A stretch of DNA of 64,000 nt from positions 11,346,001 to 11,410,000 of the forward strand of contig NW_027331831.1 of NCBI RefSeq assembly GCF_033568475.1. The letters are read 5' to 3'. Position numbers and translations under genes: made by a program. Origin of the DNA: Henckelia pumila. Its lineage: Eukaryota > Streptophyta > Magnoliopsida > Lamiales > Gesneriaceae. This document shows positions 1 through 64,000 of this stretch, in pieces; position 1 is the first letter of the stretch; the number at the start of each line of letters is the position of its first letter. Below the pieces are notes generated by a model that did not search any database, was not told the DNA's origin, and saw nothing but the letters and a program-made list of their open reading frames with translations.

Positions 1-112
1 CGTAGATATACCGAATAAAAATTCGATATACCAAAAAAATGCATATATATCAAAAAAATTTCGATACGATATCTCAAAAAATCGGTATTTTGGTTCGGTA
101 TCCCAGCCCTAA
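1..112. mobile_element. Possible end of a hAT-type MITE
   Basis: The stretch is built of repeated 'gatatacc/cggtat' words and ends in GGTTCGGTATCCCAGCCCT. Read on the minus strand this begins AGGGCTGGGATACCGAACC, which resembles the terminal repeat style of plant hAT-type MITEs. The other end lies outside the window, so no target duplication can be checked. Family assignment is an inference. Confidence 0.3.
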
Positions 113-180
113 ATCCAACTTCCAAGTATGAACTTTAATTTAGAACATTTACATATAATTTTTAAAAGAATATGTCTGTT

Positions 181-325
181 GTGATATGGTCTCACGGATC
201 ATATTTGTGAGACGAGTTGAAATTTATATTTGCAATAAAAAGAAATATTTTTTACATAAAAAATAACAAGTTTTTCACGAGTCTGATGAGATTCAATACA
301 CGTCTCACAAAATTGACACATGAGA
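181..325. repeat. Degenerate MITE-like repeat with GTCTCAC ends
   Basis: The left part has GGTCTCACGGATC and GTGAGACGAG, and the right part has ACACGTCTCACAAAATTGACACATGAGAG, giving imperfect inverted GAGAC/GTCTC ends about 140 bases apart. The middle is AT-rich, with TAAAAAATAACAAG. I associate this layout with a short non-autonomous repeat common in Lamiales, which is recollection, not a search result. Confidence 0.35.
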
Positions 326-3300
326 GAGTTTAATAGGATTATTTTTTAAAAAAATACTTCAACTAAAAAAATTTACTCGTATTTTTGCTAAACTTTTGTG
401 TTCCCATATGCCAATTTTTATCATATATCTTTGCTTCTTTGTCCTTTGATAATTTGTGTTGTCAAATTTTGACAATTTTAATAATTTTTCATTGAGATTT
501 TTTATGTAATCTTGTAATGAGTGTTGGTATAGCACTGTGCATAACAATGTCACAAATTGTTGCATCGGTATTATATCAACATCATGTTGAGAAAATAATA
601 ACTATCTCAAAAAAAAAAAAAAAAGATAGTTGACTAAAATTGAAATTTAATAACATAAATAACTCCAAAAAATATGTATATATATAACCAAAATATGTAT
701 TGCTTGAGGGACGACGCTTAATGTTTCGCATCTAAATGATCTCTTTGCAAAACAGCATGGATATATATCCTCTTGGTTGTTTGACACTTATAATTGTGTG
801 GACAAATAAATAGAACATTCAAATACCTAATAAAAGTATTCAACGATCATGAAATATTAATGCAAAATGTTGTTTGATATATTCATTTCTAGCTTCAATA
901 AAATTTATAATTTTTTAAAAAAATTAAAGATATTCCATTAATTTTAGAGCTAGATATTACTTTTCACAACTCGGATGGATATAGCATGTTAATTAAAGCA
1001 CTTATTTTAAAGTTAAAGTAATAATTAATGACGAGGATTATGAGTAATTTAATTGTAATTATGCCACTTATCATCAGGGTTTGATACATTGCTTTATTTT
1101 GAATATTACGTGAGAGTAAATTAACTTCAATTGAAATCTCAAGTTGAAAAATGCCATCATCGACAATATAACGTGCAATTTTTGTGAATGCCAATATGAT
1201 TGCACATGGTTTATTTTGAATCATGATACTTAATTAATTTCCACAAAAACGTCGCTAGCGACTTAATTAGTCGCATTAATTACACTATCATCCTTCTTTA
1301 AACAAAATATCACAGTAAGTTTTTACGTCACCTCAACAGTGTATATATAGTTGTCCACCATAGCAAATTAAACTATGTATATATATATATATGCATATTA
1401 TACACAAATTAAATTTATTAGATAAATATTTAACTTGAGATGAGTTCATGAAAATTTAGTATTTTAATATTAAAAAATATTATTTTTCATGGTATATATC
1501 GATCAAATCAACTCGTGTGAAAGTTAAATCATTTTAAATAATATAATAAGTTATAAACAATTAAAATATTACTAGTTGAAGAAGGAACCACAATGATGGC
1601 CGCAATCGGTGGAAGTTTTGGTTAGAAAAAGGCGAAAAGAGAAGGCAATATCTGTCTCTTTAACTACCACATGAGCCGTTGGATGCTTTTTCGGGTCTCC
1701 ACAATTAAAAATCCAACCAACCAATTCCAATACGGCTCACTTTAATAAATTTTTTTACCTCCCACTTTTTAATGGGAACAAAAATTATTTTATATTTTCA
1801 GTTCTTAATTCTTTTTAACCCTTTTGAATAACTTTATCGCTTTAATACTAATGGGAAAAACATTTACGCATAATACACGGTGTACTCCATCTTAGATTAG
1901 TAGTAGTAGTAGTAGGATGCCATAAGATACGCATTCAAATATATTCGGGTTGCCTCCACGGGATATATTAATACTTGTACATAAAAAACAATTTTGTGGC
2001 AAATTAATGCTAGAATCAAATAATGGATCTTTTCTCACGCAATTCTAAAAATTGATTTAGAAAGGGAGAGATTATTATGATTTGATGTGAACATTCACTG
2101 TATTTCGAAGATATAGAAGGCTTAACAGAATTAAAGAGCTAATCAGCAGTTAAATATTTTCATTAAAAAAAATAAAAAAACCCGACTTTTATTCGACAAA
2201 GATCAACTTCTATTGTACGATTTTTCCTCTTGTCTACCATAATTTCGTGAGCCATGCACGTTTGCTGGTTAAAATCATTGAAGCTGCCTCAATTATATAT
2301 AAAGAGGGGACTCATTTAATAATTGAACGTGAATTCAAGGCTGTATCCAACACTCACTAATTAAATGAAACTAATATATATATGTATTTACAATGTTTTA
2401 AAAATCAGCTTCATTTATTTAAATATAATATATATTAAGTACAATATTATTTATAATTTGGAAGTGGAAAACCAAAATGTACTGGCCGTTGGGGAGAAAA
2501 TGTGATCTTATGTTGAATACTTATGCCGCCTCTACTGTAACGATATTTTTTCTATAATATTTTAATAAAATTGATAAATATAAAAAAATGTCCATATTTT
2601 GGCCGGTAATTTATGTCCTATGTGAATATGTGACACCAAGATTTAGAGATTGTGACGAAATATTGCATGTACTGAGATTTAATTATAATGAATCCATCTA
2701 ACAAAAAAAAAAAGGGTCATATTTTGTCTTTCCCAAATCGATTTTATGAATGGGTTTATTCATAAAATATTAATCTAAAGAACACCAAGTACCAACCGTA
2801 CCTAAAATATGAATGTTTGTACAAATATCAAATTTACAAATTATATAAAGTCAAACCAGCACATGGTCGTCGTATAGTTGTGAACATTATTATTATTTTT
2901 TAATTCTACCATTAATGACAAGAGGAAAAAAATTGGTTGTTAAAATAATAATGTATGAACACAGTAAATTTAAGACTACACACTCAAATTTTTATACATG
3001 GAAGAAATAAATGAGCGCGGGGGTTGTTAGAGGAACAATTTCAGATTGTCTAAAACAATATGAAAATTTTTGTTTTATTTAAAAATAAAATTATTCTAAT
3101 ATTTTGTTTGGCTCATATTTTTGCGTGCTGGTGTCATACACAGGTCGTGCCAATTGTATTGGAAAAGTGCACAAATCCATTTTCTAATAAATTCGGTTGT
3201 CCGTTTTAACCTCATCGGATTTGGATGAAATTAACCGAAATTTAACCAACATAATTAAAGAACATGAAAAATAAATTATATGAATGATATGAATACAATC

Positions 3301-3504
3301 TTATATCACTGAGAATTGAAAACAATATTTTTACAATGAATAAAAATTGAATATGAAATATGAAAACTGAAGGAACTAAACAAATTAATGAAAAATAAAA
3401 CTAGAAAGATACAACTATGATCAAAACTAAAAATCAGACGCCGTTTGAGTGATGATGAGTTGTATCTGCATTGTTTATGCTCTTTCAGGCACCAGTTTTC
3501 TGAG
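326..3504. other. AT-rich intergenic DNA, no gene recognised
   Basis: No ORF here shows a recognisable domain or plausible codon use. A (TAG)6 microsatellite lies at 1898-1915 and an AT dinucleotide run near 1378-1392. The last bases before 3505 are ordinary spacer. The host sequence resumes at 46785, on the far side of the retrotransposon nest. Confidence 0.6.
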
Positions 3505-3509
3505 TGAAC

Positions 3510-3758
3510 TGTAGTAGCCCGACTCCTAATTGAACTAATTTATTGCTTAAATATGATTAAGAGATACTAATTTGAGCTTAAAGAGTTGAAAATCAGATTC
3601 AGAATGATCAAAAATGATTTCTAGGACTTCAATTATTTGGGACAGTTCGAAAGTTCCGAAGGAGGATCGAAAGTTTCGAACGTGTTCGGAAGCTAGCATT
3701 GCTGTCGGAAGGTATGAGGCATTTGGAAGTTCCGAAGAAGAGTTCGGAAGTACCAAAC
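3510..3758 (+). repeat. Element C LTR, 5' piece
   Basis: This piece runs from the LTR start to the insertion point of copia element B. It contains several GAAAGTTCCGAA/GGAAGTTCCGAA words. The last five bases, CAAAC (3754-3758), pair with CGAAC at 16352-16356 as the imperfect target duplication of element B. Confidence 0.7.
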
Positions 3759-4560
3759 TGAAAGAGTGGGTGCCCGGTGAGCCAACTTGTGGCTAAGGGC
3801 TTTTATGACTCTATGTATAAACAATCTTTTGTTTAATATAATTTACACTTTTATAATGGCATTTACTTTATCTTTTATCATATTATTATGTTGTGACATA
3901 CTATAAGATGTTTAGATGAAGACCTTGAATATACTATAGTGTATGTAAGATATGGTGGCACATGGGTATGGCTATCATGAAACACATCTTATAGTCACTG
4001 TATATTCTAAACAGTTCCTAGTCGATTGAGCCGTCCGTTAATAAGGATAAGGATCGCTCGAGATTGAGACTAGCATTTGCGATGCTGAGTACCACGTTTC
4101 ATTGGTATGGAACATAGAGATGTTCAAAGCATGCAAATGGATATTCATACGATGAATGATCGAACTACCCTATCCGAACTTTCCAAGTGGTTATCACTTA
4201 TCGAGTGGATAAAGTTCGCGGTTTTGGTTGTACACCATTAGTCCTTACTACTTGAAACATCATTGAGACTCTATATGCTAGTACTGTATTTTGACTCGTT
4301 TACCGACTCTATTGGGGTCATCAGGTGTCGGGATTGGGTGCAGTTACGACACATATAGGAGTCGATGCTTTGTTGTCAAGGATTCACCACATACCTGCTG
4401 GTGTGGATATCCTATGCAATCTGAGGAGATATTAGTGTGACGAATCTCTGGCCAGAGTACATGATGTGTTTTAAGAAATGGTTTCTTAGTAGCACATGCG
4501 ATGTCACTATTTGATCTTCAAGATGCATTGCATAGTTATCGAATCTCGAACGACTCTCGA
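3759..4560 (+). repeat. Element B 5' LTR, part 1
   Basis: This is the first 0.8 kb of the copia LTR. It starts TGAAAGAGTGG and runs to CTCGA (4556-4560), the site where element A inserted. No coding potential is seen. Confidence 0.65.
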
Positions 4561-6014
4561 TGTAGTAACCCAGATACCATTTTAAGATAATAATATGTTA
4601 AACATGATTAAGGGTTGGTATTTAACCAATTTCGGAGTGTTATTGGACTTCAGAAGTAAAATTTGGGCTTTTTAATTTTGGGCCGGATAGTAAGCTTCGA
4701 TCCCAGATAGTAAGCTCCGATCCTGGATAGTAAGCTCCGATCGGAACGGAAGCTCCGATCCTGGAACAGAAGTTCCGATCCCCAGCTGCCAGAAATGATC
4801 GATGACTCAGTCGCGAGTTTTGACAAGTGTCGATCATAGAGCAGATCGGAAGCTCCGATCGTAGATCGGAAGTTCCGATCCTGGCGTGGCAGACATGCAC
4901 GCAATGAGCTGGATCGGAAGCTCCGATTCTGAAATCGAAAGTTTCGATCCTGGCCGAGAAATTTGGCTATAAATAGGGCCGTTCAGAGTTCATTTTCAAT
5001 TACGAATTCCCGAGTTTTTTTCTTCAGTTATATAGTGTGAGATATACACTTGAGGGCCCTATCGGTTATAATAGAGGTTCTGGAATAACCAAGGGGTGGT
5101 TATAGTCATCCGGGACTAGCGACTCCAAAGGGCTAACTACGGACGAAGGTATGGTCCGGGAATCTATTTAAGTTTTGGGAGTACTTATTAGCTTAGTTAA
5201 GGCTTATAGAATTTATGTAGTGATACGGTGAACTTTTGAATATAGGCTTGGAACCTAGGATCCTATTATACTTGAACTAGCCTAGAGGTACGTACACATT
5301 GACTGAGATTGCCAGCGAGTATACATGTTTATATGTTGCATTTATTTGGCATTATTATATGGCATGATGTATGTTTTACCGTTTTCTATACTCATATGTC
5401 ATGTGCATATACACGTTGAGCCTATTCCTTGTTATACCTGATTATAGAGCCGCTCAGCTCTATACTCGATAGTCTGTCACTGAGGGTACCGCGACGGCGG
5501 GGGCATTTATGTCTATCTACTCTGGTGTACTAGACGAGTGTGGTTGCACCCAGAGGTTGATCCGTGCGGTGGCAGCACTCATATGGCGCCGATTCTGAGC
5601 ATGATTTTTCAGATGATCTTTTACCAGTCATCATGTAGCATGCATTATATACATATGTTTACTCATGTCTATGTACTGGGCGTAGCGCTCACATCCTAGT
5701 TGTTATCTTGGACACCCTATTTCATGGGGCAGGTCGCAGGATGGACGGAGCTGGTAGTTCATGGCAGGACTAGGGAGCATGAGCTTTGAAAGTTTTTATA
5801 TAGCACGATTTATTAGCTGTATAATGTTTACTTTTAAGAATTTCGATATGGTTGTATCACTACAGATTTAAGCCTGGATTATATTACTAAGCTGATATGT
5901 AAATTATGGATTATGTTTCCACACATTTTTACTCTGTTAAGTATTTTGCTATAGTAAGTTTAATTCATGCTATTAGTTGCCAGTTAGTAGGTGATTCTAT
6001 GCAGGGTCACTACA
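4561..6014 (+). repeat. Element A 5' LTR with GGAAGCTCCGATC motif array
   Basis: The LTR is 1454 bases, TG...CA. From about 4690 to 4950 it carries around ten copies of AAGCTCCGATC/AAGTTCCGATC words in both orientations, just upstream of TATAAATA (4968-4975), the likely U3 promoter. It has one more 20-base motif unit than the 3' LTR. Confidence 0.9.
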
Positions 6015-6018
6015 TTTT

Positions 6019-6030
6019 TGGTATCAGAGC
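6019..6030 (+). other. Primer-binding site of element A (tRNA-iMet type)
   Basis: TGGTATCAGAGC lies four bases after the LTR end. It is the classic plant initiator-methionine tRNA primer site for minus-strand synthesis. Confidence 0.9.
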
Positions 6031-6123
6031 ATGCATAGATTTTGGGATTAGTACTTGGGATTTAGAATTAGTTAGAGTAATTCTTGCGCATTTGGGGTTT
6101 TAATGTGCAATTCTTTTCAGGAT

Positions 6124-6735
6124 ATGGCTGACGAGAGTCACGGTAGTGTTGGCTAGGGAGGTGGTCATCATCATCGTCGCCATCATCATCAGGATGATCA
6201 ACATCGTCCTCATGAGGGTCGACGTCGCTATACTATTAATAAGTTCATGCAGGTAGGACCGAAACCCTTAGTGGGAGGCGAGAATCCTGAACAAGCTAGA
6301 AGCTGGATGTCTAAACTTGAGAGCACGTTCCGAGCTTTCGAGTGTACTGAGGAGCAGAAACTGGAAGTTCTAGAATTCGTTCTAGAGGATAGAGCATGTT
6401 TTTGGTGGGATGCCAAGGTTGCTCAGGCACGTACTGAGAGAGGACAGGTGACTTGGGGGGATTTCTGTCGGGAGTTTCAGAAATTGTATTTTCCTCCGGC
6501 TGTTCGCCAAGCACGATCGATGGAGTTGCTTACTTTGAGGCAAGGATCAATGACTATTGATCAATATCAGCAACGATTTCTTGATCTGCTACCTTTCAAT
6601 CCTCATATTAATGAGAGTGATGCATCGAAGTATGATATCTTTTTACAAGGTTTGAACCAAGATATCTAATCTCAGGTTGTCTTCTGTGATGACCCGGTAT
6701 CTTTTGAGACTTTGGTGAACCGTTGCCGTCTTGTG
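6124..6735 (+). pseudogene. Element A gag (capsid region), broken
   Basis: The frame starts at ATG 6124, is stopped by TAG at 6154, and continues from about 6247 as a retrotransposon gag capsid domain (tryptophans in ARSWMSKLE and ACFWWDAKV, then FYFPP-like and LTLRQGSMTIDQY motifs). A TAA stops it at 6667. The same frame continues to about 6735, where a one-base indel shifts it into the next ORF. Gag forms the particle that packages element RNA. The breaks mean no full Gag can be made from this copy without readthrough or frameshifting. Confidence 0.8.
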
Positions 6736-7679
6736 TGGAGACTAGCAACAGGCGTGAACAGTTGATGATGCCAGCACAGCCTAGTGGATCTTTTGAGCCT
6801 CGAGCTCAATCTGTTGTGCAATCTAGACCTACGTCTTCTTCTACTCCTACTACTTCATCTGGATCTCATGGTTCACGAGGTATGTTCCATTTTGGGAAGA
6901 AGAAGAAGAAGGAGGAGTTTTGTAGCCATTGTGGAGGGAAGCATCCTGCAGCTTCATGTCGGAGAGCTACTAGTGCTTGTTATATTTGCGGTCAGCAGGG
7001 ACATCTGCGGAGAGATTGTCCTCAGCGCATGGGTTCTGCTAGTGGATCGGGATCACAAGTTGGATCTCAGGCTTCTATTGTTCCACGTCAGCAGCCAGCA
7101 CCACAAAGTTCTTCTGGTTATCGTCCCCAGACTCAAGGGCAGGTGTTTGCTCTGTCTCAGGAGCAGGCTACTGAGGGAAGCGATCGCATGTTGGTAGGTA
7201 ACTTCTTGTTATGTAGTATTCCTGCACTTGTATTAATTGATACTGGAGCATCACATTCCTTTATTTCTAGTCGCTTCGTTAAGAGACATCGATTACCTTA
7301 TGTATCATTAGATATGGATTTAGTTGTATCTACTCCGTTGGAGCAAGAGATAGTAACTAAGCGTCTAGTGATGGGTTGCCTTCTGGAGTTTGAGGGTAAT
7401 GTGTTAATAGCTAATTTGATGATATTAGCAATGGCAGATTTTGACTGTATCTTGGGAATAGATATGCTGACTTTGTATCACGCTACTGTGGATTGTTATC
7501 AGCGTCTGGTACAGTTTCATCCCGTTGAGGGTGATAGTTGGTACTTTTATGGTGAGGGTGCGCGACCTCCGATGCCACTTGTTTCGGCTCTGAAGGCATG
7601 TCATGTCTTGGAGTCAGGTGGGGAGGGCTACCTCATCTATGCAGTTGATATGTACACGAGTAGTACGGGTATTGATTAG
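6736..7679 (+). CDS. Element A gag C-terminus (zinc knuckle) and aspartic protease
   Basis: The ORF carries a Gln/Ser-rich linker and a basic KKKKKEEF stretch. A Zn-knuckle, CYICGQQGHLRRDC, follows (around 7000-7040), with a nearby CSHCGGKHPAASC. The retroviral-type protease has the active site LIDTGASHSF (around 7220-7250) and the ILGIDML flap-end motif (near 7455). The protease would cut the polyprotein in the particle. It is in the same frame as the pol ORF, separated from it only by TAG at 7677-7679. Confidence 0.85.
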
Positions 7680-10589
7680 TTACCGGTTGTCAGCGAGTTT
7701 CCTGATGTATTCCCTGATGAGATTCCTGGTTTTCCTCCGGTGCGAGAGGTTGAATTTGGTATTGATCTAGTACCAGGAACTACGCCTATATCCCGAGCAC
7801 CTTATCATCTGGCACCTTCAGAGATGAGGGAATTGAAACAGCAGTTACAGGATCTGCTTGATAAGGGATATATTCGTCCGAGTGTTTCTCCGTGGGGAGC
7901 ACCTGTTTTGTTTGTCAAGAAAAAAGATGGATCGATGCGATTATGTATTGATTACAGGCAGCTGAATCGTGTCACCATCAAGAATAAGTATCCTTTGCCG
8001 CGGATTGATGATCTGTTCGATCAACTACAGGGTACTTCTGTTTATTCAAAGATAGATCTGAGATCTGGATACCATCAGATGCGGGTACGAGACTCAGATA
8101 TATCTACGACTGCTTTCAGGACCAGATACGGGCATTATGAGTTTCTGGTGATGCCATTCGGTTTGACGAATGCACCGGCAGTCTTTATGAATCTGATGAA
8201 TCAGGTATTTCGAGATTATCTGGATAGATTTGTCATCGTCTTCATAGATGATATTCTTGTCTATTCTCATGACAAGGATAAGCATGCACAACATTTGAGG
8301 ATTGTTCTACAGACGTTACGAGATAAGCAGCTATATGCGAAATTGAGCAAGTGTGAATTCTGGCTTGATCGGGTAGTATTTCTCGGTCATTTGATTTCTA
8401 ATGAAGGGATATCTGTTGATCCTAGTAAGATAGAGGCAGTGCTGAACTGGTCTCGACCGACGACGGTTGCTGAGATTCGTAGTTTCTTGGGTCTAGCTGG
8501 ATATTACCGTCGGTTCATCGAGAATTTTGCACAGTTGGAAAGGCCTTTGACTCAGCTTACACGGAAAGATGTTGCCTTCATTTGGTCCTCGGATTGTGAG
8601 GAGTCATTTCACGAGCTGCGTAGACGTCTTACTACTGCACCTGTGTTAGCTCTATTTTCTGGATCAGGAGGTTATGTTGTCTATACTGATGCCTCTGGTC
8701 AGGGGTTAGGATGTGTTTTGACACAGCATGGACATGTTATTGCCTATGCTTCTCGACAGTTGAAGTCACATGAGAGTAATTATCCAGTGCATGATCTCGA
8801 GTTAGCCGCCATTGTATTTGCGCTCAAGATTTGGAGACATTATCTTTATGGCGAGAAATTTGAGATATTTACGGATCACAAGAGTTTGAAGTATTTATTC
8901 ACTCAGGCAGAGTTGAATATGCGACAGAGACGCTGGATGGATCTCCTGAAGGATTATGATTATGAAATCAAATATCATCCAGGTTCTGCTAATCTTACTG
9001 CTGATGCCTTGAGTCGGCAGGTGAGACTGTCTGCACTTCAGACTAATGAAATATCTCATATGATTCAAGAGTGCTGTTCATTGAGTTTTACGCTCAAGCA
9101 CAAGAAAGGAAGGAATGAGATTCGTTTGTATACTATTCTATCTGAGCCAGCATTGTATTTTCGGATCAGAGATGCTCAGATATCTGATGTTAAGACTCAG
9201 CGATTGGCACGTCTAGCCAATGGAGTTAATACATCTGGATTCCATTTTCAGGCAGATGGTTTATTGTGCCTATCCAATAGAGTGGTTGTACCTAATGTTG
9301 CGGAGCTCAGGAATGATATTCTATCTCAAGCTCACAGGAGTCGATTATCAGTTCATCATGAAAGTATGAAAATATATAAGGACTTGCGAACTAGATTTTG
9401 GTGGAAGGGGATAAAGCAAAGTGTGTATCAATTTGTTTCGAGATGTTTGGTTTGTCAACAGGTCAAGGCTGAACATCGACGACCAGGTGGATTACTGCAG
9501 AATCTTGAGATTCCCGAATGGAAGTGGGAGCACGTGACTATGGATTTTGTTACCCACTTGCCTATGACTTCACGTCAGTGTGATGCTATCTGGGTTGTCG
9601 TTGACCGTTTGACAAAATCAGCACATTTCATTCCTTATAACCGGGAGTATTTTTATGATCGCATGACACGCTTATATATCCAGGAGATTGTGCGATTACA
9701 TGGGATTCCAGTGAGTATTGTTAGTGATAGAGATCCGCGATTTACTTCACGTTTTTGGGGTAGTTTTCAGCAAGCATTGGGTACCACTCTAAGTTTGAGC
9801 ACGGCATATCATCCGGAGACTGACGGGCAGTCAGAGCGCACTATTCGTACGCTGGAGGATATGCTACATTCTTCTGTCATGGATTTTGTCTTATCTTGGC
9901 AGGATCAGTTACCTTTGATTGAATTTGCCTACAATAATAGTTATCATCGTAGTATTGATATGTCACCTTTCGAGGCATTGTATGGTCGACGGTGTCGTAC
10001 TCCGTTATTCTGGGATGAAGTCGAGGAACGGCAAGTCGAGGGTCCTGAATTGGTGCAGCAGATTGTAGATAAGGTAGATTTGATCAAGCATAGGATCAAA
10101 GTTGCTCAAGATAGACAAGCCAGTTATGCGAATATTCGTCGCAGGCCACATCAGTTTGAGCCTGTTGAATATGTTTTTCTGCGAGTATCACCTTTCAGGA
10201 AGGTGATGAGATTCGGTGTGAAAGGCAAGTTGTCTCCTCGTTACATTGGGCCTTTCCAGATACTGGAGAAGATCGGAGATGTTGCTTATCGTTTGGCTTT
10301 ACCGCCATCTCTTTCCAGTATACACAATGTTTTTTATGTGTCGTTGCTTCGACAGTACATAGCTGATGAATCTCATGTGATTCAGTCTACTGATATTCAG
10401 CTAGAGCCAGATCTGTCTTTTGTTGAACGACCAATCTATATCCTAGACAGGAAGGAGAAAATTCTTCGGAACAAGACTATACCACTTGTGATGGTACAGT
10501 GGCAGCGCCGAGGCGTTGAAGAAGCAACTTGGGAAACTGAGAGTCGTATGCGAGCAGAATATCCTGAGTTGTTTGCTTTGTATTTTTGA
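7680..10589 (+). CDS. Element A pol: reverse transcriptase, RNase H, integrase, chromodomain-like tail
   Basis: An unbroken frame of about 950 residues (the track opens it at 7740) continues the protease frame after TAG 7677. Reverse transcriptase has LCIDYRQLN and the catalytic FIDDILVYS near residue 167. RNase H starts at [10 protein letters not shown] near residue 314. Integrase has the HHCC zinc site near residues 532-575 and the triad in [16 protein letters not shown] and [13 protein letters not shown]. The last 50 residues ([17 protein letters not shown]...) match the degenerate chromodomain of chromoviruses, which steers integration to heterochromatin. All core catalytic residues I can judge are present. 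It would be expressed as Gag-Pol, so the upstream stops likely silence it. Confidence 0.9.
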
Positions 10590-10694
10590 TTACCATATAA
10601 GATGTAATTACCGTTGTTGTAATAAGACATGGTTTGATGTTTCATATTGTTATCTTGATTTATCTTTAGATGTTATTTCGCGGACGAAATATCT

Positions 10695-10708
10695 AAAGGT
10701 TGGGAGAA
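10695..10708 (+). other. Polypurine tract of element A
   Basis: AAAGGTTGGGAGAA directly abuts the 3' LTR start TGTAGT. This is the expected primer position for plus-strand synthesis. Confidence 0.75.
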
Positions 10709-12142
10709 TGTAGTAACCCAGATACCATTTTAAGATAATAATATGTTAAACATGATTAAGGGTTGGTATTTAACCAATTTCGGAGTGTTATTGGACTTCA
10801 GAAGTAAAATTTGGGCTTTTTAATTTTGGGCCGGATAGTAAGCTCCGATCCCAGATAGTAAGCTCCGATCGGAACGGAAGCTCCGATCCTGGAACGGAAG
10901 TTCCGATCCCCAGCTGCCAGAAATGATCAATGACTCAGTCGCGAGTTTTGACAAGTGTCGATCATAGAGCAGATCGGAAGCTCCGATCGTAGATCATAAG
11001 TTCCGATCCTGGCGTGGCAGACATGCACGCAATGAGCTGAATCGGAAGCTTCGATTCCGAAATCGGAAGTTCCGATCCTGGCCGAGAAATTTGGCTATAA
11101 ATAGGGCCGTTCAGAGTTCATTTTCAATTACGAATTCCCGAGTTTCCTTCTTCAGTTATATAGTGTGAGATATACATTTGAGGGCCCTATCGGTTATAAT
11201 AGAGGTTCTGGAATAACCAAGGGGTGGTTATAGTCATCCGGGACTAGCGACTCCAAAGGGCTAACTACGGACAAAGGTATGGTCCGGAAATCTATTTAAG
11301 TTTTGGGAGTACTTATTAGCTTAGTTAAGGATTATAGAATTTATGTAGTGATACGGTGAACTTTTGAATATAGGCTTGGAACCTAGGATCCTATTATACT
11401 TGAACTAGCCTAGAGGTACGTACACATTGACTGAGATTGCCAGCGAGTATACATGTTTATATGTTGCATTTATTTGGCATTATTATATGGCATGATGTAT
11501 GTTTTACCGTTTTCTATACTCATATGTCATGTGCATATACACGTTGAGCCTATTCCTTGTTATACCTGATTATAGAGCCGCTCAGCTCTATACTCGATAG
11601 TCTGTCACTGAGGGTACCGCGACGGCGGGGGCATTTATGTCTGTCTACTCTGGTGTACTAGACGAGTGTGGTTGCACCCAGAGGTTGATCCGTGCGGTGG
11701 CAGCACTCATATGACGCCGGTTCTGAGCATGATTTTTCAGATGATCTTTTACCAGTCATCATGTAGCATGCATTATATACATATGTTTACTCATGTCTAT
11801 GTACTGGGCGTAGCGCTCACGTCCTAGTTGTTATCTTGGACACCCTATTCCATGGGGCAGGTCGCAGGATGGACGGAGCTGGTAGTTCAAGGCAGGACCA
11901 GGGAGCAGGAGCTTTGAAAGTTTTTATACAACACGATTTATTAGCTGTATAATGTTTACTTTTAAGAATTTCGATATGGTTGTATCACTACAGATTTAAG
12001 CCTGGATTATATTACTAAGCTGATATGTAAATTATGGATTATGTTTCCACACGTTTTTACTCTGTTAAGTATTTTGCTGTAGTAAGTTTAATGCATGCTA
12101 TTAGTTGCCAGTTAGTAGGTGATTCTATGCAGGGTCACTACA
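10709..12142 (+). repeat. Element A 3' LTR
   Basis: The LTR is 1434 bases and matches the 5' copy throughout, with scattered substitutions and one missing 20-base motif unit. TATAAATA is at 11096-11103. It is followed by the target duplication CTCGA (12143-12147). Confidence 0.9.
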
Positions 12143-12147
12143 CTCGA

Positions 12148-13183
12148 TTTACCAATGGTTGTTTATTCGATCGGGATATATGGATGAAGGGACTGTACTG
12201 TACGCTAACCAAAATCTATTGGTTCTTGCAGGCACTATCAGTGATACCTAGGGAATCATGGGACGATGTTGCTAGGCGCTCTTACCATGATTCGATGGGC
12301 AAGTCGGAAATTGTTGTTCCGAGTCACAAGGAGTTGTGAGCCCACGGCTAGCTGTATCCCTGAACCATTGAGGGTCACACAAGTAATGGATTTTTAATCC
12401 CCGTTGAGATAATTAAATTTAAAGAGTTAAATTTAGTGAATAAAGAAGTGGGACTTCTTATTGAAGAGTAGAGGGAGTAAGATTTCCTAAAATGACATAG
12501 TGATGGACATTTTTGGAAATCACTGAATTCGGATTCAGAAAATTTATCTTGACTTTAAAAGATGCAGAAATGGTTTCTGTGTACATTGGTGAAATTGGTT
12601 TATCAATCTGAGTCACGATGAATTTTATATTAATTTATGAACATGTGGGCTTTGCTTGTCAGGCTTGAACTTATGACTAATGGGCCCTAAGCTGTTAGCA
12701 GACCACATTATAAATAAGTTATTGCAGTACAGAAATTACACAACAGAGGTCACAAATTTTTTTCGAAAACCCTAGTTTTTCCCTACTGTGACCGCCGCCC
12801 CTCTCCCTCTCTGCTCGAAAAATTCCAGCCTGTGAATTTTGAATTTGCAGTCTGGTTTAACGGATCAAATTCGTTAATTCTCTTCATAGAAACTTCTGAT
12901 AGATTTTCTAGTGCAATCTATCAGAGGGATTAAACTTCTGTTCGTGGACCCGATTGAAGAATTGTTCGTTCATCAGTTCCTGGGATATACAACAAGAGCA
13001 GAGTAATCTGTTGGTGTCCATAATCTTGTTTCGAGATTCAAGGTAAAAATTTAATTGTTATTTAATTTTTACACGCACAATTTAATCGTAATGTTTTGAT
13101 ACCCATGATATGGAATTGTTCCATATAAAATTTTTAAAACTTCCGCTGCACCGGGTATCAATTCTGATTGATCTGATTACCGT
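12148..13183 (+). repeat. Element B 5' LTR, part 2
   Basis: This is the remainder of the copia LTR after element A. Bases 13004-13183 repeat at 16166-16345 with few differences, including CCATGATATGGAATTGTTCC and CTTCCGCTGCACCGGG. The expected LTR terminus TTTTCCAACA seen at 16351 is not found here. The sequence switches to GTGGGTACTGCGCAGG after GATTACC, so the LTR end and primer site seem lost or replaced. Confidence 0.6.
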
Positions 13184-14797
13184 GGGTACTGCGCAGGGGC
13201 AGCGACGGGCTGCCCGGCCCGAGCCCCTTTTGGGGCGCGGGCTGCCCGGGATCGTCCCAGGCGGCTCGGGAAAATTAATTTTTATTTTTTAATTAAAATT
13301 TTAATATGTTAAAATTCTATTTTTGGTCCGATCAAAAATTGTTTTTGATTGGTCCACGAGGCGTCGGATCGAATTGTTCGAGTCCGAAAATTTTAAAATT
13401 GATTTTTGGATAAATTTGAATTTTTGGAAAATTTATAGATTTTATCCGTTAAATCAGATTTTATGAAATTAATTATTTTTGGTACAATTGATGATAAGAT
13501 ATGATCTTATGGAAATATTGAGTAAAATATGATTTTATGTATAAAATTGGATTTTATATGTAAAATATGATTTTATTTGATAAAAAGATAAAATATGATT
13601 TTGTATGTAAAATAAGATTTTATATATGGAATATGATTTTATCCTTTTTAATTTAATTGCCATTGCATGTTATCCAATAAATTAATTTTGAGTTAAATAT
13701 TATTGGATAAGGATGATCGATTGCCATGACCAATTTTGTAGGTGTATGTTAAGGAATTTACATTTGTTTTTATTGTTGTTGAATTTATTAATGGGCCTGG
13801 TTTATGGCCCAATATGAATTGTCATATGTAATAAAAGTGGGCCTGGTTTATGGCCCGTTCCCACCCCTTAAAATGTATCCCCTACTTGTCATAGTTATTT
13901 ATTGTAAATACATTAGACTTAGTGGGAGATGAAGATTTGAAGACAAAGGTGGGCCCAGCAGACAATAAAGACTGAAGAAATATAAATTGGAAGCTCAATG
14001 TAATAGGATTGCATTGCATACTTGCATATTACCTAGGATTGGACTTAGACTCGTGATTGGCAACCACAGGTCGATTAGAAATGGAATCGATCATCCTATA
14101 TAATATATGATATTATCATTGTATGCATGTTTTAGACTAAATTGTATGAATCCCGCAAGCATACAAATTTTAAATGATGAGACAAATTTTCAAAATTAAA
14201 ATCCCTCATTTTAAATATGATTTAAAATTGATATCAAGATAAATAAAAGAAAATTTAAATATTGTTTAAATGTTCCTACCTTCCATCAACGATCAATGTA
14301 TGAGATGCTACCCGCGGATACGGTCCGGCTCATATTACTGGGGGGGCCCGTTCGTCGGAAAGCTGTAAATTGGATCGACACATGTTGTAAGTTGGGTGGA
14401 ACTCCCATGGGATCGGCTCATATTATTGGGGGATCCACATGGCGACCGTCCATCAAAACTTAATATTGATGGGTCATCTTGACGTGTCACAATAAACGGC
14501 GTCATATTATTGGGCCCTTATTGGACATGAGGTAAAAACGTGAAGGTTGCTTTGGAAGCAATTGGGCTCTACCTTTTGAAAATTATGGTTGGCTGATATT
14601 ATTCGAGACCATAGTTTGTCAATTGGACTCCATGTTCCCACTAAGGAAAACAGTTTTCCGTTTTCACTAGAGGGTAGTGAAATCGTTAAAATAGTGGGAG
14701 TGAGATTCATAAAATAAATTTCGCCTATTTTATGTCTTAGTAAATTAATTAAACAATCACTGATTATTGTCTGTTTTTTTTTCAGTATTTCATTAAG
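13184..14797 (+). other. Element B leader with GC-rich patch and short repeats
   Basis: A GC-rich patch (13190-13270) contains GGGCTGCCCGGCCCGAGCCCC-like complementary words. An AT-rich patch (about 13495-13645) repeats AAAATATGATTTTAT with variations. Four copies of a CATATTATTGGG-like motif lie near 14330, 14418, 14502 and 14590. No gene is seen. This is untranslated leader before gag. Confidence 0.6.
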
Positions 14798-16165
14798 ATG
14801 AATTCGCGCAATCCACTATTCTCTATTCTCGAACAAAATAAACTGACTGGCGCAAACTATACGGAATGGTTCCGTAAGTTGAAGATTGTCTTGACCTCGG
14901 AGAAGATGCTCTACGTGTTAGAAAAATCTCCTCCGAAGGAAGCACCAGCTGATATAAGTCCGGAAGAGTTGGCCAAACTTGATATATGGTGGGACCATGA
15001 TATCAAGGCCAAATGCTATATGCAAGCCTCGATGTCTGATGAACTCCAGAGGCGATTTGAGGATACCGTGAATGCTGCTGACATTCACGTACAACTCAAG
15101 GAACTTTTTGGGGCTCAATCGAGAGCTGAAAGGTTCGCTACTGTAAAAGAGTTAATGGCGTGTCGCATGCGTGAAGGGACTTCGGTCCGTGATCATGGGG
15201 TACGAGTGATTTGGCTCATTCAGAAGTTGGTAACGCTTGATTTGGTATTGGAGCATGAAGTCAATGTGGACTTATTACTTCTCTCTCTTCCTTCTTCGTT
15301 TGACGGTTTTGTGGTGAATTTCAATATGAACAAGATAGAGGCCTCTCTTGAAGAGATGGTCAATATGCTTGTAACATATGAAGCCACTTTAAAGAAGGAT
15401 AAACCAGTTCTCTTGGTAGGCTCCTCTTCTTCTGCTAAGAAGGGGCCAAGTACAAAGGGTAAGAAACGTTCTGCCCCATCCAAGAAAACCGGACCCGAGA
15501 AGAAGAACAAGACAAAGGCTTCAAACATGGAAAAGTCCAAGGATGTTTGCCATCACTGCAAGAAACCCGGTCATTGGAAACGTAACTGCAAGGAATATCT
15601 AGAGCAGTTGCGAACTGCGAAGGGTATGTTTTATATTGAAATAAATGTTTCACTTAATACTACTTCTTGGGTATTGGATACCGGATGTGGATCTCACATT
15701 TGCAATGATTTGCATGTGATGACAAGAAGTCGCAAGCTTAGAATGGGTGAGACCCAGCTGAGACTCGGAAATGGTTCTAGAGTTGAAGCCAAAGCTGTGG
15801 GAGATGTTTATTTAATTTTGCAGAACGATTTTAAGTTAATTTTGAGAGATATTTTATTTGTTCCAGATTTGATTAAAAACATTATTTCTGTTTCTATGCT
15901 TGATAGAGATGGTTTTTCTTGCAATTTTGTGAATGGGATTTGCAATATTTACAAGAATGAATGTTTGATTGGAAATGGACAACTTGAAAACGATCTATAT
16001 AACTTAAAATTAAAAAACGTTCCAATAAATTATGTAGATAAACCGGTAACAACGAACAAAAGGAAAATCGATAGTCAAAACCCGGCAAACCTTTGGCATG
16101 CTAAGCTAGGTCATATTTCCTCAAGGAGGATGAACAAGCTAGTGGGAGAGGACATGTTTGATATG
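14798..16165 (+). pseudogene. Element B gag and protease, cut off in pre-integrase
   Basis: About 456 residues are open. Order: a copia gag domain (residues 1-230, YTEWFRKLKIVL and a QSRAERFATVKELM motif), a Lys-rich linker, a zinc knuckle CHHCKKPGHWKRNC (near residue 250), an aspartic protease with WVLDTGCGSH (near residue 290), and the GAG-pre-integrase motif NLWHAKLGHIS. At about 16165 it fuses to LTR sequence, adding 15 unrelated residues and a stop at 16211-16213. Integrase, reverse transcriptase and RNase H are deleted. The junction shows short homology (TCTGTTGG) with the LTR. Confidence 0.85.
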
Positions 16166-16351
16166 TCTGTTGGTGTCCATAATCTCGTTTCGAGATTCAA
16201 GGTAAAAATTTAATTGTTATTTAATTTTTACACGCACAATTTAATCGTAAAGTTTTGATACCCATGATATGGAATTGTTCCATATAAAATTTTTAAAACT
16301 TCCGCTGCACCGGGTATCAATTCTGATTGATCTGATCACCGTTTTCCAACA
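16166..16351 (+). repeat. Element B 3' LTR remnant
   Basis: This is the last 186 bases of the copia LTR, matching 13004-13183 and then ending TTTTCCAACA. CGAAC follows, the partner of CAAAC at 3754-3758. The upstream 1.6 kb of this LTR is deleted together with pol. Confidence 0.7.
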
Positions 16352-17446
16352 CGAACTGGTTCGAAAGCCAAGGTTAGTGTTCGAAAGCTACGAGCAGGTC
16401 GAAAGCTCTGAACATGAGATCTGTAGTTCCGATCGTGTGACAGTCAGACATGACATGAACTTTGATTGGGTGATTGGACAAGAGGGAGTTCGGAAGCTCC
16501 AAACTAGGATCGGTGGTTCCGAACTACTGTCGGCAGCCGAGTTATCAAATCAGAGACACGTGGTTGATAGAGAACGATCGGAAGCTCCGAAGTGGGATTG
16601 AAAGTTTCGATCGTGAGTTCGGAAGTTCCGAACGTGGTCTATAAATAAAGGACCGAGAGTTCACTTTCAGTTGCCAATTCCCACAGTTTTTTCCTCTCAT
16701 TTTTTACTAGATTTTAGGGTCTTTTGGGCGTTCTTTCGAAGACCAGTCGTTATCCAGACACTACAAGGATCGTAACAGAGTTGTGCCCAAGTTTTGAGGT
16801 CATCGCCATCAAAGGGCTGACTACAGATGCAGGTATATCGCTAGACTCTGATTAGCTTCAATGAGTAACTATTAGTCTAGTTAAGGATTTTAGTAGAAGA
16901 TTAATGATACGATGATAATCTATTTATAGGCTACGACTAGAGAGCCAATACTATTAGGTTTCTTATTCTGAGGTACAGACGTACTATCCGAGATATCCTG
17001 ATTGAGTATATATGTTCTATGATTGCATGTTTTATGTGGCATTATTTTATGTTCATTGATTATGTCGCAGATATTATGTTGCATGCATTATCACGTTGAG
17101 CCATTATCATTGATATAACAAGTAGAGGGGTCGTTCAGCCCCATTATATTCATGTGGATGGATACCATAGTTTTGGATCCGGATATGTCCACGAATTTAT
17201 GATATGGGAGTACCTCCTGATGCGACGGCCCAATGTGCTACATACCATGGTGTCTTTGACTGAGCAGTATTCTACATAGGTTTTCGGTATCTTCACTTGC
17301 ATTTAGCATTCATAGTGATAGCTATGTTTTGTTCGTATATTTTAGTGTCATTTTTATTGTTGTTTTACATGCATTCATGTGTTTTTATTTAAGTTTTTGC
17401 TCATATGTCATGCATCATATCTACATAACTCGCTCCCAGTTTCTTG
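16352..17446 (+). repeat. Element C LTR, middle piece
   Basis: The LTR resumes with about ten words of the type GGAAGCTCCGAA/GGAAGTTCCGAA (16365-16640). TATAAATA (16640-16647) follows, then sequence parallel to the A LTR (a GGGCTGACTAC block, GTTGAGCC, CATGCATTAT). It is cut by the next insertion near 17447. The exact right edge is uncertain by some tens of bases. Confidence 0.6.
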
Positions 17447-18667
17447 TGTAGGAAATGACAAGTTATAGGAAAATTCGATCAGAACTGTGCTCGCTCGATT
17501 TGCGGATTTTTACCGATCGAGCGAGAGGTATTTGAAGTGTAGGACAAATTTATCTTCGCTCGGGCGGTAGTTTCTTACCAATCGAGCGGAGACAAGAAGA
17601 TTTTCGAGACAGAGTAAGGCTCGCTCGAGCAGAAGTTTCTTACCGATCGAGCGCGATGGAAGTTCGGGAAATTTTAATTGAAAAAAGAAACTTTCTTGGG
17701 GAGGACTCTAGCCTTAATTAACTTAAATATTTTGAATTTTGGGACTTTTTATGAGTTTTTAGACGTGAGAACAGGGAGAACACGCTTGGCGGCTAGGTTT
17801 TCTTCTTCATTCTTAGATTTATTTTATTTTCTTTGAAATTTTCTTAAGAATTCATGAATTTTAGTGTCTAAGTTTTAATTTTTGGTTGAGGAAGACAAAC
17901 TCTTTGAAATTTATTTATCTTGTGAGATTTTGATTTGTTTTTTTTTTAATTATTTATTTCAATATCAAGAGTTGTTTGGAATTGATTGTTATGCTTGTAT
18001 GTTTAATTATCAGCTTGATCACCTAATAATTATTTCATACAATCTAAGGCTAAATTAGATATCAAATCCGTAATTGTTTGATCCCTCTAATTTGTGAAGC
18101 AACTACGATTAATAATTTTCGTTTGTGAATTTGTTAATTCGTAGAAACAACAATTGACTAGATTAAATACAACCGCTTGTGTTTGTGTTGTCTAGATTCA
18201 TCAATTTCACTAGTTTGAATGCTACCTTGAATTTAAATCTTAATCGCTTGTATTTTGATTAATTCATTGGTAAGGGTTAATTTAGAACGCTTGTGTTTAA
18301 TTAACTAAGATTAAGGGGAGATAGAAATTTAGTTTTCAATGATGAATATTCAATGAGAATTAATTATTTTTAGGGAATCAATGATCGAGTGAATAAAAAT
18401 CAAGGGTGTAGTCGATCGATATCAAAACTTGTTTTTAATAGAATTCTTCGTTATAATTTTAATCTGCACGATATTTAATAAAATTTATTTTAAATTTAAT
18501 TTTAATTATTAGTAGTTAATTTCAAATTCAAAAATTCCCTTTTATTTGTTTTCATTATTTTTAAGAACACAAATAATTTCACTTTCCTAGTGGGAATGGT
18601 CCTCCCTACTCTCGTTACTACATTTTATTTATCCGAGTTGAGTTAGGTAATTTGGGCACGATACGAC
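17447..18667 (+). mobile_element. Solo-LTR-like block, Tat/Athila style
   Basis: The block separates two halves of element C. It starts near TGTAGGAAATGACAAG and carries four clustered GC-rich words of the form GATCGAGCG/CGCTCGAGC with TTTCTTACCGATCGAG repeated (17490-17655). AT-rich sequence follows, then the CTAGTGGGAATGGTCC and CTCTCGTTACTACA blocks near 18590-18630. That last block resembles the 3' end of Tat/Athila LTRs. No coding sequence is present. I could not find a clean target duplication, so the ends are approximate. Confidence 0.45.
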
Positions 18668-19027
18668 TAAGCGCTACCACATAGCATGTGTATACTCATA
18701 CTTCTGTACTGAGCGTTGTTAGCTCACGTCCTCGGTTTTGTTCTGGACACTCCATTCCATGGGGCAGAACTTAGGTTGAACGGACCGGGTGGTAGTGGTC
18801 GTTGAGCTTCGACATGATGGATTGTACTGTACCAGGTTTTCTATTTGTGGGATTTAGTACTATGTTTTGATTGGGTTGTATAACATTTGCAGTATTTTAC
18901 TTTGGACCGGTTGTATCCTGCCGGTGGTTTTAGTTGTATTTAAGTTTTCGCTGGAATTATTTGATTATCGCGTTTAAGTTATTTTGCATGCTTAAGTTTT
19001 GATTAATTAGTGATTACGGGACGATTC
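18668..19027 (+). repeat. Element C LTR, 3' piece
   Basis: Contains TTCTGTACTGAGCG and CACTCCATTCCATGGGGCAG, parallel to GTACTGGGCG and CACCCTATTTCATGGGGCAG in the A LTR. It ends GACGATTC, where copia element D inserted. The last 11 bases of the LTR are at 46769-46779. Confidence 0.65.
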
Positions 19028-19667
19028 AGTTGGAAATTTTAATTAAAAAATAGGTTTGAATGAAAAATAATGGCTCATGAAAATGGGAGTGTATTTTGGC
19101 TCTCCACATTCTTGAGTTAATTGGAGACTTTTGGCTCTCCATGTTTTTGAGTTTATTGCAAGATTAATTGAGTCAATTAAACTTGTATGACTCTTGGTAT
19201 GCTTTTTGAAGCTTATAAATAGTCTGTCTACCTCCTCAATCCAAACAATTTTTGAAAAACAGTTTCTACACATAATATTGAAGATCTCATTCAAGTAGTC
19301 TCTTGCATTTCATATTGTTAGCTTTTCATTTGGCCTCCTTAAGTTTTGGTGATAAAGTAAAGGTACGATTCGAGTTCGCCGGAGTAGTGAATTTGTGCTT
19401 AGTTTGCTACTGGTTCAACCATTGTATCCTGGGAAACAGACGTCGGTACGTGTTGATCCTCAAGCATCTTGTGGAGGTGACGAATCTGTTTTAAAGAAAC
19501 TGTACTTGTTACAGGCCTTGGTTTGCTTTACAGTTTTCTTACTATTTATCATTTGCTTTAATGTTTCCTTGTTGCTTAATCAGTTGTTTATTACTGTTCA
19601 ATATTTAAGCATTCGTTATACTGTTGTATTATTTCTGATCAATTCGCGTTTAGCATTTTGGCTAACA
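19028..19667 (+). repeat. Element D 5' LTR
   Basis: The LTR is about 640 bases and ends GGCTAACA. TATAAATA lies at 19214-19221. It matches 46128-46768 across its length with roughly 30 differences. No canonical iMet primer site directly follows it. Confidence 0.85.
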
Positions 19668-19711
19668 AACTTAAAACAGATTTTTGTACTCGTTACGTGA
19701 TTTCTTTAGAA

Positions 19712-19933
19712 ATGGCTTCTGCTTCAAGTGAGACTGCTCCGGTTGCCCCTATTGTCACGGTTCCAAACCGTGTCATTCCTCTTGTTGCCCCACGTGGTGC
19801 TGCGGTTCCTGTTCCTAACAGTCACGGAGAAAAGCCTGAGAAGTTCACAGGTGAAGACTTCAAGAGGTGGCAGCAGAAAATGCTCTTCTACTTGACGACG
19901 TTGAACCTGGCCAGATTCCTCTCGGAGGATGCT
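19712..19933 (+). pseudogene. Element D gag, N-terminal fragment
   Basis: ATG 19712 opens about 74 residues: an Ala/Pro/Val-rich start, then GEKPEKFTGEDFKRWQQKML and LTTLNLARFLSED. This is typical of the start of a copia gag capsid domain. The reading frame is cut at 19933 by the start of element E. The rest of gag and the protease are not found at 42866, where D resumes. Confidence 0.75.
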
Positions 19934-21487
19934 TGATGAAACTTAAAATTTGTAATTATTTATATGTTAAAAATTTTGTTTTAAAATTAAAGTTTAATTA
20001 AAATTATGAAGTTGTATTATTTTAGTGTTATGTGTTTATATTTAAATATTTTACTAAAAAAGTTGTATTTTATGTTTTGCGCAGGTTTGATAAAAATAAA
20101 ATTACTCAAGCTAAAAAGGTCATATTGGAGTAAATCTTAAATCCTGTAGAATAAAAAAAGAGGCATCTTCAACTTTGTAGAAGACAAGAAATTTCAAAAA
20201 CATCATTAAAGTGATCAAAATAATCAAACATCAAAATGGAGACAGATTTACTTTTACTATGACCAGCTTGTAATAAAAATATCATAACTATTTAACCTTT
20301 TACCCAAAAGAGGTGAATTATATGTCAAAACACATTTACACGAAATATACTACGTATTCTATGTTGAATGGAAAGGCTGAATCGGTGGTCTAAAGCATCA
20401 AACATGCCAATTAAAGTTGGGTCATGGTATTGACATTCAAGGAGACAACCACCCACCAACTTTACTATTCCACATTTAATGAGCCTTTGACTCTTGCTCT
20501 CATTTGGCCTATAAATAGATGTGTTGTATAAGCTTTGTAGTATGCAAAAGTGTAGAGAAATTCCTCACTTGTAAAATAGATATTGTGTGTGTAATAATAA
20601 GAGTTTGAGTGTGCATATTTCTCCAAGTTTAAGTATGAAATTTCTTTTATCCTTACTCTTGAGTCTTATGTTCATGGAAAGCTAAATCTTTTTATGTCAA
20701 GGTGAAAAGGTTTCATTGTTGGTCAAGTAAGATTGTTTATATTTTGTATATTCTTTCTTTTTCTATTTTTTATTTTGTTTTACTAATTGATCTTTATTTG
20801 TAGGTATAATTTGGATGATTTATTGTTATCTATTTACATCAAATACTTGGTACCTTGAATGTGGTTACCTTGATTTGTTGTCTAATATGATACAATAAAT
20901 ACTACAATAATTATATACTATAAATATATGTATCAATTTATAATAAAGTCATATATATTATTTAGACAATAGCGTGGCTCTGCCAGTTGTTCTAAATAAT
21001 ATATTGTTATTTGAACTAACATTTATATTCTCGCATCTAACATTTACTTTTCCGCAACTAACATTAATTTTTTCGCAACTAACATTTACTTTCTCGCATC
21101 TAACATTTACTTTCTCTCAACTAACATTTACTTTCTCGCATCTAACATAAAACAAAAGTCATATATTTTATTTAGACGATAGTGTAGCTCTGCCGGTTGT
21201 TCTAAATGAAATATGGTAATTTAATCTAACATTTAATTTTATGTCAATTTATATTTATGCACTTATATATATATTATGGGTACCATATATTAATTATCGG
21301 TTAATCTGATATTAATATAGTGGAAACTATATTATATGATATATTTGTTTAAATATTTAATTGTTTTTTTATGTTTATATTTATGCATCTATATATATAT
21401 TATGGGTATCATGTATTAAATATCGGTTAATCTGATATTAATATAGTGAAAACTATATTATATGATATATTTGTTTATGCATCTACA
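19934..21487 (+). repeat. Element E 5' LTR
   Basis: TATAAATA is at 20510-20517. A block of about seven tandem units of roughly 17-18 bases (CTCGCATCTAACATTTACTTT and variants) lies at 21014-21150. It sits between two direct repeats containing TAGCTCTGCCGGTTGTTC-like sequence (about 20945-21000 and 21155-21210). An AT-rich unit (ATTATGGGTACCATATATTA...) is duplicated at about 21275-21345 and 21400-21475. The 3' LTR has the same organisation. Confidence 0.75.
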
Positions 21488-21706
21488 AAATAATCATCAT
21501 GCTCACCTGCACCATATAAGCGTAGTGAGCCTAGAAGCTCAACATGTCTAATTCTTTATAACAAAGGTTAAAATAATGCATCACATAATCATACTAATAC
21601 ATATACGTGTGCATGCATGCTTGAATAAAAATATTGCATAATCACGAGATAAACATCACTGATCCTGATTCTTAAACATAAGCATAACTTGACATAATAA
21701 GCAAGT
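21488..21706. repeat. Fragment matching the start of element H
   Basis: Immediately after the E 5' LTR, 219 bases starting near GCTCACCTGCACCATATAAGC match 39594-39808, which is the beginning of the reversed LTR H following the E 3' LTR. The match stops at 21706, where E protease sequence begins. The primer site and gag expected here are absent. Confidence 0.7.
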
Positions 21707-22113
21707 GTAAATTTACTTCCTTATTCAGTTTATGAGAAACTTAAGTTGGGAGATTTAAAACCTACATCCGTTACTCTTTTACTAGCCGATAGGTCAATCT
21801 AAATACCTAGAGGTATCATAGAAGATGTGTTAGTTCAAGTCGATAATTCATATATCCTGTGGATTTTATTGTCTTGGATACACAACCAGTAGAAATGCAT
21901 AATGAAATTCCAGTAATATTGGGACGTCCATTTCTAGCAACTTCAAATGCTTTAATTAATTGTCGAAATGAAATAATGAAATTATCTTTTGGAAATATGA
22001 CTTTAGAACTTAATGTGTTCAACTTATGTAAACAACCAATTATTAATGAAGATGAAGATGATAATGCAATAGAAACAATTGTGAAAGAAAATATACACCA
22101 AAAAACTTAAATC
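21707..22113 (+). pseudogene. Element E protease remnant
   Basis: The first part reads SVYEKLKLGDLKP and LLLADRSI with a stop near 21797, then GIIEDVLVQVD. After a frame change, the part opening at 21859 reads VDFIVLDTQPVE and VILGRPFLAT, typical of the Tat/Athila aspartic protease C-terminal half. The catalytic DLGAS-type motif is upstream of the deletion point and missing. It cannot be active. Confidence 0.75.
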
Positions 22114-22133
22114 AACAATCTGAAGTTTGTTTA

Positions 22134-23527
22134 GTGGAAAGTGTTTTTAAATCAAAGTTATTGGAAGAAATTAATGAACTTGAAGAAGTAAAAGAAGATA
22201 ATCATCCAAAACTTGAATTAAAACCTTTGCCAAAAGAACTAAAATATGCTTTTCTTGGTGAAAATCAAACATATCCTATTGTAATATCTTCTACCTTCTT
22301 ACCAAAACAAGAAGAAAATTTAATAACATTACTTAAAAAACACAAAAATGCAATTGGATGGACTTTGAAGGATATAAAAGGTATAAATCCTTTAATCTGC
22401 ACACATAGAATTCACTTGGAAGAAAATGCTAAAACATATCAACAACCTCAAAGAAGATTAAATCCACACATGAAAGAAGTTGTTAAAAATGAAGTTTTAA
22501 AACTATTAGATGCCGGAATTATTTATCCAATCTCGGATAGTAAATGGGTAAGTCCAATACAAGTAGTACCAAAAAAATCAGGCATCACTGTTATAAAAAA
22601 TGAAAAGGGAGAATTATTACAAGCTAGGATTCCATCTAGTTGGCGTATGTGCATTGATTATAGAAATTAAATGATGCAACTAGAAAAGTCACTTTCCGTT
22701 ACCATTTTTAGATCAAATTTTAGAGAAAGTGGCAGGTAATCTTTATTATTGTTTTTTGATGGGTATTCGGGGTATTATCAAATACCAATATCATTAGAAG
22801 ATCAAGAAAAAACTACTTTCACTTGTCCTTTTGGAACTTTTGCATTTAAAAGAATGCCATTTGGTTTATGTAATGCTCCGGCTACTTTTCAAAGATGCAT
22901 GCTAAGTATTTTTAGTGACATGATTGAAGAATTTGTGGAAATTTTTATGGATGATATTACTGTTTTTGGAAACTCATTTGAAAACTGTCTTAAAAATTTG
23001 GACGAAGTTTTAAAAAGATGTGAAGAAAAAAATCTTGTTTTAAATTGGGAAAAATGCCACTACATGGTTAAATTCGGAATTGTGTTAGGTCATGTCATAT
23101 CTGAAAAAGAAATTGAAGTTGATAAAGCTAAGGTTGATGTTATTGCTAATTTACCATCACCAAACACGATTAAAGAAATTCGATCATTTTTGGGTCATGC
23201 GGAATTTTATAGAAGATTCATAAAATTTTTTAGCATAATATCGAAACCAATTTCAAATCTTTTAACAAAAGATGCACAATTTGAATGGACTCAAGAATGT
23301 GAAACTGCTTTTAAAAAGATAATTAATCTTTTAACTACATCACCTATTTTACAACCTCCTGATTGGTCTTTACCATTTGAATTAATGTGTGATGCAAGTG
23401 ATTATGCTATAGAAGCCGTGTTAGGACAAAGAAAAGAAGGTAAACCTCATGTGATCTACTATGCTAGTAGAACCTTAAATAGTGCTCAAATCAATTATTC
23501 AACAACTGAAAAAAGTTACTTTCAGTA
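22134..23527 (+). pseudogene. Element E reverse transcriptase and RNase H start, frameshifted
   Basis: The first ORF (22134-22670) carries the N-terminal palm: LDAGIIYPISDSKWVSP and MCIDYRN. Several one- or two-base losses between 22665 and 22760 break the frame in the ATRKDHFPLPFxD region. The second ORF (22749-23528) has MPFGLCNAPATFQ, the catalytic FMDDITVFG, IRSFLGHAEFYRRFI and RNase H MCDASDYAIEAVLG. It ends at another indel near 23512. Base use is strongly AT-rich. The order and motifs fit Tat/Athila Ty3/gypsy pol. Confidence 0.85.
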
Positions 23528-25099
23528 GTGTTTGCATTAGATAAATTTCGATCCTATTTAATTGGTTATACTACTATTGTTTATACTGATCATTTTGCCA
23601 TAAAATATTTATCAAATAAACAAGATGCTAAGCCGAGATTAATAAGATGGATTTTGTTGTTACAAGAATTTGATCTTGTAATAAAAGATAAAAAAGGAAA
23701 AGAAAATGTAGTAGCCGATCATTTATCAAGAATAATTTTTGAATCGTCTCAAAATGAAATACTAATAAGTGAAAATTTTCCGGATGATCAACTATTCTAT
23801 GCTACTACTATACCTTGGTTTGCTAATATTGTAAATTTTCTTGTGACAAATAAAATTACTTCTCATTGGAGTTCACAAGATAAAAAAAAATTCTTGAAAG
23901 AGGTCAAAAAATTTTATTGGGATGATCCTTATTTGTTTAAGTATTGTCCTGATCAAGTTTTTCGACGATGCATACCCTACAATGAGGTAAGTAGTGTCAT
24001 TAAATTTTGTCATTCTGAGGCATGTGGAGGTCATTTTTCGTCAAAGAAAACAGCTGCAAAAATCTTTCAATGTGGATTTTATTGGCCTTCTTTATTCAAA
24101 GATACGCATTCATTTTGCAAATCTTGTAAAAATTGTCAGAAAATGGGTTCAATTTCAAAACGAAACATGATGCCTTTAAATCCAATCATGATTATTGAAA
24201 TATTTGACAGTTGGGGAATAGATTTTATGGGTCCATTTCCATTATCTTTTGGATTTACTTATATTTTAGTGGCTGTTGATTATGTTTCAAAATGGATTGA
24301 AGCAATTGCATGTAGAACTAATGATCAAAAAGTTGTGATAAAATTTTTGAAAGAAAATATTTTTAGTCGATTTGGAATACCTAGAGCTATAATAAGTGAT
24401 GGGGGAAGTCATTTTATAAATAAATCATTTTTTTCGTTGTTAAGAAAATATGGTATTACACATAAAGTTTCTACTCCATATCACCCTCAGACGAATGGTC
24501 AGGTTGAACTTGCAAATAAAGAAATAAAACCAATTTTGGAAAAAACGGTCAATCCAAATCGAAAAGATGGGTCTTTAAGATTAAGTGATGCATTATGGGC
24601 ATATAGAACTGCATTTAAAACATCATTGGAGATGTCACCATATAGATTAATTTTTGGTAAGCATTGTCATCTATCTGTTGAAATTGAACATAAAGCTTAT
24701 TGGGCTATTAAAGCATTTAATACTAATTTAGATGATGCATCTAAATTAAGAAAATTGCAACTGAATGAACTAGAAGAATTAAGAAATGACGCATATGAAA
24801 ATGCAAAGATTTATAAAGATAAAACAAAAGCCTTTCATGATAAAAATATTATGAGAAAATCGTTTGAAATTGGACAAAAAGTTTTACTTTATAATTCTCG
24901 CTTGCATTTGTTTCCAGGAAAACTTAGATCACGATGGACAGCTCCATATGTTGTAAAAAATGTTTATCCTCATGGTGCTGTTGATGTTGAAAATTCTAAA
25001 AATAATAATGTGTTTAAAGTTAATGGGCAAAGGCTTAAATCATTTTTAGAAAATGAAATTCATAATGATGAGTTTATGCCTTTATATGATCCAAATTAA
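23528..25099 (+). CDS. Element E RNase H end and integrase
   Basis: A 523-residue open frame starts inside RNase H ([31 protein letters not shown]). It continues through an integrase with the HHCC zinc site ([10 protein letters not shown] and CKSCKNCQ), the catalytic triad in [16 protein letters not shown] and [10 protein letters not shown], and a C-terminal DNA-binding part ending at ATG-less stop 25097. Integrase would join element DNA to the chromosome. The frame itself is intact, but it is separated from upstream pol by frameshifts. Confidence 0.85.
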
Positions 25100-25113
25100 T
25101 TGTTACTTATATT

Positions 25114-25131
25114 TTCATTTTATTTTTGCAG
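25114..25131 (+). promoter_or_regulatory. Splice-acceptor-like site before accessory ORF 1
   Basis: A T-rich run ending TTTTATTTTTGCAG lies just after the integrase stop and 114 bases before the Cys-rich ORF start. It has the look of a plant 3' splice site. A spliced subgenomic mRNA is an inference. Confidence 0.4.
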
Positions 25132-25244
25132 AATTGAGTTCACTTCCCGTTAAGTGGCAGATAACGGTACTCCGTGACTTTTTTTAGTCGGTTTTATTTC
25201 AATTTCTCAAAATAATTGAAATTTTTTTTTTCTTTATTTTCATA

Positions 25245-25685
25245 ATGGATGAAGCTATCAAAGAACATGGTAAATATTTTCCATCTGTTTCTAAAAAAGT
25301 TTTGAGAATGATTTATGAAGGCAAATGTGAAAGATTGAGAATGCTTATACAAAAAGGAATTTTGGAGGATATTCGTCTTATAATTGAAGCCAAAGTTCTA
25401 TTGGGTGGTGCAGTTCCAAAATTTTTACTTGTTCGAAATATGTCTGGACTAGAAAAAAGCACCTATGCAAAGAAAAGGAGGGTCAAGAGGTTAGATGTTT
25501 GTCATAAATGTGCCAGATGGACTTGTGATAGACGATGCAGATCTTTGGGATATGTTTCCACAAATAGAGAAGATAAAATTGATTTCATTAAGAATGAGCT
25601 GAGTAAAGAGTCATTAGATGATATCTCATTGACTCTTGAGACGCATTCTAGTGGAGATGTGCAAAGTCAACTTCTCCGTTTATGA
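25245..25685 (+). CDS. Accessory ORF 1 of element E: small basic Cys-cluster protein
   Basis: The protein has 146 residues and starts at ATG 25245, after integrase and in front of the LOG ORF. I do not recognise its family with certainty. A helical, charged N-terminal half (residues 1-70) is followed by a basic stretch KKRRVKR (76-82). Directly after it comes a cysteine cluster, CHKCARWTCDRRC (Cys86, 89, 94, 98), that could bind one zinc ion. The C-terminal third is acidic and Ser-rich. The basic-stretch-plus-CHxC layout recalls small nucleic-acid-binding proteins of plant RNA viruses such as the carlavirus Cys-rich family, several of which suppress silencing. That is layout resemblance only. 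The ORF is intact although the neighbouring pol is broken. Confidence 0.65.
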   Translation: MDEAIKEHGKYFPSVSKKVLRMIYEGKCERLRMLIQKGILEDIRLIIEAKVLLGGAVPKFLLVRNMSGLEKSTYAKKRRVKRLDVCHKCARWTCDRRCRSLGYVSTNREDKIDFIKNELSKESLDDISLTLETHSSGDVQSQLLRL

Positions 25686-25948
25686 AAACTATTCCAAGCA
25701 CAACGTCATGGTAATGGTCTTTGGGAATTTGACTAAAAAAGACCCTATTTGCCAATTTATAAGAAAATTGGATGTTAAGCCAACCCTCGACTCATAAATA
25801 TTAAAGGAACACTGTGAGCCACAATCACTGTATATACGCATGCATGTCATTATTATATATTATTATTTTTATTGTTTTTGTTATTATGTTCACACCTGTA
25901 TTCCTATTTCTGTCGTATTCCTTGTTTTCCTTATAAAATCACTCAACT

Positions 25949-25966
25949 ATCTCTATATTTTTGCAG
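25949..25966 (+). promoter_or_regulatory. Splice-acceptor-like site before the LOG ORF
   Basis: ATCTCTATATTTTTGCAG ends 18 bases before the LOG start codon. It is T-rich, ends CAG and resembles the site before accessory ORF 1. It suggests expression from a spliced element RNA, which the sequence alone does not prove. Confidence 0.4.
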
Positions 25967-25984
25967 AAAAGAAAAGAAAAATAC

Positions 25985-26629
25985 ATGGCAGGATCTGCTT
26001 CACAAAAATTAAAAAATATTTGTGTATTTTGTGGTTCTAATACTGGGAAGAGTGAAATATTTGTTGATGCAGTAATTAATCTTGGAAACAAGTTAGCAGA
26101 GAGAAAAATTCACTTGGTATACGGAGGAGGTAATATTGGGTTAATGAGATCTATTTCAACAGCAGCTCATCTTGGAGGTAGTCAGGTTTTGGGTACTATT
26201 CCTACAACTTTATCTTTAGCTGAAGGAAATATTACAGGTGTTACGATTGGGGAAGAGTTGAAAGTTTCATCAATGTACGAAAGAATAACTAAAATGATAG
26301 AAAATTCTGATGCTTTTATTGCCTTACCTGGTGGTTTTGGTACTTTAGAAGAAATTTTTCATGTTGTTTCTTGGGCACAACTTAATATTCATAATAAACC
26401 TGTTGACTTGTTGAATATCAATAACTATTATGATGATTTGTTTACTTTTCTTGATGTAGCTGTGGAACAAAATTTCATTTCAAAAAATTCACGAAGGATG
26501 CTCATCTCTGCTTCGAATGAAGACCAATTAATTGATGATCTCCAAGCCTTTGTTCATCAACCTGATTCGGCTATAACAAATATCATTTGGTCTCAACCAA
26601 CCAGTAAGAAAAGGAAACTGGATCATTGA
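25985..26629 (+). CDS. LOG: LOG-family cytokinin riboside 5'-monophosphate phosphoribohydrolase in a retrotransposon
   Basis: The intronless 214-residue ORF starts at ATG 25985; an in-frame extension upstream lacks an ATG. It has family-typical length and motifs: CVFCGSNTGK (13-22), LVYGGGNIGLM (44-54), the conserved Arg100 in YERITKM, and the signature PGGFGTLEE (115-123) followed by WAQLNIHNKPV. LOG enzymes split cytokinin nucleotides into active free base plus ribose phosphate, usually in cytosol and nucleus. Host plant LOG genes normally have several introns, so an intronless copy suggests RNA-mediated capture. It sits between integrase and the 3' LTR of element E, in the same orientation, with the AT-rich codon use of E. 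A basic KKRK (208-211) near the C-terminus could act in nuclear import. Substitutions include D for G in the KPVGLLN motif. Activity is inferred. Confidence 0.85.
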   Translation: MAGSASQKLKNICVFCGSNTGKSEIFVDAVINLGNKLAERKIHLVYGGGNIGLMRSISTAAHLGGSQVLGTIPTTLSLAEGNITGVTIGEELKVSSMYERITKMIENSDAFIALPGGFGTLEEIFHVVSWAQLNIHNKPVDLLNINNYYDDLFTFLDVAVEQNFISKNSRRMLISASNEDQLIDDLQAFVHQPDSAITNIIWSQPTSKKRKLDH

Positions 26630-26933
26630 TTCAACATGTCACGAAATGGTTTGTGTTTGTTCCTTATCTTCAATAAATTCCAGGTGATATCTCTTTCATC
26701 ATATACTCTTTATTTTTCTTTAAAAAGAAAAACTAAAAACAATGTCATATTCAGGTTTGGGGGAGGGTTTATCTCTAAAAAAAAAATTATTAAAATTTTA
26801 AAAATAAAAAAAATATATTGCTATAATAATATTTATTTTTCTTTTTCAATGGCAGAGTAAGGAGCGAAAAACTCCTGACACGCATTAGTTTTTATTTATC
26901 ATATTATCACAATAGATTAGATTTTAATATTCC
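26630..26933 (+). other. Element E sequence between LOG and insertion F
   Basis: AT-rich untranslated sequence with one ATTCCAG|GTGATA splice-like site near 26680. The last five bases, ATTCC (26929-26933), are the target duplication of element F, repeated at 36895-36899. Confidence 0.5.
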
Positions 26934-28311
26934 TGATAAGTGTATTTTATACACTTAATTTATATATGATTTTAATTGTTAAATATTTGTTTCGAGCAGA
27001 TTTATGTGGGTATTGTGTTGTTTTTGTGATTGTAGGAAATTATGGTGATTTTGTAAATTATGAAATTTTGAGGAGAAAAATAAGAAGTTTAGAAGAGAAA
27101 GAGTAAAGAATGGAGAAAGAAGAAAAGAGAAGAAACGTACAGAAGAGAAGAAGAGAAAGAATGAACAGTGTTGGGCTTTCTTATTTGGGCCAAAATTCAG
27201 CGTTTGTTTTTAGCGCCTAAAGAAACGCTATCGCGCTGTTTCTATTTCTCTGAGAATTGGAGTCGAGATAAAGGGGCGCCCGCGCCGTTCTTAGAGCGCC
27301 CGCTCCGTGGCTGAATTGGAAAGATTTTATTAAGACGGGCAATTAATTCTTGGGCTTGATTTTGTGGGCTTGTGTGCACGCTATAAAAGGATTTTTGGGC
27401 AGACTTGAAAAAGGAGGAGCCGCCACAATATTTTATACAGAAATCAGGTTTGATCGTGATTGGCGGAGGATTTATCTTGAGCTTAATCTGAAGAACGAAG
27501 ACGGAGTTCGATAGTCCGGACACGGCGTCGACGACGGATTTGTTTCTTATCTTTTATTTAATTCTGAACATGTTTGAATTTATTATTTATTGTTTTCAGA
27601 ATTTTAGTATTACTAATTTTTATAGTCTAGAGGTCGGATGAAACCTGGTGTAGACACTTTCATGAATTTTTGATTTTATTGAATTGGATTTCTTTTAGAT
27701 TAATTGTTTTTTCTAGAATTGATTGTCTTTTCAATTATCTGATCAATAATTGATTTGTTATATTTATTTGAAATCATTGCTCGGGAGAGGGGATTTTGAA
27801 TAGGACATTAGAAACTACACTGTTAATTATTTATACAGCTCGGGAGAGTGTATGATTTTAACAGAGCTTTTAAAAAAAAGAACATTGTTTTGTGATAGAT
27901 CACTGCGATAAATTCTTAATAGGGATATTAGAATTTAATTGTAGTTGATAAACATTATTTGTTGCTCGGGAGAGGGAAATAATAAACGTAAGTGTTCTTG
28001 GCTATTAATTGATTGGAATTCATGAAAATTAATTAATTAGGATTGATTGTTGTTGAAACCAGGTGAAATCTATACCTTTAGACCGTTATTCTCTGATTGA
28101 ATTTTAATCTGAAAGTTGTGTGCGTGCTTTTAAATTATCTGATTATTTATTTTATTGCAAAATTTTCAAAGTTTGATTTTCTAGATAAAGTTTGGACTAT
28201 TCTAATTACAAGTACTAAATATTTTCATTTTACTCCCTGTGGGATCGATATCTGAATTATTCACTATATTAAAACTTGACACTCGTACGCTTGCGAGGAA
28301 AATTCACAACA
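26934..28311 (+). repeat. Element F 5' LTR
   Basis: The U3 part contains GCGCTATCGCGC and GGCGCCCGCGCC words (27218-27310), then TATAAAAG at 27382-27389. GCTCGGGAGAG occurs three times in the downstream half (27779, 27839, 27963). Confidence 0.9.
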
Positions 28312-28316
28312 AGTTT

Positions 28317-28333
28317 TTGGCGCCGTTGCCGGG
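28317..28333 (+). other. Primer-binding site of element F
   Basis: TGGCGCCGTTGCCGGGG lies a few bases after the LTR end. This sequence is typical of Athila/Tat elements, usually assigned to tRNA-Asp or a related tRNA. Confidence 0.8.
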
Positions 28334-28451
28334 GAGTAAATTTTGATTATTTTTTAGTCCTGTTACCAATTAGTCTAGATTTTAATTTAGAGTTTTTATT
28401 TTATTTTCTAAGTTACTAATTAATTTTTTTCTTATCTTTTAATTGCAGTCT

Positions 28452-30695
28452 ATGCGACGATCTCAAAGTGCTAATTCTCTACTGTTTGATCCGGAGATCG
28501 AGCGCACTACACGTACTTTAAGACGAGCTAGAAGAGAAGAAATTGAAAGAATGGCTGAACAAGAAGCAAATCAAGCTCCCCTAGTGCCAATTAGAGATCA
28601 CTTCCGACCGACGATCCAGACTCACTATTCTGGAATCGCTCGAGGAATTATCAATGCAAACAATTTTGAGCTGAAGCCTGCATTGATAAACATGGTTCAA
28701 TCGAACCAATTTAATGGGAGTGCCACAGCTGATCCTTATCTACATCTCAGGACCTTCTTAGAAATTACTGATATGGTAAAATTTAATGGTGTTCCTGAAG
28801 ATATTATACGCTTACGCTTGTTTCTATTTTCTCTCAGGGATCAAGCCAGAAGTTGGTTGCAATCACTGCCACTTGGAAGCATCACTACTTGGGAGGTGAT
28901 GGCAGAAAAATTTCTTGCAAAATATTTTCCTCCTGCCAAAACCACCCAACTGAAGATCGAGATCAGCACCTTCCGGCAGATGGACACTGAACAGTTATAC
29001 GAGGCGTGGGAAAGGTATAAAGAATTATTAAGACGTTGTCCTAACCACAATTTTGCAGATTGGGAACAGATCGAGTGGTTTTACAACGGACTGAATGCGC
29101 CTACAAAGATGAATGTCGATTCTGCTGCTGGAGGTACTATATTTGCGAAGGATCATGTTCAGGCTTATGATATGTTGGAGGAGATGACGGTCAATAGTTT
29201 CCAATGGCCATCGGAGCGTATAGGAGTAAAGAAGCCAGCTGGAGTGTATGCAGTGGATCCTCTCATGTCCATCACTGCTCAGTTATCTACACTGACTACA
29301 CAGGTAGCTTCTCTGAATAAAATTAATATTGCAGATTCAACTGGAGTTGAAGGATCACCGGCCATAGAGCAAGTCAATTATATAAATCCAAATGGCTACC
29401 GAGGATATGGAGCGTACAGAGGTAATCCTATTTCCAATACTTTTCACCCTAATTTGCGGAATAATGAAAATTTTTCATATACTAACAATACTAATAAGGG
29501 TGATGGTAAGTTGTCTTTGGAGGATATGGTTAGTACCTTTGTGCAGGAATCAGGTAAGCGGATGGCAAGAACTGAGTCTCGCCTTGACAGCTTGGAGACG
29601 CACATGACCAACATGGGTGCTGTATTGCAATCCATGGAGACTAGTATTGGGCAGTTGACGAATGCACTGAAGGACAACAATCGCGGCCAGTTTCCTTGCA
29701 ATACTGAGGTGAATCCCAAGGAGCAGTGCAATTCCATAATAGTGCGGAGTGCCAAAGACGTTGGAGTTCAAATTCCTACTGTTGCGGATAAGAAACTTGA
29801 GAAAAAAGTTAAGGAGAAAGATAAGGAGCTTGAATCTGAGCCAAAACCGATGTATAAGCCTTCACTTTCATACCCGCAAAGGTTCAAGAAGAAAGCATTG
29901 GACGAGCAATTTTCCAAGTTCTTGGAGATTTTTAAGAAGATTCACATCAATATTCCCTTTGCTGAAGCTTTAGAACAAATGCCGAATTATGCGAAGTTAA
30001 TCAAGGAGGTGATGTCCAAGAAGAGGAGGCTGCTAGAGAACGAGGTAGTGAATTTAACGGAAGAGTGCAGTGCGGTGCTCCAAAAGAAGATGCCACAAAA
30101 TCTTAAGGATCCAGGGAGTTTTACTATTCCTTGCACTATTGGCTCTTCTTATTTTAATAATGCACTTTGCGATTTAGGAGCTAGCATTAATCTCATGCCC
30201 TTGTCTGTTTTCAGGAGCTTAGGACTTGGTGAGGTGAAGCCCACCATGATCGCGTTGCAGTTGGCTGATCGATCTATCACATATCCGCTTGGAATCATTG
30301 AAGATGTTTTGGTAAAAGTAGATAAATTTATTTTTCCAGCGAATTTTTTTGTGTTAGATATGGAGGAGGATGCAAACATGCCCCTGATATTGGGGAGACC
30401 TTTCTTGGCCACTGCCGATGCCAAGATAGAGGTGAAGAGAGGTGCATTGTCAATGGGTGTGGACGGTGAGAGTGTAATTTTTAATATATTCATGAAGTCA
30501 TCTAACACCCCTATTGAAAAATTATGCTTGATAGAGCCGGTTATGAATTTGGAGGGTCGTTCAAAAGCCGATATTGCGATTGATTCATCGAACGCGAGAG
30601 CGCCAAAACTACCAAAGAAGGCCACGAAAAAAGCAAAATTTAAAAGGCGGTTCGTGGAATTTATTTGGCAAGTGAAAGAGAAGGGGAAGAATTAA
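28452..30695 (+). CDS. Element F gag with aspartic-protease-like domain
   Basis: The ORF is about 747 residues from ATG 28452, directly preceded by a splice-acceptor-like TTTTAATTGCAG. The retrotransposon gag domain covers about residues 75-230 (TADPYLHLRTFLEI, ARSWLQSLP, EKFLAKYFPP, LRRCPNHNF). A variable coiled middle follows, then a Lys/Glu-rich stretch. The Athila-type protease region is at about 540-680 with ALCDLGASINLMP, LQLADRSITYPLG and LILGRPFLATADA, so the catalytic Asp is present. The ORF ends after a basic tail, where other Athila elements would continue into reverse transcriptase. It is open throughout, which fits a young element relying on helper pol. Confidence 0.88.
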   Translation: MRRSQSANSLLFDPEIERTTRTLRRARREEIERMAEQEANQAPLVPIRDHFRPTIQTHYSGIARGIINANNFELKPALINMVQSNQFNGSATADPYLHLRTFLEITDMVKFNGVPEDIIRLRLFLFSLRDQARSWLQSLPLGSITTWEVMAEKFLAKYFPPAKTTQLKIEISTFRQMDTEQLYEAWERYKELLRRCPNHNFADWEQIEWFYNGLNAPTKMNVDSAAGGTIFAKDHVQAYDMLEEMTVNSFQWPSERIGVKKPAGVYAVDPLMSITAQLSTLTTQVASLNKINIADSTGVEGSPAIEQVNYINPNGYRGYGAYRGNPISNTFHPNLRNNENFSYTNNTNKGDGKLSLEDMVSTFVQESGKRMARTESRLDSLETHMTNMGAVLQSMETSIGQLTNALKDNNRGQFPCNTEVNPKEQCNSIIVRSAKDVGVQIPTVADKKLEKKVKEKDKELESEPKPMYKPSLSYPQRFKKKALDEQFSKFLEIFKKIHINIPFAEALEQMPNYAKLIKEVMSKKRRLLENEVVNLTEECSAVLQKKMPQNLKDPGSFTIPCTIGSSYFNNALCDLGASINLMPLSVFRSLGLGEVKPTMIALQLADRSITYPLGIIEDVLVKVDKFIFPANFFVLDMEEDANMPLILGRPFLATADAKIEVKRGALSMGVDGESVIFNIFMKSSNTPIEKLCLIEPVMNLEGRSKADIAIDSSNARAPKLPKKATKKAKFKRRFVEFIWQVKEKGKN

Positions 30696-30735
30696 TCCCG
30701 TGAAAGTCGGGCTGACGACTTTAAACCAAGCGCTA

Positions 30736-30753
30736 CTTGGGAGGCAACCCAAG
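30736..30753 (+). other. Hairpin after gag of element F
   Basis: CTTGGGAGGCAACCCAAG is a perfect 6-bp stem with a six-base loop, 41 bases after the gag stop. I recall a similar TTGGGAGGCAACCCAA box downstream of pol in Athila-type elements. A role in RNA export, packaging or translation is a guess. Confidence 0.5.
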
Positions 30754-30894
30754 CATTTTTTTTATTTTATTTTATTTTATTTGTTTTTATTTTCAGTTTA
30801 TTTAATTTTTGTTATTTAATGTTTTAAGTTTTTTTTTATTTTAAATTTTTGAGCTAATTTTTCTTAATTTTCAAAAATTTGCAGGGCTCCAGAA

Positions 30895-31215
30895 ATCTCA
30901 AATTCGAGCAAGAGGCGCGCCCGCCCATGTACGGGAGCGCCCGCGCCTTACCTGGACCAAAGTGGAGTTATTTTGCGACTTAAAAGCGCGTCCGCGCCAC
31001 TCCATTCGAGCCCCCGCGCCTTCCCTTCGTTGCGGTAATACACAATAGCTCATACACAAGCGCTATCGCCCTCCGGAACCGCGCTACACAAGCGCTAACG
31101 CGCTCCCTCTAAGCGCAAGATCTTGCGCTATCGCGCCCGTCAACCGCGCTTAATCTAAGCGCTATCGCCCTCCGAAACTGCGCTACACGAGGCGCTATCG
31201 CGCAACATCTGATAT
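30895..31215 (+). repeat. GC-rich motif array in element F interior
   Basis: About 320 bases hold many copies of GCGCTATCGC, GCGCTACAC and GCGCCCGCGCC words in an otherwise AT-rich element. The same words occur in the F LTR U3 (27218-27310). The array ends shortly before the second ORF and could be a second promoter region or a relic of LTR sequence. Confidence 0.55.
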
Positions 31216-31732
31216 TTAAAGCGCAACATCTGAGATTTAAAATCCTAATTTGCTCCTCCTCACGATCTCTCTTTTGAGTCCCGCTCTAAATCTCACATTT
31301 TGGCACAATCATCGAAAATCTTGCACTCAACAAAATGTCATCATCTCTGGGATGTTGATCTTCATTACAAGGCCATTGTAAATCTGGGATTCTCAGAATT
31401 TGATCTTGCTCCATCCACGCCTCGCACAGAACATGGGAATCTACCGGGGTTTGGGACGTTTTCGTTCTTGAATGGTACAAAGCTAAAATTTTATCTATTA
31501 CATTTATGCCGTGATATAAGTTGGTGTGTTGAGGCTGTTTGGGTGTTTGAATTGTGGGGTGAAGAACATTTGGTAGTGAACTTTCTATATTATTGTCTTC
31601 ATGCATGCCAAGTGTTTGTTAAATTGTTTGGGTTAAAGTTGTGTTTGCACATTGCTGGAGTCGGTTGAAGTTTAGTGTTGGGATTGTGAGAATTCCATCT
31701 GTAATTGATTTGAGTTGAATTATTGAGTTACA

Positions 31733-32612
31733 ATGCCACCGAAAACCAAAGGGAAAGGAGCAATTTCTTCGTCCTCTACTGCTTCATATGATAGACACAG
31801 ATTTTGGAATGCCACAGCAGAGGAGTATTGTTTTGATGTAATGGAGCGAGGGACGCACAATGAAAGAGGAATGAGTTTGAGAGAGCATAGTGCACCGGCG
31901 TTAATTGAAGCTAAGAGAAGAGGTTGGGAGACATTTGTTAGGAGTCCACCAGATGCTGTTATATCATTGATTCATGAGTTTTATGCAAATTTAATGGTCA
32001 AAGACGTGAATCTGAAAGTTCGAGTTTGAGGAAAATTGGTGCCTTTTGATAAGAGTACAATTAACCGTCTCTATGAAATGCCGGATTTGGACATTTCTGA
32101 TGATGAGTATGAGGTATTTAAGAATGAGTCATATCCAGAGAATATTATAATTCAGACTTTGTGTCATGATGGGGCGGAATGGAAGAGGAATTCAAAGGAT
32201 GAAGCTGTTGCATTTCCATCCATCTTTCTTAGACGAGAAGCGAATAATTGGCATGAGTTTGTGGCTGCCAGAATTTTGCCATCTGGGCATACATCTGATG
32301 TGACTAAGGTTAGAGCTGGTCTGGTGTACTGCATTGTCACTGAAAAATCTGTTGATGCTGGGAGGGTGATTCAGGAGTCTATTATTGCTGCAGTTAGGGG
32401 TTCCTCGACTATCAGTTTACCCCACTCGTCTTTGATTACTCAACTTTGCCGGTTAGCTGGTGTTGTGTGGGATGATACGGAGCAGATTCTTCCAATTCGA
32501 GGTCCTATAAGAATTACTGGTGCATTGAGACGGGACAAGTAGAAGAAAGCAGCCAGTACTTCTGAACAGGCAGCTGAACCACCGCAACCCTCGGATCCAC
32601 TACCACACTTTG
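31733..32612 (+). pseudogene. Element F ORF2, first part: putative plant transposon protein domain
   Basis: The frame from ATG 31733 reads through TGA at 32027 and TAG at 32540 to the Cassandra insertion at 32613. The sequence resembles the putative plant transposon protein domain found with Athila-type elements: FYANLMVKDVNLKVRV, FDKSTINRLYEMP, WHEFVAARILPSGHTSDVTKVRAGLVYCI, SLITQLCRLAGV. Its function is not known to me. The two nonsense changes are single-base events in the same frame, so damage is light. It continues at 33584 after the insertion. Confidence 0.65.
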
Positions 32613-33583
32613 TGTAACGCCCCACTGTATCAAGACGGGTCTTTTCAGCGTGCTTATGTCCTCACTCACACGCACCCTGGAAAACTTCCCAGGGGGTCAC
32701 CCATCCTATAATTGCCCCAAGTCAAGCACGCTTAACTTTGGAGTTCTTATGTGATGAGCTTCCGAAAAGAAGATGCACCTTCTTGATATGAGCAGTACAT
32801 ATGAAATCTTTTAAGCCCTCCTCAACTATGTAGTCCCATACCTACACAGTCTCAGAATCCCCTCTCATTCCGGCACGGGATCGGTTCATTCATGTCTCCC
32901 TCCGCCTAGAAGCCTACCAAGAGCCGCTCATTGTCCGTGCAACCTCTTGGCACCGGCGATCACTCCCTGCCTCATCAGCCCCGGGCGTCACATGCCCACC
33001 AGCTTCCGCTTGGTTCGTCCCCGAACCATACCGTACTAAGAGAGGTCGGCTTTGATACCATTTGTAACGACCCACTGTATCAAGACGGGTCTTTTCAGCG
33101 TGCTTTTGTCCTCACTCACACGCACCCTGAGAAACTTCCCAGGGGGTCACCCATCCTATAATTTCCCCAAATCAAGCACGCTTAACTTTGGAGTTTTTAT
33201 GTGATGAGCTCCCGAAAAGAAGATGCACCTTCTTGATATGAGCAGTACATATGAAATCTTTTAAGCCCTCCTCAACTATGTAGTCCCATACCTACACAGT
33301 CTCAGAATCCCCTCTCATTCCGGCACGTGATCGGTTCATTCATGTCTCCCTCCGCCTAGAAGCCTACCAAGAGCCGCTCATTGTCCGTGCAACCTCTTGG
33401 CACCGGCGATCACTCCCTGCCTCATCAGCCCCGGGCGTCACATGAGAATCCCCTCTCATTCCGGCACGGGATCGGTTCATTCATGTCTCCCTCCGCCTAG
33501 GAGCCTACCAAGAGCCGCTCATTGTCCGTGCAACCTCTTGGCACCGGCGATCACTCCCTGCCTCATCAGCCCCGGGCGTCACA
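32613..33583 (-). mobile_element. Element G: Cassandra TRIM with 5S-rRNA-like LTRs
   Basis: Two 380-base LTR copies (32613-32992 and 33063-33442) flank a 70-base interior. A third, partial copy (about 33443-33583, matching the last 140 bases) follows. The duplication CTTTG is perfect (32608-32612 and 33584-33588), so the partial copy is inside the unit. On the minus strand the primer site TGGTATCAAAGC (33049-33060) adjoins the 33063-33442 LTR, giving minus orientation. Each LTR contains a minus-strand 5S-rRNA-like segment (about 32693-32760 and 33143-33210) with AGTTAAGCGTGCTTG and GGATGGGTGACC, the internal pol III promoter parts. These features define Cassandra elements. No protein is encoded. 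Confidence 0.9.
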
Positions 33584-33872
33584 CTTTGAGCCAGCACCTT
33601 CCCATTTGGAAGGACCTATGTCACTACCGACGCATCCGGCCACTGAGTATTCTACTCGTGATGATTCTATGGCCGTGCTTTCTCAGATGAAGAAGCAGTG
33701 GAAGATGATGCGAGCACACATGACATATATGCATGACTTCACTGCCGCTCTTGCCCAGAATTATCCGCCCACTGTTGTGCCTTATCCAGTTCCTCCGCAG
33801 TGGTCTTCTGATGATACTGATGCTGCTGCACCTTCGTTCCATGGAGATGATGATGATGACGCCGAGTCCTGA
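33584..33872 (+). pseudogene. Element F ORF2, C-terminal part
   Basis: The sequence resumes in a frame that matches the first part once the 976 inserted bases are discounted. It reads FEPAPSHLEGPM, a Met/His-rich helix (MKKQWKMMRAHMTYMHD), a Pro-rich stretch and an acidic tail (HGDDDDDAES), stopping at 33870-33872. Only the Cassandra insertion and the two upstream stops break this ORF. Confidence 0.6.
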
Positions 33873-35514
33873 TGCTCGGTGTCGAAGGTATGAGTCCCTT
33901 GTTCTTTTTATTGTTTTTAATCATTAGGGACAATGATTACATTAAGTTTGGGGGATGAATCAATGTTTGATTTAGTTTGATTTAGTTGTTTGATTGTTTG
34001 GTTGAAAGTTGAGTTTTGAATTTCATAGATAAAATTTTTTGTTGAGTTTAGTTGTTTTTTGTTGAGTTGAGTTGAATTTAAAAGAAGTTGAGAAAGAAAT
34101 GGATGCATGGCCAATGAAAAATATTTTTGTGCGATAACTGAAATCCATGATTGTCCACCTATCTGACAAATATTTTTGAAAATATGGAACCAATTAGATG
34201 AACAATTTCCTATATACTCTGTGATTAATGCTTGAATCTGATTTTTGAGACATACAGACATAGATATGATTGAGGCATTGTTTGAAATTTTTGGGCCTGA
34301 TTTTATTGAATTTATCCTTAGTTGCCCATTTGAGCTACACGTATATTAGTACATTGAAGTACGAGAAAATCTGAATTTTTTTGTGAAAATCATCGTTAAC
34401 TGCTGATGATTATTTTTTTCTGCACTGATTGAGATTTGTATGATTTAATTGTGGATTGAGACTTGTCTAGAACTAGTTCGAACACTCTTCGAGGCGAAAT
34501 ACGGGCAAAACTGAGATTAGAAATGATTTAGGCAATTTTTCTGAATTCGTTTGAGCCTTTCAAGCTACCTAATTATCTATTTTATCCCTAGTACCTTGTT
34601 TGCGCTTTATTGAAAATCGAATGGCATGCGTGTAAAAGTGTGATTAAACCCCCATTCATAATTATTTCAAGGTCCTACATTGACTACCTGAATAGCCTAT
34701 ACACTATTTCCTACCTTTAAGGGAGTAATTTGAATGCTAAAATGTTATATGCTCCTAGTTTTATTTGTGAGAAAAAGATTGGTGTGGTGGATGAATTGAA
34801 AAGATGAAAAAAAGGTAGTAGAAAAAAGAGTTGAAAAATGTGGTTGAAAAAGTTGTGAAAGAAAGAAAAAATTTGTGAGAGAGTTGTGAAAAAGTTGAAA
34901 AATTGAGTGAAGTGAAATAAGTGTGAAATTGTGAATGAAAGGAGTTGAAGTTAAATTGAGCATAAAATTATAAATTACTCTTATTTTGAATTCTTATCCT
35001 TTATTTGTAGCCATGAGCCAGACCTTACATTATAAGCTGAATAAGTCCTATTGACCGAGTCTCAGTTGCCCAATATACTAGTCGAGAAGAGTTGCGAGAA
35101 TTTAGCTTATGGACTGTTGATTGATGCTTTTAATGATTATGAATTTTGATCTAAACACTTACACACTATTATTCTTTGCATTTACCTATTTGTGAGTGTT
35201 TTTTATTTATATCCTATATTTGATTCTATGCTATCCTTGAAAAGTCCTCATGATCTATGAATGTTTGAATTGAATTTGGAGAATGGTGTTTTGAACTTGA
35301 GTTGCGGAGATTGTGAGTTTATGCGGTTATTATTTTGTGATTGGCTAAAACTTTTAAGTGTTAGTAGGTTGGATATGATTTGGATTTGATATTTTTGAAA
35401 TCATTGTTGAGGCCATTGCTCCATAATATTTCTTGACTATTCTTGTTGGAGAATGAGTTTTTGGAATTTAATAGTTTTGCTCGGGACTAGCAAAAGTCTA
35501 AGTTTTGGGGAATT
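33873..35514 (+). other. Element F 3' untranslated region
   Basis: About 1.6 kb without a gene. A purine-rich, GTTGAAAAA-repeating stretch lies at 34755-34960. The polypurine tract is TTTTGGGGAATT just before the 3' LTR at 35515. Confidence 0.6.
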
Positions 35515-36894
35515 TGATAAGTGTATTTTATACACTTAATTTATATATGATTTTAATTGTTAAATATTTGTTTCGAGCAGATTTATGTGGGTATTGTGTT
35601 GTTTTTGTGATTGTAGGAAATTATGGTGATTTTGTGAATTATGAAATTTTGAGGAGAAAAATAAGAAGTTTAGAAGAGAAAGAGTAAAGAATGGAGAAAG
35701 AAGAAAAGAGAAGAAACGTACAGAAGAGAAGAAGAGAAAGAATGAACAGTGTTGGGCTTTCTTATTTGGGCCAAAATTCAGCGTTTGTTTTTAGCGCCTA
35801 AAGAAACGCTATCGCGCTGTTTCTATTTCTCTGAGAATTGGAGTCGAGATAAAGGGGCGCCCGCGCCGTTCTTAGAGCGCCCGCTCCGTGGCTGAATTGG
35901 AAAGATTTTATTAAGACGGGCTATTAATTCTTGGGCTTGATTTTGTGGGCTTGTGTGCACGCTATAAAAGGATTTTTGGTCAGACTTGAAAAAGGAGGAG
36001 CCGCCACAATATTTTATACAGAAATCAGGTTTGATCGTGATTGGCGGAGGATTTATCTTGAGCTTAATCTGAAGAACGAAGACGGAGTTCGATAGTCCGG
36101 ACGCGGCGTCGACGACGGATTTGTTTCTTATCTTTTATTTAATTCTGAACATGTTTGAATTTATTATTTATTGTTTTCAAAATTTTAGTATGAACTAATT
36201 TTTATAGTCTAGAGGTCGGATGGAACCTGGTGTAGACGCTTTCATGAATTTTTGATTTTATTGAATTGGATTTCTTTTAGATTAATTGTTTTTTCTAGAA
36301 TTGATTGTCTTTTCAATTATCTGATCAATAATTGATTTGTTATATTTATTTGAAATCATTGCTCGGGAGAGGGGATTTTGAATAGGACATTAGAAACTAC
36401 ACTGTTAATTATTTATACAGCTCGGGAGAGTGTATGATTTTAACAGAGCTTTTAAAAAAAAAGAACATTGTTTTGTGATAGATCACTGCGATAAATTCTT
36501 AATAGGGATATTAGAATTTAATTATAGTTGATAAACATTATTTGTTGCTCGGGAGAGGGAAATAATAAACGTAAGTGTTCTTGGCTATTAATTGATTGGA
36601 ATTCATGAAAATTAATTAATTAGGATTGATTGTTGTTGAAACCAGGTGAAATCTATAACTTTAGACCGTTATTCTCTGATTGAATTTTAATCTGAAAGTT
36701 GTGTGCGTGCTTTTAAATTATCTGATTATTTATTTTATTGCAAAATTCTCAAAGTTTGATTTTCTAGATAAAGTTTGGACTATTCTAATTACAAGTACTA
36801 AATATTTTCATTTTACTCCCTGTGGGATCGATATCTGAATTATTCACTATATTAAAACTTGACACTCGTACGCTTGCGAGGAAAATTCACAACA
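35515..36894 (+). repeat. Element F 3' LTR
   Basis: Matches 26934-28311 with about a dozen differences. TATAAAAG is at 35963-35970. It is followed by the duplication ATTCC (36895-36899). Confidence 0.9.
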
Positions 36895-36899
36895 ATTCC

Positions 36900-38042
36900 A
36901 TATATATTTAAATTGCAAACTACTAAGAAAATAAAGTCTTTTTGTATACATGTTGTTTACACTTCTTTTTATCAATTTAATAGAAAATATATAATTGATG
37001 AGATATAAGTTATAAATAATATATAATTGTGTGTTTTCAAATAACATATTTTCTAAAAATTTTATGAATATATAGTTAAAGTGATATTGATTGAATGAAT
37101 AATAACATGTATAATTGAAGGAATTAAATTGTAAAAGTGCAATCTATACTCACATAAATTTTGTGAGTGAGAGGTGAGAATTGAGAAAACAACTCATAAG
37201 CTTTTATTGATTATTAAGAAATGGTTGATTACTAGATTAAACCCATTTTGAAAAAAAAAATTGTGCATATAAAAATTGACTGCAAAGTTGTTTGAAGTTT
37301 GATTGTAATAATGTAGAGTATTAATATCACTACTATAGTTCTCATGGTAAATTTTTAATAGATTTACCTCATAAATAAATAAATAAACTTTGAATTAGAA
37401 AAAAAAAGAGAAGAAAAAATGTTACATATTCAAAGTTTATTGTAGTTATTTGGTTTTGTAAAAACAACTTTGCAGCCAAGTGCAAAAAGAAAAAAAAAAC
37501 AAAAAAAAACATTGAAAAAAGACAAATCAAAATGGGTTTATTCTTTGTAAATTATCCTACCTTATTTTAAATATTAGGTTATTTGATTGTCTGCTTTACA
37601 TATTATCCATTTTCAATAAGTGTATAATTTTCTTCCAACTCCATGAGTGAAAAACAGCTATATATGAAATATCATAACCCGAGAGAATATGGAGTTGAGA
37701 CTTTTACATTAAAATTCTTGATGATATACATGTTATGAAAATGATTTCTATTATCATTTTGATTATATTTTTCTCAAAGTTTTTAGAAAATATTTATATA
37801 AAAAATTATATATATTTAATATTTTGATATTGTGTGAAATATATACGTATAACTCATCCAATTATATATTAATATATTAGTTGATAACAAGATTTATAAA
37901 TAAACATATGATCTCCTTACAAGTGTGTTTTAAAATGTTAAATTTTGCAAATTTGAATATATATATTAAGGAATAAAAATCTAACTTGTAATTTTATGAT
38001 ATTTTATTACTAAGGGACTAGTAATTAGCCGGTTTGGGGGTG
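36900..38042 (+). other. Element E 3' untranslated region and polypurine tract
   Basis: AT-rich sequence with no credible ORF. The tract GGTTTGGGGG at 38031-38040, followed by TG, abuts the 3' LTR start TGATGATACTT (38043). Confidence 0.6.
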
Positions 38043-39593
38043 TGATGATACTTAAAATTTGTAATTATTTATATGTTAAAAAGTTTGTTTTAAAATTAAA
38101 GTTTCATTAAAATTATGAAGTTGTATTATTTTAGTGTTATGTGTTTATATTTAAATATTTTACTAAAAAAGTTGTATTTTATGTTTTGCGCAGGTTTGGT
38201 AAAAATAAAATTACTCGAGCTACAAAGGTCATATTGGAGTAATCTCAAATCTTGTAGAATAACAAAAGAGGCATCTTCAACTTTGTAGAAGACAAGAAAT
38301 TCCAAAACCCTCATTAAGATGATCAAAATAATCAAACATCAAAATGAAGACAGATTTATTTTTACTATGACCAGCTTGTAATAAAAATATCATAACTATT
38401 TCACCTTTTACCCAAAAGAGGTAAACTATATGTCCAAACACATCTACACAAAATATTCTACGTGTTCTATGTTGAATGGAAAGGCTGAATCGGTGGTCTA
38501 AGGCATCAAACATGTCAATTAATGTTGGGTCATGGTATTGACATTCAAGGAGACAAGCACCCACCAACTTTACTATTCCACATTTAATGAGCCTTGGACT
38601 CTTGCTCTCATTTGACATATAAATAGATATGTTGTATAAGTTTTGTAGAGTGCAAAAGTGTAGAGAAATTCCTCACTTGTAAAATAGATATTATGTGTGT
38701 AATAATAAGAGTTTTAGTGTGCATATTTATCCAAGTTTAAGTATGAAATTTCTTTTATCCTTACTTTTGAGTCTTATGTTCATGGCAAGCTAAATCTTTT
38801 TATGTCAAGGTGAAAAGGTTTCATTGTTGGTCAAGTAAGATTGTTTATATTTTGTATATTCTTTCTTTTTCTATTTTTTATTTTGTTTTACTAATTGATC
38901 TTTATTTGTAGGTATAATTTGGATGATTTATTATTATCTATTTACATCAAATACTTGGTACCTTGAATGTGGTTACCTTGATTTGTTGTCTAATATGATA
39001 CAATAAATACTACAATAATTATATACTATAAATATATGTATCAATTTATAATAAAGTCATATATATTATTTAGATAATAGCGTGGCTCTGCCGGTTGTTC
39101 TAAATAATATATTGTGATTTGAACTAACATTTACTTTTTTGCATCTAACATTTACTTTTCCGCAACTAACATTTATTTTTTCGCAACTAACATTTACTTT
39201 CTCGCATCTAATATTTACTTTCTCGCAACTAACATTTACTTTCTCGCATCTAACATAAAACAAAAATCATATATTTTATTTAGACGATAGCGTGGGTCTG
39301 CCAGTTGTTCTAAATGAAATATGGTGATTTGATCTAACATTTAATTTTATGTCAATTTATATTTATGCACTTATATATATTATGGGTACCATATATTAAT
39401 TATCGATTAATCTGATATTAATATAGTGAGAACTATATTATATGATATATTTGTTTAAATATTTATTTGTTTTTTTATGTTTATATTTATGCATCTATAT
39501 ATATATTATGGGTACCATGTATTAAATATCGGTTAATCTGATATTAATATAGTGGGAACTATATTATATGATATATTTGTTTATGCATCGACA
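38043..39593 (+). repeat. Element E 3' LTR
   Basis: Matches 19934-21487 over its length. TATAAATA is at 38618-38625, and the 17-18-base tandem block is at about 39121-39255. It ends TTATGCATCGACA. Sequence H follows directly. Confidence 0.75.
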
Positions 39594-42500
39594 AAAGAAT
39601 ATCACGCTCACCTGCACCATATAAGCGTAGTGAGCCTAAAAGCTCAACATGGCTAATCCTTTATAACAAAGGTTAAAATAATGCATCACATAATCATACT
39701 AATACATATACGTGTACATGCATGCATGAATAAAAATATTGCATAATCATGAGATAAACATCACTGATCCTGATTCTTAAACATAAGCATAACTTGACAT
39801 CATAAGCATACTTAATATAGTTGAGCACGATATTTTGAAACAATCTATGGTCCTATCAGTAAGTGTGACTAAATCTGTGCCGACTGATCAGTCTCCTGAA
39901 CCAACGTACGTGGCGGTGATAAATCACCTCTTGCTGGTAGTAAACTACGTCTTAACTTAAATAGTGGATAGCCACCTCTGTGCTGTCACATTACTTTAAT
40001 TTCCATCATAAAAATATTTTATAGCTCAACAATTATCATAATCATAACATGTAACATTTCATGAATGCATGCACCGAAAATATGCCCGTAATATATATTT
40101 AATTGATTTTCATAATAAATAGACTTATACTTAAAATACTTTCATGCATAAAATAAATTAAATATATATTCCGGACTTAGTAATTTTCATGGATTGGTCG
40201 AGACTGCTGACCACTCACTCTAAACCCATTAAATCTTAAGGTGGCCCATTAATTAAATAAAAGCCCAATTGCTAATTAATTCCTAAATAAAAGCCCTAAA
40301 TCATAAAATGGGCTTAATTAAAATATTTAAACCCATTAACTTAAACTAAGCCCAAAAATCACATTTTAGCCCAAATAACTTAATTAAACTAAATTAGGCA
40401 TAAATAAAAATATTTAAGCCCATTAACTTAATTAAAACCCAATAAATTCCTAGACTGACCTAAAAATTTCCACGGACTGCCAAGCCCATAAAAATCATTG
40501 GGCTAACTTAAATAAATTATTTGAGGCCCAAATAAAATTATTTGGAGGCCCAAATACTTTTCTAATTAAATATTTTGGCCCAAATAACACTTAAATCCTT
40601 AATTACTTAGAAAATAAAATACCCGAGCCCAACCCACCTAACCCGGACCCGGACCAACCTGACCTGACCCACTACTCACCATACCCGACCCAGGCCCCAA
40701 GACCCAACCCGGACATGCCCAAAACCCTGAACCCGATACCCTTCCTCTCTAGCCTCTAGGCCATGAGCAACCTTAAAGAAGGTCGGCGGCCGCCTAAATC
40801 CGGCCACCTCCGGCCGGAGCACTACCTGATGAACCTAGACCACATCCAGACGTTTGCATCAAGCCAAGAATCAGCCCAAACGGTGGTCCGAGGAAGGAGA
40901 ACGAAGCCTTGCAACAGGCTTCCCCCAGCTCGCGCCCAGCCCTGAGCGGCTGCCGTAAATCCAATAGTTCTCCATACTCCAGCCATATTTTTTCCGTGAA
41001 ACCACTTCTCAATCCTAGCCAACATCTAGGGGGTTCACACCCTTTAGACCTCACCCCAAACCATGGCCCGAGGAGGGAGAACGAAGCCTTCTCCCTCAGA
41101 ACCCAAATCTGCGCGATCTGGTGCACCAGAGAAGACGTGCTTCGTTTTAGACCCTTCCAGCCCCAAACCGACCACACCACTCGACCCTAAGGACCTTCAA
41201 ACATTCTACTAGATGGCCATCAACATGCTGGATCCTTCCATTGTTGGAAAATTTGATTGTGCTTAATGAATTGAAATTAAGCAATGCGAAGTTCGGAAAA
41301 AGAAAAATGATTGAGAAGCTCAAAAAAAAAAATTTATTGAGGTGCAGAGGCGCAGAAAATTGCGCCCATGCACTGGTCATGCTGCCTGGGCATGTACCCA
41401 GGCAAGCAGGGGTGGTGCAGGGGCGCAATATATTGCCCCCCTTGCACTAGTGCTTCTGCCTTGGAATTTTCCAAGGCACCTAGAGTGGTTCAAGGGCGCA
41501 ATATGCTGCGCCCCTGTACCGGTGCTTCTGGTCACACGAAAAGTTGCATCTTTTTTTCGAATTTTTTGATATTTTTGACTTTTTTTTGTGACGTTAGTCA
41601 GTTATTTTTACCAAAAGACATAACACATGAGTGAAAAGTTTTGTTTTTTTCATATAAACAATATAAATATGAGAATCAAACATCATTTTTGATATATAGA
41701 TAATCAGATTCTCAGATTTTCAAAAACATTCTTCACATATTTTGTTTCTTATTCTTTTTACAAAAGAGAGTTCATATCATTTCTGGTTGTAAGAACTTGT
41801 GATATATAGTGCTATATTCACAAGTAGAAGTTGTTGTATCTTGAGAGAAGATTGCCAAACACCGTAAGCACCAAGAGCGGGGCAAAATCTTCTTAAGAAA
41901 TCGTGTTCAACACGAGCCTCAACTGTTGAATTCTTTTCCTGTTTTCTTCTGTCATATTCAAGTTTTTTCAACAAATATACCAACATCCATGACTAAGAAA
42001 AACGTGTCTATGATCAAGAACCAATAAAAAATATGAACAAGGAAGGAAGAAACATGCAAGCCTTGACAATTTCAGAATTTTATACGTATGGATCCTAGTA
42101 TTTCTGAGAAAAACATGAATTAATAGCTTATATGGTATAGAACAAAAGAATTAGACATGCCTTGATAATTATTTGATGAAGATTTATGCGTACACGGCTC
42201 CGGGACGACGGGACGGCGAAAAACTCCGCAAAAATTCTGAAGGCACGGCTAAGGGGATATGATATGCTGCTGGGAACATGAGAATGGAGGTGAGGGAGAT
42301 GGGGTGTCGGCTGATGGAAGGAGGCATGGGATTAGGGTAGAAGTTTAGGGTGTAATTTTGGATAATTTAAGTATAATTTGTGTAAATTAATTAGATAGAT
42401 AAAATACCATAAAAATATAAAATTTTAAACTCCTAAATACATACTAATCTGATGAAAAAATATCAAATCCCGAAATATTAATTTAGAGGATTTTTAAAAA

Positions 42501-42865
42501 TTAATCAAAGTCATTAAAATGACTTAATTTGGCTAAAAATGGGTTTTCTAAAATATATAAATAAAATACTATAATTATTCAGAATAAAAACTTCAAAAAT
42601 AATAATTTATGGCTACTAAAATCTCCTAAAAATAATTGGGATGAAAAAATCAATATCTCGTCCGTCCACGGTCCCGTCTACGCGATCAAAATAATAAATT
42701 TCTTAAAAATGCTGAATTTCCAAAATTATGAGTTAAATGCTAAAATGATTTAAATCATGCACATAATACACATAAATAATATTTAACCCACAAGTCTAAA
42801 TTTTAAATAATTATCTTCCTTAATTATGCATGCGAATTTACGGAGGAAAAATACCGGGTGTTACA
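39594..42865 (-). mobile_element. Element H: reversed Tekay-type LTR, probably solo
   Basis: The right end reads ACCGGGTGTTACA on the plus strand, which is TGTAACACCCGGT on the minus strand, the usual start of a Tekay/Del-type LTR. The left end begins around GCTCACCTGCACCATATAAGC. Without the copia solo LTR I (41242-41985) the remaining length is about 2.5 kb, in the range for such LTRs. It contains a proline-codon and GGCCC-rich stretch (40620-40760). No internal region or target duplication was found. It joins directly to element D pol at 42866. Confidence 0.55.
41242..41985 (+). mobile_element. Element I: Ty1/copia-type solo LTR
   Basis: The 744-base unit begins TGTTGGAAAATTTG and ends ATACCAACA, typical copia LTR ends. 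The perfect duplication TCCAT is at 41237-41241 and 41986-41990. It contains four GC-rich words such as GGCGCAATATATTGC and GGGCGCAATATGCTGCGCCC (41345-41520). No internal coding sequence is present, so it is a solo LTR left by LTR-LTR recombination. Confidence 0.85.
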
Positions 42866-43384
42866 GTCTGTGTCACTGCTTAACAAGCATGGTTTTTGCA
42901 TTGTTTTTGAGTCAAATAAAGTTGTTTTGTCTAAGAGTGGAATGCTTGTAGGAAAAGGCTATGTAAGCAATGATTTGTTCAAACTCAATGTAATGGCTAT
43001 TAAGCCCGTGATCAATAAAATGAAATCTTTTGCTTACTTGCTTGAGTCTTCCAATTTGTGGCATGGTAGACTAGGACATGTTAATTATGATACGATTCGT
43101 AGATTAATTAACTTGAAAAACATTCCTACATTCAAAATTGATACACAACACAAATGCGAAACTTGTGTTGAGGCAAAACTAACAAAATCATCTTTTCAAA
43201 CAGTTGAAAGGAAAAGTGAACCCCTTGATTTAATACACTCTGATTTATGTGATTTAAAAGGAGTACAAACACGTGGTGGAAACAAATACTTCATTACTTT
43301 TATTGACGATAGCACAAAATATTGTTATGTGTATCTTCTTAAAAGTAAATATGAAGCTATTGAAAAGTTTGTCCACTACAAAAG

Positions 43385-43418
<34 letters not shown>

Positions 43419-44267
43419 GTGCTAAGAAGTGATCGTGGAGGAGAGTATGAATCACCATTTGCTGAGTTTTGTACTCAACATGATATCAGACACGAAAGAA
43501 CTGCACCTTACTCTCCTCAACAAAATGGTGTCGCAGAGCGAAAGAATCGCACTTTGAAAGAAATGATGAATGCACTGTTACTGAGTTCTGGTTTATCACA
43601 GAACATGTGGGGGGAAGCTGTTCTGACAGATAATTACCTTTTAAATAAGATACCCCGAAAGAAGCAAGATAAAAGTCCATATGAATTATGGAAAGGAAGA
43701 ATACCTTCATACCAATATTTGCGAGTGTGGGAGTGTCTTGCCAAGGTAGCCGTACCTACTCCTAAAAAGGTAAAAATTGGACCAAAAACTATTGATTACA
43801 TTTTCATAGGATATGCACACAACAGTAGCGCTTATCGATTCCTTGTGTATGAATCTCAAATTCCTGACATTCATAAGAATACGATAATGGAATCAAGAAA
43901 TGTTTCGTTCTTTGAACATGTGTTCCCTTGCAAATCTAAGGAAGAACCAAGTTCATCCAAAAGGTCTCAAGAGACAATGGAACAAGAGGTTAACAACGAG
44001 GTTGAACTTAGACGTAGCAAAAGAGCTAGAACTGAGAAATCATTTGGTCCGGATTTCATCACTTTCATGATGGAAAGTGAACCTCAAAACTTCAAGGAAA
44101 CTGTAAATTCATCTGAAGGACCTCAATGGAATGAGACTATAAATTCTGAAATAGAATCCATTTTTCAAAATCATACGTGGGAACTAGTGGGCCTTCCTCC
44201 GGGAAGCAAACCACTAGGTTATAAATGGATTTTTAAAAGGAAAATGAAATCAGATGGAACAATATAA
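42866..44267 (+). pseudogene. Element D pre-integrase, integrase and reverse transcriptase start
   Basis: The frame enters from element H at 42866 and reads SLLNKHGFCIVFESNK. It then has the pre-integrase motif NLWHGRLGHVNYD, the integrase zinc part (CETCVEAK), and the catalytic residues in LIHSDLCDL, SDRGGEYESPF and PQQNGVAERKNRTLKE. A Ser/Arg-rich linker (ELRRSKRARTEK) leads into the reverse transcriptase start (KPLGYKWIFKRKMKSDG). TAA at 44265 stops it. The order integrase before reverse transcriptase is diagnostic of Ty1/copia. Confidence 0.9.
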
Positions 44268-45612
44268 AAGTATAAAGCCAGATTGGTGATCAAGGGTTAC
44301 CGTCAATGTGAAGAGCTTGATTACTTTGACACTTATTCTCCAGTAACGAGAATAACTTCAATTTGAGTGATACTTGAAATTGCCGCCTTGCGGAATCTTG
44401 AAGTACACCAAATGGATGTAAAGAGTGCTTTTTTAAATGGAGATTTAGAAGAAGAAATTTACATGGAACAACCTGAGGGATTTTCTGCACCTGGGCTAGA
44501 AAATAAGGTTTGTAAATTGGTGAAGTCTTTGCATGGCTTAAAGCAAACACCAAAACAATGACATGAAAAATTTGACAAAGCCATGCTAGAAAGTGGATTT
44601 AAAGTCAATGAGTGTGAAAAATATGTATACGTAAAGAACACTGAAAGTGGCTACGTCATTTTGTGTCTTTACGTAGATGACATGCTTATCATCGGAAGCA
44701 ATGATAAGATGATCAAATCCACTATGAAACTGCTGAACTCAAAATTCGACATGAAGGATTTGGGATTAGCCGATGTCATCCTTGAAATTAAAATCCATAG
44801 AACATCAGAAGGGATGGTTCTAAGTTAATCACATTATGTGGAAAAAATATTTGGAGAAATTCAATAAGGATGACTCTGTATTGGCTAGGATCCCGATAGA
44901 TACGAGTCAACATCTATCAAAGAATCGGGGTGAGAGTATCTCCCAACTAGAATACTCTCGAGTAATTGGTAGTCTGATGTACTTAATGAGTTGTACACGA
45001 CCAGACATAGCCCATGCAGTAAGCAAATTGAGCAGATTCACGAGTAATCCAAGAGATGAACACTGGAAAGTAATTATAAGATTGCTAAGGTATTTAAGAT
45101 ACACTCGTGACCATGGGCTGCACTATACCAGATATCCTGCTGTTATTGAAGGATACAGTGATGCAAACTGGATATCTGATATGAAAGACTCAAAATCTAC
45201 AAGTGGATTTGTATTCACTTTAGGAGGTGCAACAATTGCTTGGAAATCTTCTAAACAAACTGTAATAGCCAGATCCACAATGGAATCTGAGTTTATTGCA
45301 CTTGATAAGTGTGTTGAAGAAGTTGAATGATTGCGTCTATTTTTAGAAGATGTTCCAGGATGGGTGAAACCTGTACCGGTGATTTGCAAGTGATAGTCAA
45401 TCTGCGATCGAAAGGGAACAAAGCAAGATGCATAACGGAAAGTCTAGACATATTGTAGACACAACACCATTAAGCAACTACTCTCAACTAGAGTTATCTC
45501 TATTGACTATGTAAAGTCCAAGGATAATATAGCGGATCCGTTAACCAAAGGGTTAAATAGAGAGTTAGTTGAAAAATTTTCAAAAGGAATGGGACTGAAG
45601 CCAATGGAATAA
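44268..45612 (+). pseudogene. Element D reverse transcriptase and RNase H, multiply broken
   Basis: The frame continues with stops at 44364 and 44559, a frame change near 44826-44836, a stop at 45328 and further damage to about 45612. Motifs include YKARLVIKGY, LEVHQMDVKSAFLNGDLEEE, the catalytic YVDDMLIIG (near 44670), [19 protein letters not shown], RNase [11 protein letters not shown] and the C-terminal NIADPLTKGLNRE. The damage matches an LTR divergence near 5%. Confidence 0.85.
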
Positions 45613-46127
45613 ATCGGTGTGATAGAAAACTCAACCTATGCTGACTGGAGATCCCAAGAACTAGGTTCAATGGGACAACCTAATCGCACTGGTTTGGTAG
45701 ATCACTGTGTGGGTTATCCCTAGTCTATTCCTATTGCAAACAGTGAATGTTGAGGATAAGCATATAACTTTTAATGATTATGATGAAATTCAACATAGAA
45801 TCACCTATGTGAGAGAGAAGTGGGGCCGCTTCGAACGAATTGCAAGGCTCAATTCTAGACCCTCTCGCAGAACCAGGCTGATGTTCATGGCCAAAACGAA
45901 CACAATCATGAGAACTGAATAGTATCAAGGAGAGTCCTGTGTGAAGTGTATCTTAATTTACACAAATGGCAGAACAGTTCAAGGAAATCATGTCTACTGG
46001 TCAGCTAGTAAAGAAAATATATTTCACAAGGGAAGGTTCAAAGGATAACACTTACCTATCCTATGTAGGATTCAACTGTAGAGCTTTATCACCAAGATTT
46101 GTATCAATTTTCATTCATGTGGGGGAT
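45613..46127 (+). other. Element D 3' untranslated region
   Basis: About 0.5 kb between RNase H and the 3' LTR, without a gene. The polypurine tract CATGTGGGGGAT ends at 46127. Confidence 0.65.
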
Positions 46128-46768
46128 TGTTGAAAATTTTAATTAAAAAATAGGTTTGAATGAAAAATTATGGCTCATGAATGTGGGAGTGTCTTTTGGC
46201 TTTCCACATTCTTGAGTTAATTGGAGACTTTTGGCTCTCCATGTTCTTGAGTTTATTGCAAGATTAATTGAGTCAATTAAACTTGTATGACTCTTGGTAT
46301 GCTTTTTTGAAGCTTATAAATAGTGTGTCTACCTCCTCAATCCAAACAATTTTTGAAAAACAATTTCTACACACAATATTAAAGATCTCATTCAAGTAGT
46401 CTCTTGAATTTCATATTGTTAGCTTTTCATTTGGCCTCCTTATGTTTTGGTGATAAAGTAAAGATACGATTCGAGTTTGCCGGAGTAGTGAATTTGTGCT
46501 TAGTTTGCTACTGGTTCAACCGTTGTATCCTGGGAAACAGACGTCGGTACGTGTTGATCCTCAAGCATCTTGTGGAGGCGACGAATCTGTTTTAAGGAAA
46601 CTGTACTTGTTACAGGCCTCGGTTTGCTTTACAATTTTTTTATTATTTATCATTTGTTTTACTGTTTCCTTGTTGCTTAATCAGTTGTTTATTACTGTTC
46701 AGTATTTAAACATTCGTTATACTGTTGTATTGTTTCTGATCAATTCGCGTTTAGCATTTTGGCTAACA
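46128..46768 (+). repeat. Element D 3' LTR
   Basis: TGTTGAAAATTTTAATT...GGCTAACA, TATAAATA at 46315-46322. It pairs with 19028-19667. The next 11 bases are the end of element C. Confidence 0.88.
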
Positions 46769-46784
46769 AAGTCACTACATGAAC

Positions 46785-47764
46785 CCACTACCGCAACACT
46801 AAAAACTCCACTAAATTGCGACTATTTTGACCTGATCTTCTTCTCTCTTTCCATTTTGTTCATGGAGTTGGTACCTCGACTATCTATTAACATGTTCAAC
46901 CATGGTTTTGATCTTCTTCTCCGTTCTTGATCAAATCTTTGTGCTTTAATCGTCTTTCAGCGAAAGCAGATATGTCCAAAATATAGTAGAGAAAAATATT
47001 TTATGAGATGAAAATATCTGGTCTTGGTGTGAATTTGGGTAAACACTAAAGCAAAATTGGTCCCATTCAATGTTTGAATTTTCGGAAACTGGTCGAGTAT
47101 CGTTCGGACGTTGTCTTGAGAACCCAATCCAGCACTTCAATCGCAAGATGTTTTTTTTTTTAACTTTAACTACTATCGAAACTTTAATATTTTGTGATAT
47201 ACTGAATACAACACTTGGGCTATAATAGAGGAATTATATATAAGGGGAAATACTTGAGTCTATTTCTCAAAATAAAGATAAAATAGTGTCATGGTGTAAT
47301 TTTTTAAAATCCCCAACATATTCTTTCTTTTGTTTAGCCCACTATTTATTTTCTCTTTTGGGGGTGAAAAATGCAATTTATGTACAAAAATCTAAAAAAT
47401 TATTAACAATAAAATAAATAATTTTCTTTTTAAATTTTTTTTTTAAAGGAAAGCTCGTAAAAAATTATTAAGGTAAATCGTTCATTAGAAGCCTAACCAA
47501 CCAAGAAGGAAATTCACCACTTACCCAAACAAAAGTAACTGGGAAGAAAAAACAAATTGAGCTAGACTATGTGCTACTCTATTAACTTCTATGCGGATAT
47601 GACCAATCTTAGTGACCATTGGCTCCTTCAACAATGATGAAATTTCCTCCGCGCAAACTCCAACATATCCGAGATGTTCCTGATTGGTAGTGACTGCTTG
47701 AACTGCCAACAGAAAATCTTTTTAAAATTTTCAATTTCAATGTTTTTCTTTTTTTACAAAAGTA

Positions 47765-47801
<37 letters not shown>

Positions 47802-49099
47802 GACTGGACATGTTCGCACATGACTAGTAGTTGAGTTCCCAAAACCAATGATCTTGTGTTCAAATCTCATCGTCCGCGATTTCGCTAAATTAAGTTTAGA
47901 TAAATCTCTGGTCTCGACTGCATACGATGATGATAATGGGCAACAAAAGATTGTAAAACTGATGGAATATTTATTGAGTAAAAGCCCAAACAATGAAACC
48001 TAAAATGAACTAAAATAATAATAATAATAAAGACGTTTAGTTAGGCCCATACTTATAGGGCTTAAGTGAAAGACAGCCCAGGATAGCCTCTTTAATAGTT
48101 TCCCACATGGTATAATTTGTGCCAACTCGATTTCAAAACAAGAACGCGAGAGATGATAGTATTCATTATATGTACACTTAACAAACTCGTTGAAAGTTAA
48201 ATTTGCCCCCAGTAAAGTTACAACTATTGTATACCAAGTAGAGATGATAACACAGGCTAATGGTTTTTTTTACCAAGTAGTAAAACAGAGAAATTCCGCC
48301 ATTTTCTTGAATGTAGGTATGCGATACAACAGTTACAGGAACATGTTGATACAAATTCAGAAGCGGAATGAGCAGAAAGATCGATGCTAGGACAAGATAT
48401 GATTTTCGTGATAATGTCAAAAGAAGAACAGGTTCTAAAGCCATATCATTATAATCTAATTTTCAGCAAAGGACTTGATGTTGATAACAGAATCATAACA
48501 ATGTAATCACTTTAAACTTGAGACACCTGTGTCTTAGAGGAACCGACGGCTACATGTTCAGCTAATCCAACTAATGGCTGCGAAGAAATCGGGACAATTT
48601 TCCTTGCCTGGAAATTCTCGACCTGGATCGCCCTTCAAGAAAAGGGTTTGTTTTGTACCTGTTCCTGTTAAGGCACAAACTTTGTGTTCCGAGTAAGGGT
48701 GTGCAATGCCTCTTGAACACAATCTCCTGCTTGAGCACAATCCCAAGGCTTAGTTAAGAAATGTAATAATAAGCAAATTCGAATTACGTTTCCTGTAAGT
48801 TTAATTTTCCTTTCTCCTTGTAAACTTCAGCTTCTTCTTGTTTAGCCGAACCCTTAACAACATAGAAATATATATTCTGGCCTCAAGGAAAAGGGTGTAA
48901 GTTGCAGCAGGTTTGGGGATGGAACAAACAAATTGAAGACCCTTAAGGGAAGCCCGTGTTACAAATCATAAAAATGTATTAGATTGTCTTTAATTTAAAT
49001 TCCAAATTTTCATTTCATCGAGTGAGCAAACTTAGGTAGTTTGATAAATGCCATTAGACAACATGTACACACATGCATAAGCTTCCACTAGTAGTTGAG
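46785..49099. other. Host intergenic DNA right of the nest
   Basis: AT-rich spacer. It holds a (TA)n microsatellite at 47766-47798 and an RNase H-like remnant at 47521-47709. A minus-strand stretch near 48517-48640 could read as a short exon (after an AG at GATCCAG), but it has no family I recognise. Confidence 0.5.
47521..47709 (-). pseudogene. Remnant of a plant RNase H-like (RVT_3) domain, C-terminal half
   Basis: The minus-strand ORF of 62 residues reads AVQAVTTNQEHLG and IRIEVNRVAHSLAQFVF, which matches the end of the RNase H-like domain common in plant LINE-type elements and their derivatives. No other part of a LINE is found nearby. The matching N-terminal half is seen at 54860-55000, so these are scattered fragments. 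Confidence 0.55.
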
Positions 49100-51152
49100 C
49101 TATCTGCGAGCTATTCCGTATACATGGGGGCTTATGATAGACAAGGTAGATACAGAAGCCTGATTTATGTCAATACTTGAAAAACCTGCTCTAGCAATAT
49201 CAGTGCCGGTGTTTCGAGTCAAGTGGCAGCCATCAGCCACGATCTGTTGTAATGGATCAAGAATCCCTTGCACAAATCTAAGAATCGTTCCATCTGCAGT
49301 ATCACGTAAACAGGGCGTAAGCTTTTTATCTTGTGTAGTTTGGCAAGATGAGAGTTCGGACAGAGAGATTGTATTAAGTAATGAACATGGTTCACCTTTT
49401 GCAGCTACATGTTCCACAAAAATATAATGCCCTCCAGGCTTAAGCACCCTTCGAACCTCTGCAAATAAGATAAATTTATATATTTAGCATTGTGATCAGG
49501 AAAAAGAGTTAGATATATACAACCCTTAGCTTATCAATATGTTTGGATGAAATCTGGGAAATTTTTTTCTACACATTGGCTTCCTGTTAACCAGTAGTCC
49601 AGTGATCATTCGACATGAGACGTGAGAGATCTTCAGTAGATTCGGAAGACAGAAGGAACAAGAATCAATATACCTTTCAATGTGAGATCAACATCTTTTA
49701 CAGAGCACAGAACAAGTGTTCCAACAACAGCATCAACAGAAGCATCACTTAGAGGCAACGCCTCCGCAACCTCCATAAAAATGGAAATATCAGCCAATAT
49801 TTGTTTAAGTCAAATGTTTGGCCAGTTTAGTACAGAGGACAAATCAACAAGAAATTATACATCATGCCAATAATTATCCCCCAAATTATCTCTTCAAACA
49901 AACAGCTGCATAATACAATTGCACGAGAAACCATTGCCAGATCCAAGGATTCTTGATAGCAAAGCATAACATAACAAATGAAATCACCGTCTGCAAATTG
50001 ATATAACGCATTTGACAAACCGAATGAATACATACAGCTTGCATAAACCGAAAATTTGATGGTGGAATTCCAGCAGCCTCTGCTGCTGCCTGTGCATATC
50101 TTTCCATCTTTTTATTGGGATCAATGCCAAACACATCGACGCCTGGGTTATCAGCATAGTATCTAATATTAGGACCAGTACCAATGCCAATCTCCAATAT
50201 CTTGTCTGCATTTCCTCCCAAACTGGAAAAGAGCTGTGACTTAAAGCCTGCAATCTTTGTCATATACCGGAATAGTTCAGATTGATACCTTTTCAATTTA
50301 AAAACATTAGATGGTGTAACATGCAGCAGACCTCTGCTTCGTAAGATACCATAGTTTTATCCATCGCAGATGCATAAAACTCCTCGTACCAATCAGGCCT
50401 TGCAGGATGAATCCTATTTAACGCTGCCTGAATCAATGAGGAAAAACATTTTTATGACTTTCACTAGTACAATGCTGCAAAGAGTCCAGCTTGTCGGGTT
50501 GAAGTATTCACGACTGTGCCAACATTCATGGTTAGTTGTTTATCTATATGTACTATGGTAAATGCTTCAAGTTTACACGATTAAAGCCATTAAAAGAACC
50601 CTTTATTTTTTTTGTTCCCGAGAAACCAAACCATTTGGAGTCAAAATAAAGTGATACGCTAATTCTTTCAGGCTAAAACAAAGTATGTATCACCACATAA
50701 AACCCTTGTTGCTTTGGCTAAATGCATTCTACCAGTTCATAGCCAACCACCTAAAAAAGTTCTAACCTTTTAGCGAAGAAAGTCACAAAGACAATAAAAC
50801 AAATGCTTTACGAGCATACAACATTGCTGATATTTCCGACTAACATAACTAGAATAAAACTCCCGAATCATACCATAGAATCTTGGAAGGTGGAATCTTT
50901 GTCCGAGGCAGATGATGAGGAAATGGGTAAGATACCGCTTCCTAGTACTGCTCCAAGAAAATGCCTTCTGCAACATAATGGGCAGTGGTAGTAATCGCTG
51001 TTGCCGTTTCGCGCCAACAAATCTTGAATGTTTTTCTTTGATTCTTTGGTGGGATTTCTTGCAAGAGAAAAGCTACAACTCCTCACTCGTGTGGTGGGAT
51101 TAATAAAGGGAATACACAAGGAAAGATTGGATGGACGAATCGCCATTTCCAA
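49100..51152 (-). CDS. SAM-dependent methyltransferase, plastid-type presequence
   Basis: Six exons by GT/AG and family fit: 51152-50874, 50427-50332, 50254-50036, 49770-49674, 49458-49396, 49293-49100, giving about 315 residues. Exon 1 encodes a Ser/Arg-rich presequence and CPLCCRRHFLG, followed by a hydrophobic stretch, consistent with plastid import. Exon 2 carries HPARPDWYEEFYASAM. Exon 3 has the SAM-binding motif ILEIGIGTGPN and VFGIDPNKKM. Exon 4 has ALPLSDASVDAVVGTLVLCSV. Exon 5 has RVLKPGGHYIFVEHVAAK. Exon 6 has LDPLQQIVADGCHLTRNTG. This is the class I methyltransferase-11/UbiE-like fold, close to plant methyltransferase-like 7 relatives; the substrate is unknown. The last intron (102 bases) is in frame without a stop, so retention would add 34 residues. 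The gene diverges from the KH gene across about 1.5 kb. Confidence 0.85.
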
Positions 51153-52624
51153 ATCTTTCCTTAAAAAATAAAGGTTGGTTTGTTGCTATTTTGTTTTTGA
51201 TTTTGTTTTTAACATTTATATTTTTTTGAAACAATAAATATTATATTTTATTAGATATGAAAATCTAAAAATATGTCCACAGATCACAAATTCACAAGTA
51301 TTCCTAGTTTTTTTTAGTTAAATTAAAAATTGACAATCAGATTTATTTCTATTTCTATATCACTTATTTTTTCCTTTTCTTTTTATTTTACTATAATAAT
51401 ATAATATCATTAAAATATCAACAAAAGACTCGAAAAAATACGACTAAACTCCCTAAATTTTAGGGTATAATTGACTCCGCCAAACAAGGTGAAAAGATCC
51501 CATCAATTTTGATACAAGAGCCATGATATCACTTAGTTAACATTTTTATATATATTTTTTTTATTACAAGTTACAACTTTTCGTGGGCAAGAGAGTTTTA
51601 AGTCTAAGAATTATGTTACATGTGCAATGAACCTTATGCATTGGTTATAAAATACATTTAAAATTATAAAACTATCCAACATGTATTTTTGAAATTTTTT
51701 TTTCTAAATTAAGTGTAAAGATAATTTTGTAATTTCAATATAATTTGTAACCCAATTATAAGTCTCAATATACATATAACATTTTTCTTTGTCTAAAGTG
51801 TATTAGAACACATAATTCTCCACTACAACGGCGAGGTTTTATGCCAAACAAGCTAACTGCAAGGGTTTAGTGCATGCCATCTGCAGGTAATATCGACCTT
51901 ACCGCAAGCAAGAATCTTTAACTAATTCGTTAATTTTTTTAAAAAAAAATTCAGGAAAAGATTTGTATTATTTAAACATTTTGTCCAAATTTAAGATTTT
52001 GATTTTTATAAATCGCGAATTTTTTGTTTTATTATTATTATTATATATTTACCAAATGTCTTTTGAATATCTCTCGAAGAAAAAATTATATAGCTAGTCA
52101 ACACTTCTTAGTCCGCATAACAATAGAAAATGGCTCCAAAACCTACAAGTATTTAGTTCCCATACAAACGTTTAGCCTCCCAAAGGTCTTTCGTTCTTTA
52201 ATATCATCTATCATGTAAAAATCCTTTCAACCCCTTTTAAGTTCCAGACCTTGGAATCGATCTATTAATTTAAATTAAACCAAAGAACTGCAATTCTTGG
52301 CGTAAAGGTGCAATCTTTTTCTGATTTAATGTATTTGTTCTATCCAACTTGTGATTTTGTTTCAAAGTTGGCGTTTTTACTTTAATGGGTTCCTCTATAA
52401 TTGAACTATCGGCACTTTTTATGATCAAGCACTTGAAAGATGAAAACAGTATTTAACCTGCAAACTCGGGCATGTACGTTTATTCTGTTGCACTCTATGT
52501 GTTCACGGTGTTTCAGTTCGATGTAGATAGATTTTGTCTGTGTTTTGCATTGGGCTTTAATAGGATTCTGGATTTGTTTCCATATTTTATAATGGAATAT
52601 CCATAATCTTTCTTGGAGTATTAG
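51153..52624. promoter_or_regulatory. Divergent intergenic region between methyltransferase and KH genes
   Basis: About 1.5 kb of AT-rich DNA lies between two divergent start codons, so it must hold both promoters. No repeat or ORF of note is seen. The 3' part (about 52250-52624) is likely the KH gene 5' untranslated region. Confidence 0.5.
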
Positions 52625-54621
52625 GTGTATGAAGGATCTTTTATAAAATGGACCGGCGGGGTGACTATGGAAAAAGGGTTACACGTGCAATCTGATTTCT
52701 CCAAAACGGGAGGAGGGAAAATGAGGACTGTGGATGGTGAAAGAGAATCAAGCCTCATTGGGATGGATGATACGGTCTTTCGTTATTTGTGTCCGTCGAA
52801 AAAAATCGGGAGCATTATTGGAGTTGGGGGGGATATTGTTAAGCAATTGCGTGCTCAGACTCAGGCGAGGATTGTATTTAGTGAAACCATTCCAGGATGT
52901 GAGGAGCGTGTGGTCACCATATACAGTGCAAGTGTTGGAACCAGCAGTTATGGAAATGAGCCTATTTCACCTGCACAGGATGCCCTGTTTAGGGTGCATG
53001 AGAGGGTGGTGGCAGCCGTCAATGAGTCGTCGGTGAATGGTTCACTTGGTGAATCTGTGCAGGTCACTGGACGCTTGCTCGTGCCATCGGACCAGATAGG
53101 TTGTGTGATTGGGAAAGGCGGACAAATAATTCAGAGTATACGTCGTGAGACTCGCGCTCAGATCAGAATTTGGGGTAGTGGCCATTTACCACCTTGTGCT
53201 CTGAGCTCAGATAAGCTTATCCAGGTAGTTTATCAACTACGACATATGTTTCGTGATTATGTTTCTTACGAATATATGATCTGCCTTTTCGGGTTGGTTT
53301 GTTAGTTGAATTTCGTCTCATGTGCTCTAAATGGTTTTGAAATCAGAATGTTTGTGTTTCTAATATTTTTTGTGCTGTTAGAAAAGTAACATGAAGGTTC
53401 TTGTTGATGCGTGGAGAATGGTCCATGTTGTAGGAATCTTGTTTCCGCCTTTCGAAAATGTTTTACATTCATTATGTTGGCTTTTTTAAATGGTTTTCAT
53501 TGTTTGCATGTTTGGTGTACTAGAGCATTAATTTTATTTTATTTTTCTCCGTATTGAATCTCAGATTACTGGGGAAGCCGCCGTCGTGGAGAAGGCTCTT
53601 TACCAAGTGGTGTCATGTCTTCAATATAATCCATCACGATCGCAGCATTCATTACTGAGTATGCCTAACATTTATCAATCTGGACTTGCGTTTAATAATC
53701 TAGACGCTGCTGTCTCACTTGTGGTTGCAAACTCATCAATGGGTCCTTATTGTCCTTACAAAGGCAATGGTGCTGATTGGTCTTCTGTCTCGGAGGAGAC
53801 AGAGTTCTCGCTTCGTATGGTATGCCCTACTGAAAACATAGGGGCTGTAATTGGTAAAGGTGGTGGCGTTATCAAACAAATTAGACAGGAATCAGGGGCA
53901 TTCATTGTAGTTGATACTACTTCTGGCGCTGATGAAGATGATTGTCTCATATTCGTGTCGTCTAAGGAGGTGAGCATACATTTACATTGTTCTGCTCGTG
54001 TGGTAACTCTATACCTACAATGTGCTGAGTTTGTATGTGATGTTTTAGACATTTGAAGCCCCTTCTCGGACAATGGATGCAATTATGCTGTTGCAACCGC
54101 TGTGCAGCGTGAAAATAGAAAGAGATTATGGCGATCCTGAGTTCATGACCCGCCTACTTGTCCCGACATCAAGAATTGGATGCATCATCGGCAAAGGTGG
54201 GGCGATTATTAAACAGATAAGAGGTTCCACCAAAGCTAGCATTCGTATATTGTGCGACAAAGATGTTTCCAAGGTTGCATCCGAGGATGACAATATGGTG
54301 CAGGTGAATGAATTCTTGCTTCTAAAATCGCCATTCTAGATATAAAATGCATCCATCAGCATCAGATGATAGGAATTAATCTTGCATTGTAATTCTGAGC
54401 AGATAATAGGACATCCAATAACAGCCAGATATGCATTATTACTAGTGATGCAGCGTTTGAGAGCCAACATATTTGCGAGTGAGGGAAGCATGCAGGCATT
54501 GCCTCGATCCGCTCCATACCTTCCAGCATCAACAGAGACGATTGCTAGTGCATCATACGCAAAGCGTGAGAGAAGAACGCGTGATCTTAGACATTCAACC
54601 TGGTCCGATGGCTTCAGGTGA
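52625..54621 (+). CDS. Multi-KH-domain RNA-binding protein (HEN4/RCF3-like), 3' end damaged
   Basis: Four exons fit: 52625-53224, 53565-53969, 54049-54303, 54403-54621, all phase 0, about 492 residues. A second possible start is ATG 52664. Four KH domains show their GXXG loops: IGSIIGVGGDIVKQL (near residue 66), IGCVIGKGGQIIQSI (near 164), IGAVIGKGGGVIKQI (near 297) and IGCIIGKGGAIIKQI (near 383). KH domains bind single-stranded RNA; this plant family acts in nuclear pre-mRNA processing and stress or floral control. The last exon loses the family's Gly/Tyr-rich tail: TGA stops it at 54619. In another frame the DNA reads GDS-stop-GGYDDAQ before a CAG|GTAGGG donor at about 54650, so the true end is frameshifted and the following exon is gone. 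It may be a weakened gene or a young pseudogene. Confidence 0.8.
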
Positions 54622-54850
54622 CAGTTGAGGAGGATATGATGATGCACAGGTAGGGGTTACTTAGAATAAACTTGATCCTGATGATATTCTTTGTTTTAAT
54701 GCATGATTTTTAGACCTTTTCATCTTTTTCTTTTTAAATAACAATCATTCTTTGAAGAGAATTCTTAAAGTCCTTCCATACAACATTGTATAATCAAGGT
54801 GGAAGACCACCAATACAAATACTCGTAAACTCACATATCAAATCTGCACC

Positions 54851-55090
54851 TCACACCGAACCAATATGCCTAATCACACAACCTTTGGTGCCCAACACCA
54901 GACCATAATGATTTCGAACCACAACCTCTACACTAAATCTGTTCTTGCTACTATCAAACCCCGCGTCCATATATCTAATCTCACCTGGTGCGGCTCTGGT
55001 TTCCTGTGCGGAAGTAGCCTGTCCCACCGAATGCTTATAACTACATGACGCACATGTTGCGCGCTTTATACGCATCCAATAACACAACAC
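54851..55090 (-). pseudogene. Remnant of a plant RNase H-like (RVT_3) domain, N-terminal half
   Basis: The minus-strand frame ends GEIRYMDAGFDSSKN, then VEVVVRNHYGLVLG. It matches the start of the RNase H-like domain of plant LINE derivatives (the D-x-A-F...VVRxxxGxVL pattern). It lacks the rest of the domain. It occupies the place where the KH gene's last exon would be expected. Confidence 0.5.
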
Positions 55091-55159
55091 ACTGGTCTAC
55101 ATTAATCTCTACTAGCTTCTTATGTGATTCATGCGTCCTCTTACACACTTCACCCCCAA

Positions 55160-55340
55160 GAAACCCATAACATCATCTGCCAATTCCTGTTGGAAAATGG
55201 TCCCAAAGTATTTTGAATTGTTTCACAATCAGAAACAAATTAACCTATACTTATATGGATCTGACACCAAATTTTCAAGTATACGTAAACTCGGTCTTAG
55301 ATTATATAATCAATGGTAACGAGCCCGTCTTTACAAAAAA
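55160..55340 (-). pseudogene. Fragment of the endosulfine gene 5' region
   Basis: About 170 bases match 61495-61665: the end of the endosulfine 5' intron, the CCAACAG|GAAT acceptor, and the first codons. The start codon reads TTG here (GAATTGGCAGATG against GAATGGCAGATAATG), and similarity fades after about 10 bases of exon. It has the same minus orientation as the real gene. Confidence 0.6.
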
Positions 55341-56176
55341 AATAAAATAAAATAAATTGAACCATGAGTTGTGTATATATACTCCAAAATGATATGCATG
55401 GTCAAGTACAACGTCAAGAAAATCACCCCGTATTTAATTAATAAAAAAAACAAACATATAAAATTTAGTTTCATACTTAGATTTGTATCATATTATTTAT
55501 TTTATTGTTTAAAAAAAAAAATTAAAGTTTGTATAACGTGAACATCAAAATTAAAGATCTCGACTTTGGTTGCCATTTCTGTGCCGTTTATTGAGAGTAG
55601 CTAAAAAAATAATTTTATAAATTAAAATTATAATATAATATTTCACTAAATAAACTTTAAAATATATGCCAAATAAACAATATGAAAGACCCATGATCCT
55701 TCCACCAAGTCGAGAATCGAGATCCTCAATTTTGATATTCACAACATGAACGTTTATTCAGCAATTCATTATCAAAATAATTAATCCGGTGTAAATCATA
55801 TCAAAATTTAAAAATTTTTACTCGAACAAGATTGTACTTTGACAAGGTATATGATCCCAAAGTAACTTAAATAATATGACAAAAACGACTATTTTTCCAT
55901 ATATTTTTTCGCATTCTTCCATATTAATTAATTGATGTTTTAAACCTTGGAAAAAAAAAAAATCACACACGCACCGGTAAAAATCGGCATGAAACAACGA
56001 GCAGTCTCAATGAAGTCTCTACTCTCTATGTACGAGAAAGAATTACATATCATATTATTGCATTAGTTCACGAGGTTTATTCAATATGTATCGAAAGATA
56101 ATAATCGCATATTATCAGGTCATAACAAAAAATGACACATCACCAATAGACAATAGTGATACCACCAATTTCAAAA

Positions 56177-57581
56177 GGGTGAGTGTTATTTACATTCCAA
56201 TAAGTGTTAATAACACTCCCCATTACCTATTTAATTATCTACTAGACAATAATGTCCTTTTTAATTGTTTTCCTTCTATAATATAACATTTTTATTTACC
56301 TTAAATAACTTAAAACCATATTTTGTATGTCAATAAAAAATTCTAACATTTTAAAATTTTATCGTAATTTTTAAGATACATAAAAATAATTTTTAAAAAA
56401 ATTTAGTTTAATCTTGAATATTGTAACTCAAGTTTTAGTAGGAACATAAAAATTTATTATTCAATTTTATCACAAAATATGTAGAATATTTAGGTGTAAA
56501 ATTTTTTATTGTCACAATCTTATATAAGAAATATGACTATTATTCAAAAGCTTAATTTTAAGATTAATATTATTTATCAAATTTATTGATTAATATATCT
56601 TTATTTTAAAATTTCTCAAAATGAATAATAAATATATGGATTAATTTTAATAGTTTATTTATGTCAACATAAAATGAATGGAATTCAAATAATATTTAAT
56701 TTTATAAAAATTATATTATCGTTAGTGTAATTTTTTTACACCTTCGATGTATTTTTCGTTCGAAAAATTCGGATAGTTTGTCGTGGTCACTTAGAACCCG
56801 AAATCGATGCAAATATTTTGGGACATATATTGGGTAGAAATTTCTACCTGATCGGGTCATTTGGGTACCGATTTATTTAATTTTTAAAATTTTAATTAAA
56901 ATGATAAATAATAATATTATAAAATTTATTAAAATAAATTGTTGTTATTTTATTTATATATTTTAGTCAAGGATGCTAATATATTAATGTTTTTGTATTT
57001 TTTGTTTAAGTATATTTTTAATTAACAAAAAAAATATAAATACTACGTAATAATTTTTTAAAAAAATCAGGTAGTACCCAAACCAAAATAACCCGATTCC
57101 GAATTTCTCGACCCGACCATGTCTACCTCTACATGTATAATTTAGAAAAATACTAAAAACATAAAAATAATATAATTTTTAATTTTATTATTTATTATAT
57201 TTCATATCTTATTATAAGATTTGATCAGAATTTGACAATTAAGTTTTTAAAAAAAATAAAAATTTGATAATTCAAAGTTTTTTTTATATCTCAGTTATTT
57301 TATGTATTTTTTTTTCTAAAACCAGGATTAAATATTTAATATTAATGTTATATTTTTTAAATTTATTTTCTTTCGGTACATGAAAAAATTTGTGAACCAA
57401 TTTTTAAAATATTATAGTTTTAGTTATTGGCATACAAAAGAATTGGAATTGAACTTTTTATAGTAAATACAAATGTTATAATATAAGGAAAGTAAAGATA
57501 AGGATAATATTGACTAATAATTAATTAAATAGATAAAGTGAAGTGTTATTAGCATTTTTTGAAGTGTAAATAACACTCCCT
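56177..57581. mobile_element. Non-autonomous Mutator-like element (1.4 kb)
   Basis: The left end GGGTGAGTGTTATTTACA and the right end, read inverted, AGGGAGTGTTATTTACAC are terminal inverted repeats. Similarity continues inward through AATAACACT and TATTTAATTA. The 9-bp duplication ATTTCAAAA flanks both ends (56168-56176 and 57582-57590), the length typical of Mutator-like elements. The interior is very AT-rich and has no transposase ORF. Confidence 0.75.
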
Positions 57582-57590
57582 ATTTCAAAA

Positions 57591-58348
57591 ACCCAATTAG
57601 AGGTTTTTCCTTTCAGTATCGGAGATATATATGTAATAGTAATCCTCTGGAACATATAATGCTATTTCAAAATGTTTGACATTGATCGAATGGAATTGAT
57701 GTTAATAATTGACCCCTTTTTGCAACTGCTATTCAAGTAAATGCCCCTTTAATTTGCATCAATTTCATCAATAAATTTGTAATTCGAAATTTAATCAGGA
57801 AAACGAGAATTTCTTTCATTAATTTCACAATTCATGTGAAATTTAATAAATTTACACGTCTTTTAATGAATTTCATATGTAACTTCACAGTAACTTGACA
57901 AATCCCTTCAAGCAATTGTCCGCGTCAAATTAATTAGGAAACCAATATTTTAGAAGAAAACCCAACCTAAAGCTCGATTACTTTAAAATGGGAGAAATTT
58001 CAACAATATAAAGGTTTTGGTGTATATTTGTCAAATCTATGTTATCTAACCTCATGAAGAGAACATGTCAGCATGCATAGTATCGTTTTGACCAAAAAAA
58101 AAAAAATAAAATTGTCAAAAATTAAAAGACACATAATTAAATTATTAAATTCAATACATACTATTCATTATATGACTCTCTTTCATATATCTAATTTACA
58201 TAAATTTAAAAAATTCTCATACAAATAGTATGTATGCTTTAATTTTATATAATCAATTAACTATTTATAATCACAAGGTCTGGTTCTATACAATTCACAT
58301 AACAATCAACAAATTCAGCCAAAAAGTGCAGAAATTAATCAGCTGGTA
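57591..58348. other. AT-rich spacer before the PsbQ-like gene
   Basis: No gene or repeat recognised. The part next to 58349 is likely the 3' untranslated region of the minus-strand PsbQ-like gene. Confidence 0.5.
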
Positions 58349-59261
58349 CTAAGCTAGTATTGCCACAAGATCATCCATCGATTTCAATGTCTTCTCGTAG
58401 TATAAATATGACTCGTAAACCTTTGGCGATCGAACATAGCGATCAAACTGTCACAAGAAATATTTAACTAGTAAAAAACAACATTTCATAATAATAATAA
58501 AAACATAATATCGATATCTAATATCAAAATATTGAGTTAATTAATTAATATAAATAGAACCTGAACATCTATTTGTTTTTTTAAAAAAACTAAACCTTTC
58601 CAAAATAGATCACAAAAGTTTCTTTGAAACGTTCACGGTCGCTTTTTATTATAAATATGTATAAGATTAATCCGTTCAAACTAAAAGTGATAATGCAAAT
58701 TTGGAAAGTAAATGACCAAATTAGACATACCTCAGACATGTTGTCAACTAGCTCATTAGCAATTTTGACGTAGGATTTCTTGCGGTTATCGGGCAAAATG
58801 GTCATTGCAGTCCTCATATCTTGAGAGAGGTAGGATTGCTTCAGGCGTATGTAAAATATTACATATCTCCAAGACATGGTCTCCAGCATGCCCCTAAGCT
58901 CATGCAGCCCTTCCGCCGTCTGCCGGATTCTCGCCACCGCATCTTCCGGCGATAGCCCAGGCTGAAAGAACTTCTCCAGTAGAAATGAACGTGTGCCCCA
59001 ATTTTGAGCTTGTGCTAATGGGGTGGCATGTAGATGTAGGCCTAGTGCCAATGAAGTACTACTTAGGATTGTCGTTACGAATTTTCGACGATTTGCTTGC
59101 AATTCGGAGAATGTTGTTGCTTGGATTCTTTGTATTGTGGGGTGGTGGTGGCGGCGGTGGTGCACGGTGGCGATGTGGTGGTGGAATGCGGTTGTGGGGT
59201 TTGGTATGGTGGTCATGGTGTGTAACGTGTGGCTTGATGGGAGTTGAGGGAAAATGGACAT
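58349..59261 (-). CDS. PsbQ-like protein, lumenal subunit of the chloroplast NDH complex
   Basis: Two exons, 59261-58731 and 58447-58349, joined in phase 0 across a 283-base GT/AG intron, encode 209 residues. The first 86 residues form a bipartite transit peptide: a His/Thr/Pro-rich stromal part, then ANRRKF (twin Arg at 58-59), a hydrophobic segment and an AQAQ cleavage site (83-86), as in Tat-route lumen proteins. The mature part is a PsbQ-type four-helix bundle: DAVARIRQTAEGLHELRGML, MSWRYVIFYIRLKQ, ILPDNRKKSYVKIANELVDN, and in exon 2 DRYVRSPKVYESYLYYEKTL. PsbQ-like proteins (PNSL2/PNSL3) belong to the NDH complex for cyclic electron flow around photosystem I rather than to photosystem II. 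I cannot say which paralogue this is. A second ATG lies at residue 16. Confidence 0.88.
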
Positions 59262-60294
59262 AGGGATAGGAAACTGATTTGTTAATAATTTTGTTGTTTA
59301 ATTGGGGTGGGTTCATTATGGACCTTTCATTTCATTATCTTCTTTATATTATATTAAATTCTTAAAAGGGTTTTTATTTCTTTTATTTATTTTTTGGAAA
59401 AATGAGCTCTTACATCTCTTATAACCAACTGGGGAAGCCACCGTCGTGGAGGGAAACTTCGATGCTAATCAAGGGCCCAAAAATTATTTGGGGACGGATC
59501 AGTACATCCGTTATTCTGACTTGATCTGGATGAACCAGATTAAACAAACAGATCAAGTGATTTGATCTTTTGATGTGATCTGGACCGTCAAATCACTTTA
59601 GGACAGCTATTCTCAGGGTAGCATCGACCCTTCTCGTGGAGACATGGATCCTCTGTTGTATGAGAAAACAACACCTCGTATGCGTTATCTTTTTTTGTTT
59701 TGAATTGAAATGTTTGCAAACAAAGTTTTTGTTTAGTTACGTGTTGTTATTTTTGGATAGCAGAGGATCCGCTCCCCTGTAATGGAGAAGGCTCTTTACC
59801 AAATGGTGCATAATGTCTGATGTCTTATAAGACGATAAAACGAGATAACGTTTTTAAATCTTTCAAGGAAACATGTTTTCTGGATACGGTTCAAAAGTTT
59901 TGGTTTCTTGAAATCATGTAGCAACAGAAATTCTATTCTGTCTTAAAATTTGTCTAAAATTTATGTACTAACCATTACCCTTGGATTATGTTCGCGTTAG
60001 GTAAGGTGAGTGTCTGTAATGAAAACAGAAACTTTGAAAGTGGAAACTTTTGCATACATGGTGTGTTTAGGTTTCTTATCTTGATAAAAACACATTTATT
60101 GTATTCCAGGCTCAGTATGGGAAGTTAATAGTACTTGTTATGAAATCCATCGAATCAGTTTGGTTGATTCTGATTCTCAGTCGTGTTTTTCCTGCTCTCG
60201 AATCCTGGATCGACCGGGCTCTGTCGCTGTTCTTCATGTGTCACAGTATCATAGTCCATACTTTCTGCATAAGAATAAAACAGGGCTCTTTGAG
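59262..60294. other. Intergenic DNA with fragments of the KH gene
   Basis: Besides the KH exon pieces, bases 59453-59780 hold an insertion-like stretch with GGATCCTCTGTTG and its near-inverse CAGAGGATCC (59647 and 59763). No gene is seen. The right edge is probably 3' untranslated region of the endosulfine gene. Confidence 0.5.
59428..59808 (+). pseudogene. Split fragment of KH gene exon 2
   Basis: Bases 59428-59452 (CTGGGGAAGCCACCGTCGTG...) and 59782-59808 (ATGGAGAAGGCTCTTTACCA...) match adjacent parts of the KH gene at about 53571-53615, each with only one or two differences. The two halves are separated by about 330 bases flanked by TGGAG-like words (GTGGAG and ATGGAG), as if something inserted there. 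Orientation is the same as the KH gene. Confidence 0.6.
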
Positions 60295-61505
60295 CTAATA
60301 GTTTGGAGATGGGAGACCCCTTTTGCATATGAAAATTTCCTTAACATCTGTACCTTCGTCATCATCGTTGGCAGGTGCGTAAGCTGATATCGAACGTGCT
60401 TGTTGATGCGGTGTGGGCTGTGAGGTACTTCTCTGTGTGAGTTATAACAATGGGGAGGCGATAGAAGACAGTATGAACGGCTATATCCTCTCATAATAAA
60501 CGTTTAGCAATGTCATTTCTCCTCCCCAAACGCAACTACTAGCCCGATACCGGGTTAGAAGTTGAAATTTCTTAACTATAGTATTATTCTATACTACTCC
60601 TATAGTAGTTCTTTATAAAGAAAATCGCCGACGTTCTTTATTTTAGTGGCACAAACTTTTGCGTGTAACTGGTTTTTAATCATCCGGGCAGTAATGAATA
60701 TGCAAAATCATGAAGACTGGGGAGAAAATGCAAGAACTAATTGGAAAGTTTTGAAAGCAATTGCTAGAGGATTCATCAGATACCTGGAGTTTAGGTCGAA
60801 GAGCCTCAAGGGGTCCTTTGCTCTTTTGTGACCCTGCCTGAAGAATAACGTGACCAACTAATCGACCCAGTCGCGAAGTTATCATGGGTTCGTGTTATAT
60901 TTGTGTTATATCGGGTATATTGCGTGGATAAATTTGGAAAATTTGCAGGATTTGTCGACAGATTATTACCTTGCCCAAAGCCCAATCAGCAGAATCAAAG
61001 AAGGCATGTTCTTTGTCCTGGAAACATGCAACATTATTTTGACAGTAGAAGTAGTGAGTTGAAGGATTAGGTGTACCAAATTTGAGAGTGAGGAAAGTAT
61101 GAGTTATTACATTGGATATTAATGGAGGTTTCCTTGGAAGCAAACCTCCATACTTTTTCTTGATTAATATTTCCTCCTGCCAAATGTAGAGAGTGAAGGG
61201 TTTTATTCAATATAACATTTAGCAACAATAAAATCCCAATAGCAATATAAGTTGCATTCACTTGTGTCGAAACTTATAACCTTTTGTTCTCAAATTCTTT
61301 TAGGATAAGAAAACTAATACATTTTTTTGAGCCGGATCGAATATGAGATTCATGTCATATATAGGATAATCGCACTGACCTCTTGCTTTGGGGACGCCAT
61401 TTCTTCAGGATCTTCATGAGGCGACAAATCTTTTGCTTCCTCAACTCTTGGAACATCATCACCGATAAGCTCCGCTGCTGCTTCATTCTTTTCATTATCT
61501 GCCAT
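60295..61505 (-). CDS. ENSA: Endosulfine family protein (ENSA/ARPP-19 type)
   Basis: Five short exons, all in phase: 61505-61380, 61176-61111, 61017-60970, 60837-60784, 60417-60295, giving 138 residues. An acidic N-terminus is followed by KKKYGGLLPRKPPLIS, the core FDSADWALGK, KGPLEALRPKLQ, and PTPHQQARSISAYAPANDDD. This is the plant form of the endosulfine domain. In animals and yeast the FDS serine is phosphorylated by Greatwall-type kinases, turning the protein into an inhibitor of PP2A-B55; the serine is present here. The last residues (VKEIFICKRGLPSPNY) differ from the acidic end I expect, so the C-terminus may have changed. A 5' UTR intron is likely (donor at 62093, acceptor CCAACAG at 61508). 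Confidence 0.88.
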
Positions 61506-63554
61506 TCCTGTTGGAAAATGGTCCCAAAATATTTTCATTTAATTCACAATAAGATACAAATTAGTCCATACTTAAAGTCTATTTGACACCAAGTTCTTCT
61601 CAAATGTAGAAGGTCATGATCTTAGATTTGATAACCCATTTGTAACAAACCCCGTCAAAAAAAAATCGAACGAGTAAGTACAGCATCAAGAAAAACAGGG
61701 GTATAATAAAGACATGCATCAAATATTTTACACAAGTTGTACATAGAATTGGCTAAGTCTAGTACTACATCTCATCTCACCTTATATTACATTGACAGAT
61801 TACAAGACAGCAAAAAGTGCACTTGTAATGCAAATTCCCATGTGTGTTGTCCATTTATCTTGAAAATTTAAAATCGAAACATCACTAATAAATTAAACAA
61901 GACCCTTTTAAAGAAAATTTCTGATCTCCAAATTGCTTAATTATCTCTCTACTTTTTCTTTATACATATATATATATAACTATTGTGTTACATATGAATT
62001 ATAACTGTAAGAATATCTCTTCTCAGCACTGTGTTTACTTGAGTTTCTCTATTTACATATGAAGAGAAAACAAAAGAATTGATATGAATTTACCTGAAAG
62101 TGAAATCTATTGAAGCACTGATATTCGGAGAAGAGGTCAAGTGAAGGGAAGAGGGAAAGGTTGCGTTTCAGTTGATCGACAAATGGAATAAAGAGCTTCA
62201 GCATTGAGATGCTTTTGGTCATGAGCTTTGATTCTGAGTTCAAATGGGCTAATCTTCGGCCTGCATCAATTGTTTTTTGAGCCTAGGCCCAGTAACAAGT
62301 TGGATATTAAATATCGATGGGCCCAACAGAACCGAGACCATTTTCGGCGGGAGAGGTGATAATATATAGTTATTTGGCTCCTCTAAGTTAGGTTATTTTT
62401 AGAATTTAGTCCTCTATTCAACTTGAAGTAACTTATGCTCCGATGGTCCAGGCTGTGAATCGCTGATCAGACAAATCAATTTTGATATTTTATTTATAGA
62501 TTTTACACTTTTATTTATTATAAATATATATAAATCAATTTATTATAATATAATTAAAAATCTTCATAATAATATTATATTTTTCTCTAAATATAAATTT
62601 AGTTTTTGATGAACTTAATGAATATTAAAATTTATAATTTATATTTATTAAGTTCGTCTAAATTCGATAAAAACTCGAATAACCTCGTGAGTAATGAATG
62701 TATTCTTTAAATAAAGCTCGAGTTTGACTCGATTATAAACGAGCCAAATTCAAACACTCTAGAGTTCGTCTCGACTCGTTATGAGATGAAATTATCGTTT
62801 TGCATGATAATTGATGAAGATTCACACATAAACTATCAGTATGTGTCTAGAAGATCGTGACACGCTGTCACTATGCATAATCATGATTCAATGAGTTAAA
62901 CCGAAATAAGTTCGGACATCGATAACTAAAAGAGTTTAATTAATTGATTGAGACAATTGGAGTATGTCCACAAAAGATTAAATAAATTTAATCTAAAATC
63001 ACAAAGTTGTCGTGCTCTTATCATATTTAGGACACAAAAAAATTAATAAAATCTTAATCGATACAATTTGTCCTCAATTAAATATTGGGCATTAGAGCTA
63101 CCATCTTCGTATTTTATGTCTCTGAATTGATCGACACTGAGACACTCTTTCGGTCTCCTTCTAACGCTATGTTCATGATTTCAGGTTCGTCCTAGGTTGA
63201 AAACATTAACATGGATCTAGGACAAGAATCATATAATTTCAGTGAGTATCAATTATGAATACTTAAAATTATAATAATAATAACAAACAATAAATTGGGG
63301 TTCAAATTTTGTTTGTTTGAATCATATGCATTGAATCACACAAATATTAAAATGTCCTTGCAACCCAAAAATGGTAAATTTTAATATAAATTTTATGAGT
63401 TCGAGATAATGTTACCCACCGACACCGTTTTTCCATTATTATTTTTAGATATCAAGATTAAGCTCCGAATTTGTTGTCCACGAAATTTCCCAATCATTTG
63501 AGAGATCAGCCGACACTTGAAAAAGTAATTCAAGAACTGCAAGTTTGATGTCCA
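61506..63554. other. Endosulfine 5' UTR intron and intergenic DNA
   Basis: Bases 61508-62093 fit a 5' UTR intron of the endosulfine gene (minus-strand CTTTCAG|GTAAAT donor). An upstream UTR exon lies around 62094-62240, and the promoter is to its right. From about 62400 to 63554 the DNA is AT-rich spacer, the end of it probably the 3' UTR of the P450 gene. No further gene is seen. Confidence 0.5.
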
Positions 63555-64000
63555 TCAAGAAAATTCTGGGCGTCTTGAAACTGTAAGTTTCAATCCGTCC
63601 GCCATGGATAGAATTGTCATCATCCTGTATTTCACTGTATGCCCTGGAATCAATTTGAATTCATAGAATCTACACAAAATGGCGAGTGCCATCTTCATCT
63701 GTAGATATGCAGAGTCCTTCCCTAGGCATATCCTTGGTCCTGCCTGCATTCAGAGATATTATCGTGATGATTTGGCTTAAAAATGCTAATTTGAATAATT
63801 GTTTCAGGAAAAGATTTCAGGGTTCCCTTTGTTTGTCATTGATTATACTTGTTTCATATGATTTTGCTTAAATGGGTTTTTGTTGGAGATATCTGTTTCT
63901 TGATTTACCTGGAATGCAGTGAATTTGAAAGGAGATATAGTTTGGAAGATTCCTTCTTTGAGCCATCTCTCAGGCTTAAATGAAGCTGCATCTGCTCCCC
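63555..64000 (-). CDS. Cytochrome P450, 3' end (CYP86 clan, CYP704-like)
   Basis: Two exons are inside the window: 64000-63909 (runs off the edge) and 63743-63555, with a 165-base intron, phase 0. The first encodes FKPERWLKEGIF, the PERF-type motif, and FKFTAFQ. The second encodes the heme-binding loop AGPRICLGKDSAYLQMKM, with the proximal Cys in PRICLG, then VKYRMMTILSM and a C-terminal SRRPEFS. These features fit CYP704, a family of fatty-acid omega-hydroxylases used in cuticle and pollen-wall lipids; subfamily assignment is tentative. Most of the gene, including the membrane anchor and oxygen-binding helix, lies beyond base 64000. Confidence 0.85.

What the first reader, a model, noticed from the sequence alone, without database searches (positions are those of the whole stretch)
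25245..26629. A retrotransposon carrying a cytokinin-activating LOG enzyme and a small Cys-cluster protein
Between integrase and the 3' LTR of Tat-type element E lie two open frames in the same orientation. One is an intact 214-residue LOG protein with the PGGFGTLEE signature, conserved Arg100 and no introns. The other is a 146-residue basic protein with a CHKC...C...C cluster. Pol next to them has several frameshifts and gag is deleted, yet both accessory frames are open. Seen: the ORFs, motifs and position. Known: LOG produces active cytokinin bases, which drive cell division and meristem activity. Inference: the element captured a host LOG transcript, and local cytokinin production could favour element spread, for example in dividing or germline tissue. 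I know of no described LTR element with this cargo, but I could not search.
Basis: partly seen in the sequence, partly recalled or inferred. Interest (0 to 1): 0.88.

Follow-up and report, generated by a model that had tools for sequence, protein, structure and literature searches.

The report
Retrotransposon carrying LOG and virus-like genes
A plant jumping gene present in hundreds of copies, many of them young, carries two extra genes, one like a hormone-activating enzyme and one like a plant-virus protein that counters plant defences, so selfish DNA may have kept a small kit for handling its host.

Summary
The two frames are real and at the stated coordinates. They are not a one-off insertion: they belong to a Ty3/gypsy LTR family of about 12 kb with hundreds of copies in this 885-Mb genome. 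In 20 of 20 LOG copies fetched with surroundings, RT, integrase, NABP and LOG are colinear. Of 20 NABP copies drawn at random, 19 have LOG downstream. LTR identity is 99% or more in 10 of 13 measured copies. The window copy differs from copy L018 with dN/dS near 0.3 for LOG, NABP and integrase. In open copies the Cys-cluster protein has about 183 residues and passes, by 2-3 bits, Pfam's cut-offs for flexivirus nucleic-acid-binding proteins, some of which suppress RNA silencing. LOG keeps its catalytic Arg/Glu and PGGxGTxxE, but three of five published prenyl-site residues are replaced across the family, so cytokinin production cannot be assumed. LOG-type cargo in Ty3/gypsy elements of Citrus and Populus is already in print (PMC9289625); the NABP+LOG pair and altered pocket did not turn up in my searches. 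The element lacks Tat's second RNase H, so it is Athila-like rather than Tat.

The parts
19934..21703 (+). 5' LTR of the element (E)
   Evidence: 95.5% identical to 38043-39808 over 1770 columns, 75 mismatches; about 91% to the LTRs of copy L011
21701..25099 (+). pol remnant (end of protease, RT, RNase H, integrase) in three frames with in-frame stops; PBS and gag missing
   Evidence: tblastn with the open polyprotein of copy L018; Pfam RVT_1, RT_RNaseH, Integrase_H2C2, rve
25126..25131 (+). TTGCAG, splice-acceptor-like site upstream of NABP (consensus match only)
   Evidence: T[T/C]GCAG present 116-148 bp before the NABP ATG in 20 of 20 copies with a whole NABP; one of 21 not examined
25245..25685 (+). 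NABP/CRP-like frame, 146 aa here, cut short relative to the 183-184-aa frame of open copies
   Evidence: Viral_NABP and Carla_C4 above Pfam cut-off in L011 and L018, below cut-off in this copy
25932..25938 (+). TATAAAA box 53 bp before the LOG ATG (consensus match only)
   Evidence: present 45-55 bp before the LOG ATG in 21 of 21 copies
25985..26629 (+). LOG-family phosphoribohydrolase-like frame, 214 aa, intronless
   Evidence: PF03641, PDB relatives
26929..36899 (+). nested second LTR element (26934-36894) with ATTCC on both sides; separates the LOG from the element's own 3' LTR
   Evidence: LTR pair 99.06% over 1381 columns; flanks; gap in the match to L011
38033..38040 (+). polypurine-like TTTGGGGG just before the 3' LTR
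   Evidence: same motif before the 3' LTR of L011 and L018
38043..39808 (+). 3' LTR of the element

Best explanation
Shown: an Athila-like Ty3/gypsy LTR retrotransposon family with the order 5'LTR-PBS-gag-pol-NABP-LOG-PPT-3'LTR, amplified to hundreds of copies, many recent, carries two accessory genes that stay together and show constraint. Inferred: NABP, a basic Cys-cluster protein of the flexivirus CRP/NABP family, binds nucleic acid and protects element RNA from silencing or alters host transcription, as viral CRPs do. The LOG-family enzyme is made from its own transcript (conserved TATA box, its own ATG). It hydrolyses a nucleoside 5'-monophosphate with the ordinary LOG chemistry, but because its base/prenyl pocket is remodelled its substrate is either an unusual cytokinin ribotide or another nucleotide. 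Together they would make the cell more permissive for the element. The copy in the window is an old, broken member.
For: Copy number: the PF03641 search gave 375 first-look candidates; 150 were scored, all over the cut-off, and 146 of 150 have no stop in the matched domain. NABP: 490 candidates, 150 scored, 136 of 150 without stop. The 150 LOG places plus 52 NABP places without a listed LOG make 202 distinct places at least. Linkage: 98 of 150 NABP hits have a listed LOG hit 849-911 bp downstream on the same strand. Of 20 NABP copies drawn at random from the 149 listed outside the window, 19 have LOG, 14 of them open from residue 1. 20 of 20 LOG copies fetched with surroundings are colinear RT-INT-NABP-LOG. 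Structure: L011 and L018 have LTRs 99.46% and 99.89% identical with 5-bp duplications GTTAT and ATTCT; L018 has open gag-pol, NABP and LOG frames, L011 has one stop in gag-pol. Constraint, window copy vs L018: dN/dS LOG 0.33 (bootstrap 0.17-0.79), NABP 0.36 (0.16-0.78), INT 0.28 (0.17-0.48), RT 0.24 (0.09-0.58). NABP family: PF05515 25.9 bits vs cut-off 23, PF01623 23.1 vs 20.9; 9 of 9 members match both at E up to 1; 0 of 10 shuffled versions match either, two of the ten having other weak matches. LOG pocket. Motifs.
Against: No expression, splicing or enzyme data. The NABP match is only 2-3 bits above the cut-offs. Both AlphaFold models were useless (mean pLDDT 45.0 and 41.5). dN/dS rests on few changes (LOG: 14 synonymous, 17 nonsynonymous), the closest pairs look near-neutral (pN/pS 0.80 in 35 pairs), and after a rough correction for change since insertion the cargo is less constrained than pol (LOG 0.16, NABP 0.24, INT 0.06, RT about 0). 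Three of five published prenyl-site residues are changed, and the Lys among them also belongs to the adenine site, so loss of catalysis is possible. The 20 LOG-chosen copies were picked by me from a score-ranked list and favour open LOG frames. The host's own LOG genes did not appear in the lists obtained, so origin is untested.
Confidence: 0.5

Rival explanations
1. One reading: the LOG is an ordinary cytokinin riboside 5'-monophosphate phosphoribohydrolase captured from a plant, and local cytokinin favours dividing cells in which the element can spread.
For: LOG family membership; catalytic Arg/Glu, PGGFGTLEE, and Met and Trp of the prenyl site kept. Best solved relative is Arabidopsis At2g37210, which I take to be LOG3 (recalled).
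Against: His97, Lys100 and Glu125 (CgLOG numbers, PMC4979012) are Tyr, Ile and His; Tyr and Ile in 38 of 38 sequences (37 copies), His in 37 of 38. In the five LOG chains printed these positions are His, Lys, Glu.
Confidence: 0.25
2. Passenger cargo: both genes were swept along in a recent amplification and do nothing for the element.
For: Many copies are young (11 LTR pairs with K 0 to 0.022), so open frames prove little; the closest pairs have pN/pS 0.80; after rough correction the cargo is less constrained than pol.
Against: Older pairs show pN/pS 0.25-0.39, and window vs L018 gives 0.33 with bootstrap upper bound 0.79. LOG keeps catalytic residues and PGGxGTxxE at 49-51% identity to AtLOG3/8. 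The two genes stay together in 19 of 20 random copies.
Confidence: 0.2
3. Processed host LOG pseudogene inserted once in this copy.
For: No introns.
Against: Same position in 20 of 20 fetched copies and 19 of 20 randomly drawn ones. Flanking poly(A) or duplications next to the LOG were not looked for.
Confidence: 0.01
4. The Cys-cluster protein is unrelated to viral NABP and only converged on a basic Cys-rich stretch (for example a former env-like or host zinc-finger protein).
For: Scores only 2-3 bits above the Pfam cut-offs; no PDB relative; no relative in viral contigs, a collection that may hold few plant RNA viruses (recalled).
Against: Two related viral families matched in 9 of 9 members; the only other match was one member at E=0.14 to a poxvirus family; 0 of 10 shuffles match the two families.
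Confidence: 0.25

Closest known systems
Ty3/gypsy elements with a YgdH/LOG-like domain in Citrus sinensis, C. clementina and (relaxed filter) Populus trichocarpa (PMC9289625, section 12 and passages read; it cites Steinbauerova et al. 2011, not held; my recollection of that abstract is 'two Athila-like elements with similarities to LOGL4')
   Same: LTR retrotransposon with LOG-family extra domain, found in several consensus sequences
   Different: The parts read say nothing of a NABP partner, pocket residues, age or selection of these elements; relation to this family is untested because no plant sequences could be searched
Orchid Ty3/gypsy elements with an AlkB m6A demethylase ORF (PMC9289625, abstract and passages)
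   Same: Host-type enzyme as a separate ORF beside gag-pol, retained in many copies
   Different: Large Ogre-like elements with dual RNase H; different enzyme, activity shown in vitro there
Flexivirus cysteine-rich / nucleic-acid-binding proteins (carlavirus, allexivirus, mandarivirus CRP; PMC12172455, abstract and passages)
   Same: Basic stretch next to a Cys cluster, Pfam PF05515/PF01623
   Different: Here encoded in a chromosomal LTR element, divergent, function untested
Plant LOG enzymes (At2g37210, At5g11950; names LOG3 and LOG8 recalled for these loci)
   Same: Sequence family, catalytic Arg/Glu, PGGxGTxxE
   Different: 51% and 49% identity; prenyl-site His, Lys and Glu replaced; intronless; KKRKLDH tail in every copy read
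Athila clade with 3' extra ORFs (PMC6317226 and PMC7264820, passages)
   Same: Gypsy element without second RNase H, extra ORFs between pol and 3' LTR
   Different: The extra ORFs here have identifiable enzyme and viral-type domains

Membership tests
LTR retrotransposon (Ty3/gypsy) | Paired LTRs, target-site duplication, PBS, gag and pol with RT-RH-INT order | tested here: met
   L011 and L018: LTR pairs, 5-bp duplications, PBS TGGCGCCGTTGCCGGGGA, gag-pol. The window copy itself lacks PBS and gag and its outer 5-bp flanks do not match
Tat lineage | Second RNase H (aRH); between RH and INT in angiosperm Tat (PMC6317226, passages) | tested here: not met
   L018 polyprotein: one RNase H (1184-1287), integrase zinc finger from 1388, no further RNase H match
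Athila lineage | OTA clade by RT tree, no aRH | tested here: inconclusive
   aRH absent; no reference RT sequences were at hand for a tree
LOG (PF03641) | Pfam domain over cut-off and PGGxGTxxE | tested here: met
   134.3 bits vs 27 in L018, 120.4 in the window copy
LOG, cytokinin-activating | Catalytic Arg99 and Glu122 (CgLOG numbers, PMC4979012) | tested here: met
   R98 and E121 of L018 LOG, invariant in the ten sequences of alignment A2
LOG, cytokinin-activating | Prenyl-group site Met96, His97, Lys100, Glu125, Trp129 (CgLOG numbers) | tested here: not met
   Met and Trp kept, His to Tyr, Lys to Ile, Glu to His
LOG, cytokinin-activating | Releases free cytokinin base from the ribotide | not testable with these tools
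   needs an enzyme assay
Viral_NABP / Carla_C4 (flexivirus CRP) | Pfam score over curated cut-off | tested here: met
   25.9 vs 23 and 23.1 vs 20.9 in L018, 25.8 and 22.8 in L011; 18.2 and 17.2 in the shortened window copy, below cut-off
Viral_NABP / Carla_C4 (flexivirus CRP) | Nucleic-acid binding, silencing suppression | not testable with these tools
   no assay possible; role taken from PMC12172455 (passages) for viral members

The most novel reading that the evidence does not exclude
The family carries a two-gene host-handling module: a flexivirus-type nucleic-acid-binding protein acting against RNA silencing, and a LOG-fold hydrolase re-specialised away from cytokinin ribotides towards another nucleotide, possibly a modified nucleotide or a nucleotide signal of plant immunity. 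This would be an accessory gene set in a plant LTR retrotransposon comparable in logic to the accessory genes of complex retroviruses, and a case of gene exchange between plant RNA viruses and LTR elements. The immune-signal part is pure speculation.
Probability: 0.25. Interest if true: 0.9.

Novelty: new variant of a known kind. Interest (0 to 1): 0.7.

Why it matters
Gag-Pol is considered sufficient for transposition of LTR elements (PMC7264820, abstract opening as listed), and extra ORFs of plant elements mostly lack recognisable domains (PMC9289625, passages). Here two recognisable genes stay together through many copies and show constraint. One resembles a viral silencing suppressor and the other is a nucleotide hydrolase with a changed pocket. 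That makes the question of what plant LTR-element accessory ORFs are for testable with two small proteins and ordinary assays. It also warns that copies of such elements could inflate LOG gene counts in plant annotations (inference).

Tried and rejected
Processed pseudogene in one copy: rejected by recurrence. Tat lineage: rejected by missing aRH. Splice acceptor just before the LOG ATG (TTTTTGCAG in the window): rejected as a family feature, since the 20 other copies printed lack it. AlphaFold models of NABP and LOG: mean pLDDT 45.0 and 41.5, not used for any fold search. Host LOG genes for a tree: two searches with pieces of At2g37210 (101 and 46 residues) listed 150 matches each at 50-54% and 59-63% identity, far below what a host LOG exon should give; I did not check every place for an element. 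A third piece did not complete. Protein homologue search over public genomes could not be made. NABP relatives in viral contigs: none among 496 pattern matches. PHROGs: none. Solved structures for NABP: none, only E of 0.73 or worse with the profile. Literature: looked for LOG, NABP or anti-silencing cargo in retrotransposons; among them only PMC9289625 reported LOG-type cargo. Term look-ups in PMC7264820, PMC11963269 and PMC11728184 found no LOG or NABP terms. Steinbauerova 2011 is not held; what I say of its abstract is recalled.

Full report
What is there. LOG matches PF03641 with E=7.5e-35, and its best solved relative is Arabidopsis At2g37210, LOG3 by recall. The surrounding element E runs from 19934 to 39808, with LTRs 95.5% identical (75 mismatches in 1770 columns). 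It is interrupted by a younger LTR element at 26934-36894, whose LTRs are 99.06% identical and which has ATTCC on both sides. E lacks PBS and gag, and its pol lies in three frames with stops. Its own outer 5-bp flanks do not match (ATGCT, TACTT).

It is a family, not one copy. A PF03641 search of the window's genome (885 Mb) gave 375 first-look candidates; 150 were scored, all over the cut-off, and 146 of 150 have no stop in the matched domain. Single-frame, full-domain matches are not what intron-bearing plant LOG genes would give (gene structure recalled). NABP gave 490 candidates, 150 scored, 136 of 150 without a stop. Both lists are cut at 150 and are lower bounds by the tool's own note. 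I fetched 20 LOG copies with about 10 kb each, picked by me from the list. All 20 show RT, integrase, NABP and LOG in that order on one strand; protease was matched as well in 18 of 20 (not in L014 and L021). L021 stands apart: its RT is only 52-75% and its integrase 61-98% identical in pieces, while its NABP (86%) and LOG (90%) are as in the others. Of the 150 listed NABP places, 98 have a listed LOG 849-911 bp downstream on the same strand; the other 52 are not shown to lack LOG, because the LOG list is cut. To avoid choosing by LOG, I drew 20 of the 149 NABP places outside the window at random and read the DNA downstream. 19 have LOG and one has none. 14 are open from residue 1; one is open from residue 2, one from residue 10, one has a stop and two are frame-split. 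One of these 20 (L036) is the same copy as L012.

Anatomy of complete copies. L011 and L018 are 11.7 and 11.9 kb long, with LTRs of about 1.67-1.80 kb that are 99.46% and 99.89% identical, 5-bp duplications (GTTAT, ATTCT; my reading of the printed flanks) and a PPT-like TTTGGGGG before the 3' LTR. The PBS is TGGCGCCGTTGCCGGGGA, found exactly or with one mismatch in 14 of 20 fetched copies; six fetched stretches show none. I read it as complementary to plant tRNA-Asp (recalled). L018 has one gag-pol frame of 1762 codons, then NABP (183 codons) and LOG (212 codons); in L011 gag-pol is split once by a stop. Open copies therefore exist. Of 16 further copies whose upstream DNA I fetched, 11 gave an LTR pair over 626-1245 columns with K from 0 to 0.022, and five gave none. 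Counting L011 and L018, 10 of 13 pairs are 99% identical or more. With the recalled rate of 1.3e-8 per site per year the 11 insertions date from the present to about 0.8 million years ago and the window copy to about 1.7 million (inference).

Lineage. The polyprotein has gag, aspartyl protease (weak, below cut-off), RT, one RNase H, and integrase. No second RNase H lies between RH (ends 1287) and the integrase zinc finger (starts 1388). Athila is the remaining OTA clade, but I had no reference RT sequences for a tree.

The LOG. The family LOG is 51% identical to At2g37210 and 49% to At5g11950, while those two are 71% identical. PMC4979012 (passages) names Arg99 and Glu122 of CgLOG as catalytic and Met96, His97, Lys100, Glu125 and Trp129 as the prenyl-group site. 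It states these five are the same in AtLOG3, OsLOG and CpLOG, and that alanine at the AMP-binding and catalytic residues nearly abolished activity, except S19A. Mapped by alignment, the element LOG keeps both catalytic residues, Met and Trp, but has Tyr for His, Ile for Lys and His for Glu. Tyr and Ile occur in 38 of 38 sequences and His in 37 of 38 (one Tyr); these are 37 distinct copies, the two frame-split copies being left out. In the five chains printed (one of them a variant of another, differing within the PGGxGTxxE motif) the three positions are His, Lys and Glu. All 38 sequences end in PTSKKRKLDH, which resembles a nuclear localisation signal (recalled). So it is a LOG-family enzyme with a shifted pocket, and calling it cytokinin-activating is an assumption. 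The window copy adds its own drift: Gly to Arg in GLMG (also in three other sequences) and a two-residue insertion.

The Cys-cluster protein. In L018 it scores 25.9 bits for Viral_NABP (cut-off 23) and 23.1 for Carla_C4 (cut-off 20.9). Nine of nine aligned members match both at E up to 1, best 4.2e-06 and 3.1e-05; I know only for L011 and L018 that both cut-offs are passed. None of ten shuffled versions matches either. The shortened window copy scores below both cut-offs. PMC12172455 (abstract and passages) says viral CRPs serve as silencing suppressors and pathogenicity determinants, and that chrysanthemum virus B CRP also acts as a transcription factor inducing hyperplasia. Whether the gene went from virus to element, the other way, or both took it from elsewhere is unknown. 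The match is modest and could still be convergence.

Selection. Comparing the window copy with L018, dN/dS is LOG 0.33 (bootstrap 0.17-0.79; 14 synonymous and 17 nonsynonymous changes), NABP 0.36 (0.16-0.78), integrase 0.28 (0.17-0.48) and RT 0.24 (0.09-0.58). Taking off the neutral change expected since insertion, estimated as half the LTR distance, leaves 0.16, 0.24, 0.06 and about 0 (rough), so the cargo looks constrained but less than pol. Among 15 LOG sequences from the randomly drawn NABP copies, pN/pS is 0.80 in 35 close pairs, 0.25 in 56 middle pairs and 0.39 in 14 distant pairs. I read this as neutral decay after insertion and constraint in the replicating line. Over the LOG-chosen copies plus the window, LOG 0.35 (21 copies), NABP 0.53 (20), INT 0.54 (15), RT 0.50 (18), PR 0.57 (14); that set favours LOG.

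Expression, inferred only. TATAAAA lies 45-55 bp before the LOG ATG in 21 of 21 copies, and TTGCAG or TCGCAG 116-148 bp before the NABP ATG in 20 of 20 examined. Motif presence in young copies is not evidence of function. The spacer between NABP and LOG differs by 10.7% between the window and L018, like synonymous sites of LOG (dS 0.105).

Known or new. PMC9289625 (section 12 read) reports the YgdH domain, which it links to LONELY GUY, in LTR-element consensus sequences of two Citrus species, and of Populus with a relaxed filter, and credits Steinbauerova et al. 2011. So LOG-type cargo in gypsy elements is known in kind. The partner NABP, the pocket change and the selection test did not turn up in my searches, which cover only open-licence papers. 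I class it as a new variant of a known kind.

Mechanism, ranked. Most likely (about 0.5): accessory genes that help the element, NABP against silencing or on transcription, LOG by nucleotide hydrolysis of still unknown substrate. Passenger cargo 0.2.

Noticed in passing
26934-36894: A second, younger LTR element nested in E (LTRs 99.06% identical, ATTCC on both sides) has a 750-codon gag-protease frame and a 'putative plant transposon protein' frame (PF20167, 32036-32542); tblastn with E's RT and integrase found nothing in it.
   Followed up: partly
33304-33583 and 32613-33444: Near-identical tandem units inside the nested element: a 141-bp unit twice at 98%, and a 382-bp stretch repeated at 97.6%.
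   Followed up: no
21014-21148 and 39122-39256: Both LTRs of E hold a 21-bp tandem repeat (AACTAACATTTACTTTCTCGC, 6.4 copies); the same unit appears in printed LTR stretches of L011 and L018. Could be a regulatory array.
   Followed up: no
7686-10376: Another gypsy-type RT/RNase H/integrase stretch, RT 38% identical to E's; DNA on both sides of copy L011 is about 66% identical to parts of it, so L011 seems to lie inside a relative of that element.
   Followed up: no
L021:3811-7457: This copy has the usual NABP and LOG but a pol that is clearly more diverged in pieces (RT 52-75% identical), as if cargo and pol had recombined with another lineage.
   Followed up: no
L018:6625-7260 and other LOG copies: Basic C-terminus PTSKKRKLDH in 38 of 38 LOG sequences, resembling a nuclear localisation signal (recalled); none is seen in the aligned part of At2g37210.
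   Followed up: partly
genome contigs C1-C4: Four contigs of 183-234 Mb make up about 822 of 885 Mb, suggesting a plant with very few large chromosomes; species not identified.
   Followed up: no
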